From: Selaginella tamariscina
Taxonomy: Eukaryota > Streptophyta > Lycopodiopsida > Selaginellales > Selaginellaceae
Assembly (NCBI GenBank): GCA_003024785.1
Contig: PUQB01000744.1
Coordinates: forward strand, 1-64,000
Direction of reading: 5' to 3'
Length of the DNA stretch: 64,000 nt
Positions 1 through 64,000 of the stretch are shown here, one piece after another (within the stretch, counting starts at the first letter, position 1; the number at the start of each line of letters is the position of its first letter). The notes under the pieces are model-generated. The model made no database searches and had not been told where the DNA came from. It saw nothing but the letters and a program-made list of their open reading frames with translations. Made by a program: the position numbers and the translations under genes.

Positions 1-562
1 ATTTCTTATACTCTCTTTTCTATACACACACAAATGAAGAAAACAATGATATATTACACAGTTGTCTTCTTTAGAGTTTTTTTTATGAAGCTCCAACCAA
101 CTGCGGAAGTGTGTCCAGGTGTATACTATATGCTCAAGGCGTATACGTAGCAAAACTTCCCCTTTTGTTAATGAATACTTAATATTGTCTTTTGTTTTAG
201 CTCCCTGCTTAGCCAATGGATCGGCTATAATAGTTGGTACGAGCCTTGACCTTGCAGAAGACAAACACGGTCTTCCTTGCAGTTATTTGTTCGAAAATGC
301 TCCAGTATAATATGGTGGGACAGCGTTAGAGTCAAAACTATCTGTGTATATGTAAACGAATAAGGAGAAAGCTCGATAAATCCAAGAATAAAGAAGAAAC
401 CCAGATGAGCTCCAGGCAACTTTCTAGGAGGTATTATAACACACACCCACACGTATACACCATATGAAACGTGTGTGTGTGTGGTGTGTGTGCTAGAAAA
501 GCTAAATTTTTCTTGATTCATTTTCTTAATAGTGCATAGAAATTTACAAGTTAACATTTGTT
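1..562. other. Flank downstream of the LONGIFOLIA-like gene
   Basis: I see no gene here. The stretch is AT-rich, with short CA/GT runs near 441-495. It lies 3' of the minus-strand DUF4378 gene and probably includes its 3' untranslated region. Confidence 0.5.
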
Positions 563-3185
563 TTATCTAATTAAGCTGGACGCTACTTCTTCAACAAGGC
601 TATTGAAGATACTTGCTTCCACCTGCGAGCTTATCCTCTGCAGCTCACCATGGATATCCATCCAGTCTCCCCAAGGTTAACATCTCTCCACCAAGTTCTC
701 CAGTGGGTACTCACATTCATTATGTTCGTGCTTGTATAGAGATATCTCCTTGTTGATCTGCTCGAGAAGATACTTCCCAGAGGGAATAGGTCGTATGCGT
801 GTCCCAGAACTGAACCACGGGTTAGCTTCCCATAGAAACCCGAACCTCTTAGTGAACGTCTCGTTGACAAGCTCGAACAGGAGTTGTCTATGGAGGCTCT
901 CCGGTCTCCTCTGGAGCTGAGTGTAGCCCCTTCCTATCTTTACCTTCCTGTGGTGTTTCTTTACATAGCCGCCGGGCTGCAATTCTGGCTCTGAATGTAC
1001 GTAGTCCTCCTCGATCTTTCCAAACAAGTAAGGGTCTATGGGACAGGTCGGGGAGTGCCAGTTGAAGAGGCAACCGACTGAGCTGGTGAGGAACCCTGAG
1101 GCGTGCAACAGTTTTGAGATGTATAACTCGTCAGCCGTGCAGCACAGTGCGGATGGTATAGATGCTTGTGGTGACGCCTCGCTTGCAGTATTCTCGGATG
1201 AGATTCTACCGTTTTCGTCCAGCTTAAGCCTCTCGAGTCGCATTTGCAGCTCTGTAAATAGCAAGAGTGAGGTCTAATGGACATGAAGCTATTACAAACC
1301 TTGTAGATCTGAGCCGCCATCTTCAAAGCTTACAGGACTAGGACTCTCAATGAATCCACGCTCAAGAACTGAAACAGGACTTGGCTGTTCAGATTTCTCC
1401 ACGTGTGTTTCAGAGGAGGTGTCTTCCCCAATATCAACGGATAGAAACGTTGGAGACTGTGCAAACTGTCGTTGAACAACGTAAAATATCAAAACTTTCA
1501 CGCACACAGCACACAACTTACGTTGTTTTGTTCATAGTTGTTTGCAAGTTGTTGTGCCTCTGTTTCATGGAAGCTCTGTATGTAATCGTCTTGAAAACCT
1601 GGTAAGACAGTGTGTTGTTCTGGCCCTTCTCTTTTCCGAGACGACGGTTTTGGAGGTGAGGTGTCCGTGGCTCACTCTTCTTCTTACCAAGGAGGCTGCT
1701 CTTCAAACTGGAGAGTTTGCCTTTGGAGCGCGTCCGGCTGTTTACATGACCGTGTTCTATCCAGTGATTGCTTTGGTTTCTCTTCGGGTAATGCCGGAAC
1801 CGATCTGGACCTTACCAGAAGCCTGGGGGAGTCGTCCGATGCAACTGTGGAAGTGGCCGGCTCCCTTACCAAAGAACTTGAGAATTTTCCCTCTGGGTTT
1901 GTTCTGGTTCTTCTCTTGGTGATTCTCAACAGCTGCCACCTTTAATTTCTCTACAAGCTGCTTATGTCCCTCCTTGCCAGATCTAAGCTTGGGGGTTCGG
2001 AAGGCTGTTTGTGGTGTTGAAGTCTCTTGAGTATCTTCTCGAGGAGGGCTCTGAGACTTGCGTGTCGGATGAGCCACACGACTTGCCGAGCTCTTGTGCA
2101 ATTGCATTCTCACGTACCTCCTTGGCAATTAATCTTGCTAACTCCCGGGCATTCACGGTTGAGTCAAGCGTGGTCTTCTTTTGGTTGGCCTCTCTTGACT
2201 GAGGAGTACTCTGTTTCTTACCGTTTGACTTCAGGAGGACGATTTTGTTATCGTGTTCCTTCTTCCTCGGGCTGGAGGATCTCAGTGCTGCTTTCTCTTC
2301 TCGGCTCGACCAGCTTCTGGAGAATCCTATGGTTTCTTGCACAGTCTTGGAGGTGTTTGCTTTCTTCGGTGTGTCTGTAGACACAAGATCCAGGACATGT
2401 TTGGAGAAGACGGAGTTCGGCTCCTGGAGGAACTTTACCAGGAACTCTTTGTTCGACTGGAGAAACTGGATGGCTTCAAGCATGTCTGGCCTCTGGAGCT
2501 CCTTCTTTGAGGTCCTGTTTCAGCCTCTGAAGCTCTCTCTCTTGTGGGTGGTTCCGGAACGGGAGCGTGTCCAGGACAAGAAATTCCTCCTGTTCTTCAT
2601 TCCTGGAACTCTTGCTCCTGTGCAATGTGCTTTGCTGGTAGTGTCTGGGATTCTCCCTCGTGCTCCTGCTCGTGAGAAACTCGCGCCTGTCCGACATGAG
2701 CTGCTTCCATTCGCCCAGGTTGTTTGTGCCGGCCTTTGAATTCTCCTTTGTCAAAACTGTCTGTTCTTCAGGGAGTGTCTCCAATCCCATAAGCCGCGCA
2801 ATTACGCTTGGAGAGCGACTCCTCGGCTTCTCTGATGTGCTCCTCATCTCAAAACCAAACTGATGCAGTAAATGCGGTGTTAGAGATATCCCTTCATTTG
2901 TCACATTTACTTACTGGAATTTCGTGTCTTGCACTTCCATAGCCTGCACTTGTCATGTCTAAGCTGTTCCTTGGAGCTTCAAAACCTGTAAAACAACACA
3001 CGTTATATAGTGTAATCAACGCACACCTGAGCAATTTTACCTTCAGAAAACTTCCTCTCGGAGAATGACTTCCTCGGGAGAGCGGGAGAGTCATCGAATT
3101 CTCCCACATTCCACATCATTGCATTGAAACAGCCTGGAACTTCTTGCCTAGTTCTAGAGTTTCTTCCCATTCTGTGAATGCTCAA
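563..3185 (-). CDS. LONGIFOLIA/TRM-like protein (DUF3741 motif, C-terminal DUF4378), apparent frameshifts
   Basis: Members of this plant family (TON1-recruiting-motif or LONGIFOLIA proteins) associate with cortical microtubules and affect cell elongation. Seen here on the minus strand in order: an N-terminal exon starting at 3185; a short exon near 3000-2930; a large exon with SPSVIARLMGLETLPEEQ near 2815-2765, the family's diagnostic block; a segment with LQSNKEFLVKFLQEPN near 2450; basic low-complexity sequence; the conserved EQPSPVSVLE block near 1400-1370; and a DUF4378 domain from about 1260 to 570 containing HRQLLFELVNE. Introns with GT-AG ends fit near 3046-3000, 2930-2862, 1520 and 1310-1265. 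The reading frame shifts near 2500, 2050 and twice near 650-680, the last pair being compensating changes in the DUF4378 core. The family assignment is firm. Whether the shifts are real or assembly indels is open. Confidence 0.8.
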
Positions 3186-6100
3186 TGATATAAACTCGAG
3201 GTTATATCACTCAGAAGAAATGGTATTCTGGAGATTTACTTGCAACTGTTACATTGAACATCACTATTCATGTGTGAGACAAACCAAGTAGCTAAACAAC
3301 GAGAAAGAACAGAGCCTTCTTCTTGACGAACTCAGTTCCTTCAAAGGCAAGTAAGGCTCAGTCTGCAGCAGCCTCTCTTTAGAGCCGCTACTTCATTTAA
3401 TCATAGATTAGTTTAGTAATAAATAATAACAAGAGTAATCACGTTATCCTGTTCATCTCTGTAATAATGATTAACTATTTAACTAAGTGGATTAGAGTAG
3501 CAGTCAAGTCGGCGGTCCTCGTACGCGTAAGTATACGCACTCAAGTTTACGTTGGACATTTTAATATGGTTTTAACCCATGTGAACTATAGAGATCGTGG
3601 TTATCATCATGGCGTCCACTATATATTTTACTATACTACTAGCTGTACATTATGAAAGCAACACTAGATCAAAATAATTTAAATACATATTAAGCTATTT
3701 TAAGCTTAAGCATGATCACATTTATATACTCACTGGCGTTGTTTTTATCATAAATTGGTTATATATACATTGCTGGTGGAAAATTAATGTTCAAAAATTT
3801 GAATTGAGTTTGTGTGGGAAATGAAAGAGCTGCAATATGTTGCAATCTCAACCGGTCTCTGACAATTTAACGTTTGTAACTAAGCTGACAAGGATAAGTA
3901 GAAAGCAACGTTGCTGGTCGTGATTTGCAACTATATCACCTTGGTTTAGGGTTGATAGATTCACAGAATATTCAGATTTGTTTAAATTTACATATATTCC
4001 TGGCACAAGATTCTTGAGCTCTAATTGTTTGTGACTGATTCTTTTGCATGTGATGCATGCAGAGAAATGTAAATGTCAAGTCCGGGATCGGATCTTAACA
4101 ACTTAGAACTATCCATATGTCTATGTCTTAAACACACACACACACACAACACACAGCATATGCATATAAAATGTGGAGCGCCAGCGAAGTGGATTGATCG
4201 ATATTCTGTGAGTTCATAAAAAAATGGAAGCTCTTAAAGCTTTCCACATGCAGGACTAATGAGATTCAAAAAGAATAATGTGCAATACAACTAAGCGAAT
4301 CAAAGCCCGCACAATAAGATGTTAACGTGGGAGATTAAGAAACACTTCCCAACATCACGGTCACTCACATGATTGTCAAATTAACTCGGCCGCATGATTG
4401 GAATTGTTAAGTCGTTATCGAATCCCCTTGGGATCTTAATAATTTTACTAATGTATTATAGTAATTACACTATATACTATATTAATTCCAATTATATTGT
4501 ATTCACACCTAGTCAAGTTTGCTTATTCTAATTTATAATGTTTACGTAATAAGTCACTGCAAGTGTGGATCCCATCAACAAAGTTGGTGGTCTTCAAAAG
4601 CAAACCACATGGCAATTGGATGTATAATGTGTGTGAAATAAGCAAGTCTACATATTTAAATATAATGATTAAGTAAATAAACTTGCTCTTTTGGTGGGCC
4701 TTCAAAAGATACACATGCCAATTTGATCATATATATACATGGAAATAAGTTCCTTTAATTAAACTAAATTACTATTAAGTATTTAGGTCATTTTAAACAT
4801 TGGTTAAGTTAAACTATATCATAGAGAGCACTTCGAAATATTTCTGGTGCATGGCGCCCAAAGGGAGCCAAGTCAAAAAAGCTCAGGCCATATTCAAATT
4901 CTTTGTCGTTGTTCTAGCATTTTAAAACACATATATACACCCACGCCCACGCGCGTACACATACATTATAGTATGTCGATGCCACTGGAACCACTGGTGC
5001 TGCACTGCGTAGGTCATGCAAATGTAATGCAAGTCCTATTTTTTAAAATAATACAGAGATGCAGAGAACTTCAAAATAAAGAAAATACAATCTGTCTTTT
5101 TACCTATATTAAATGGTTTCAGAATTCAAAATATGTATCATATAGATATATACACACAAAAACTATATCATATTTAGGAATATGTACATATCAATATTTA
5201 TAGAACAATAGGTGTTGCCTGCAGGAACCAACAGAGGTGGAGATGGCAGCGGCAGCTAGCTTACAAAGAAACAACTGACCAAAGGTGCCTCAAAAGTCTT
5301 TCATTTCTGACACTATTACGCTTGTATGCATAAAATTTATATTTATTTATTTCCAATAGTAATTTTGTAAATTACATAATTATTGCACTTAACATATATA
5401 CGTGAGTTGTCTGTTGTTGGCAAAGTTGAAACCAGCAGATTAACTAGTGTCGCATTGGTTCGTTGTATACAACTGAGTTGCAGTTTCACATAAGTTTCAC
5501 ATCATTTAAGAGTCATGTACATTACACAGCAATATACAGTCTTGTGACTGTTATACTATAAACAACTAGCTGTAAGTCTTTGCTGGTTGGTGGTAGCTGG
5601 TCGTCTGTTGTGAGCTTGACTCTTGACCAAGAACTTAAACACCGGCTTAACATGACCGTTTAACTGTACAATGGTTCAACTAATTGTTAATATAATCATA
5701 TAATATATAAATTTCTTTTAAAATATAAAATAAAATTCGGAGAAATTTAAGGTGGTAGATTGCACATCAAAACTACGTACATTGATTGCACTTGCATGCA
5801 CAAAAGGCTGCCGCTGTCTTCTTAGTGGGGTTTAGTCGCCTTCCAATCACATGGTACGCTCGTATGCAAACATCGTATATATATAGTTTATATATACGCA
5901 TAATGAAATGGATACGTGTGGGCGCAGACCTTACTGATTGATTGATTGCATATTAAAGATTCCCTTGGAATATTATTGTGTTTTTTTTAAAAAAAACTAG
6001 GGTCATAGTCAATAGTACAATCAACAAACGAAGACGTTGTGTACCACCCTCCACCGCTCATCAATATATTCCCCAGAGAAAAATAATGTTGTTACTTATC

Positions 6101-7589
6101 ATGATCCTGCAGTATATTACATAATTACATAACCCTAATGTCTAATTTATAAAATAAATACATAATAATCTACGTAAATTTTCCTTGCATGAAGACATCC
6201 CTCCAGTCACATGGGGTTTCTGCACCACCACCTTGCCTGGACCACATAATTCTCGGTTGCCAGAGCCCTCGAAGGATGTCGCTGTGTCGTATATATGTCG
6301 TATATATATCGTATATAGTATGGGATAAGCTTTTGGCAACTTTTTCTTGTTCTATCCTAGATGGCACATGCCTATGAACATCATCTCCTGCAACTTTGCC
6401 ACCACATGGATCCCACATGATATATACCAGGAATGCAAGCTCTAACAAGATGATGCAAATAACATTTTAATTACATAATATGACAGCAAGTATATACTGG
6501 GATATTCTTCGTACAGAGAATACTATTTGTAATAATGTATGCATTAACGCAGTGGTCCTATGTGTTTTTTCTTATTGTACTGACTGAAATATTCTATTCC
6601 CACCTGGTACCACATAGGAAATTGCAACAATAAAGGAGATGCTCTGTTCCACTGCAGAATATGCAGCCGTCGTATGGACTTCCCATCGTATATAGTGGGC
6701 GTGGTGTGTCACTTAACCACGGGAGAGTCATATTATTTACTTAAGAAATTAAGCACAAAAACACATAGGCGTACACACACCTTGGTGTTCGTTCCACTGT
6801 AACTTTCGTCCTTGTTTCTTTCTTATTTTTCTCCTGCTCCAGCGGACTCTTTTGGCCTCTTTTCAACATGGTCTTGGGACCCGCTACTGCCCGTTGGATC
6901 AACAAACTAAGAAAGTTAAATAAATAAGTTAAAACATTATAAAAAAACACACACACACTTACGTTTGTACCCTTATACGTATCTGAACAGTTCACAGCCA
7001 CACACCTGTTCTAGAAGCACATACACACTTGCATGTTACATGCTGTGTACACATTGCTTTCAACAAGCTAAGAAGGCTAAATAAATATATAAAATAAAAC
7101 ACCTACATTTGTACAACCGTATCTGGAATCTTATACAGAGCTGTACATATGTATACGAGACTCGTACATGTTATATAACTTGCTACATATATCTAGGAAA
7201 ATACCTGTATACATAATTATATACATAATATATATATCTTTTGTAAAGTTTGTTTCTTCTTCATCCTTAGATTTATCGCTGTCTTTCTGCAGTCCTTGGA
7301 TTCATTTACTTATTGATTTGTACGATTAAGGGATTAAAGAGAAAGATGTACACAGAGAACAGAGTCATGTGAAAAAAGTTGGACAAGTGCTGCTAACAAC
7401 GAGTAGAACATATGGTGCGTGAGTGCGTGAGTGCGTGTGTGTGTTGTAGTACTGTTGTACGTCCAGTAAATGCTAACACACAGATGAAATTTATATAACC
7501 AGGCTTTCTCTATTCCCCATGTATCCAAAGGTTTTCAGGATGCATAATACCTTATTCCGTGTGAAATCTTGTATATATGCATTTACACT
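3186..7589. other. Intergenic sequence, no recognised gene
   Basis: AT-rich sequence with CA tracts (4135-4150) and TA tracts. A 92-residue open frame on the minus strand at 6448-6170 resembles nothing I recognise and runs through a repeated TATAC tract. The first 200 bases are the presumed promoter side of the LONGIFOLIA-like gene. I found no conserved domain in any frame. Confidence 0.4.
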
Positions 7590-8960
7590 AGACACATAAA
7601 AGAGTGACGAACCGGGCTGTACAAAGTGACGTCGCAACCACAGCTGGTACATAGTCATGTGAAAAGAGTCGTACGGACCGTGCAGCCTTAATCGGAATAT
7701 CCTCGAATATTCGGGAAAGAGAGATGGAGTCGGATATTCTGGCAATATTTTCCTCGTATTCTTTGACGTGTACGAGAAAACGCGTCTCGTATGATACTAG
7801 TATATTCCCACCGTATATGTCCAGCCTTAAACTAATCATTAATAATATTAAATACTCCACACTAATTCTATATAGCTTACATTACAAAATAAAACTTTGA
7901 TTACTTGTGTGTGTGCGTGTGAGAGAGAGAGAGTAGAAGTTTGAAGGTTGCAAGTGTATATGCATGTTTTATATATACATATACAGTTTACTATGACACA
8001 CAGATATATATAGACTCTTATTTGTCCTCCCTCCTACTTAGTCATCTGAAAGTTAATATACTAAATAGAGAAAGCTCTCTCTCTCTATAGCACGCAGAGA
8101 TACAGCATACACGCACATACACGATCTTAAAGTGGACTTCAGTGGAATATACACTATACTTTTATATGTGAAGTTATAATGTACTTCGCAATCAATGTAC
8201 CCTTTCAGCTCAGAATATACCTAGTGGGTGAGAGAGATAGAGTTTCCAATATAAAGTACTTCCATTACACTCATAAGAAGACCAAGGGTAAAGAACATAC
8301 CTGTCGCTACGTGAATTTGGTTACTCCTGGGCCAGATAGACGTCCTTATGAACTTCTGATGATAATTAGCTGAGCAGGTCACTTGTATTGAATTCTGCTG
8401 AAGTGAGACAGAGTTCGATGCTGCATTGCGAGCCACTGAGTGACAAGCAAATAGAAATGATCAACACCTGAAAAAAGTCCACTTTATTAGTTGTATAGTT
8501 AGTATCTGGTCACAAGAGCTTTTCAAAACATACTTTCTATACTATATATAATTATCTAGTGTATGCATCACTCCCTTCAACATTGTGTGTGTGTGTTATA
8601 CATACTTATACATATATATGCACACAGATTTGTACCATCAGTACAGTTCCAATATACATACTGTTTCTGATCTGGCTGTGTACTTCTCTACGAATCTAGC
8701 AATGGACTCGTTGGACCTTATTATGAAGAAGAAAGGTGGTTATATGTGAATCCTCACTTTCTTCAGCATTCCATTGTAATCAATGTGGTAGACTTCATAG
8801 GACTTTGAGTGTTTATTTCGTATTTTTGCGTGTATTTTGTGTATTTTCATGGATCGATGTGAAGACTGTGGTTAATGAAACTTCAGGCTGACCATATTAA
8901 TGTGCTCGTGAGGACGATTGCCATGAATGCAAGCGCCTACTTTGCTTCATTATGTGCTAC
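7590..8960 (-). pseudogene. GT47 exostosin-family glycosyltransferase, degenerate copy
   Basis: The family transfers sugars onto wall polysaccharides in the Golgi as type II membrane proteins. This is a decayed paralogue of the copy at 23,887-25,386. Matching pieces appear in the same order on the minus strand: a hydrophobic N-terminal remnant (near 8930); a VYHIDYNGMLKKVRIHI stretch near 8800-8750 matching VYHNWELFEQDY of the better copy; ESIARFVEKYTAR near 8700; a middle exon with QQNSIQVTCSANYHQKF near 8400-8360; then fragments with ARISDS and PYDSFHMTMYQLWLR near 7720-7620. Stops and frameshifts separate the pieces and much of the central GT47 domain is deleted. It is not expected to encode an enzyme. 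Confidence 0.75.
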
Positions 8961-10878
8961 TTGTTAACCACGCACCTTTGACCACAAGATGAACAGTGCC
9001 CGCATGGACTTTGTTTTAGGGTTCTGAGCGATGGAATATACTGAGAATTTCTTTATATATTTTGTTTGGTGTATATATGTATGCTGAATTATATATAGTT
9101 TTTTTTTTTAATGAGTGGCAGATTGATTTATCAAGAAAAGCTGCGGTCGTTGTAGACACATCTTCCGGCTCGTGTATAAATCAGTAAGTTTTAAATATAT
9201 AAACAAATAAGTTATGTTTAAGTATGATTATGCTTAACGTATTTAAATTTATTTAGAATTGAAATTCCTTGTCTATATGCATGTAAATGTAGAAATAGAT
9301 ATGTGTTCACAAGTTTTTAATATTTATTATTAATTTTAAATTTTACTATATCATTATTTACTAATATATTGTAAGTACTATAGCACTCTATAATTTTATA
9401 TAAATGAAATTAATAAATATAAATTGTAATAAGTTAAATGTTAATGTTTTAAGTCTTATTTTAAAATTTATAGACATAATAATATATGTATATGCATTAC
9501 ACATGTATATATGTATATAGTTCACTAATATATCCAATGAAACACCAAGCTGAATATTGTTTTTAATTTAAGTAAATTAACAAAATATTTAAGAATTAAA
9601 TACTTAGTAAATTCAAATTACATTATATTAATAAAAATGTAAATAGAAATCCGCTAGCGAGAAGAAAATATATTTCTTTATATAAAAGAATATATAAAGA
9701 ATATTAAACAGAAGTTATATACGGAGAAAGACATGTAATACCGGTAATAAAGACGAAAAGTACTTAAGAAGTATAAATTTTAATACCATAAGTTAATAAT
9801 AGGAATACATATGGACATAATTTACACACATAAATATTATTATTTTTCCTTAAAAACACTTGAGAACATACTAAATATATGTATTTGTTATTTTTTATTA
9901 TTTTCATATTTTAAAAGTTATTGAATAGATCAGGAGTTTAAAGTCTAGACCGTTTGCACATAAACTAGTTTTCTTAAGATTATTTATTGTAGGGAAAAAT
10001 TCTATATTTAACTTTGAAATTCTAAATTTACATATATACCCTTTAGAAAATTTTAAATATACTCTTAAAAATTTAAATTCTTGTATTTAAAATTTGAATA
10101 ATAATACTTAATAAAAATTATGTATTTTAATTTATAAATTATTTAAAATAAAATAAAATAGAACTTATTAATTATTAAATATTAAAAATGTCATAATAAT
10201 AAATGTTAAATAATAATATATTTTTCAAAATACTTATACCATATTGTAATAAATATGTTTAATTTTGAAACTAACATATTTTTGTTAAGTTTTTATTTAA
10301 AATATTGAAGCTTTTCCAGGGTGTAAATGTAAATTTAAAACTTTCACATGTGTATTGATGTAAATATGATAAATTTCAAGGTGTAAAACTTGGAATACAT
10401 AAATGTGCATATCATATTAGCTACACATAATGATTTAATTAAAATCAATACGACAACTAAGGATGTAAAATAGTGATTTACATTTCATTAGTATATGTAA
10501 TGTCACTTAGGTTAAATATGTGAGAAAACACACATTAGATTGAATGATTTTCCTAGATTGCAAACTAAATGAGTTGATTAGGTGATTTGGTGGTCCTAAA
10601 CATGGATCCAATGACATATCATCCTCATTTAGGCTACTTTAAATATAAGGTAGGATAAACTTTGTTCGGTGTATAGGGTTTCTCTTACTATTACAATTCT
10701 TTTTAAGTTCTAACAAGAAGGTTGTTCAAGTAGGAGCACCTTGTTACAAATAATAGGAACATTTCAAACAAGAACAGAGTGAGACTATTAACTTTAATCC
10801 TAAAGATTTAAAACAAATACTACCTACCTCATTTGATTAGGTTTCCACATAATGGTGTGTACTAAATAGAGCGAAAAT
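8961..10878. other. AT-rich intergenic sequence
   Basis: Extremely AT-rich from about 9180 to 10,450, with frequent stops in all frames and no domain or structured repeat that I can recognise. Confidence 0.5.
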
Positions 10879-11714
10879 ATGGGCAGAAAAAGAAAAAAGA
10901 ACAAAAGAACAAATCTATCATATATAAAAAGCGTGGATATAAAATGCGGAAAACTAAAGGATAAATATGCAGTTGAAAGATGGATTAGCAGTGGATCCGG
11001 AGGGCATGTATATGAAGTAAGAAGATATAGAGATGGTAAGAAATTTGCTTCCAAAATAGTTCATGTTGGGTTCTACCCAAGGGATGAGGTGATGTTCCTC
11101 ATAAAGTTGGCAAGCGAGGGCACATTAAAGTTGGAAGAAGTAATACAAGACTATGAGAATGGCAACTGATACATAATATTGGAGTTATGTGCATGTAGCT
11201 TACATAACAAAATCAAACATCATGGACGAGAAGCAACAAACGTGATACAGAGTGTTGTTTCAATGTTGTAAATGACATAGTACACAGAGACTTAAAGCCT
11301 CGCAACATATTATTAACCTTTTACATTCTTCTTTATCAAGTCAAAGTTGTAGATTTCGGCCTTGCAAGATTGGTCTTGAATACAAACTTGCACGATGAAG
11401 CTGGAACTACAAATTACATGGCTCTCGAAGTTTGGAGAGGATGGTATAAGCTAATATATAGTCTCTAGAGATTGAGTGTTCTAGACCACTTAACCAAAGA
11501 CAAAATCTGCACTAAACTTGGTAGTTGGAATGATATTTTGCCCAATGAACTTGATTGGTCCAACATCTATAATGAGGCTAAAGAGTTTATAGTTGACATG
11601 GCAAACATGGATAAAAAAGAGGCTTACAACAACACAAGTGTTCACAAACCCAATGGATCTTACACATACAAGGAAAGAGCCAATTATCGATTAAAATCCA
11701 TTGTAATTATGTAG
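10879..11714 (+). pseudogene. Protein kinase pseudogene
   Basis: Eukaryotic protein-kinase subdomains can be read in order. A glycine-rich loop (ISSGSGGHVYEV) and the VAIK-like FASKIV lie in the first open frame (10,879-11,168). A TGA at 11,167 follows where a tryptophan is expected, then YIILELC. After a frame change come DIVHRDLKPRN (near 11,278-11,310, catalytic loop) and VKVVDFGLAR (near 11,344-11,373, DFG motif), then an activation-segment-like GTTNYMALEV. A final open frame (11,472-11,714) covers what may be the C-lobe. The in-frame stop and at least two frame changes make this a relic. Its compact, nearly intron-free layout would fit a retrocopy, but that is inference. The kinase subfamily cannot be named. 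Confidence 0.8.
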
Positions 11715-13879
11715 TGCCTTCGGAAAAGAGTAGAGCAAAAATGTCATTCTCAAATATGTGTGTAATGATTCACACAATCGATTCTTTTAATGTTTGAAAT
11801 TGGTTTTTCCCTTTTTTTAAAGTGTCAAAACCATTGGTTTGGCATTCCAGCTTGGGAGCGTGTTTTTGGAATGGTACCGTGCCCCACTATACCGCACGGG
11901 TCAGTAATGTGCCATGGGCCACATTTAGGATTTAGGGTTTTTATGGAATATTTTACTCCCTTACTCCCTATTTTTGAGGGTTTAGGGTTTTTATGGAATA
12001 TTTTATTCTATGGGCCATACTCTTGCTCCTAACATTTTGAGATGCCGTCCGCTTCGCATGACCCTAGTCAAAACATAATGAACTAATCTTGCTGAGAATA
12101 TTAATAAGAGATAAGAACATAATTCCATCTACACGCAAATATGTTGCAAATTTTCATTTTATTTTGCTTTACCTAGCAACCAAATTTGTGTGAGGAAGTC
12201 TTTAATACACTTTTATAATAAGAGCTATAGACACAATAAGTGTACTCTTGATTCTTGCTGGATATGCTTATCCCCATCCTCACCAATGTCCAACTTATTC
12301 ATGTTTCAAATTTGTGATCCTCACTTTCGTCAATGCATACATTTTCTCTGGCCCCATCCACTAACATTGCATGAGAGGGGTGGTGACCATGTGGAACCAA
12401 TCATAACCCAAGGTGGGGTCAATCATAGAAGGAACTTCATCATGTACTTGTTGTGCTTTTTGTACAGTCACCTATTGCTTTGCATCAGCCTTCACTTGTG
12501 CATTCTCCTTGGATTATTTCACAACTCTCCAAGTCTTTCTCAATCTTGTTATGATAACAACCATGTGTTAAGACACATCCACTAACACTGCATGAAAGGG
12601 GTAGTGACACTGTGGAACCAAGGTGGGGTCAATCATAGAAGGAACTTCATCATGCACTTGTTGTGCTTTTTGTACAGTCACCTATTGCTTTGCATCGGCC
12701 TTCACTTGTGCAGTCTCCTTGGATTATTTCATAACTCTCCAAGTCTTTCTCAATCAACAACCATGTGTTAAGAATGAAAGAAAAGAAAAACCAAGTGAGT
12801 GCCTTGAACATGATCTTTGCACAAATCAAATTAGACAAAAGATGCTAAATTGATTTCCATGTTGCACTTCCTTCCAATGTCAAATATCGAAATGGTCACT
12901 CTCACTTAGAGAAGCTACGATCTTTGTTCCATGCTGACACAACATGTGTTGACCTCCAACAATAAGTGGTGATCTATGTGTTTCCAAATAGCGTACCCAT
13001 TTACCTTTTCAACTGCTTGAACATGATAACAAGTTAGAGATCATTTGCATCTGATTTCCAGATGAAGCCTAGAGCATGTGGTTCTCATCCCCAATTGTGA
13101 AAACCTAATAGATAGTAAAGGTGCCCATGCCTAGAACTTGGTTCTATAAGCTCTTTTTTTATGCCTCATGTAGAGCAAGCATATTTAGATCCTTTGTAAA
13201 CCCTCCTCTGTCATGGGCTTGCTTACCAAGAGGATGAATTGGGTGGTGCAGCAAAGGTATCTACTTGCTTGCTTGAAACTCCCCACAAGTATATTTACTA
13301 GAATATGTTCAAGTGGGGTTTTGATGACACATTTTTAAATTGACATATAAGCTTAGGTGTCCACATGTAAGCTTATTGAAATGTTGTATACCTCCTTCTC
13401 ATCCTTGGCTTTACCCTTTGCCTTTTTCTTCTCCGCAACCTTCATGTCCTATTTCTTTCCACGGCTTCTCTTTTTCCATGTCAAATGAGTAGCTTGAGAT
13501 GTTGTAACCTCATGTTAATTGATATTGCTCTCTCTTAACCACGCTATTAGAGCAACCATCAATTCGGCAGCACTGTTGGATGGAGTAATGGCACTAATGT
13601 TTGCAACATGGGTTGATCTGCCAATTCCATTGTAGAAATCATAACATAGTCGAAGGTGGTTGTTCACCTAAATACACCAACTATTACATGTGTATCTTGA
13701 TTAATGAGCTCTCCATTATTTTGCTAGTTTGTGTTCAATGGTAACAATATCATAATATGGTGACATGTGTTGAGAGAACAATATTACAGTGGCAAAGTTC
13801 TTGAACATTATGCTTAATGTCCGTCAACATTAATTTTGTGGGTTTTATGTCTAACAAAGTTGACACTATCAAGGTTGAA
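11715..13879. other. Repeat-derived intergenic sequence
   Basis: No protein domain recognised. Contains a short direct repeat, TTTAGGGTTTTTATGGAATA, at about 11,934 and 11,982, and the tandem duplication listed separately. Sequence character resembles the adjoining old retroelement, so part of it may be element-derived. Confidence 0.35.
12352..12770. repeat. Tandem direct duplication, about 200 bp per copy
   Basis: Two copies lie head to tail, about 12,352-12,564 and 12,578-12,770. Both contain AGGTGGGGTCAATCATAGAA, TTGTGCTTTTTGTACAGTCA and GATTATTTCA(C/T)AACTCTCC, with small deletions and substitutions between them. There is no coding content I can identify. Confidence 0.85.
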
Positions 13880-14200
13880 GCCAATAACAAAATATAAATT
13901 GGAATATCAAATTTTATTTATGAACTAAAGATTAAAAAAAATAACAAGAGAGTAACTAGCTGAAGTAGAATGTCTTTATATATTGCTTTGAGAAGCTTGG
14001 GCCATGCTTTGAATATGTGATAAATGACCCCAAGGCATATGTTGAAATGCATGTGTGGCACGATTTAGCAAATTGCATGTGAAGCTAGATTTAAGATGTT
14101 AATAATGCTTGCGTAATGCTTGTTGTGCTTGTTGTGCAATGAATATCTTTAAAATATCAAGGCATATTTTGGTATTAGAATCAATATATTATAGTGGTTC
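13880..14200 (-). repeat. Degenerate LTR (3' side of minus-strand element)
   Basis: Matches 18,790-19,125 in direct orientation. Shared blocks include TAACAAGAGAGTAA, TATATTGCTTTG, CCCAAGGCATATGTTG, TTAATAATGCTTG, TTGTGCAATGAATATC and GGCATATTTT with scattered differences. Ends are not sharply defined, so boundaries are approximate. Confidence 0.65.
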
Positions 14201-17200
14201 ATTAATGGTGAAAAGTGGTAATGGCTTCCTAAGCATGAGTAAGGTTCTCATTTGGTTCTCAAGTACGATCACTTGGAGAGTAACCAACCTAGTCGATAAG
14301 CTTACTAAAAAGAAGTTTTAAATTTAAGATAGTAGCAATCTCGTATTCTGGTGTACCATCAAGCTCTATGGGTGGTGATGGTAGGATGGTGTTTTTTGTA
14401 AAGGTATTCACTTTGTAAGGTTTTAACATAGAGACATGGAAGTCCATATGAACTTTCATGGAAGTGGAAGCTAAAGGCAATAGACAACATCAATGATCTT
14501 ATTAATAATAGGAAATGGTTTGAATTGTTAATAATCCAGCTTGTCGTATGGCTTAGTAGTCTTGAGATTGTGTAAAAAAGCCGAACATGATCATTGATTT
14601 GAAAAATAAGGGCAACACATTAATTTAATGCTAATCAGCAGTTACCTTTTGAGAAGTTTGGGCGTGATGAGCCAACTTCTTTTGAATATGGTGTAGATGA
14701 TTGAGATGATCTTCAATCAATGAATTAACATGAACATTGATGTGAGTATGCAACGATCAATAGGGATGTTGACTAGTGACTACAAAGAATGGTGGCTGAC
14801 CTATTAAGGTGTGCACCAAGTTGTTATAAGTGAATTTAGCAATGGACAAGAGGTAGACTTAGTAGTTACTAAAATACTTGAGGTATTGCTCTAAGGTCTA
14901 GATGGCATGCTCATTTTGATCGTTTGTTTGTGGATGGTCTAAAGAAAGCTTGTATTTGATGTTGAGGATCTCAAGTAACCATTTCTAAAACTTGGCAGCA
15001 AACTAAGGTCCACAATCATCAACAATGTCCTTCGAGAATTCATATAGCCAAAACACCTCTTGTATCACTAAATTAGCAATTTTTCACTTGTGATGAACTT
15101 AGTGCATGGTATGAAATGAGCCATCTTGGAAAACATGTTTACCACAATCAATGCTGACTCATCCTTTAGAGTTGGGAAGATCTGTGATGAAGTCTATGGA
15201 AATTGACTTCCAAGGGCCACACGAAATCGACAATGGCTAGAGGAGTCCATGTGGCAATGGCGAGAAACCTTTAGACTAGCAACACATATCACAAGTTTGC
15301 ACAAAGTTTGCTATGTACTTAATGAAGTTGAGGCCATCAGTACTCGCGAATAACAAGCTCGAGTGTTTTATGAGCCCTAAAATGTCTAACAATAGTGGCA
15401 TCATGACAAGACCTTAATACCTGGAGATGACAAGGATCTTCTAGTATATACAATAGTCCATTATAAAAGAGCAAGCCATCTTGAACCTCAACTGTTTGTA
15501 GTCACCATTGTCAAAAGTGGAACTGTTGAGGCTCAATTAGGAACAATGTGGTTCAAAACATTCTAGGCAAAGGCAATCTAATCCCAAAGAAACTCGTCAC
15601 TATTGGTTAAATGTTGGATTGCATGAGGAGCAAGGTAGGAACGTCTTGCCTTGTTGAGGACTTGAACGATATGTGATAATGAAGTTGAATTGAGCCAAGA
15701 ATTGGCCCGACAAAACACCTGGGTTGTTTGGAAGTACATGAAGTTTTTGTGGTCATTATAAACCATGACCTAGTGTGGGGAGCCTTCAAAAAAATGCCTT
15801 CACTCCTCAAATGAGTTCACAATAGACAAAAGTTCTTTATCATGTACCTCATAGTTGATCTCTAATGCTAGGAACTTGTGAGAGTGGAAAGCCACCGGGT
15901 GAAGCTGTCCATCTTTGTCAACTTGAGAGAGAATACTACTAAGTGCAAAGTTTAATGCATCAACTTTTACAACAAAAGGTTAGTTGAGATTTGGGTGAGT
16001 GAGGATCAAAGTTGAAGAGAAAGCATGTTCAAGGGCTTGAAATGTTGCATTTGCCTTCAATGTCCATATGAATAGCTTGTTCTTCTATGTAAGTTTGGTG
16101 AGCAACAATGCAATCTAAGAGTAGTCCTTAATGAACTTGCAGTAGAAGTAAGTAAAACCATTGATTAACTTTTTTGGCTTAGACCATTCATAAATAGTAA
16201 ACCCTAATATTTATATATAATATATATATATATATAATGAAGTAATTGAAAAGGTATATAAAAATATAAAGAATATAAGATTAATTTTATATATTTGATT
16301 TAATTTATAATTATTAAAAGTCATTATATAAATTGATTTGAAATTTATTGATTTAAACCACCATGGTTTATTTGGTGGTTTAAATTAAAATTGTCAATTC
16401 ATGAGTAAAACTAAGGAAACACTGTACATCCCTTACCGAACGGGGAGCTTTCTAGTCCAACATGGTCTTGATCTTACTTGGGTTCATTGAAACCCCCTCA
16501 CCCGAGATGATGTACCCCAAGAACTCCACATGATCTTGCTTGAAAGTACACTTCTCTGCCTTGGTGTAAATACTTTGATCTCGTAACTTCTGTAATACAT
16601 GCTAAACAAATCCAAGAACTCACAAAAAATGCTGTTGGCCATGTGTTGAAAGATAAATGGTGCATTGGTGAGACAAAATGGCATTATTATGTACTTAAAA
16701 GGTCCATATTGCATTTGAAACACTATCTTTCATTTATCTTTTGACCAAATTGTATGCACCTTGATATTAATTTTAGTAATTCTATCGAGTCCACGGTAAT
16801 TCACGACTAGCCATAATGATCCATCTTTCTTCTTAATGAAGAAGATGTGGGCACTTGCTAGAGACTTGGAATGTTAGATGCACTTGTTAAATAGGTTCTC
16901 CTCAATATATGTTTGTAAGGCCTCTAGATCCTTTGAAGAGAGCGCATAGATTGGACCCCAATGAGACTAAACCCCTTCCACAAGATCAATAGGATAGTCA
17001 TAAGGACGGTGCTCTAGAAGCTTATTTACCATGGTCTTGTTGAATACATTAGCAAAGTCTATGTACTTGGTTTAAAGTTGGAAAATAGGTGCTTTGAAAC
17101 TTGACTTGAGTGCTAGAGTAATAACATTGACAAAGGATCTTATTTACCTTTTTAAATAAATTCCTTCAAGGAAATTGTGTTGATCTGCGAAGGCTTTGAA

Positions 17201-18789
17201 GCAAAAGCTTGGGGTTCAAAATTTAACTTCTTTGGTAGATCAAAACACTGCTTTTGTTAATTAAAGTATGGATTATGTAACTCAAACCATGGCATGCCAA
17301 GGATAACGAAGTACTCGGGACTACTGATCATGTTGAAAAGATTGCACAGTAATATCTCCCAACGTGTTTTGGACTCAAATGATGCAATTGGTCGGGAATC
17401 CACAATTGAAACTAAAACCTTGTGCAATAAGAAAAGTCGTGATCCATGAAACAAGCCTTGACTCCAGAAACCAAGAGAGTCAGGGTTACTACATTGCGAC
17501 AGTTTGCCGTGTGAAGCTTAGCTTGTGTTGCAAAAGACTTACTAACTTGAGAAGACGGAATGAAAACATATGTTTGCAAAGATTCTTTATGCTTGAGGTT
17601 TTCCAATCAAATGGCTCCAACTTTGGCTAAACTTACTCGTTTAAATCCTCATTGAGCTTGCTAAGAACTTTAAAACTATTGCTCCTACTCAACAACTTGG
17701 GACTCTTAGGACAAATATGGTTGACCATATGCCTCGGCTTATTGAGTAGTTGATTGCGATGTGTTCAAGATTGCCATAAAGGCACCAACCATTAGTCCTT
17801 CAATGTTTCTTCTTAGCTACAGTTAAAGACCATGATGTCGAGTTTGGATTGCCTCACATTTCATAAGTGGACCTTCAATGGGAACTGGGGCATGAGGTAC
17901 CAGTGGTGATGCTATTGCTACTACATGGGTATATTCAGGCCTTGGTCAAGATACATGGAATTGCCCTGAGCAACACTTAAATAGCTGATTATCGCACCAA
18001 ACAACACAATTAATAGCTTCACTAAAGAACTTGGCTCTTCATGGAATGTCAAAAGGAGGTTTTTGACATTGTTCAATAGTCCTTTTGTCAAAATTGGTCC
18101 ATCAAAGCTTCTTCATCCCATGGTACGTCACATGCCAAGAGACAAAACTCAAATGCATAAATTGAGGTAAGATGGTTATCTTGAATGAGTCGATGAATTT
18201 TATTGACTGCCATGCAAATATTGTCAGTGTCACCAAAGCAATTCTTGAATTCATAAATGATTTCCTCGAATTTGTCCAATAGGCAGAAAACTTTTCTCCA
18301 AACAAGGAGGAAAGTAGTAACCCAACCAGGCCTACATTTGAATGATCATTAATATAATGACTAGGATTCATTTGAATAATCAAGCGGACTTGATTCATGA
18401 ATCCTCATAACTAAGACCAAGTACTGTCAAACTTCTTTAATAAGTTGACCTTAATAGGCTCATGTGCGCTTATGGTAGCATTCAAGTTTGAGGGCCTACC
18501 TTGGAGTTGTTGCACTTGTTGTGACAACTCCTCCACTTGCCTCATTAGCTTTTGACTCTCTCGATCTTGCCACTTCTTGATGTTAATGAATTATACTTTT
18601 CATTCATCAACCTTTTGTTATTCACCACCAACTATTGGTTATTCCAAACCATTGAACCTGGATGCGTAAGCAATCTTATTTAGAGAATATACTATTATAG
18701 TCTTGCTAAGTTACCATGGTCATTGCCTTGGTAAAACAAGAACTTATTTCAAATTTTGGAATTCTGATTCAAATTGTCAAGGCTCCTAT

Positions 18790-19125
18790 AAAATATATAA
18801 ATCATAATATCAAAATTTATTAAACAAAAGAGCAAAAAGATAACAAGAGAGTAATTAGTTAAATACAGAATGGCCTTACAACTTGTGTTAAACTAGTTTA
18901 ATTTTTGTCTTGAATCTTTTTATATATTGCTTTGGAGCTTTGCCACACCTTCGAATATGGTATAAATGACCCAAGGCATATGTTGCATGGCACAATTGGC
19001 AGATTGCATGTGTGGCGAGATCCAAGACATTAATAATGCTTGTGTAGCGCTTGTTGTGTAAGTTTGTTGTGTAATGAATATCCTTAAAATATCCAAAGGC
19101 ATATTTTAGTATTAGTTCCCAAAGC
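18790..19125 (-). repeat. Degenerate LTR (5' side of minus-strand element)
   Basis: Partner of the repeat at 13,880-14,200. The divergence between the two, with several indels, shows the insertion is old compared with the chromovirus at 28.4-35.6 kb. Confidence 0.65.
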
Positions 19126-22100
19126 ATATTCTAAATCTAATATCAACATTAGTATATTTTAATGGATCATGACAGATATGATATGAATAGCTCTTTGCCA
19201 AGTATTCAATAATGGTAATAAAATGAAAAGTGAGAGAAGTTGTATGTCTCTATATGCAATCTATGTGGCAAGTGACAATAAGTGGATTTCAAAAAAACAC
19301 TAGGCTAAGCACATGAACTTCGTGTATTCCTAGACGAAGGCATTGACTTACAAATATAAGGTGGAAAAGCTAACAATGTTAGAGTCTTTTTGGGATGGGC
19401 GACTATCAAATGTTAATGCTCTAAAGACTTTAGTTGACTTGGTAGATCAACATGAAAACCACAATGATGGAGATTTACTATCTAATTGAGGAAGGTATGG
19501 CAAAAGTCCCCACCATGAACAACATGGAGGTGGTTCATGTGTGACTCACAAATCATGTGCCCATATTAAAAGTCACCACATATGTTGTCTTGTAGAGTGC
19601 CAAGATGAAGGCACCACTAGAGCAAAGGGATTCATGTTTTAAACCTTCCAAGGACATGCTCATTGATACAGTTTAAGTCTGTGTCACCAACTATCATTAT
19701 CAACCTTGAGTGTGCTTCCTTTACTAATGTTCATGTTCGTATTGTGCAAAAACATCTACTAAAACAAACAACATTGATGAGCTCTGTTCAATAGGCATGA
19801 CATTCACTATGCAAAACAAGTAATTCCAAACCGAGGAGGAGAAGTCATATTTTTGGAAGAAAGAGAGGTATACCCAACAAACTAATCAAAAAGTCAAGTA
19901 AGGTGAAGTGTTTGGGCTTTACAGAAGAGGGAGGGACACTATAAGGCCACTTGATAGATCTCTTCAGCATGTTCTTGTGGTTTTATCCTTATCCTTCAGC
20001 TTGTTATAGCCATCTTATGTAGGGATCTTTTAGATGTGGACCTAAGTGCTTGAGGTGTGACTTGTTCAAAAAGGAACAAAATTAACTATAGAGGGGGTGA
20101 AGTTCTCCAAGAAGTAGGCTTCATGCTAAAGGGAGGTGAAGTATATCCAATTGCCACACTCAAGGAAATAACTTGGTTTCCACCCAGAGGAGTGAGGTTA
20201 GCACAATGCCATTCTATAATAGTCATTTGGTGAGAACACCTAATAAGATATCAAAAGAACAAGAAGAACTATGACCATGCAAAATATTTTATTTGTAATA
20301 TCGAAGTGGTGCAACGGGAAGCATGAATATTCATTATTTCATCAAAAATTAAATAGTGAAGATTACCGTCACAACATTTTTATCTTGAACATGTATAAGA
20401 TTTTAGAAGACAAAAAGCTAGAATCCGTGTTTACACATGTACTTTGTTTATAATTACATGCTTGGACTAAACCCAAACGTTCACTTATTTTCTCGAACGG
20501 TGTGTCTTAAATGACATTAAGTTTATATAATGTGTCGTAAGTGACATTAAGGTTTATAACTTGTTAGTTGGAAGTCTTAATAATTATATTGCATTGAACA
20601 CGTTTATTGTAGTTGCATATGCAGACACTTAAATTGACAGATTTTTGCATTAGTTTAAGCTTAGTCCGGCATATACAAGCTAGGTCGGCAAATATAATTT
20701 GAATATACATTAACTTTTATGAAATATTTTTGGTATATGCACAGAATATTAGAAAATAATTTAGAATTAAAACGAATATTCTCTAAGCCTAGTAATCCCA
20801 AATCCAATGGAAGCTAAGAAAGTAACAACGACGAGAAACACGCTCTTGTGTTTTTTAATAGATGTTTCGGTGGTGTTTCTCAGCAGGAGGGATAGAGATA
20901 GTGAAGGGAGTGGCGGATATTAAGTGCCTGCAGTGGTAATCGCTCTGATTTTCACTCATAAGTAAGGAAGCTTATGAATTACAAGTCTACACGATTCCAT
21001 GAATACGATGGTCTTGAGAATATCGATATGTTTGAAAATTAAAACAGATGATGGAAGACAAAGGCATGATGACCAAGGAATAGTTTGAAACGTCGAGTGG
21101 AGAGTTATCACTTTTCAAATACTCTTGGGTCTAAAACGATTGCATTTTACTGATAAATAAACGGGAAATTTTCTGTTATTATACCATTGATATATTTTGC
21201 ATATTCCAAATGTAGCTTATTAATTTAATCTGTTGATAAGCTCGACCTTTTTTGTTAGTTCTCACGTGTATTATATAGCATAATATATATATATATATAT
21301 ATAAATACAGATTTAGTACGTTGTTAAGTGTTTCTAAGAAAAAATAAATAAGTTCCTTTATATCTTTATATGTGTAGTAAGATTATGTATGTGCATATGT
21401 ATTGCTCACGAGTCTTTTAATATTTATGACAAAATTAATTTTTAATTACTAATTATTCTTTTATATTTATGAACACATAAATATATTATATATATCTACA
21501 ATATAGTCTTTCTTGATGTATTAGTGATTTAATTCTTGATATTTTACAAATTATAAATATAATTTTACATTATTGTATACTAGTGAACTATATATATTAA
21601 GATATTATTTATGAGAAATGAATGTAAATAGATAGACCACACACACACACTAGACACATATACACATATACACATATGATTATACTTATGTTATACATGT
21701 GTGTAAAAATTTAAAAATATGTCCATATATATTCTTCAAGTTCAATAATTAAGATTCAAACTTTTTAATTTAAATAAATTATTCAAAAATTAAAACATTT
21801 ATCAGGAAATTAAGGAAAAGAAATATAAACAAATATACACTAATCAAAATATTTATATCATTATTTGCTAATATAATGTAATCTAAAGCATTGTATATAA
21901 AAACAAATTATATTATAAACAAATGTAACAAAAAATTAATAATATAAAGTATAATAGATTTATAAGTTAATTATACATTTAGAAACTTGACATTTCTAAT
22001 TATATTATTTTTCCGTCAGAATAATTTTTTTATTTAACTCTAATTGAATATGAATCATTGATTTCAAATAAATTTATTATATTCAAATATATTCACCGGC

Positions 22101-22252
22101 GTGTTCCCAGATTCACATCATACTCTAATATGAAACATTAAAATCTCAATCTCTAAAGTTATATATTGTTTCACATTAGAAATGTAAAATATACTTAGAA
22201 AAGATTGATGCTAATGATGTACGAGGGAGGACAATTAAGAAGACTATGAAAC

Positions 22253-22255
<3 letters not shown>

Positions 22256-22304
<49 letters not shown>
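22256..22304. repeat. Compound microsatellite (CA)n(TA)n
   Basis: An uninterrupted CA run passes directly into a TA run. The apparent open frames across it on both strands are artefacts of the dinucleotide repeat. Confidence 0.95.
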
Positions 22305-22982
22305 CTCTCTCTTAATATGCATGTATTTGTACATGTTTGAGAGAAAGAGAGTGTGTGTGTGCAAACAAGTCGTTGGTCTATTTTTCCACGCTTTATACCG
22401 GGCATTGCAAGACGTTAAACAAGTATATTTATTCTTCTTTTTGATTAATCATATACAAACAATATTATGAAATTAAGAAATGCTTACGGAGTATACTATT
22501 GGGTAGGTTATCTATTTATCCAAATATGTAATATTTTAATAAGGTTTATAAAAATATTTGTTTATTTTAACAGAATCTAAAGATTCTTTTAGTTTATGGG
22601 TGTTGTGGTAGTTTAAAAATATAATATTAAGTATAAAAAATGAATTAAGGTTGAATAAAAAGAGTGAAGCACAGATATATTCAAATTTGAATTCACGTGC
22701 AATTCAAATTTAAGTGGAATTGTAAGTTTAATTAATTTAATGATTGAAGAGTGTGTGTATGTGTTTGTGTGTGGTCTTTTAAAGATGTATTTTTAATTAA
22801 GTATAAATAATAACTAAAATATGTGTTGGTATACGGAGGTTTTAATATTGCATATTAAATCTTATTTCTTAAAACAATATATTTTAAGAATATTGTTGAT
22901 GTGTAATTAATTTTTATTATTTCATATAATCTCTCGTCCAAAAATTCACATATATAAAAGAGTAATAGTACAAATTGGCAAG

Positions 22983-22987
22983 GACAT

Positions 22988-23033
<46 letters not shown>

Positions 23034-23036
23034 TAA
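22983..23036. repeat. TA microsatellite
   Basis: Nearly pure TA dinucleotides, with ATAATATATATA at each end that makes the tract self-complementary. Confidence 0.9.
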
Positions 23037-23886
23037 GACACACTTCTTCAATATATATAGAAAAAGAAAAATTATATATATACCCTTTAAAGTTTAGAAA
23101 TTACATTTTTACCCTTACTAACTTTAATATTAAAAACTAAATATATTTGAAAATACATAAGAAATTTGTAATACATGCTATTTAACTTCAAAATAAAAAT
23201 AAGGAAACATGTATATCGCAATAATTTTAAAAATTATGACATTTATTAATATTTTTTTTAACTAATTTATATCAGTTATGTATTAAATATATATATTTAA
23301 TTAATTTCATTCTGTTCCAATTATAACTTTATTTATGTATTCTAATTAATTTTTTTAATTCATTCTAATTTCCAATTTCTATCACATATAAATAAATAAT
23401 AATAAGAATATTTATTAATTTTATATATAGTGGTTAATATTTGGTTTATTAACATAACACTTTATTCAAGTATTAATAAAGTGGTTATTATTATTAACCA
23501 GTTTAATTAATGTATAACTTTCAACAATAAATAAAAGAATTAGCAATCTATAATTGTTTGTTAATGTCACTTATAATCACTTCATTCTCATTATAAATCA
23601 ATATATTTATTTATAAGAAAGAAGAAACAAACAAGTATATTTACTATCCGCTAAAGATAATAATTACATATGATTGTATATATTAAACATTAGATACTAA
23701 TGCTTTATTAGAATTAAAAAAGAAGTAACTATTTACAATAAAAACGAATTTTGATTAATTATACACAATCTATCTTTATCTTTTAGAATAACAATGTACT
23801 ATGTGCTTTAAATTACATAGAATTTCAAGAAAAGTATAAACATAAAGACTTTGTGTGTGTTTATATATTGACACATGTATGTATGA

Positions 23887-24497
23887 CTAAACAGGAGGCC
23901 GTACAAAGTTATGCCGCAACCATAGCTGGTACACGGTCATATGAAAAGAATCGTACGGAAACGGAGAAGGATGCCATCTGAAGTGCTTCCTAACACGGAG
24001 CACATTCTGGTGGAGCCACGCATATTTCTTAGATGGAATATCCTTCAGTATGTTTTTGAGAGATGCCATCTCCGTGTGACTGACGATGACGGAGAAGCTC
24101 CTCCAGTTGAGAATATTCGACAGCGGGAGATCGTAGTGGTTGGAGATTATAACGGGGACGCATCCAAAATTGACGGAGTCGGATATTCTGGCAGTATTTA
24201 CCTCATACCCCTTGACGTGTAAACAGAACTTGCTACGTGAAAATGCGTCTTCGTACGATCCTGGTATATTCCCACTGTATATGTCCATCTCCGTATCGTT
24301 TGACCACTGCCTCAGTAACTCTTCTCTAATGCGGGAGTTTTGAGCTCTTCCAGAGAAGAACGCAAGCCTTGTCCTGTAAATATGAACCAAATTAACCATT
24401 ATTGATATGCTTAATTCTTCATTATAAAACTATATACATATAACAATCTGGATGTAGTCTCTAGTTAAAAGTTATGAAGTGTGTGTGTGTGTGTGTG

Positions 24498-24528
<31 letters not shown>

Positions 24529-25386
24529 TACCTCTTTGCTGGGGTACTATACGAATTTGGTTACTTCTAGGCCAGACTTGAGGGAGAGAGATTTCTTTGT
24601 GAGGGACATAAAACTTCTGGTAGTAATTAGCGGAGCAAGTCACTTGTATTGCATTCTGTTGGAGTGCAAGACACTTTGAAACCGCATTACGAGCTATGGA
24701 ATGGCAAGCAACATAGAAATGATCAACACCTGAAACAAACATATCAGCATGTGTATATCTGTGTGTACGACCGCAACCATATGTATATACATACATACAT
24801 ATATGTGTGTTTGCACACACACACACACACACATCGCTACGATTCCAGTAGGCAAACTTGTTCCTGATCTTAGCCACGTACTTCTCAACAAATCTGGAAA
24901 TGCCCTCTTCGGACCTTATTCTAGGATCATACCTCATTATGTTGATGGAGAAAGGCATGAAGAAGTGTGCTTCCGAGGCATTCCTTGTCACAAAAGAGCT
25001 GTGTAACAAGCTGATCTTGAACATGTGTTCACTGAAGTAGTTCCCGAACTTCCTGTTGTATACATCCTCATGTGGAAGAAACACATTGGAAAACTCGTGT
25101 GCGCTCTCGTATACATCTGGGTATATGTTAAATCCTCAATTTCTTCATCATTTCTTGTAATCCTGCTCGAAGAGCTCCCAATTGTGGTAAACTTGAGAGG
25201 ATTTCAGTGATTTCTTCTTGTATTTCGTGTGTATTTGTACATTCTCCGAGATTAACATTGATCTGTTTGAAGAATTTATGCTCTGGTTTATGAAACTGGG
25301 TGCGGCCCAGAGTTCATGTAACTGAGTGCTAACCAGATCAATGTGCTTGTGACCACGATTATCATCATGAATGAGAGTGGCTTCAT
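23887..25386 (-). pseudogene. GT47 exostosin-family glycosyltransferase, nearly complete but disrupted
   Basis: Minus strand. The start at 25,386 gives a short cytoplasmic tail and a hydrophobic anchor (MMIIVVTSTLIWLALSYM), as expected for a Golgi type II protein. A TAA follows soon after, and the frame changes again near 25,140, between FEQDYKK and the YPDVYESAHEF block. Conserved blocks then read SLLHSSFVTRNASEAHFFMP, EEGISRFVEKYVAKI, VDHFYVACHSIARNA (exon about 24,730-24,532) and a last exon (24,373-23,887) with LAFFSGRAQ, FCLHVKGYE and GCVPVIISNHYDLPLSNIL, the nucleotide-sugar-binding half. Introns near 24,833-24,731 and 24,531-24,374 have GT and AG ends. The last exons are fully open, so the gene either died recently or is intact behind assembly indels or an unseen intron. 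The acceptor polysaccharide cannot be named. Confidence 0.75.
24479..24529. repeat. Compound microsatellite (GT)n(GA)n in a GT47 intron
   Basis: GT repeats pass into GA repeats immediately beside the splice donor of the middle GT47 exon, which reads AAAGAG then GTAC on the minus strand. A second CA run lies at 24,815-24,833, beside the preceding donor. Confidence 0.9.
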
Positions 25387-28365
25387 TGTATGTATCTAGT
25401 TGTTAATCACGCACCTTGGTCCAGGCCGCTCCACGGACTCGCCAATGCCGTGCATGTCTCTGTTTTAGGGTTCTAGACAGTGAATATACTGACAATTAAA
25501 GAATAGTGAATGTGCTGGACACAAAATGTCAACTCCACACAACTATTTTCTTCGCAAATGACGTGAATAGGTTAAATTTTGTTTTATTTAACATTATTTA
25601 ATTAAAAACGACAATCTTATATATAAATCTAGGAGACACGTGCTAACGACACGTCGAACGGTTTGCCTTGTATTTTATTTTCTTGTTTTGTCTCTTAATA
25701 CTGCAAACACACGCACACACAAGCTTTTTGTTTTACACCATAGTAACAACCCTTCTTAAAATATTAAAACTTCTGGTCTATAAAGTGGTTGTTGGTGCTC
25801 ATAAAAATGAGTGCTTTAATGATTAGGGTTAGTTGCTCTTTATTTATTACACCGTTACTTCTTAAAATGTGAGTTTATCCTTCAGCTCCTACATTCAAGA
25901 CACACTTAAAAGACTTTTATTTTTAGTTCAATTTTTGAACATTAGAAATTTCTTTCCATTTCACATTGTATGAAATATTATTAAGAACTATCCATACAAA
26001 AGTAATAGCATGATTTATTTATCGCAATTCATATTGCATGCTCTTACTTTGTATAGATAGTTCTTAGTAATATTTCATACACTTTATTCATACTTAGAAA
26101 ATTGTAGAACATCTTTAATAAGATATTTCATCAATAATTACAAGTATGTTTGTTTGTCAACATTAATGATGAACTCACAAGTCAAGGTAAGTTGCATTCT
26201 TGACACCAAGGATGTCATAATCACATTAAGATTCATTGTCTTATGCTTGGAAAGGATTCTTATTCAAATTGAATTGTTTCGATAACAAAGATAGGAATTA
26301 TGTTGTATTTAACCCCTTGAAAAAGGTTTGTTTGTCAATTTCTAAGGCTCCATTTTGGATGGTGGATGTGTGGTCCTTTTTTTAAATTTTAACATGTCTT
26401 CAATGTTAAGGATCACAAACTCATAAATAGTAATGGTTGAAATAATTACATCCACATCCTTGGTGCAAAGGACATGAATGGCTTAATGGGACCAACATCC
26501 TTGGCAGCAAAGATGATTGTCTCGATAGAAGGACTTTCATTCTTGACGTTGAGGATAGGTTTTTTGGAGAGAAGAACACTAAGGACCTGTGCAATGACAT
26601 AATGTGTTCTATGAAGTCTTAGTGATCGCCAAGACGCTATGGTTGCGTTCAGTCTTAGGGGTCCACCTCGGTAGTCGGACTTAGTGCATTATTAAGGACA
26701 TAATATTTATGAAGTTATATAAATAATTATTCATTATTTCTTTACAAGATTAAAACTTCTTTCTTTCACAAAAAAGAAATTAATTATTACAAACCATGAT
26801 TTGAATGGTCTAGAGGTCTTTGATATGGTCTTACTTAGAATTATTTATATTTCTAAGTTAGTGCACTAATGGAGGTTTCTCATGTGTTCAAAATGTCTTT
26901 TATGAGGATAAATTTAATTAACAAGATGCATCTTTGTTTGACTTGTGAAATACATCTTTTTATTTTGATTATACTCATATAATTATTGATTAGGCCACTA
27001 TAGACATTTTGCCTATGATACATGTATGTACATTTATTTTACTTAAGTTTAACTGTTTTTGCAATTTAAAATTCATACAAATAGTTGATATTTAAAATCA
27101 AGATTGAAGATGTTGTAGTTCATGAGCTTTGCAAATAAGCTTATTAGTGTTGTCATATATTTGAGATTCAGAGAACTATAAATACATGTTTCACGAGTAA
27201 TAAAGTGGTCGTTAGTTGAAATGATGTGATGAAAGTCTTTGGTCACGATGTGCTTGAAGAATGTGGATGTCAGTTCCATAGTACACAAAGTAGTCATAAG
27301 TACATAGAAAAATAATTCCAAAAGTTCATAATAACATAATTTTTATGCTAAAGATTAACAAATAACAAAAGCTATGAGAAACAACAACGATTAATTTAGG
27401 AACTTATAAGATTTTAGAGATTTGGTAATGTAGTAAAGATACACATATGTTAGCCACACACATGGCTTACATGGTAAATGGTGAGAAAACAATAATGGAA
27501 CCGACATAATTTATAAGTAACTTACTATTATAGTTTTTAGAACAATCTAGTGTCTTCGATGTAGGGAACTATGGAGCAACAATCTCTCATCCTTAATGTC
27601 AATATCGCAGAGTTAGAACACTCTAAATGGAAATTGCTTTGAAATCATTAGTAAAATCAAGCTTGATAGGGGACCATCATCAACACAATTATTAATTAGA
27701 CACATCAATAAGACCACTATATCTACTAGGAAGTTGTATTGCGGTCAAGGATGCCTTTTTAAAAATTAGTATTCAATTGGAGAACCAGGTAATCAACAAA
27801 CATACAAAGCGACTTAAAGAGAAAATCATTAACTTTAATTTTAAAGTATTCACACAAACTAGACTATATATATTATATAGTTTCTAAGAGTTCTAAGACT
27901 ATAACAATATTGTAACACTTTATGGATTGGATTTTGACAATGTTGAACATGTGCAAAAAATATCATTCACAAGGAAGTGATACATGATAAAGACTAGATA
28001 TACGTTGATATACAAGAAAAGTGAGGTGTCAATCATAATTCACAAAAGAAATGCAATTTATTAGTTTGTCCACAAGGAGTGTACAATGTTCTTGTTCCTA
28101 ATTTCTTTGACACTATAAATATTATTGCAAAGAAAAAAAGCCATGTAACTGGTCCAAACTTGGTAATGACATCCTCGATGTTAAGGATGACAAAAGAAGC
28201 TTTTATTAAGAATGTTTTCATTGAATGTGCTTCTCTTTTATACATGTATATTATGTCTTTAATGTTGAAGATAACATATTATTGACTTCATTAAATATTA
28301 TCACTAAGATATTCACTATTAAGTGGAAGTATTATTAACCATTGAAATATCCTTTTGTGGAAAAC
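25387..28365. other. Intergenic sequence, no recognised gene
   Basis: Low-complexity AT-rich DNA. The only structured element found is the hairpin at 25,967-26,081. No coding domain is visible in any frame. Confidence 0.45.
25967..26081. repeat. Long imperfect hairpin, about 45-bp arms
   Basis: Arm 1 (25,967-26,012) begins TGTATGAAATATTA. Arm 2 (26,037-26,081) ends TAATATTTCATACA, its reverse complement. The arms continue through AAGAACTATC and AGCATG with a few mismatches and one bulge, around a loop of about 24 bp. It could be a foldback element, a small non-autonomous transposon or a small-RNA precursor. Flanking target duplications were not recognised. Confidence 0.8.
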
Positions 28366-28370
28366 ATCTT
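28366..28370. repeat. 5-bp target site duplication (ATCTT), left
   Basis: ATCTT immediately precedes the LTR start TGTCAGAG and recurs directly after the other LTR at 35,639-35,643. Five bases is the usual duplication for Ty3/gypsy integrases. Confidence 0.9.
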
Positions 28371-29328
28371 TGTCAGAGTTTTTACCTGGTGCCAAAAGGC
28401 GGCTTGCCAGGTGCCAACCGTGGAATCCCTCTCTTGGAAACCCACGGAACCTGGTAAAGTAACCCGTATTAGGAACCCAAGCCTTAGGAAGTCAAACCCT
28501 AGCTGACTAAGTCCACAAACGAGACTCACCTTGTGAATCAGGATACACGGACTAGCCGAGCTTAGGTGTCGTTCCTAGCTTGGCGTGGTTGAGGCGGCCG
28601 GAGCAAGGCCTCAACCACTAGTTTTGCGGAACGTGAACTCGGGCAATGTCTTTGAGCTTGCGGCAGGTTTTCGGACCAAGGAATCTGACTAACTCCTTGG
28701 AAGTGACGTGCCCTATCTCAAAGGCAAGATCCTGCCAACGATAAGGATAGTCTAACCCTAGGGTGGGTTGTACCCCTGTCGTGTGGAAGTTTGGGCGGCA
28801 CAACGGAGGGTTGCACCTTGACGACACAAGCTTAGCTTGCACCGGTAGGAGGTTAACGAGCTCTCTTTTGAACCCAGGAAGCCTCACTACATATACTCTA
28901 CCTTATTTATGTGACGGACCCCCCCCCCCCTGTTTACCTAAATGAGTAAGTGGGCTGGCACGGAAATGCCAGCCCTTAGAGAAAATGGTTGTCCTAACCT
29001 AACCCTAAACCTAACCCCTAGGGGGGGGTATTAGGGCGTGGGGTTAGGGCAACCCTAGGGTTAGGTCAACCCTAGGTGTCCCTAACCCTTATTTTGACAA
29101 GCTATACTTTATAACCTAGAACGTCAAACGGGGGAGAGTTTCTAGAAGGTAAGTTCTAGCTTCAGAGTTTCCTGCAAATACCTAATGACACCCGGCCGGA
29201 CCATCACTAGATACCCAAGTGCACTAAACGGCCTGTTTCCTACTACATCTAGGGTTCGTCACACAACTCGGTAGTAACAACAGTCAAACCCCAAAGTAAA
29301 GGGTCGAGTCATAGTAAAAACTATGACA
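28371..29328 (-). repeat. LTR of the chromovirus (3' LTR on the minus strand)
   Basis: 958 bp, TGTCAGAG to CTATGACA, nearly identical to 34,677-35,638. Differences are largely one-base indels such as CCAAAAGG against CCACAAAGG and TAGTTTTGC against TAGTTTGC. Contains a poly-C run (28,919-28,931) and a block of CCTAACCCTAA-type telomere-like motifs near 28,995-29,090. Confidence 0.95.
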
Positions 29329-29346
29329 CACTCCCCGCCTTTGAAA
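29329..29346 (-). other. Polypurine tract
   Basis: On the minus strand AAAGGCGGGGAGTG sits directly against the 3' LTR, the position expected for the plus-strand DNA primer in reverse transcription. Confidence 0.75.
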
Positions 29347-29699
29347 ATGTCAACGTCCTCGTTGACGTCTAACTCCAAGACTAGTTAGGTTAGAAAAATT
29401 AACTGAAAACTAACACTAATCACTCTATGCGGAGTCAGCCAAAAAGTTCACAAGTTTTATTACCCCCCTTGCATTACGCGAAGCCAAGTACTTCAGAACC
29501 GTCGTTCACTGAGCAAACTCAGCTGCCGGAGGCACCACCTGCGACAAGAAGTCATTTGGAGACCTTTTGCACGTCTGCAAAGTCTGTCACCCGACACAGA
29601 CAACAAGTTAGTTAATTTCTTTAAGTTAACTAGAATTTATATTGGAGGCCTCTAGTTAAGGTTGTCTGTCGGCCCCTAGGTTAATAAGAAATACTTTAT

Positions 29700-32600
29700 T
29701 CTTAATCAGTTTGAGACCTTGCCTCAAACTCATTCACCAACTCCATCGCGTTCTGCAGATTCTCCAATGGTTCCCATGTCGACTCGCATGCCGGGTACCT
29801 TTCCACTTAACAAGATATTCACGTTTACGTTTTCGCGTCCATGAATGTTCCCCCTTTAATATGCCTCAACTTCAAATTCTTTCTCCTCACCAACTAACTC
29901 TGGAGGCGGACGTAATTATGATATCTATGTGGATGTTTCTCATCCTTGTGGAATGGCTCGCAGTTGACATGAAACACATTGTGTATTGTTCCCAACTCTG
30001 GAGGAAGATCTAACCCATAAGCCACTTTCCCTACTTGCTTCACCACCTTGTATGGACCTATGTAGTGCGATAGAAACTTCTCTCGAAAGAGTCGTTGGAA
30101 CCTTCAGGTTTTTGGTACTCAACAATACCATATCCCCAACCTGATACTCTACATCCCGCGATGTTTATCGTACTGCTGACGATACCTTTCCTGTGCTGCA
30201 GCCATCGCTTGACGAGCAGCTTCCCATGTTCGATACAATTGTCCCGTGAACTCTGCTACAGATGGAACTCGATTGCTATCGTCTTTCGGTAACACCATAC
30301 TCTGAGGAATACCACCCTTATTCCCAGTTAACACTTCCATCGGGCTACATCCGATTGCAGTGTGTCGAGTTATTGTAACATATCTCAGCCATATCTAAGT
30401 GTTCAGCCCAATCAAGTTGATCACCTTGAACATAGCATCTGAGATAGTCCTCGACTTGTCGGTTCACCCTCTCCGTTGACCATCCGTTTGTGGATGGTAG
30501 GCTACTGAACTTGAGCATCGTACCAAATGCTTAAACAATTCCCCAAAACTTCCCGTAAACGAGGATCCCGATCTGAGATCATCGTTTCCGGTAGCCGCGC
30601 ACTCTTATGACTTCGTGGAAGAACAACTTTGCTGCTTGAATTGCATTCACTGTCTCTACAGTTGGAATGAAATGAGCAACCTTTGAAAACGATCGACTAC
30701 CACCATGAGCATTAAAACCACAAGATTTTGGCAATCCCATGATAAAGTCCAAAGTAACACTTTGAAATGGCCGCTCTGGAATCGGTATACACTGCAACTT
30801 CCCAGCTCGTTTTTGCGATCGGCTTTTACTTGTTGACATGTGGGGCATGTCTTGACATACTTGGCAACATCATCTATCATACCCGGCCAATAGAATCCCT
30901 GTTTCAACAAAGCCAACGTCTTATGCCTTCCACCATGTCCTGCCAAAGGAACGTCGTGATGCTCTCTTAAGCCTCTCCCTCCATGTCCCTTCTGGAACAT
31001 AGAGTCTCTTTTCTTTATAATAAAGAACTCCATCTCGTACTGCAAAATGCCTGTTTGAGTGCATCCATTCGACTTTCTATTCCTGCTGGAATATTACCAT
31101 CTCTTCGTAATGATGAACTTGTTTCCTCTTTGCCACCAGGCTCAAAGCTCCTTAGCAAACTTGTCCTGAGGATACGCCGTCACAAATTCATCCACCAAAG
31201 TTGACACGGGTGCTGACATAATACGAAGATGACCCTTTCTACTGAGTGCATCAGCTACCACATTGTCCTTTCCCGCCTTATGTTGATTTCAGGCTGAAAT
31301 CGTGCCAACTTCTGCTGCCATCTAGCATACTTTGGCGATAGCTTCGGCTGCGTTTCAAAATACCTTAGAGTTACACTATCTGTCCAAACCACAGTGCCAT
31401 GACTTGGAAGATAATGACGCCAATACTCCAAGGAAGCAACAATAGCATACATCTCCTTTTCGTGAGTAGGCCATCGAGTTTGCGCGGCATCTAACTTTTC
31501 GAGAAAAAGGACACTGGATGTCCTTTCTGTTGCAATACACCACCAATTGCAAAGTCGGAAGCGTCACATTCTACTTCAAAGGGATCTTCAAAGATGGGCA
31601 ACTGCAAAACTGGCTCAGAAGAGATAGCCTCTTTGAGTTTGACGAAACGCACGTTGGCACTCTGGAGTCCAATGCCATGGAATGTTTTTCGTAAGATCTG
31701 TCAATGGGGCCGCTATTTCCGAGTAACCCTTTATGAATCTTCGGTAATACCCTGTCAGACCAAGAAATGATCTAACTTCATGCACGTCTTTTAAAGTCAT
31801 CCACTCAGTAATAGCTTGAATTTTCTTTGGGTCCATGGCAACCTCCCACCTGAGATCAAGTGTCCCAAGAAATCTATCTTGGTTTGACCAAATGCGCACT
31901 TGCTTTCTTTAGCATACAACTGGTTCTCTCTCAACCTCTGAAACACTTTTTCTAAGTGTTCCACATGTTCTCAATTGTCGAACTGAAAATCAGAATGTCA
32001 TCAATATACACCACTACGAACTCGTCTAGATAGTCTCTAAACACATCATCCATCATTGTGCAAAAAGTTGCTGGAGCATTGCACAACCCGAATGGCAAGA
32101 CTAGAAACTCAAATGATCCATAACGCGTTCGAAAAGCGGTCTTCTCAATGTCATTTCTCTACCCCAATCTGATGGTACCCGACTCAAGTCTATTCTTGAA
32201 AATACTTTGCTTTTGATAGCTATCAAATAAGTCGTCCACTCGTGGAAGAGGATACTTATTTTTGATAGTTATCGCGTTCAGTGCTCGATAGTCCACACAC
32301 ATTCGCATCGTACCATCCTTTTTCATTACAAACAAGATAGGTGCACCATATGGATCGACTAGGTCGAATGTGTCCTCGACCAACAATTCTGTCAGCTGTC
32401 TCTTCAATTCACTAACTCTTGAGGATTTAACCGATATGGGGCTCTTGCCGGTGGAGACGAACCTGGCAAAATCTCTATCTGTGGTCCACAGCTCGACGTG
32501 GAGGTAACTCGGCGGCAAGTCTTCTGGCACACATCCTAAACATGTTCAAGACTTCCAAAATAGGTTCGGAACAGTTCTTGACCATCTCCTATTTTGACTT

Positions 32601-33234
32601 CACCAGTATCCAAAACCATTGCAAGAAACACACGTTCCCGATGTCTAACTGCTTACGCAACTGAGTTAAGGTAAGGAACATAGGATTCCAATCCTTATCA
32701 GTTAGCGTTTCCATTTGAGCGTGTTTTCTAATGTCTTCTTTATCTGCTGCAAGCGTGATTCGATTATCTCCGAACCCCTCATTTCGATTACATGTTTATG
32801 GAACCATTCCATACCCAAACAAAGTCAAACCCCGTCATATTCAAGACAACTAAGTCTAGCTTAGCCTTCCAATCTTTGATTTGGACAGGAACTGCCCTTG
32901 CTATATTATTAGTATTTTGAGAACCTTTGCCAAAATTGATCTTTATTTCACACATCTTTATTACATCCAAATTCAATCGACGAGCTAGACTAGTCGATAT
33001 GAAGTTGTATGTTGCTCCAGTATCGATCATCATTCGGACTCGGTCCCCTCGTATCCTTCCTGTCAAATATAGCAAAGGGTCAGTTTTGTCTTGAATAGCG
33101 AATAAGGCAGGTTGTGTCTGGCACAACATTACCTCTTCTGACTCATCTTCCGGATCTTCAAGCGTTTCTGGTTCAGCAACTTCCTCTTCTACCATCGCCT
33201 TGAAATGTCCTGATTGTTGTGAGGGTGCCGACAC
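29700..33234 (-). pseudogene. Chromovirus pol: protease, reverse transcriptase, RNase H, integrase, chromodomain
   Basis: Domains in minus-strand order. Protease: MIDTGATYNFIS near 33,024. Reverse transcriptase: [13 protein letters not shown] near 32,310-32,270, then the catalytic [10 protein letters not shown] at 32,013-31,986. RNase H: from the DFAIGG motif near 31,555, through the FFSRK and EKEMYAIV blocks, down to about 31,255. Integrase zinc-binding part: CPTCQQ near 30,850, preceded by HHDVPLAGHGG. Integrase core: FQSVTLDFIMGLP near 30,770 and DRFSKVAHF near 30,690. Chromodomain: EYLVKWKG near 29,820 and TWEPLENL near 29,765, ending near 29,700. At least six frame changes interrupt the polyprotein, including one inside reverse transcriptase after 32,160 and one in the integrase core. 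As read it is non-functional. Confidence 0.9.
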
Positions 33235-34357
33235 TCTTTAGCAAAATGACCAGGCTTGTTACAATTATAACATTTCACGACCCCGCCTGCGGAACGCGGG
33301 GGAGCAGACTTTGGAGCCGATCCTTTGGCTGCTGAGGAGGTGGTAACGCCAATGGTTTCCGAAATCCGGTGGGTCTTGATGTGTCCGAAAACTTGGAACT
33401 GCCGACAAAGGGACTTGCACTTCGAATTGATGGCGATTGATCTGGTCGCCTATCAAACCTTCTGAACCCAGACTTTGGAGGAAACCTCCTTGGTTTAGGT
33501 TTTGCTTCCTCCCCTTTGTACAAGTCTTCTAACGACATGCCATAAGCAACCTTTTGAGCTGCCTCTTGACATTCCCGATAGCTTGTTGGCTTGTACCTTA
33601 AGATCTCCCTTCGCGTTTTCTCATTCAAGCTAGCCATGAAGCAACTTCGAGCTTCATCATCGCTCATATTTGGCACCAATCGCGTACACTTTCGAATCGA
33701 TAAACGTGGTCCATAGGACTTCCCCGAACTCCCTGTTGACAAAGTGCCAGGTCAGCACGCAATCGCAAACCGAGATCATCCGGCATATACTGCTTTTTGA
33801 TCTCCTTTTTCATGTGCTTCCAGCTGTTTCGGTATCCACGTTCACCTTCAACAATTCGCCACCAAGTCTTAGCTTCTTCTTTAAGAAACTGCTTGGCACA
33901 TGCAACCTTTTCTGTCTTTCTCACGGAAGCAGCCTCGAAATAGCTTTCCATATCATACAACCAGTCATCCAAAACCTTGTAATCCTTTGAACCCATGAAA
34001 TTCGAAGGCTTTACCGGTTTGAATTTACTGGGACCTCCACCAACTACTTCCGTCGAAGAATCTGATTCAGAGGAACCTGACTCTGAGTCATGCTTCTTCT
34101 TCTTTTTCCGTGTGTCTGGTTGCGGAACATCTGGCACTGCCGTATTCGTTGGAATCCGAACGGCAACATTATCGATTCGGTCGTTCAACCCAAACATCCC
34201 CTCGAAGTTCGTTTAGGGCATCCATCATTATTTCTCGCCAACCAGGTCGTTGTCTAACCCTAGGGGGTCGACCTGGATCAGCCTCATCCATCTCCTCATT
34301 TTGAGCCTCTGCGACAGCCCTCTCTGCCTCAGGCTCTGGTTGCTTTCTCTTGCTCAT
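33200..34357 (-). pseudogene. Chromovirus gag with zinc knuckle
   Basis: Starts MSKRKQPEPE at 34,357. A retrotransposon-gag domain spans about 34,000-33,640, with FLKEEAKTWW near 33,890 and SMDH-like spacing after it. A CCHC zinc knuckle, CYNCNKPGHFAKEC, lies at about 33,275-33,233. A frame change near 34,190 separates the N-terminal segment from the main domain, and another lies near 33,680-33,730. Gag forms the particle that packages the element RNA. The copy is disrupted as read. Confidence 0.85.
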
Positions 34358-34660
34358 CGTATTGAACCCTAGTGTCAACACTCGAGAATATGCTTGGAAT
34401 ATTCCCAATGTGTTGGAAACACCCTGCACAGGTTGTACACCCACACACATCAGCTTAAACTAGCATAAGACTTTCGGACATACCTAGAATCTCACGCCGA
34501 CTCACTGAGCAAGTGTTCTCCGAAGTTTGACAACTCACAGGATCAAACTCTCTGCGCAGAATACAGACATGTCCAAAGCAATAGAGTATAACAAGAATTT
34601 AGAGTTATCTAAACATTGAAACACCTATGACTTAAGGCAGTCCTACTGACCGCAGAGAAC

Positions 34661-34674
34661 TTGCTCCGATACCA
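34661..34674 (-). other. Primer binding site, initiator tRNA-Met type
   Basis: The minus strand reads TGGTATCGGAGCAA two bases inside the 5' LTR, matching the standard plant retroelement TGGTATCAGAGC primer site except for one base. Confidence 0.85.
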
Positions 34675-34676
34675 AT

Positions 34677-35638
34677 TGTCAGAGTTTTTACCTGGTGCCA
34701 CAAAGGCGGCTTGCCAGGTGCCAACCCTGGAATCCCCTCTCTGGAAACCCCACGGAATCTGGTAAAGTAACCCGTATTAGGAACCCAAGCCTTAGGAACT
34801 CAAACCCTAACTGACTAAGTCCACAACGAGACTCACCTTGTGAATCAGGATACACGGACTAGCCGAGCTTTAGGTGTCGTTCCTAGCTTGGCGTGGTTGA
34901 GGCGGCCGGAGCAAGGCCTCAACCACTAGTTTGCGGAACGTGAACTCGGGCAATACCTTTGAGCTTGCGAGCAGGTTTTCGGACCAAGGAATCTGGCTAA
35001 CTCCTTGGAAGTGACGTGCCCTTCTCAAAGGCAAGATCCTGCCAACGATAAGGATAGTCTAACCCTAGGGTGGGTTGTACCCCTGTCGTGTGGAAGTTTG
35101 GGCGGCACAACGAGGGTTGCACCTTGACGACACAAGCTTAGCTTGCACCGGTAGGAGGTTAACGAGCTCTCTTTTGAACCCAGGAAGCCTCACTACATAT
35201 ACTCTACCTTATTTATGTGACGGACCCCCCCCCCCTGTTTACCTAAATGAGTAAGTGGGCTGGCACGGAAATGCCAGCCCTTAGAGAAAATGGTTGTCCT
35301 AACCTAACCCTAAACCTAACCCCTAGGGGGGGTATTAGGGCGTGGGGTTAGGGCAACCCTAGGGTTAGGTCAACCCTAGGGTGTCCCTAACCCTTATTTT
35401 GACAAGCTATATTTATAACCTAGAACGTCAAACCGGGGGAGAGTTTCTAGAAGGTAAGTTCTAGCTTCGCCTAGAGTTTCCTGCAAATACCTAATGACAC
35501 CCGGCCGGACCATCACTAGATACCCAAGTGCACTAAGGGCCTGTTTCCTACTACATCTAGGGTTCGTCACACAACTCGGTAGGTAACAACAGTCAAACCC
35601 CAAAGTAAAGGGTCGAGTCATAGTAAAAAACTATGACA
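34677..35638 (-). repeat. LTR of the chromovirus (5' LTR on the minus strand)
   Basis: 962 bp, partner of 28,371-29,328. The same telomere-like block lies at about 35,300-35,395. Transcription from here would run leftward. Confidence 0.95.
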
Positions 35639-35643
35639 ATCTT
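35639..35643. repeat. 5-bp target site duplication (ATCTT), right
   Basis: Copy of the ATCTT that precedes the left LTR. Confidence 0.9.
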
Positions 35644-36780
35644 ACACTCTTACATTATTACTTCTAATGTTTTCAAGTCCCGAAAATATTCTAGATCATT
35701 TTTCATTGCATTTGGAACAAATTTAACAGAGAACGACATTGCCATTCTAATCAAAGTTAGATTTAATTTATTTTTTTTACTATCAATCAAGAACAGAAAC
35801 ACTTGTAACCAATCCTAGAGTTACAAATGTGAGGTTCATCCTTTTGTCTTTTTAGCTTAAGAAATCTCTATAAGTAGGGAAGAACATCAAATTTCAAACC
35901 AACTAAAATTATCGAAAAGAGAATGGCAACTCTTAGAAAAAACATATGGTTGTGTTACCTTTTGAGTACTTATCCACTCTTGCATATTAGAAAGACATTC
36001 AACAAAAAGATACACAATTACATATCATAATATCCTAAATGTAATTACAAAATGTTTATTTCTTTTACCATATTTTCAAAACACGAAAAAACCTCATGTA
36101 AACACATGTACTACATGGTGTGTAATGTTTTAATAATGGATGTAAAGAAAGACATTTTCGTTGACTCCATACCGCTTTCAAAATACAAAGTTAACAAAGT
36201 TAACCTTATGTTCTCATGGTGATATGTTTTCTTTTTTATCTAAAAGGAAATATTGTAATAAAGAGTGCATATTATGAACACTAATTAATATTCATGTTGA
36301 GTCAATGTTGTTATGCCAGTTTGGTTTTATCTATCTTAATAGAAAATTAGTTGTCTTCCATGTAAAAACAATTGCAAATATATAAAACAACACAATAGAA
36401 ATGTTTAGGAGAGTGTTCTACGTGGTGAACATGCATTATAGGGAAATAATACAGAAGTATATGCACTTTCGTAAGAATATTACGGCAACGCACAGCCCGT
36501 CAAATAGCCTTGCCCTTCTTTAATCAATTTATATCTCATAAATAAAACTTCATATGTAGTCAATAGTCAATTTTTTTTCTTGTTTGCTGAGATGGCACGA
36601 TATTTTTTTTTGTAAAATCACGTTTAAACAATCACTTATTTTAGTTTGTTGCTTTTTTTTTTTTTTTTTTTGGTTTTTTTGACGTAAATAGACCTACAAT
36701 TGCCCAGTATTAACCAATTCAGATAAAGTGATTATCTGCAAATGTTTATTTCATAAAATGGATATATACAATGTCATGGT
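35644..36780. other. Intergenic sequence 3' of the protease pseudogene
   Basis: AT-rich, including a T-tract at about 36,651-36,671. No gene recognised. The right end may include the former 3' untranslated region of the C1A protease gene. Confidence 0.45.
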
Positions 36781-36950
36781 ATATGGGATTACTAAGTCCG
36801 TCATTGTCATTGTCGCATACATTGGATACTTGTTGATTCCACATAGTCCATCCCCGTTTCCTAGCATTGTCATTTTGACATATCCATTATCACCCCACCC
36901 TTTACCTCATGAGTTTTTAATTATCCAGTAACCCATCCGTTCCAAATCCA

Positions 36951-36959
36951 ATCATGAGA
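36951..36959. repeat. 9-bp target site duplication of element A, left (ATCATGAGA)
   Basis: Identical to 45,398-45,406. Nine bases is characteristic of Mutator-like transposition. Joining the flanks here restores the protease reading (IGFGTDG), confirming the insertion site. Confidence 0.95.
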
Positions 36960-37000
36960 GGGTCTCGCGAAAAGGAGGCTCCGGCTCAGGAGGCTTCATA
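36960..37000 (+). repeat. Terminal inverted repeat of element A, transposase end
   Basis: GGGTCTCGCGAAAAGGAGGC, then CTCAGGAGGCTTC, matching the right end of element B in inverse orientation with two small changes. It is only loosely similar to the other terminus, GAGTGTCGCCATTTTGGAGG. Confidence 0.85.
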
Positions 37001-37002
37001 AT

Positions 37003-37146
37003 TATTCTAGTATATTCGCGGATATTCTAGGGTTATTCAAGCATATTCTAGAATATTCTCAAGAATATTCTAGAATATATAAGTTTTTTAATATGCCGAC
37101 TGGTTTAATATACGCCGACTAGCTTAATATATGCCAACTGGCTTAA
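37003..37146. repeat. Subterminal palindromic repeats of element A (left)
   Basis: Several TATTCTAG/AGAATATTCT palindromes are followed by three spaced copies of GCCGACT or GCCAACT with TTTAATAT or CTTAATAT. Similar arrays are found at all four ends of the two elements, so they may be transposase binding sites. Confidence 0.75.
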
Positions 37147-37158
37147 TAAAACATTATC

Positions 37159-40100
37159 TTAAACCCTAAACCATTTATCCTTGTAGCACCGGTGGTCATG
37201 AACTCTGTTGCAATTCACCAGCAAACGGTGGACCTCCATGTCACTGAGCGATCGCCTTTGTAGAAAATATGTGACTTCCGGGTTCAAGCCAAGCACACGG
37301 CTATAGACGAAGTACATGTGTACACATGGGCTCCAACTTTTGCTCTTCTGAAATGTAGAACAACTGCATGAAGGATAAGTATTAATAGTCACCTTTGCAA
37401 GTCATTTCCTGCCGACACAACGAAAGCCTCCTTCCGTCCTCTAGCTGTCACTTCAACATTTCGCACACAACCTAAAAACGTCTTGGCCTTGCGGAAATTC
37501 TTCTCTTGTTCCTTAGACATTTTTGTTGGAGTCCGAACCATACGTCCTTCGAAAGGTGGAATTGTTGTAGATCCAGCTCCACGTGTGGCGATGGTGTTTT
37601 GTCCTTCTGACCCTCATCTACTCTTCTGCCATCCCCTGTAAACCTTCCAGAACAAAGCCTGCATCCTGTAGTTCTCTGACCTCCTCACTTGTCAGCTTCG
37701 TTTCCTTGAGCACAGGCCAAACCGTTGGTGTGTTGGAATACGTGACCGAAGAATTTTGCCGTTTGGCCGCGTGAAACACCCTGAATCTTTTGGGCAGAAC
37801 CACATCATCTGTTGTACATACTCCTCATTCCCCAAGGCATCAATGTACATTCGTTTTCCATAGAACCTGGTGCTGGCACTCTGCTTGGATAACCGATTGG
37901 TTTCCACACAGAGCAGTTCCTTCCTGATTCATCCCCAAACACTTAACCTTACTGGATGCTCCGATTCGTCTGATGGCCCACTCTGTTTGAGCAATCTCTC
38001 TCTCCGAAACCTCTTCGAACCTTAACCTCTTTCTCCTGTTGTTTTGGACCACCCGCTCTATGTACTCTACATCATGTCTGTGTGAACGTCGAGCACAGAC
38101 TGTTCTGTTCCTGTGACTGTTCTCCTAACGTTTGCACTCGAACGTTAGTGGTACACGTGAACTCCGGGCTGGTCAAGTGTTCCTCGCCTTCCACCAGATT
38201 GATAATTGTGATGGAGATACACTTTTCCCCTCAGAGAGTTTGCGTTGCACTCGTTTCAACAGAGTTTCCTTCGAAGGCCTGACCCTGTATACCTCCCTTC
38301 TATTGCCGCTTTCACCTTCGCACTCTGCATAACTGCATCGGTGAGGTCTAACATTGTCGCCTCCAGCAGTGGTACTCTTTTGGCCAATCTTGCTCTTCTT
38401 GCTCTAGCGTGAATCACTTCAGCATTGTTTAGTTGGAACGCTCGCGAGTCCTTCTTCTGTCATGTCTCCCAGTTCCGCCATGGAGATGTGGTCCTCATGC
38501 CTGATCCACCAAGACGCCATGTCTTCAAAGCTCGAATGTTGACGCTCGTCCTTCCCAGAAAGACTCGAAAATTGCCAGTTGTTCTTTCTTAGATTGTTCA
38601 TTCAGTGCTGCAGGCCAGGCACGAGCAAGCTTCATGTGTTCTTCGCGATGTTCTTCTGCGATCCATTTCTTTGTCACCTGACGCACAGATTGCATAAAGT
38701 GAAACAGACAGCTTCTTCCCTCCCTTTCATCTTTGCTCCGTTGTTGAATACTTGGCGCAAGCTATCTATATCGCTCCAGCCTCATCCGACATGAAACCAG
38801 CAAAGTGACATTCTCCAAACCCCTGCTTCTTACAAACCTCTAGCATTGTGTTCAAGAACTTCAGCACTGCAACATTATCTTCGCGGCACATATCTGCGTA
38901 AGCTATAGTCACCATGGATCTGACACTGCAAGAGAGCGTTAGATAACGAAGATTAGAAAGTGTTATGAAGAGTTTTACAACTTACAATGGGTCATAAAGG
39001 TGTATTCCAACATTGTCGCCCAGTCTGGTATGCGGTGCGTGTGGTCCAGAACAACCCATTGATCATGAAGGTCTCCTCCACTTGACACCTTCTGATGTAC
39101 TCAACTCCTGAACCCGGTCCCTCAACTGTCATTTTGAAGATCAGAGGCTGCTCCTCAGCACCATGCAGTTCCATCCCCTGGAACATGTATGACGTGAATG
39201 AAAGGTATTGGCAGCTTTGTCTTCAGCTCCAGAAGACCCTCGTAACCCTCTCTAAAGTGTGTCCCTTCTGTCTTGATTGTGTAATCCAGTCCCGAGTCCT
39301 AAAGAAAAGGTCACGTCAGTGTGTAGAGATCTAAAAAAAAATACCTTCGATGGTTTGTTAGAGGTTCAAGTTTTGAGAGTAAACCAGTGTACGAGACTTC
39401 TCCTTCTTCCTTGAAAAGTTCTTCAAAGATGCTCACGCGCGGCTTGAAACTCAATCACTCGTTGATTGGTTCGCGGACTGCTCTTTACCACGTTGCTGAC
39501 ACTAGATCTGGCTCGTTGAACGTTTGAAGCTGACACTGAGGGGCTGACTGGATGCTGATGAACACCTCTGTGAATGAACAACCTTGTAAAAGAAATGTCG
39601 TCTGGCAGAATGTAGTACACATAAGCCGGACAAGTGTGCACCAGCAATGGCTCCTCTCCACAATGCTTACATTTTATGCCTATTACTTTGCCTGTCTCAG
39701 TTGTCTTTGCCTTCTCCACAGCACCCTTGAAGTGACATTCATTTGCTTTCTTCTCAAAGCCAAGTAGGGGCAAGTAGGATTGATGCATTGAAGATGTCCG
39801 ACACATGAACTTCGACTGACTCGCGCCGGAACATGCCAGTGTGTTGTGCTCGGGTGGTCCAATGGTAGCAGCCATCCTTGCGATTCATTCCCCGAGTACT
39901 TCTCTGTGCTTTCTGTCTTAGGGGGAAGTTTGAAAATGACATTTCCATTGTATATCTGCGGTAGTTCAGAGACTCGTTTAACTTCAGACGAACCAATGAG
40001 ATCCTTCCCTATCCTACATTTGTCTGCTCTTAGAAGACACACCAGCATGGATTCCTCACGCTCCTCTGTCCGCAACCTGAACAACGGGGCCCTTTGCCGG

Positions 40101-40304
40101 GCACATGTGTAAAAGACAAACTGGTTTGATGCATTGCCTTCTGGTAACAACTCCACATCTTCTTCAGAACTCGCAGAAACTGACATCAATTGAACCACAT
40201 GTATACTGAACCAACAAGGAATTTGAAAGCAATGTGAAGATCATTTCAAAACAAAAAGCATTTCCATCTTCATCGACTGGGAAATCTTTGTCAAATGCCT
40301 TCAT
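37159..40304 (-). CDS. Mutator-like transposase with SWIM zinc finger, multi-exon, probably broken
   Basis: Cuts and joins the element ends. From the N-terminal side: a start at MKAFDKDFP (40,304); an acidic stretch; a Cys/His region with INPTCPYL near 39,790, KCKHCGEEPLLVHTCPAYVY near 39,680-39,620 and FIHRGVHQHPV near 39,565-39,533, resembling the WRKY/GCM1-type N-terminal finger of MULE transposases; then MSDEAGA (near 38,800-38,780), a candidate DDE aspartate block; CLFHFMQSVRQVTKKWI near 38,720-38,670; and a C-terminal SWIM finger, CSC at about 37,371-37,363 and CVH at about 37,332-37,324. GT-AG introns fit 39,344-39,299 and 38,985-38,926. Several frame changes remain (for instance near 39,850, 38,790 and 37,395). 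Either there are more small introns or the gene is inactive. Confidence 0.75.
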
Positions 40305-41974
40305 AGGTAACTCTGGCCATGACAAACGCAAGGAAAAGCTCGATGGTTTAGGAAAGCAAAGCAAAAGATTAAAACACTTCCCTCGCCAAAAAAAATACAA
40401 TCGTTAACAATAAACGTGAATACACGTTTGTATATAATTAATTCATGCTGCCCAGTTCACAGTGTTCTTAATGATGTCCTCTCTAGTATCACCGATTTAA
40501 TTTAATTTCTACCTTTATGATTTGAAATATCTTCACATTTACCATTATTCACATATTTTTAAAAAACCCTAAATATTAATGTCACATTTATTCCGTAGGG
40601 TTCACTGTTTTCATTGCGGCTTAGGGTTTTTTGGTAGATAGGGTTTACTGTTTCCATTGCGGCTAGGGTTCTTTCAATCTCAGATCTGTTTCCACTGCGG
40701 TAGATCCAGAGGGTTTCTTTAATCTCAGATCTCAGAGTTACGGTTTCCACTGCGGCGCCATCCATTTCGACTCGATTCGTGCAGCGCCCAAGTATAACAA
40801 TGGAGATTTCTGTGCCGATTTAGATTCTCGGCACCATCCTGCTCAGCCGGCGGCCACAAGGTATGTGTAATTTCTGTATTTTATGATTTGCTGCTCAATG
40901 TATTTCTTTTTCCAGAGATATAGGGTCTTCTTATTTGTGCCGACTGAGAGCAACGGCACCATCCTGGTTCAGTCGGCAAACACAAGGTATCGTCGATTTA
41001 TTTATTTTTTTCCTTGCGGCTCAAGTATACGTGTCACAATGTTTTTTTTCAGAGTTAATGGGTCTTTCCATTTGTGCCGACTGAGAGTGACGGCACCATC
41101 CTGGTTCAGTCGGCAAAAACAAGGTATTTTCGATTTGTTTTTTTTTGCTTTCTGGCTCAAGTATTCGTATCACAAGGTTTTTTTTTCAGAGTTAATGGGT
41201 CTTCCCATTTGTGCCGACTGAGAGTGACGGCACCATCCTAGTTCAGTCGGCAACAAGGTATTTCGATTTTTATTTTTGCTTTCTGGATCAGTATTCGTAT
41301 CACATTGTTTTTTTTCAGAGTTAATGTGTCTTCTCATTTGTGCCGACTGAGAGTGACGGCACCATCCTTCTTCAGTCGGCAGCCACAAGGTATGCGATAT
41401 TTATTTTTGCTTTCTGGATCAAGTATTCGTATACATTGTTTTTTTTCAGAGTTAATGTGTCTTCATTTGTGCCGACTGAGAGTGACGGCACCATCCTTCT
41501 TCAGTCGGCAGCCACAAGGTATTTTGAATTTGTTTATATTTTGCTCTGCGGCTCAAGTATCCGTATAACAATGTTTTTTTTCAGAGTTATAGTGTCTTCC
41601 CATTTGTGCCGACTGAGAGTGACGGCACCATCCTTCTTCAGTCGGCAGCCACAAGGTATTTTGAATTAGTTTTTTTTTTCTTTGCGTCTCAAGTATTTCT
41701 TTTAAAACAGTTAATGGGTCTTCCCATTTGTGCCGTCTGAGAGGGACGGCACCATCCTATCTCAGTCGGCACCATTATCTCTTCTGTGCCGTCTGACAGA
41801 GTCGGCACAAACTATCTCAGTCGGCAGGTTTTTTCTTCTACATCTCTCTGCCGACTGAGAGGGTCGGCAGCATCTAGCTTGAGTCGGCAGCCACAAGGTT
41901 AGTCATCTTTGTTTGTTTTTTTATTTTGACTCCTCATCAATTGACTTGTGTGTTTACTTTCCAGAGTTCCCAAA
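40305..41974. promoter_or_regulatory. Divergent intergenic region between transposase and cargo gene
   Basis: This is the only space between the two divergent genes of element A, so it should hold both promoters. At 40,600-40,765 short repeats of GTTTCCACTGCGG and TTTAATCTCAGATCT occur. The exon-like tandem array fills 40,800-41,900. No unambiguous TATA box could be assigned. Confidence 0.45.
40800..41905 (+). repeat. Tandem array of exon-like units with GCCGAC hairpins
   Basis: About ten units, the complete ones about 130 bp. A typical unit reads TTTTTTTCAG, AGTTAATGGGTCTTCCCATT, TGCCGACTGA, GTGACGGCACCATCC, TTCAGTCGGCA, ACAAG, GTAT. Each central part therefore looks like an exon bounded by an AG acceptor and a GT donor, with TGCCGACTGA pairing to TCAGTCGGCA. 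Unit cores start near 40,937, 41,074, 41,211, 41,340, 41,469, 41,606 and 41,730, then shorter ones near 41,792 and 41,853; the divergent first one is near 40,810. The first coding exon starts with the same CAG/AGTT junction. Confidence 0.9.
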
Positions 41975-44900
41975 ATGGTGAGAGCTTCAAAACGTCTACT
42001 AGAGACTGCGCCTGATGAAGAGCCACGGGAAGAGAAGAGGATATCGAAGCAGAAGCGAGGCAAGAGAGGAGAACCATCTAATGTACCAAAGGAGGATCCT
42101 CCAGTGACTCAGTCTGGAGTAGTAGCAGTTGAGCAAGAACAGCCTCCACCAACAATCACAGATTTCCCGGAGAGCTCGTCGCAGTTGCCTCCTTCATCCG
42201 CTGAGGTTGCAGTCCTGAACGAGCAAGTGCAGATGACAGAGGCAGCTGAAGCTAGCGAGGACGACTTGGAGGAGGCAGTCAGCAAAAAGAGAGGCCGCGG
42301 GAAAGCTGATTCAAAAGGCAAGAAGGCGAAGAGCGATAAGGAGCCGAAGGAGTTATACAGCATACCGGCGAGCCTGCATTTGGAGAGCTCAGCAAACCTG
42401 CTCGACAAAATTACTATCAAGGGACTTGGTGATCCTCCTGATGTGCCCATCTGCAGAATACATTCCAACGAGGTGGTTCGACGAGTGAACCCAGGGGACT
42501 TGGACAGGCTGGTGTCATCGTTGAAGAAGGCTGGTTATCTACGCAACACGGCCATGTTCATTCTGTCCATCGGAGATCGACTCACTGCTGAGGAGCTATC
42601 GGAGCTGTCGAAGGACACGATTCAGTACGAGCAGCACCGGTCTTTCGAGCAAGCTCTTACTCAGCCGGAGTACAAACAGTGGGCTTCAAGGCTCTCAAAC
42701 AGGAAGTTTAGCTGTTGGGACGGGAACCATAGGCTACAGGCTTTGCAGAAGCTGTACCGAGAGGATGCAGAGGACAACCAGCGATGGGCTATTCGCGTTC
42801 GATCGAGTTTCATCTCCACGGAGAACCTCGACATTCTTCAATTGGTTTCGATGTTCCAATCGATTAACATGTGAGTATTTTCTTTTCTTTTTGTTAAGAG
42901 TTTAGACTTACAGTTTCGTTGAACAGATCTTCAGCAACATCTGTGGAAACAACGCTACCACATATTCTCCTCGCTGTAAAGGCGGTCTGCACTAGTACAG
43001 AAGGAACTCAGAAAATCCTCGAGTCACTCACGGAGGTTGATCGTCTTGAGGTGCGGAAGTGGAAGGAGAGTTCATCAGGAAAGACGGCTTGGCATCCTCT
43101 TCCGAACCTGATCTGCGCAAAGATACTTTTCAAGGTAACCTCCGATTTAATTTATAGGAAAGAAATTTTTAACTTGTTCTATGTGCAGAACGAGATCGAC
43201 GATGATCTCGACAGAGCAGTCACCAGTGCTAAGGGCAATCCACAGGTTGAGGTGAACCTGAAGCAGCTAGTATACAAGAAGCATGACAAGCGTATGCACA
43301 AGTTCCTCTCCATCATAGACCCAGACTTGGGGGAGGAGTGGTTCCAGAAGGTGACAAACATCTCTCATAAGCAGTGTCGCTGGATGGGCATTGAGAAGCT
43401 GTATGCGATGTCAAGGGCGAAGATTCCAAACATGCTGCGACTCCGATACCTCAACAAGCTCACCCGTCTCGAATCCAAGGCAGAACAACAGACACTTGGG
43501 CTACCGGGCATGCAGGACAAAGAGTGGATCAAGTGGTTCACCTTGGACTTATATTGGAAGGCTGTGCGCGAGGAAGCCATTCAGATCCTTAAGGGGTTGC
43601 GAGAGGATGGTGAAGAAGTTGGAACGGATGTCGACTTCATGAGCTGGTTTGACGAGATGAGAATTCGGAGCAAGTGCCTGGTCTTTCAGCCCTTCCATGA
43701 CTGCATACGGTTCACTTATTCGATGGAGCCGAATGAGTTTCTGGAGCGTGAGGAATCTGCGCGTCGGATGATATGGAGGTAAGCTTTCAATCCAGCATTG
43801 CTACTGTCTGACTTTGTGTTGCAGGTTCATACTGGCGAAGCAAATGACACCGTCCCATACGATGAAGCTGTGGACAGATCATACAAGCGAGCCTCACATG
43901 TGGTCGAAGAGCAGAGGAGCTCTAACACCGTTCGAACGGGAGCATGTTCCATTCTGGCTCGACTGTCCGTCGCAACAGCCACCAGCTTGGGAGAGCACAC
44001 TATTCGACATGCACGCCAATGATCTACCAGCGATTCTTTGGGAGCCAGAAGAAGTAGAGGCTATCAAGAAGAGCAAGATGAAGAAGACGGTGCGGAAGAC
44101 AACTACACCTGCAAAGGGATCGGGAGCGGGACCAAGCTCTTCTACAGCACCTCCGCCAGCATTCGACTTTACAATCAATGAGGTACAGCCACTTGTAGCT
44201 AGTTTGGACATCAAGGACGACCTGATGACCTTCATCCCGACCCTGGCTGCATCCCGTGGATCCTACGACCTAGCTGTGTGCGACATGGAGGAGATGAGCA
44301 GGTCTTTCTTCGAGCCAGGTGCTTCCCAGACAGAGGTGTACACCAAGCTCCGAGAACAGGTTGACAGACTACATACGGTTGAGTCACAAACGTTGTTCCA
44401 GGAAGTGGTAGGTGAATACGGCTTCAACCTCATCATCCTCGACTTGCCCAATGAGCTTGTATATGGAGGTGCTAGCATCAACAAGGACATTGTGCAGCTA
44501 GATCCGGTGAAGTTTGAGGAGGCCTTGCAGTTCAGTGGAATGCACTTGGCAGCGAGTGGTTTCATGGTCGTCTTCGCGAGTTCTCCTTCTGTTTCGGCGG
44601 TGATTCAGGCGGCTGCAGTAATCAACTTGGAGGTTGCAGGGACTTACAGCGTCTACCGTGCACGAGGCTGGGGATACCGTGACAAAATTAAGGTAAGCTA
44701 GCTATTCAAGTTCAAGTTTAACTTGGTCTATGTGGCAGGATAACTTGTTAGTTCTCTTGGTGCTGCAAAGCTCTGAGAAGAAGTCGAAGAGGCCAAACCC
44801 TCTGGCGTTGACGAACACGATCCTCGTCGACACTGCCGACCGTTATCAGGAGGCTTGGTAAGGAAGTGCTTTGCTATGTTTATCCTAATGGAAGATTGTG

Positions 44901-45201
44901 CAGGATTATGATTCAACCGAAGAGTGTTCGACTCATGCAGCTTTTGATCGAGCGTCTCAGTAGACCTGGCGACCTAGTCTGGGATATTGGTTCCGGAACC
45001 GGGTCATCATTGTTAGCTGCCGTCGAGCTCGGAAGGAATATTATAGGAACCGAGAAGAGTTTCGAACTCTCTAGGTTGGCAACAAACAAGCTTGCAGAGA
45101 ACATTAGACCAGAAGAGTTACCTACTCAAACACCTCCACGTCCAAGCGTAACTGGTGGTTCGAGAACTGCAGCTTTACTTAAGATGAAGAAGAAACTTTA
45201 G
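41975..45201 (+). CDS. ParB-like plus N4/N6 DNA methyltransferase-like protein, MULE cargo
   Basis: Six exons: 41,975-42,870; 42,927-43,134; 43,189-43,778; 43,825-44,692; 44,739-44,857; 44,904-45,201. All introns have GT-AG ends and the joined frame is open for 992 codons. Residues 1-130 are charged and disordered with basic clusters, a possible nuclear signal. Residues about 155-290 form a ParB-like domain with CRIHSNEVVRRVNP, LVSSLKKAGYL and the signature CWDGNHRLQAL (248-253 core). The middle is helical and unassigned. The C-terminal part resembles beta-order amino-methyltransferases, with motif IV before motif I: NLIILDLPNELVYGG (DLPN at 771-774) and DLVWDIGSGTGSSLLAAVEL (DIGSGTG at 921-927, the SAM-binding loop). 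Normal motif IV is (D/N/S)PP(Y/F/W), so DLPN may mean altered or lost catalysis. The 54-nt second intron keeps frame and lacks a stop, so retention is possible. Confidence 0.85.
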
Positions 45202-45283
45202 CTAATGTATATTGAGTAATAAATTAAGCTAATATAAAAAAAAATTAAAAAGAAATACAACAGTTTTAATAGAATTCTTTTTT

Positions 45284-45397
45284 GCCGACTGAGGCCAATA
45301 CTGCCGACCAGAAAGAATATTCCAAAATATTCTAGAATATTCTTGAATATTCGAGCCCAGGCCTCCTGGGCCCCAAGCCTCCAAAATGGCGACACTC
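45284..45397. repeat. Terminal and subterminal repeats of element A, cargo end
   Basis: On the minus strand GAGTGTCGCCATTTTGGAGG starts the terminus. AGAATATTCT-like palindromes lie at 45,325-45,350, and TGCCGACTGAGG and TGCCGACC at 45,283-45,310. It matches the left end of element B almost base for base. Confidence 0.85.
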
Positions 45398-45406
45398 ATC
45401 ATGAGA
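45398..45406. repeat. 9-bp target site duplication of element A, right (ATCATGAGA)
   Basis: Identical to 36,951-36,959. Confidence 0.95.
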
Positions 45407-45997
45407 CTGTATGATAAATTACTGCCGGACAATTCCCAGAAAACATTTCCTATATTGCATCAAATATCATTACTATGCAGTAATATAAATGTATATATAT
45501 AACTTTGAAGTTATAACATTAAACTCAATAACAGTACTTTGTTTTGTAAGCTGATAATCAGGTGTCCCGTTGATGTAAATTGAGATGGGATGTCTCTGAA
45601 CCAGCATCTCTCTGTGGTGATGCCGTTGTTTTATATTATGTAGCGGAAAGCAGCATCTGTCCAGTCTCCATTGCAGCTTTTAGAGTGACAATCCACTAAT
45701 TGTTGTTCAGACAAGGAGACCATTCTCCTAGTTCTAAGGTAGTTGATTCCTTCGATAACGCCTGTTGCTGCATATGCCCAGCAGCTTCCTGCAGTGTATT
45801 GCAGTCGAAATTTAAACTGTAGAGAGAGAGAGAGATGTTTACCACAAGAACGCTGGTCTTTTACAGGAGTTACGGCACCAACATTTTGCCAATCAAAACT
45901 GAAACATTTACGTCCACGATTGGGAGAGAATGCTACGTTATCAGGTGAAGAAGATATATCTGAGGAGCTATTGATTTGATTACAGATGCAAAGATGG

Positions 45998-46006
45998 CTC
46001 TAAACT
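45998..46006. repeat. 9-bp target site duplication of element B, left (CTCTAAACT)
   Basis: Identical to 50,541-50,549. Its complement, AGTTTAGAG, is the codon context of AEFR in the protease propeptide. Confidence 0.95.
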
Positions 46007-46187
46007 GAGTGCCGCCATTTTGGAGGCTTGGGGCCCAGGCTTGAATATTCTAGAATATTCTAGAATATTTTAGAATATTTTAGAATATTCTTTCTGGTCC
46101 TCAGTCAAAAAACAAAATTTCTAGTAAACTATTGTATTTCTACCTTATTCTTTTTTATATTAGCTTAATTTATTACTCAATACACAT

Positions 46188-49100
46188 TAGTTAAAGTTTC
46201 TTCTTCATCTTAAGTAAAGCTGTAGTTCTCGAACCACCAGCTAGGCTTGGACGTGGAGGTGTCTGAGTAAGTATTTCCTCTGGTCTAATGTTCTGTGCGA
46301 GCTTGTTTGTTGCCAACCTAGAGAGTTTGAAACTCTTCTCGGTTCCTATAATATTCCTTCCGAGCTCGATGGCAGCTAACAATGATGATCGGTTCCGGAA
46401 CCAATATCCTAAACTAGGTCGCCATGTCTACTGAAACGCTCGATCAAAAGCTGCATGAGTCGAACACTCTTCGGTTGAATAATCATTCTACACAAACTTC
46501 CATTTGGATAAACAAAGTAAAGTACTTTCTTACCAAGCCTCCTGAAAACGGTCGGCAGTATCAACGAGGATCGTGTTTGTCAACGCCAGAGGGTTTGGCC
46601 TCTTCAACTTCTTTTCAGAGCTTTGCAACACCAAGAGAACCAATAAGTTATCCTGCCACATAGACCAAGTTAATTGAACATGAATAGCTAGCTTACCTTA
46701 ATTTTGTCACGGTATCCCCAGCCTCATGCACGGTAGACGCTGTAAGTCCCTACAACCTCCATGTTGATTACCGCAGCCGCCTGAATCACCGCCGAAACAG
46801 AAGGAGAACTTGCAAAGACGACCATGAAACCACTCGTTGCCAAGTGCATTCCATTGAACTGCAAGGCCTCCTCAAACTTCACTGGATCTAGCTGCACAAT
46901 GTCCTTGTTGATGCTAGCACCTCCATATACAAGCTCATTGGGCAAGTCAAGGATGATGAGGTTGAAGCCGTATTCACCTACCACTTCCTGGAACACCATT
47001 TGTGACTCAGTTGTATGTAGTTTGTCAACCTGTTGTCAGAGCTTGTGTACACCTCTGTTTGGGAAGCACCCGGCTCGAAGAAAGACCTGCTCATCTCCTC
47101 ATATCGCACACAGCCAGGTCGTAGGATCCACGGGATGCAGCCAGTGTCGGGATGAAGGTCGTCAGGTCGTCCTTGATGTCCAAACCAGCTACAAGTGGCT
47201 GCACCTCATTGATTGTAAAGTCAATTGTCGGTGGAGGTGCTGTAGAAGAGCTTGGTCCCGATCCCGATCCCTTTGCAGGTGTAGTTGTCTTACGCACCGT
47301 CTTCTTCATCTTGCTCTTCTCTACTTCATCTGGCTCCCAAACAATCGCTAGAAGATCATTGCTATGCACGTCAAATAGTGAGCTCTCCCAAGCTGGTGGT
47401 TGTTGCGACGGATAGTCGAGCCAAAATGGAACATGCTCCTGTTCGAACGGTGTTAGAGCTCCTCTGCTCTTCGACCACATGTGAGGCTTGCTTGTATGAT
47501 CTGTCCACAGCTTCATCGTCTGAGACGGTGCCATTTTCTTTGCCAGTATGAACCTGTAACACAAAGTTAGTCAGTAGCAATGCTGGAATGAAAGCTTACC
47601 TCCATATCATCTGACACGCAGACTCCTCATGCTCCAGAAACTCATTCGGCTCCATCAAATAAGTGAACTGTTTGTAGTCATGGAAGGGCTGAAAGACCAG
47701 GCACTTGCTCCGAGTTTGCATCTCGTCAAACCAACTCATGAAGTCAACATCCATTTTAACTTCTTCACCATCCTCTTGTAATCTCTTAAGGATCTGAATG
47801 GCTTCCTCGCGCACAACCTTCCAATATAAGTCCAAGGTGAACCACTTGATCCACTCTTTGTCTTGCATGCCTGGTAGCCCAAGTGTCTGTTGTTCTGTGG
47901 ATTTGAGACGAGTGAGCTCGTTCAAGTATTGAAGTCGCAGCATGTTTAAAATCTTTGCCTTTGACATCGCGTACAGCTTCTCAATGCCCATCTAGTGACA
48001 CTGCTTATGAGAGATGTTCGTCACCTTTTGGAACCACTCCTCCCCCAACTCTGGGTCTATGATAGAGAGGAACTTGTGCATACGCTTGTCATGCTTCTTG
48101 TACACTAGCTGCTTCAGGTTCAGCTCAAGCTGTGGATTGCCTTTAGCACTAGTGACTGCTCTGTCGAGATCATCGTCAATCTCATTCTGCACATAGAATA
48201 AGTTAAAAACTTCTTTCCTATCAGTTAAATTGAAGGTTACCTTGAAAAGGATCTTTGTGCAGATCAGGTTTGGAAGAGGATGCCAAGCTGTCTTTCCTGT
48301 TGCACTCTCCTTCCATCTCCGCACCTCAAGACGATCAACCTCCATGAGTGACTTGAGGATTTTCTAAGTTCCTTCAGTACTAGTGCAGACCACTTTTATA
48401 GTGAGGAGAATATGTGGTAGCGTTGTTTCTATAGATGTTGCTGAAGATCTGTTCATTGAAATTGTAAGTCTAGACCCTTAATGAAAAGAAAAAAAAATAC
48501 TCACATGTTTATCGATTGGAACATCGAAACTAGTTGAAGATTGTCGAGGTTCTCCGGAAATGAAACTCAATCAAACGCAAATAGCCCATCGCTGGTTGTC
48601 CTTTGCATCCTCCCGGTAGAGCTTCTGCAAAGCCTGTAGCCTATGGTTCCCGTCCCAGCAGCTGAACTTCCAGTTTGAGAGCCTCGAAGCCCACTGTTGT
48701 ACTTCGGCTGAGTAAGAGCTTGCTCAAAAGACCGGTGCTGCTCGTACTGAACCATGTCCTTTGATAGCTCCGACACCAGCTTGTCCAAGTCCCCTGGGTT
48801 CACTCGTCGAACCACCTCGTTTGAATGCATTCTACATATTGGCACATCAGGAGGATCACCAAGTCCCTTGATAGTAATTTTGTTGAGCAGGTTCACTGAG
48901 TCTCCAAATGCAGGCTGGTCGATATGCTGTATAACTCCTTCGGCTCTTTATTACTCTTCGCCTTTTTGCCTTTTGGATCAGCTTTCCCACGGCCTCTCTT
49001 TTTGCTGACTGCCTCCTCCAAGTCGTCCTCACTAGCTTCAACTGCCTCTATCATCTCCACTTGCTCGTTCAAGACTGTAACCTCAGCGGATGAAGGAGGC

Positions 49101-49312
49101 AACTATGACGAGCTCTCTGGGAAATATGTGATGGTTGATGGAGGCTGCTCCTGCTCAACTGGTACTACTTGAGACTGAGTCACTGGAGGATCCTCCTTTG
49201 CTACATTAGATGGTTTTCCTCTCTTTCCTCGCTTGTGCTTTGATATCCTCTTCTCTTCCCGTGGCTCTTCATCAGGCGTAGTCTCTAGTAGACGTTTTGA
49301 AGCTCTCACTAT
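46188..49312 (-). pseudogene. Broken copy of the ParB/methyltransferase-like cargo gene
   Basis: Runs on the minus strand parallel to the gene of element A through its whole length. It keeps GFNLIILDLPNELVYGG near 46,970-46,920 and a WMGIEKLYAM-like block near 47,990. Damage: the start ATG is ATA (49,312-49,310); a deletion removes the part after LDKLV near 48,775, where SSLKKAGYL stood; a frameshift precedes the WDGN motif near 48,690; TAG replaces a Trp codon at 47,995-47,993; and frameshifts occur near 47,090 and in the SAM-binding loop near 46,390. Because DLPN is present here too, that motif predates the split of the two copies. Confidence 0.9.
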
Positions 49313-49389
49313 TTTGTAAACTCTGGAAAGCAAACACACAAGTCAATTGATTCGGAGACAAAAGGAAAAATAAAAATTAAAGATGACTA

Positions 49390-49765
49390 ACCTTGTGGCT
49401 AAGCTAGATGATGCTGACCCTTTCAGTCGGCACAAAAAAGTAGATGAGCAAAACCTACCGACTAAGACAGGTGCCGACCCTCTCAGTCGACACAGAAAAG
49501 TAGATGAGCAAAACCTGCCAATTGAGACAGGTTGGTGCTGACCCTCTCAGTCGGCACAGAAAAGTAGATGAGCAAAACCTGCTGACTGAGACAGGTTGGT
49601 GCCGACCCTCTCAGTTGGCACAAAGAAGTAAATGAGCAAAACCTGCCGACTGAGACAGGTTGGTGCTGACCCTCTCAAACTGCACTAAAAGAGATAATGT
49701 AAGAAGTATGCTGACTGAGCTAGGATGGTGCTGTCCCTCTTAGACGGCACAAATGGGAAGACCCA
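49390..49765 (-). repeat. Hairpin/exon-like array of element B
   Basis: Repeats of about 60 bp with GCCGACTGAGAC, CTCTCAGTCGGCACA and AAAGTAGATGAGCAAAACCT. They correspond to the array at 40,800-41,900 but with a different unit, so the array expanded separately in the two copies. It ends in AGACCCATTAACTCT, the start of a unit of the element A type. Confidence 0.8.
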
Positions 49766-49800
49766 TTAACTCTAAAAAAAAATGAAAAAATTGTGAAATT

Positions 49801-50283
49801 GTTCTGGAAGGTTTACAGGGGACGGCAGGAAGAGTAGATGAGGGTCAGAAGGACATAACACCATCGCCACCACGTGGAGCTGGATTTACAACAATTCCAC
49901 CTTTTGAAGGACGCATGGTCCGGACTCCAACAAAAATGTCTAAGGAACAAGAGAAGAATTTCCACAAGGCCAAGACGTTTTTAGGTCGAGTGAAAAATGT
50001 TAAAGTGACAGTTAGAGGACGGAAGGAGGCTTTTGTTGTGTCGACAGGAAATGACTCTGTAAAGGTGACTATTAATACTTATCCTACATGCAGTTGTTCT
50101 ACCTTTCAGAAGAGCAAAAGTTGGAGCCCATGTGTACACATGTACTTCGTCTACAGCCGTGTGCTTGGCTTGAACCTGGACGTCACATATTTTTTACAAA
50201 GGCGATTGCTCAGTGAGATGGAGATCCATCATTTACTGATGAATTACAGCAGAGTTCATGACCCACTGGTGTTACAAGGATAA
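49801..50283 (+). pseudogene. Remnant transposase last exon with SWIM finger (element B)
   Basis: Reads MSKEQEKNF, RKEAFVVSTGNDSVKVTINT, then CSC and CVHMYFVYSRVLGL, the CxC...CxH SWIM pattern. It corresponds to 37,159-37,560 of element A. It contributes a zinc-binding module without the catalytic core. The frame from the start at 49,915 is open to 50,283, ending earlier than the element A version because of a one-base difference near the end. Confidence 0.85.
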
Positions 50284-50540
50284 ATGGTTTACATAAAAAT
50301 GCTTTGTTTGGTTAGTAATTTATTGAACTTTTTTATAAAGTATTAAAAAAAATTCTAAAAATTTAAATGATTTATTTGTTGGTTGGCGAATATTAAGCAG
50401 TTGGCATATTAAAAAAAACTTATATCAAAAAATATTCTTGAGAATATTCTAAAATATGCTAGAATATACCTAGAATATCCACGAATATACTAGAATAATA
50501 CGAAGCCTCCTGAGCCGGAGCCTCCTTTTCGCCGAGACCC

Positions 50541-50549
50541 CTCTAAACT
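50541..50549. repeat. 9-bp target site duplication of element B, right (CTCTAAACT)
   Basis: Partner of 45,998-46,006. Confidence 0.95.
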
Positions 50550-51014
50550 CAGCATTAGTTAAGTTTTGTTTAGCCCAAGAGTGTACGTCAGCTTCTGAGA
50601 GTTTTTGTTGTTTATGTAGTTGAGAGTTTCCTATACATACATGTGTTAGCATTGACACACACACACACACACACAGAGAGAGAAAGAGAGAGAACCTTGA
50701 AGATGGGGATGGTCATAGGTCTTATCATTGAGTTTGCCATTCTCACGCAGCCACATCTGAAATGTTTGCCATGCAGGATCACTATGATTGCTTGCTGAAA
50801 AATAACTGACTGCTAATAAGAGAAAAATCAGTATACAAGATTTGATACCCATAAGTAATACTGATGAAACTTAAAGCTTCATTCATTCTATATATATTTG
50901 GGACTAAACAAAGTGGGCATTATTTAATTAGCTTTGAACATATTCAGAGTTAAATCAAGTACAAAATTGTCCATGGATGTTACATCATATCTAGCCATGT
51001 TTGATGCAGACATT

Positions 51015-51016
<2 letters not shown>

Positions 51017-51090
<74 letters not shown>
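51017..51090. repeat. Compound microsatellite (TG)n(AG)n
   Basis: A long pure TG run followed by a pure AG run, upstream of the C1A pseudogene start. Frames across it are repeat artefacts. Confidence 0.95.
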
Positions 51091-51092
<2 letters not shown>

Positions 51093-51544
51093 GTGTATTT
51101 TAAATATATATTTTATATAAGAGACTAATATAAACAAGCTTTTATAATATTCTATAAAATGATTCTATTTCAGACTATAAAAATATTATATTGGTTATTT
51201 CTCTGAATATTATTTTTCTTTATTTTAGTTTATGTCAAGTAAACTTATAATAGATTATAGTTTACAAGAACTTTTCTCATACAGCTGTATTTTAATAAAA
51301 ATAATATATTTGACTTTTGCGTATGTCAACCTGTTAAATGACTTTATTAGTTGTCAATAAACTTTTCAGCTGAGTATAAAAGATGGATCGATACATTGTT
51401 AACCTTTCAACACTTCAAAAGTTCTATACTGTATCTCACACACACATACACACACACTTATGTATCTATACGTATAATGTTTACACACTAAAACTGTGCT
51501 CCACTAAATCCATGGAACTACTTAAACCACTAAACATTTAACTA

Positions 51545-52020
51545 TTCGGCTGTGGCATGGCTTGCCAATCTGCTTTCCGCACAATCGCCAAACTGCAGGA
51601 ACATACATTTTATATATAGATAGATAGATAAATAAATAGAGAAAGAGAGAGGCTTAATAAATAAGTTATACCTTCTTGGAAGTTATGAAACGCCCACCGG
51701 TGAGAATTGGCCCTGATAAATTGTTAAACAAACATCACTGCAAACATGGATCATTATACTCTATAATTATATGCGGCTCACACATATTATTATGGATGGC
51801 ATCGTTAAACATGTATGCTATCATCACAAGTAGGTTGACAGTGAAGTGAAGCTAGGGATTGCGGTATTGACCCAGAAAATTACTCTTGCCAATGTACCTG
51901 CATGTTATTAAGTTTGAGAGAGAGAGATGACTCACTGTTGTAAACAAAGAAATAATACTTACAAAGACTGCAGATTCTTCATATGGTATAGTCCCTGAAA
52001 GCTGATAATCCCGCAGTGCC
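51545..52020 (-). pseudogene. Probable leucine-rich-repeat (receptor kinase type) exon remnants
   Basis: Small exon-like blocks with AG/GT borders read in minus-strand order: ALRDYQLSGTIPYEESAVF (52,020-51,966), KSNFLGQYRNP (near 51,890-51,850), NNLSGPILTGGRF (near 51,725-51,690) and FGDCAESRLASHA (near 51,598-51,555). NQLSGTIP and NNLSGPIP are typical plant LRR repeats, and one repeat per short exon is typical of LRR receptor kinases. No kinase domain is seen in the window, and stops lie between blocks. The match is short, so the call is moderate. Confidence 0.45.
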
Positions 52021-53990
52021 CTGGCAAATAATATACACAGTACTACATCATCACACACACATAAATACAGAGTCATGCACACATGCAATGCACAGACACA
52101 TACGGAGCTCTCTCTCTCTCACACACACATCCAGTGCACAGGCACATACAGAGCTTTTCTCTCTCTCACTTAGACACACATGCAGTGCACAGACACATAC
52201 AGAGCTCTCTCTCTTTCACAATATAAACAATTCGATGAGATGTAATAAAGCACAATTCAGGACCCCCTCCTTAATCATAGTTAATTAAGTTAGTTATTTT
52301 AATGATTTAATATGCATTTTAAAGAAAATAAAATAAAAAGACCTTTTGGGTTAATGCATTTACATGAGTTGGAATATATAAGCTTTTTTTAAATACATGT
52401 TTTTCTTTTGTTTTTAATAATTATCAATTAATTAAATTTTAATTAATTATCACTAATACAAAAAGAGTTGAATTGTGAAAGAGTTTGGTAAGAGAATATA
52501 AATAAATACATATATGCATACTATAATACTTAAAGCTAAAATCAAATTTACTAAAATTTACTAAAAGAATATATAAATAAATACATATATGCATACGTGC
52601 ATGAATATACTAAGATTTATAGTGTTTAACATGAAAACTATAATACTTAAGCTAAAATCAAATTTACACCTTTTATGTCCATAAATGTAATATAATAAGT
52701 GATGTTTTAACTCTCTTCTACCTAAAATTAATTGCTATATGTATACAAGATATTATTAGTATATTTTAACTATATAAATTGATATCTTTTGACTAAAATT
52801 CTCAAACCATTTAATTAAAGTAAATTCATGAATATATTGTAATTGTTAATGTTTAGTACCTCTTCAAATATATACTAAATGAACTGGTTGTCCTAATTTC
52901 TATTGATAATTATAAATTTTGAAGTTCTTCCCTAGGGATTCTTTAAGTTTACAGTTGCATCTAATTATATAAACTTCCATAATGATAGTCTTGTTATAAA
53001 ATTGGTTAATTCTTATAATAATCTTTAACTATTGTTTTAACATAAAACAAATTTTTAGTACATCATTTACTTTTTTTATTATTTAGGTCATTTAACACCA
53101 TTCCATCTTGCCCAAATTGATTTTATTTGGAACATGAGAAAATTTAGTTAATGAGTAGAATTGAGAAGTTACTATTGAAAAAATAATAATGCATTTAAAT
53201 ATACTAATGTACACTAAAAATTGAAAAAATACACATCATAAGTAATACTCATAAATTGTTTAATTAATTTTTATAATGTTTTTTTTTGTTGTATATGTAA
53301 TGTATTTTTAATATGTAAATAAATATTTATTATTTATTATTAATGGTTAATGTTGCCCATCAAATTTATTAAAAAGATCTAGTGGTCAGTAGCAATTATT
53401 TATTTATTTATTATACACATGATTTATTACAAAGACTTAGCAAATACATTGGTTTTTTAATAAATAAATTTCTTAATTAAATTTTATTAACAAATTAATG
53501 CATGATTAATTGAAAATATATATAAATAAAGGAAGCCATTAATATTACAAAATAGACCTAATTATTTAACTGTAAAAATAAGTCATGTTATTATATACAT
53601 TAGTAAATGGTTTTAAAGTCTATAAAAGATATGATTATTAATTCTTGTTAAGATAGGAAAATGCATGCATAGAATTTTTCTTCTTTAGTTGAAGAATAAA
53701 GGGAACGAAGCTGAACATGTTTGAAGAATAAAATGAACAAATGTGAACATGTTTGAAAAATAAAAGGAACAAGGTGAACATGGTAAAATGTTTATTCATA
53801 TGAAATTTTCCATTGGAGGAAGGTATTTGATGATGTAAATAAATACAGTTAGGATGGTTGGGCTGATATGGCATTGAAGGATATGGGAAGGAGTGAAGCA
53901 TTAGGGAAAGGGTATCCACACTTGCTTCCTTGTACTCATCTTAGTAATGCAAGTGCATTTATATACTTGTTTGTGTATTGAGTGTTCCTT

Positions 53991-54028
<38 letters not shown>

Positions 54029-54514
54029 AGAATCAATACATATAGATGAGTGGATTGAATTTAACACAACAATAACCTAAGCCACTCCTACTCTTGGCCT
54101 TGTTGACATGTCATTGATAAAGATCATACATATACCTTCAAAAAATAATGAGAAAATAAGCTAATTAACCATTCTTTTAATTAATAAATAATAATTTTAA
54201 ATGAAGGTGAGGACAATTCCTAACACATGGCAACTACAAAGGGATGATGCCATTGCTTTCTAAAATTGATGAATAAAATGAAAGAGTGAATGAAAAAATA
54301 GTGTCTTTATTATTAAATGGATTAGCAAGGATAAAGACAATTGTATGGGTCTACAAAGTATATATTTATAGACAAATCGTTGTACAATTCCTGGGCAGCA
54401 TAAAATAGAGGTTTGTTGTGCTTGCTTTAGCCCTATAGCCTTGTAGTATAAAGACATGGACAAATTTTTAAAATATGAGAAAGAGTTGCTTGGATTGTGA
54501 GAATTATTAATTAA
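52021..54514. other. AT-rich intergenic sequence
   Basis: Repeats of CACACACAT/GCACAGACACATA with CTCTCTCT occur three times at 52,080-52,215 (about 55-bp spacing). A direct repeat, ATATAAATAAATACATATATGCATAC, lies at about 52,497 and 52,569. A TA/TG microsatellite lies at 53,993-54,028. No gene recognised. Confidence 0.5.
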
Positions 54515-57500
54515 GTGATACTGGCGCACATAGACAAAGTAACAAGGAGGTGCGGAAGAGCCCAACCTAGAAACTTTGGGGAATGGAGGGGTAGAAATAA
54601 CCATTGTAGATGTCATTGTGAATGTCACACGATAAGTGAATTAAGAGAAGAGACTAGGAGACAAATTTTAAATGAATCTCTACAAGTGGAGGAAGAGTGT
54701 GTTTTAAATCAACCTATTAATTTACCACTGAGAGAAATTAGATGAAAAAGTCAATACAACAAATATAGTTTGGAGGTTACACTTGATGAAGTAATTCAAC
54801 TTGATTTTAGGATTATTCTAGAAAGAGCAAGAGAATTGTTCTTGAACAGGATCTTACCACTGAGAAAGTGCTAAAAAGAGTGTTAAATTGTACCAAGAAA
54901 GGTAACAACCACCTTATGAGAATCCCAAAGAATTTTAATAGAAGGTTTGGAAAAAGTACATGCTGAGAATCCTACAAGGATTAGGAGACGAAATCAATTT
55001 AGGTTAATGATCAAGATTATGAAGCGGTAACAATTAAGACAGGAGCCTTGAAATAGCTTGATTGTGAAGAAATAAAAGGAGAAATTAGGTATGGACGGAG
55101 CCTTGGAGAGTGCATCAACCTAATTCAAATCTTGCTAAGCAAAGAAATCGTAGGGAGGGTGCCCAAAAACAAAGAGAAGAAGAGTTAAATCTTGAGAGGC
55201 AACATTAGATTCTTGGCCAAGTGATACATATTATAGGAGAGCGTGCTAACAAGTCTGAGGAAGATTTAGGCTAGTGGCAGAATTATCAAATAGCAGGGAC
55301 AAGGAATCCTAAGTTAGGAGGATAAAAATCTTTTGAAAAAGTCAAAAATAAACGTGAGGGAAATAATAATATAATGGGTATACTACTAGGGTTGATATGA
55401 GAGGCAATCATGTACCCTATATATAACATGATGTAATGAGGATTTTAAAAGACATTTGCAAAATAGTTTGAAGAAGTTGCAAAATTACATAGAGTGAGGG
55501 ATGAAGATAAATTTTTAATATTTTCTCATATACTCAAAGGGTGGTATTATGACCTAAAGTAAATATTAGAAATGATTATTAGAAGATAATTCGGGCATTT
55601 AAAGAATATTGTGGTAAGGATGACTTATCGGAAGAACATCTGACGAAAAATGAGAGTGTAGATGAGTATACATGTTGATTTAAGATACATGAGAAAAAGT
55701 GTACTTTGTAGGTAAGGGAGGATGCTCTGCTCCAATTGTATAAGGGTCTTTTAAAGCTTTATCGAGATTTGACATTGACTATACATGAGAGGGATAGGGA
55801 AGACCTTGTGGATTAGTTGAAGTCAAATGAGAAAAAAGGAAAGGCATATAAAAGGAGAATAAGCATATAGAAGGAGAGAAGATGATTTGAATGATGAAGA
55901 AGAACCAATGAGAATCCAAAAATCACACATAAATGAAAGGATGTTGGTACAACTCCTTCAATAGTTGATATGTAATATCACCAAGAAAGAATCAATACCA
56001 AAGGTGTGGTGAACTAAATGTGATAACCCAAGAGATAATACTCAAGAGTGGATGCTTCAATTGCCTAAGTGTCAAATATGTGAAAAAGATGGATATGTAG
56101 GGAGGATATATATATTTTTACAAATCAGGACGTTGCTAAAGTGGGCAAAGATTAGCGAAATGAAAAGAGATATGATAACTGATATGATTAAAATCCTGCT
56201 AATGGACCTCTTCCTAATCAAAGGTATGGAAGATAGACAAAATCAATACTATCAGAGATGGTAGACCATTTGAGGGGAGGAATAATAGACAATATAAGGG
56301 TGGGGATAGACCCTATCAAAGAGTTAATAATGACATTGCTTATCCGAACAAGTTAAACTTTGGAAATGGAGAACGACAAGGAAGGAATTACCCTCCTATA
56401 ACATGTTATACTTGTATAGAAAGAGGATGTACATCCTAGGATTGCCTAAGGGTTAATCAAGCATTCACCTCTAGAGACACTAGAAAAACCTGCTACTTGT
56501 TATGTAGCAATGGAGGAAGAGGAAGAGGTATATGAACCAGGGGTAAGAGCAATTACTCAAGCTAGGGTACCAAAACAACTTGTATATGTACATGAATGTG
56601 GTGATAAAGTGACACAGTATATAAAGAAGGATGGGTTGATGCTAAGAAGTTGATGTGTGAAGTCACTCAACAATTAGAAGAAGAGAAGGTTGAACTTTCT
56701 AAAGAGAGAGGAGCAAAAGTTGTAATAGGACCACCTTCATTGGAACCTCTTAAAGATGATATTCACTACACTAAATCTCTTGACAATACAATTAGACAAA
56801 TAACACATCATGTAATGAGTAGAGTTTATCATTATAGTCGAGCAATTATTACAAATTACACCATATGCGAGGAACCAAATTTTGAAGGTGGTTCACACAT
56901 CTTCAAACCATCCATACTACATGAACAAAGCAGAAAAGGATCAAGAAGAACAAGAGATTATGATGGGTGTGTTCCATGTGTTACTGTACACATAGAAAGA
57001 TACAAGTTGAAAGGAGTTTTAATTGACGAGGGGTCTAATGTGAATTTTATAGAGGAACAAACATGCAAGCTCGGGACCCATTGAACCCACTTCGTTTAAC
57101 TTGAAGATGGTGGATCAAAAAAGTGTGAAACCTGTTGGGATAGTAAGAAAGGTTGCTATTACAAGGGACTAAAATATAAATTTTCCTCAATTGTTCTTAA
57201 GATGGAAGTCATCTGTACAATGTTGTTAAGAACACCATGGCTCAAAACATCTAAGGTGGTGCAAGATTGAGGAAATGGAATAATGATATTGGGTGAAGGA
57301 AAAGAACAACCCGTTATCCATACCAAAACAAGAAAACATATTTATGTTGGTCATAGTCCACTTGATTTAGAAGGATATAATTAGGTGATTGGGTGAATGG
57401 TTTAGATGAGGAGAATTTTAAGGGCATATCTAAATCTACAAGTTATTGCTGATATAGAGTTATACGCTATCTTGAAGGGGCAGCAATTCCCATAGAAGGA

Positions 57501-60180
57501 GGATACTATAAGGGTGTTGAATATCATATTGATTTGCACGAGTGGCTTGTAGAATATACTCATATTTATATAGTAGGACCTCTGTAACAAGTTAATATTA
57601 GTACAAAGGTACAACCTCAAATATTGATCAATGCATAGGGTCTGGATAATAACTTTCAAAAGAAAGGACTTCATCTTCTCACACAATATAAGGATGTTTT
57701 GCATGGTCTTATAAAGATTTAAAGGGTATAATACCTCAACTTAGTACACAAACTATACAATTAATTCATGGTTTTGAACATATTAAATAGAGGGCATATA
57801 GAATGAACCTGAATTATGCTCATCTTGTTAAAATGAAATTGGTAAGCTATTAAAAGTTGGATTTATATACTCAAAGTGGGAGTATTTGTTGGATTTTATG
57901 AAAGTTTTTATGGATGATTTCAGTGTTTATATTATTAAGGAAATCATCATGTTTATTTAGAGAAATATTTTTAGAAGTGTAAAGAGAATTCAATTACCTT
58001 AAATCCAAAAAAGTGCAACTTTTTTTGTCAAATCTAGGGTTCTTTTAGGACACATAGTTTGTAAAGAGGGTATAATAGATAAAGACAAAGTTAAAGTTAT
58101 ATTTTTTTATATCTACCTCAAGATTTAAAGGAACTCCACCATTTTCTTTGTAAAATTGGTTATCACAAGAAGTTTATTGGTAATTATGTCAAGATTGTTA
58201 AGCCTTTCATTGATTTATTAAAATCTTTATTTCTTATAACTAGACCTTTGAACATCAAAATGTTTTGATATATTAAGGAAGGCATTGACTTGTACACCTA
58301 TTTTAGTTTAACCCCAATGGGATCATGAATTCCATGTCTAGGTTGATACATTTGATATGGCAATTGGTGCAATCCTTACACAATCATAAGCTAATGGCAA
58401 TGATAAACCTATTTATTATGCTAACTGTAGATTGACTTTTGTAAAGGTGAATTACACAACTAAAAAGGAGGCATTAGCTATGGTATATGCTAATCAATAT
58501 TTTTGCATTATCTACTAGCAAAAATGGTTAAGATGTTTGTAAACTAGTTTGATATGACGATTAGCAAGGTGATTTTTCCTTTTACAGAAGTATAATTTTA
58601 TATCATATATAAACTGAATAAACAACATGAACAAGCTAATCATTTAAGTCAAATAATTATAAGTGAACAACTTATTTTAAATATGGATGATTTTTCAAAT
58701 GTAAATTTATTTTCCATTTAAATACTTTTCACATGGATAAATGACATCTCAATACAAGACAAAGACCTCTTACTTATAATATAAGGGATCAAAAAAAATT
58801 ATTCATCAATAATATTTCATTGTAGGAGGGAAACTATACAAATTAGGCCTTTTGAGGAGGTGTGTGGATTCTTTAGAAGCTCATTTAGGGTTGGCGAGAG
58901 GGCATTTTATAGAGGAAGATTCTACGAGGATGGTTTTGCAAGCTAGGTTATAGTGGCCGACATTATGGAAACATGTGGGGGAGTACTATAAAAAATGTGA
59001 TAAGTGCTAGAGAGCATGATTACCTATGAAGAGGCAAATGCAACCTCTCAATTCATTCCTTCCTTTCACCAGAAGATTTTATTGGGCCAATTAACCATGT
59101 GAGTGGTAAAAGGAATAAATATATATTGATACTTATTAATTATATAATAAAGTGGGTTGAAGCAAAGGGTAGATACATATAATATAGCATGTACTATATA
59201 TAAAATAATAATAATACATTATGGAATATCCACGGAAATAGTGAGTGACTAAGGGATGCATTTTGCAAATGAAATAATTCATGAACTCATGAATGAGTTT
59301 GTTATAAAACATAAGAAGTCCACACCTCAAGGGAATGGTCATGTAAGGGCCACAAATAAAGTGCTAAAGAATATTCTTAAGAATGTAAAGAATGTGATAA
59401 GTGAGAATTAAAAAGATTGGGACCAGAGGCTCCCAAAGGTATTGTGGACATATAAAACAGCTTATAAGGTCGTTATAAAAATGACACCTTTAAACTCGCT
59501 TATGGGATTGAAGTAGTTACACCAATGGAGTATGCGGTACCATCTTTGAGATTGTTGTATAATATAATTTGGAAGAAGAGGAATCCTTAAAACTACATCT
59601 TAATGAGTTAGAAAGGCTAAATAAAGTGAGATTGGATGCTAGTGAGTTAAAAAGACTAAATAAAGTAAAATTGCATGCTTTATGGACGATATAGTTATTC
59701 CAAAAAGAAGAAAAGCGTCGTGTGATAAGAAGAGGCATGGGAAAGAGGTGAAACTAGAAGACTTGGTTTTATGGTACCAAGGGTAAGTGGAAGAAATCAA
59801 TCATAAGTTGAAAAGTAAATGGTTAAAACCATTTAAGGTGGTGAAAGTTAAAAAGAAAGAGTGGTGAAGTTGAATACATTACAAGGAGAGTTGGAAGGAT
59901 GGGTTAATGTTAACTGATTAAGGAGGTACCATAACAAGCAAACGTTGAAGTAAATCATAATTTTATACAAATGAAGGGAATATTCTTTCTTATGCATAGA
60001 ATTTCAAGACTCATAAATGGGGAAAACTCGATTTCTAGATCTAGGGTAATTTGTAAAAAGAAAGTAGTCAAAAGCAACATGATGTCTAAGAAGATTGTTT
60101 TAGAGAGAGTCACACACCCAAAGCCATGTATAAATTTCACAAATTCGAAAGTGGTAAGGAAGGTGGGATCTAGCTAATAC
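54515..60180 (+). mobile_element. Heavily decayed Ty3/gypsy retrotransposon
   Basis: The plus strand shows a gag-like region (about 55,340-55,850), then protease GVLIDEGSNVNFI near 57,018-57,056, reverse transcriptase FMDDFSVY near 57,907-57,930, RNase H-like VDTFDMAIGAILTQS and KEALAMVYA near 58,340-58,490, integrase WPTLWKHVGEYYKKCDKC near 58,951-59,004, and STPQGNGHVRATNKVLKNIL near 59,315-59,380. Every domain is interrupted by stops, and flanking LTRs were not recognised. The order identifies the superfamily. An ITPQGNGQAEATNK-like block is common to several lineages, so none is named. Confidence 0.8.
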
Positions 60181-63129
60181 AGGGGAAGGGAAATATACTC
60201 ATGAGTTGGAGACCATCTTGGTAGAGATGGGTATTGATGGATATGCTCATATTCTTTGGGATATAGAGGTGAATGAGCATGAGTGCTACAATTTTATAAT
60301 TATGGTAGAGAAAGTGGAGACCCTAGAGCAGGCATTCTTGCCCATGTAGATTAGAGGAGGATGCTGATTATAAAAAAGGTAATGCAGGAGGTGTTTGCTT
60401 TACCTTCAGGAGATACAAATAAAGAAGTAATATATGAGTACCTCTGATTGAGGAAAACCTATAATAGTAAAATAGGGCTACAAATCAAGGATCTACAAGC
60501 TAATGTGGAACAGTCAATGGGGAGGGAATGTCAGTGGAGGAGACCACAAAGAAGTTAAAGATGAAAGAGGTTGTTGGAGGCAAGTTTTGCAAAGGAGAAG
60601 GATGATGTGTAGATTGTGGGTGAGAAGAAAGGGCAATAGACACCTCTCATGAAGGAAGTGGTTGTAACATTTATACTCAAGCTTCAAATATATAGGTGAG
60701 TCAAACTCCCAAAATTATGAATTATTTGGAGAGTTTTGGAGAAGAGGGTACTCTGGAAGGAGGTGATGTAATTGCCATTCATGAGGTAAAATAGGAGTAT
60801 GGCAAGCATGGGGAGATGGCATAGGAGGATAGTGGGAATGATAGTAAAGAGTTGGATCATTGTTTGACAAAGGGAATACTCAGGATGAGTTAGGCCAAGA
60901 ACATACAAAGAAGGTGGAAGGGGTGACAAGTGGACAACCAACCTCTTTACAACTAGTCGTTGTAACAATCAAGGACATTGGCACTAAGGAGGAAGTAGTA
61001 CAATGACATTGGCACTAAGGAGGAAGTAGGTAATATAACCATGAAGGATATACCACATGTGGAGACACCTCAAGATAATTGGCTCGCTTGAGACCCTCTA
61101 GTTGTAGTTGCAGCAACAAGAGGAGAAATAATATAGTGGACTAGCATGAGAAATAGTATAGTGGTTGTAGTTGCAGCAGGAGAAATATATAGTGGTTGTA
61201 AGTGCAGCAAGAGAAATAGTGGAGTACATGAGGCCCTACCCACCATTGTTACTATTTAACAAGTGGCTTGGTGTATGAGTTCATATGCTCATCCTTGATG
61301 AAAATCGAACTTAGATACACTCTAATACGAAATATTAGAACCTTTCCCTCTCCATCTTAAAGCCAATTAGGCAAAGGGCCAATTGGTATTTATGAAAAGG
61401 CCCTCTAATCACGATGACCCAGGTTTGTTTAGGTCTTTTTCCACATACCCCATAATCTTTACCCATGTGGTTAATCGATTAGGTTAGAACTATGATAAAT
61501 AAAGTCTTGACTTTGTGATAGCGCTATGCAACATGAGAACAAGGCATTGTTTATAAAAACACATCAATTGAAGTAGAAGTCCATTCGACTTCTTCTGTTT
61601 CATGTGTCATTCCCTTCGTAATTTTATCTAGGTTTGGTTAGTCTTTTAGGTTTTGTGTGTTGTATATAGAGAAATTTAATTTAAAATTTGTTTGGGACTA
61701 TTTAATTTTGAAATTTGAGAGGATTTTTAATTTAAGTATGATTGCAATTCAATTTAGAGAAGGTTTTTTTATACAAATCCAATTTAGACGTGTTGTACTG
61801 TAATGTACCACCATTATGTGTGTATAGTAACTTATACTTTATGAATCTATGTCACAATTTTACTAAAAGGTATATATCACAATTATACTTGGTTATTTTT
61901 CACCTTATATCGTAATTATAATAATGGTAAAGAGATTTTAAATTGTTTCTAATCAAATAATAATTATATCTCTTTATTTAAACAATAAGTAGTTGAATGC
62001 TAATATATATATATAATGATTCACATAATGTTTCCTCGAGCATCAAGCAAAACTCTAGTTATTATAAATTATAAGTATTATATCATTATTATGTATCTTA
62101 GTACATTGTTGAATATAACATAAATATAAAAAAAATAAAATTTGAATAAGTAATTACTTTATTAATTTAATTAATGGAATGTGATCAAAACCATGAACTA
62201 AAACTATAATAACCACTTTATATCATCATTACATAATAATTATATCTATTAATTATTGTGTTTTAAAAAATATATTAAATTTGAAAAAGTATTATACTAA
62301 ATGGTTTAATACTGATATCATCAATTAAACAATATTTTTTCTTGATTATATTTTTTGTGCTTGAGTTTGTCATTCTCTATATTCATTTGTGAAACAATTT
62401 TGACCTTTATAGGATTAGAATTAAGTTGAATTTTAAATTATTTTTCATATATTTAAGATAAAATTTTATAAGATTTATATTTATACATTTTTAAAGAATC
62501 CAGCTTAAATATTTTTAGGGATTTAAATTATGTACCATATTAAATTATTATAGATAGATTAAATAAAATCAATTGCTAAAACGTTAAATGCACGTTGTAA
62601 CTAAAGTGGGCATGATACGTGAAAATGGGAATATAAAATAAATTACTAATTAATACTTAAGTTTTAATTATTAATTAATCATTTAATTAATATGTAATTA
62701 AGCCTTAAATATTAATTAATTAATTAATTAATCCTTCAATAACCTTACTTAGTAAGGAATATTCCTAAAATATCTTAGAATATTCATATTATTCTAAAAA
62801 TAGTTTACAATAATGAAGAAATACTATCAAACATAATTACAAATGAAATCATTTTCTTATCAACATGTTAATTTTTTTATAAATACTTTCTTCCTATCAT
62901 ACAAAGAAATCTTCTTATTTTGTCTAAATCATCACTCTCCGGATTAATCAAATCATTTTGGTTAATATCTTGATGTTGTTGCCACCACTTAACACTCTCA
63001 CGAATGCAATTGGGAGTTGCCATCCTTGTTAATACATAAGATGTGATAAGAGAAGCTCTGCATAAGGGTCATCTAAAAACTGACGTTCCTTAAGTAATAT
63101 TATAAAGCGCCCGGTTGCTATCCTTCATT
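60181..63129. other. Element-derived and AT-rich sequence without recognised genes
   Basis: From 60,181 to 61,250 purine-rich sequence continues from the decayed element. It includes a direct repeat of ACATTGGCACTAAGGAGGAA (60,977 and 61,006) and repeats of TAGTGGTTGTA with AGTTGCAGCA (61,139-61,210). From 61,650 to 63,000 it is very AT-rich. No coding domain seen. Confidence 0.45.
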
Positions 63130-63947
63130 TTATAAATTCAATATCACGAGAAAGAAAAGCTTCAGGAAATGTATGATACGGTGGATACTGCTCACAAAAT
63201 TTTCGAGATTCTTCTTTCTGAGGCACGTATCCAAGTAGTTCACTAGCTCATCCATGATATCGGTATCAGAATATGGATCGAAAGTGATTGGATGAATACA
63301 AGCAATGTTTTGGTTGAGCATAGCCTTCTGAGGAGAGTCGTCTACTACTAAACTATGTGCGTTCTTCATTATCCTTAAGCGACTGATCTCCCCATGAGTC
63401 CCAATTATTCTTTCATTCTTGAAGAAGTATGGCTTGCTTTCCTTTCTTATATTGTGAAATTCGAGAGGTTTATAACATATTCGCTGGTCAAAAATCCAAT
63501 CTTTACGAATCACCTCTTCTGCAACACTACAATGTTTCTTAAGTAAATTCAACAGCGGTGTTAAGTTATGAATCTGCATGCATGACCAAATCCCCACAAG
63601 CGCACCCATCTCCTTTTGAAAGAGGATCCAACCCTGGACGAAAAATAATATCATATCGAAATTTACCATGACAAGGAATGAAATCTCCTTGTTTGATTTC
63701 TTTTTTCCTATCCTCGGGCCTTTGTCGATGAAGCAGAACACTTGACATCCAACAACACAATATGGCCATGAGTAACATGAGATAGCGTTGCCTCTTGAAT
63801 ACTTTGCAAATCACTTGTTTGCTCCCTTTCACATTTATCCGTTGCCACTATCTCGTTGCCTATCCCTTCATCATTTAATTGTACATCATCCTTACAAGAT
63901 TCAGATATTGCATGCGCTGAAGAAATTGATTTCGGAATTGAAGCCAA
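63130..63947 (-). pseudogene. FCP1-like (HAD, NIF-type) phosphatase, frameshifted
   Basis: Minus strand. A polar N-terminal region starts at 63,947, then HIVLLDV near 63,760 (HAD motif I position). After a frame change come LHRQRPEDRKK and FRPGLDPL, then in a further frame FQKEMGALVGIWSCMQIHN (motif II area), RKDWIFDQRICY, KPYFFKNERIIGTHG and SLVVDDSPQKAMLN (motif III-IV acidic pair), followed by CIHPITFDPYSDTD. These are hallmarks of plant FCP1-like/TIM50-like phosphatases. Two frame changes within about 100 bases break the reading between motifs I and II. The gene may extend upstream past the window end. Confidence 0.8.
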
Positions 63948-64000
63948 TAAAAATGATGATGAAGTGGCCCCATGGTAACGATGTTTTGAGCTGCATTATT

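Follow-up and report, generated by a model that had tools for sequence, protein, structure and literature searches.

Why should a plant DNA transposon carry, beside its transposase, a gene whose product resembles a phage ParB protein in one half and a DNA methyltransferase in the other? The question is raised by a stretch of 64,000 nucleotides of Selaginella tamariscina (contig PUQB01000744.1, positions 1 to 64,000 of the forward strand; hereafter the window), in which a preliminary description had reported an element of this kind. The answer favored here, with a probability of about one half, is that this second gene, the cargo, encodes an array-binding anti-silencing protein descended from a phage ParB-methylase and comparable to the VANC proteins, a reading that draws on sequence comparison and analogy. 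Few examples of plant transposon-borne anti-silencing proteins are known to us.

The element, assigned to family A, spans positions 36960-45397 (8438 bp), with its boundaries taken from the target-site duplication (TSD) and from ends common to other copies. It is flanked by 9 bp as first described: the duplication ATCATGAGA stands on both sides (36951-36959 and 45398-45406), and the two ends align as imperfect terminal inverted repeats (36960-36998 on the plus strand, 45359-45397 on the minus strand). Within these limits the cargo and the transposase form a divergent gene pair. A perfect 9-bp TSD is also found at the second copy in the window, at three of ten further A copies (C113b and C466 found by script, C893 by eye) and at two of three copies of family B, a second element family with the same two genes. 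The TSD matches at 8 of 9 positions in C113a and L081, is broken by one base in C725, and in five of the ten further A copies could not be resolved at one end.

The second family-A copy in the window (46007-50540, minus strand; 9-bp TSD CTCTAAACT) is internally deleted and 84-91% identical to the first across three main blocks. Both copies share the cargo, as had been noted, but it is intact only in the first and frameshifted in the second. Searches of the host assembly listed 133 matches to cargo exon 1 (73 of them full-length, stop-free and 99-100% identical), 136 to exon 4 and 150 to the methyltransferase domain, the last including 30 that were retrieved and assigned to a family (22 to B, 8 to A); the exon searches scored their 132-135 best candidates, with surroundings read for part of these. 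Dozens of copies keep exons 1 and 4 open, at 99-100% identity, which is more than chance would give. Fourteen of 30 A loci read, the window's included, are open and spliceable over exons 1-3 and the first 544 bp of exon 4, while 15 are frameshifted over the same stretch and one has a gap of Ns; all 992 codons read open in the window copy of A only. Frameshifts also occur in three of the six B copies read, and in both families they are perhaps partly assembly errors. Two loci considered as open variants at 79-83% (L108 and L109) proved by eye to be A copies with compensating indels and were left out of the selection analysis. Family A is a plant DNA transposon, recently active and present in high copy number.

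The transposase gene (37175-40320, minus strand) is of apparent SWIM type. Its frame is broken by small indels in the window copy and open in copy C466 (L084), where it encodes 1019 amino acids in three exons. Aligned with C466 over 5060 bp, the left half of the window element shows 65 gap positions against 18 mismatches, and the broken frame looks like assembly error or decay. The SWIM profile PF04434 scores below threshold throughout (E=0.011-0.04 in A, 0.0027 in the relative P0004), the CxC...CxH pattern is present in the A, B and P0004 transposases, and a DDE-like pattern was seen by eye only. The protein is one member of a broader family that has relatives in metagenomes; none was confirmed in viral_contigs, and the AlphaFold model of another relative, P0002, is too poor for use (pLDDT 41). 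Gene 1 is the transposase of an apparently SWIM-bearing family; the SWIM transposase first described has a sub-threshold profile and a frame open in C466 rather than in the window. The label Mutator-like fares less well: the 9-bp TSD and the sub-threshold SWIM match speak for it, but the Pfam MULE model PF10551 was absent by hmmscan from both the 1019-residue protein and its core, and comparison with a MULE from this genome, by hhalign and by pairwise shuffles, was negative.

The cargo gene lies on the plus strand and has six exons, with five introns that are all GT-AG, encoding 992 amino acids and a stop: exon 1 at 41975-42870 (residues 1-298, with a ParB-like region at about 157-280), exon 2 at 42927-43134, exon 3 at 43189-43778, exon 4 at 43825-44692 (the first half of the methyltransferase fold), exon 5 at 44739-44857 and exon 6 at 44904-45201 (the SAM-binding part, PF01555). 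This map agrees with the six-exon, 992-codon frame, divergent from the transposase, of the preliminary description, and the motifs it had singled out, CWDGNHRLQAL and NLIILDLPN...DIGSGTG, are both present in the protein. The family B cargo sits in the same place and is 56% identical in protein to that of A (66% over exons 2-3 taken together), and each of its five introns has a counterpart in A at the homologous site and in the same phase (2,0,2,0,2), though the intron sequences are unlike. Over 983 codons the two families differ at pN 0.30 and pS 0.816, with codon-position differences of 0.35/0.27/0.63; between A and copy L110, dN is 0.028 and dS 0.073. Among 30 A loci, 2562 bp hold nine synonymous, eight nonsynonymous and no stop polymorphisms, where neutrality would give about three nonsynonymous changes per synonymous one, which is weak evidence because copies were chosen by exon-1 identity and small indels were excluded from the count. 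With two families, the same intron positions and phases, and a low pN against a saturated pS, the cargo is an integral part of the element, maintained by selection. The earlier view that it belongs to the element family and is no one-off capture holds, given its shared place and introns in two families and its many copies.

Relatives of the cargo outside these families were sought among proteins and contigs. None appeared at E<=0.01 among 5.8 billion proteins, none at E<=10 when the A/B alignment was used (word-based searching, 7992 and 7985 candidates scored), and none was confirmed among 137 pattern stretches in viral_contigs and 119 in genome_contigs. At the level of domains, sequence comparison gives the C-terminal half the fold and the motif order (IV...X-I) of the beta-class N6/N4 amino-methyltransferases. 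It matches PF01555 in Pfam at E=1.1e-8, its best matches in a PDB search are MboIIA, CcrM and DpnA, and hhalign aligns 187 columns with seven phage ParB-methylases at E=7.9e-5; its motif I reads DIGSGTGSS (44983-45009, plus strand). The kinship with methyltransferases that had been proposed is therefore upheld by profile, structure database and phage fusions alike.

The N-terminal half is harder to place. It contains a stretch resembling ParB Box I (residues 167-194; 42473-42556, plus strand) and one resembling the GxxR-bearing Box II (SCWDGNHRLQALQKL, from residue 246; 42710-42784, plus strand). In a two-box comparison with phage ParBs family A scores 11.8, a value reached by none of 1000 shuffles; the score of family B is unremarkable, being equalled by 165 of 1000 shuffles, with its best place at the homologous site. 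Aligned by hhalign, the region yields Box I only (E=0.0044, probability 8%). PF02195 (ParB_N) has no match in the cargo protein, its segments or the whole of its own genome, nor in six phage records; no ParB family was called for the cargo in NCBIfam, PHROGs or PDB searches, and tblastn of the ParB segment returned one phage match at E=7 (A) and one plasmid match at E=6 (B), both at chance level. AlphaFold modelled the ParB exon too poorly for use (pLDDT 41). Of the original ParB assignment there remains the two-box likeness in family A, with no profile library calling ParB. A diverged ParB-type domain is weakly supported by this comparison and not proven, and the same grade attaches to what would follow from it, namely that the cargo protein descends from a phage-type ParB-methylase fusion.

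A putative target for such a protein is found in the element itself. Between the divergent genes (40939-41889) inverted TGCCGACT(G) words are arrayed in repeats of 129-137 bp, and single copies of GCCGACTG stand near the left end (37095-37102) and the right end (45284-45291), both on the plus strand. GCCGACTG occurs 17 times in A and 20 times in B against Markov means of 0.16 and 0.13, and it and TGCCGACT are the two most frequent 8-mers common to the noncoding DNA of A and B. Each of 30 A loci carries the word upstream, 9-19 times, and lacks it in the exon part. Arrays of TGCCGACT(G) are thus common to the noncoding DNA of the two families. Because the arrays are tandem duplications, their copy number is not independent evidence; what is independent is that A and B have the word in common near both ends and in arrays whose construction differs.

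It can be proposed from these elements that the cargo protein attaches to the TGCCGACT(G) arrays in the intergenic stretch and close to the ends, and that it would thereby counter host silencing, either by sustaining expression of the element's genes or by leaving its DNA accessible. The cargo would then act as VANC does for VANDAL transposons, built from phage-type parts. A bolder version, possible though quite tentative, casts it as a domesticated phage ParB-methylase turned into a self/non-self system, which would load at the arrays as ParB does at parS, spread or bridge, and mark or shield element DNA from silencing, with the methyltransferase half as a SAM-dependent sensor or reader. The motif could instead serve the transposase or a host factor.

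The rival that survives best, though rather unlikely, is a transposition cofactor: a ParB-type nickase, an end-binding protein or a MURB-like integration factor. For instance, the bacterial ParB-methylase fusion Bce_0392 is reported to nick DNA (PMC5512222), the second gene of maize MuDR, mudrB, is apparently required for integration (as stated in the survey PMC6446971), and GCCGACT words occur near both element ends in both families. Against such a role, the majority of motif copies fall in the stretch separating the two genes, with fewer at the ends. Moreover, the subterminal clusters of AGAATATTCT / TTCTAGAA (37034-37081 and 45314-45353), a word also found in family B noncoding DNA, are dominated by AGAATATTC, which is distinct from the array word.

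Active DNA methylation, with the ParB part directing a 6mA or 4mC mark to element DNA, is an unlikely reading. It draws on the beta-class fold with its motif I, on the nearest architecture found, the phage ParB-methylases, which carries DPPY, and on a eukaryotic precedent, the captured bdelloid amino-methyltransferase N4CMT, which acts at transposons with SPPY (PMC8885841). In the cargo, however, DLPN occupies the site of catalytic motif IV (44441-44452, plus strand). It replaces [DNS]PP[YFW] in 29 of 30 typed loci across both families (the script could not type the remaining one), changing two of four catalytic positions, and has been kept in two families so far apart that their synonymous sites are saturated. 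DNA methylation by the cargo is doubtful for this reason, and an active N4-cytosine or N6-adenine writer, one of the readings in the preliminary description, is not supported as stated. The methyltransferase half of the cargo protein is probably a SAM- or DNA-binding module and not an ordinary DNA methylase. The position of the array between the divergent genes would also suit a regulator of the element's own promoter with no link to silencing, such as a copy-limiting repressor or a ParB-like clamp bridging elements, which is improbable in that the very high recent copy number would speak against strong self-limitation. A captured host gene carried as a Pack-MULE-like passenger, an event frequent among MULEs (PMC6446971), is scarcely credible, and is refuted if the selection signal holds, given a full-length gene in both families, purifying selection, conserved introns and no evident counterpart in the host among the listed matches (the best 132-135 scored, surroundings read for part of them).

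With an anti-silencing role as the preferred reading, the cargo can be set beside known systems. Its closest likeness is to the phage and prophage fusions of a ParB fold with an N6_N4 methyltransferase (seven examples compared; PMC12704722). A ParB domain, in the cargo a putative one, precedes the methyltransferase in both, the Box I and GxxR stretches come in the same order, and motif IV before motif I is common to six of the seven by eye, with L101 reversed. The phage proteins, however, are intronless, 404-450 residues long and carry DPPY (CPPY in L101), whereas the cargo has six exons, 992-1015 residues and DLPN, and is further set apart by extra sequence inserted between its two ParB-like boxes, by a long middle region that is conserved, and by being carried on a eukaryotic transposon. 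In bdelloid N4CMT, too, a eukaryote has taken up an amino-methyltransferase fold of bacterial type that is linked to transposons; as presented in PMC8885841, it is a host gene that silences transposons and has SPPY, whereas the cargo is transposon-borne and has DLPN. MuDR with mudrB, and other MULEs with second ORFs, share the two-gene plan, the 9-bp TSD and, by a sub-threshold match in A, the SWIM transposase; the main text of the survey PMC6446971 names no methyltransferase (zero occurrences of the word), while the cargo is methyltransferase-like, and the transposase of A is not called by the MULE model. Among the titles and abstracts listed by searches of the open-licence PMC literature, none describes a eukaryotic transposon with a ParB-methyltransferase gene.

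VANC proteins are, to our knowledge, neither ParB-like nor methyltransferase-like. Like the cargo, these anti-silencing proteins of Arabidopsis VANDAL transposons (PMC5735166 and PMC10398659) are the second protein of a transposon with a 9-bp TSD and SWIM (table in PMC6446971), the latter a sub-threshold match in A. The target of VANC21 is a short motif that recurs in arrays in its own element's noncoding DNA, and VANDAL elements, like A and B, hold such motifs in tandem arrays whose copy number varies among copies (PMC5735166). The VANC21 motifs are arrayed in one orientation (PMC5735166), whereas the A and B words form inverted pairs, and it is by arrangement that the cargo is likened to VANC. 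From that perspective, the cargo would be a second, structurally different anti-silencing candidate, with a putative DNA target, a highly amplified element and an apparent phage-type origin. It also cautions that methyltransferase-like transposon genes need not all be writers of DNA marks, and the element allows one to ask directly whether a ParB/methyltransferase chimera can act on chromatin in a eukaryotic nucleus.

The complete transposon in the window (36960-45397, 8438 bp), which defines family A, is flanked by 9-bp target duplications, ATCATGAGA. It carries a transposase gene on the minus strand (37175-40320), frame-broken in this copy, and, divergently on the plus strand, a cargo gene whose six exons, separated by five GT-AG introns of 46-56 bp, give a spliced frame of 992 codons. 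A second A copy (46007-50540, minus strand) adjoins the first in inverted orientation with its own 9-bp duplication, CTCTAAACT, and the duplications are perfect at both copies. An intact cargo, as the preliminary description had it, is found in the first copy; the transposase beside it is broken, and the second copy has a frameshifted cargo as well as an internal deletion in its transposase. The element's neighbours carry VARLMGL, DUF4378 and GT47 domains, by which the host is judged to be a plant. The VARLMGL and DUF4378 frames at 680-2910 (minus strand) probably form one plant LONGIFOLIA/TRM-type gene; these domains mark such proteins in plants. The gag and integrase zinc-binding frames of an LTR retrotransposon lie at 30656-34212 (minus strand), and a papain-type cysteine protease frame (45634-45999, minus strand) sits directly beside the element, between both A copies.

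Judged from its sequences, A is a large, young element family. Searches of the 300.7-Mb host assembly (1391 contigs) found cargo exon 1 in at least 133 places (132 of 1781 candidates scored) and exon 4 in at least 136 (135 of 1920); these counts cover best-scoring candidates only, and a divergent single-copy host relative would escape them. With the window copy included, 73 of the 133 exon 1 places are stop-free at 99-100% identity over residues 1-298, and length is unchanged in 69 of these. Thirty loci were read with 1.5 kb added on each side. Over exons 1-3 and the opening 544 bp of exon 4, the cargo keeps its frame and usable splice sites in 14 of them, the window's included, is frameshifted by small indels in 15 and is interrupted by an N gap in one; a frame open across all 992 codons was read in the window copy alone. 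Element ends were read in ten further copies. By script the 9-bp duplication is perfect in C113b and C466, and by eye in C893; it matches at 8 of 9 bases in C113a and has a one-base interruption in C725; in the other five, one end was outside the stretch, N or altered, placing the duplication beyond judging. The window copy and C466 differ by 18 mismatches but 65 gap positions across 5060 bp. In the transposase gene at 37175-40320 and in many copies, small indels exceed substitutions between near-identical copies. This excess suggests uncorrected long-read errors in the assembly, and the small indels in many copies are probably assembly error in part.

The cargo recurs in a second family. A PF01555 search of the assembly gave at least 150 matches (150 of 739 candidates scored), and 30 fetched loci were typed as 8 A and 22 of a related family, B. 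Three B elements read whole (L081-L083) have the divergent two-gene layout of A, with 9-bp duplications perfect in two and matching at 8 of 9 bases in the third; L081 shares 98.3-99.1% identity with L082 and with L083 in the main blocks. Their cargo is frame-broken, while three of the six B copies examined have it open (L086, 1011 aa; L087 and L088, 1015 aa and identical). Both transposases, that of A (1019 aa, from C466) and that of B (from L081), have open frames with the same three-exon layout and are 65% identical.

Between A and B the cargo proteins are 56% identical. The alignment of their genes, 983 codons long, gives pN 0.30 and a saturated pS of 0.816; differences by codon position are 0.35, 0.27 and 0.63, and all five introns lie at homologous residues in phases 2, 0, 2, 0 and 2, with unlike sequences. 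A closer pair, A and the copy L110, gives dN 0.028 and dS 0.073 (288 codons, exon 4), and the 30 A loci, with 9 synonymous and 8 nonsynonymous substitutions and no stops, point weakly in the same direction. Two other exon 4 copies, L108 and L109, only resembled variants: they are A copies whose indels compensate each other, and the selection analysis left them out. By these comparisons the cargo is a gene kept by the element, not a passing capture, and the pN/pS contrast and homologous introns uphold its earlier assignment to the element family.

The only Pfam match in the cargo is PF01555 (residues 898-953, E=1.1e-8); among PDB profiles the top matches are MboIIA, CcrM and DpnA (best E=0.00095), and exon 6 matches DNA methyltransferase families in PHROGs (best E=3.8e-12). 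For comparison, a ParB probe matched in 696 records, and 12 of the 50 regions listed were fetched; this yielded seven phage proteins in which a ParB domain precedes a methyltransferase (L096, L097, L099-L102, L107), among which L101, with motifs in reverse order relative to the others, was retained. Aligned with these by hhalign, the A/B pair matches over 187 columns (E=7.9e-5 in a single comparison, probability 61%), setting FNLIILDLPN against the DPPY strand and DIGSGTGSS against the GGSGST loop of the phage proteins, a placement indicating that the methyltransferase fold and its circular order are present. The methyltransferase-like module proposed earlier thus stands as fold and motif order; its role as a writer does not fare as well. 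Amino-methyltransferases have the motif IV consensus [DNS]PP[YFW], from which DLPN, found in 29 of 30 typed loci across A and B (one not resolved), departs at two of four catalytic positions. PMC8885841 names SPPY, DPPY, NPPY and DPPW. Because of these two positions, the rival reading of the cargo as an active methylase of the ordinary kind is doubtful, although DLPN, being conserved, could serve as an active site of an unusual type.

The ParB identity is less sure than that of the methyltransferase. No profile library searched, PDB included, calls ParB in the cargo; as a control, PF02195 matched in 10 of 14 genomes. Against the phage fusions only Box I aligns (22 columns, E=0.0044, probability 8%). 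Twelve phage ParB sequences gave a two-box matrix (a thirteenth, L103b, shows no ParB box and was removed before counting). By this matrix the best-scoring pair of A lies at residues 167 and 246 and exceeds all 1000 shuffles, but the best of B, at the homologous place, is ordinary, reached by 165 of 1000. The ParB signature reported earlier is backed by the two-box score in A mainly through Box I, since Box II by itself gives a slightly negative score there (-0.9). The cargo GNHR satisfies the GxxR box as defined in PMC12704722, and an insertion separates both boxes. An HMM of the 12 phage ParBs ranks the cargo first among five proteins at only E=0.12, and the AlphaFold model of the region (mean pLDDT 41) proves nothing.

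The transposase gives only sub-threshold SWIM matches in Pfam. Four metagenomic relatives (P0001-P0004; 28-31% identity, E 6.8e-60 to 4.2e-53) share its GFM.D and GRER.C.FH motifs, and the one reaching that far also has the C-terminal SWIM; together with the element's transposase they form an uncurated family without a Pfam MULE match. Ordinary MULEs of the same genome give 77 PF10551 matches, the window absent from them, and one tested MULE showed no alignment with the transposase better than chance. The enzyme is accordingly described as the SWIM-type transposase of an element with 9-bp duplications, probably a distant MULE but not proven to be one. The host also has a distinct family of ordinary MULEs with PF10551 (for example C447:478506-478793); 16 of the 77 matches have one identical score, and several lie in open frames >600 aa.

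The most frequent 8-mers common to the noncoding DNA of both families are TGCCGACT (19 in A, 20 in B) and GCCGACTG (17 and 20), with a Markov expectation for GCCGACTG of 0.16 (A) and 0.13 (B) per element. These array words form inverted pairs within 129-137-bp repeats between both genes in A and tight palindromic pairs within ~40-bp repeats in B; a copy also lies near each end in both families, B's left one as GCCGACT only. In each of the 30 A loci, 9-19 lie within the 1.5 kb upstream of the cargo gene, of which the 2.4 kb read contain none. The three B elements have 19, 20 and 16, and their flanks, as far as read, have none (the left flank of L081 is mostly N). Elsewhere in the window there are three occurrences of the word, all within the second copy. 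A second shared word, AGAATATTC, clusters adjoining both ends in A and B, in the window element as AGAATATTC/TTCTAGAA at 37034-37081 and 45314-45353. These clusters, which resemble heat-shock elements, are possibly transposase sites or heat-responsive, and AGAATATTC would suit as the transposase's word. With two proteins and two words, the cargo is tentatively paired with TGCCGACT(G) as its candidate target.

The likeliest reading is that the cargo protein would bind its arrays, both those between the genes and those close to the element's ends, and keep the element expressed or accessible in the manner of VANC. Rival readings would make it a self-regulator, or a transposition cofactor or nickase. 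VANC, according to PMC5735166 and PMC10398659, acts on VANDAL21 via YAGTATTAY arrays grown by tandem repeat formation. Compared with VANC, the cargo is built from other parts, of apparent ParB/methyltransferase ancestry, for which the parallels found are phage and bacterial proteins; for the phage ParB-methyltransferase fusions, PMC12704722 suggests a role perhaps in anti-defence or phage-host interactions.
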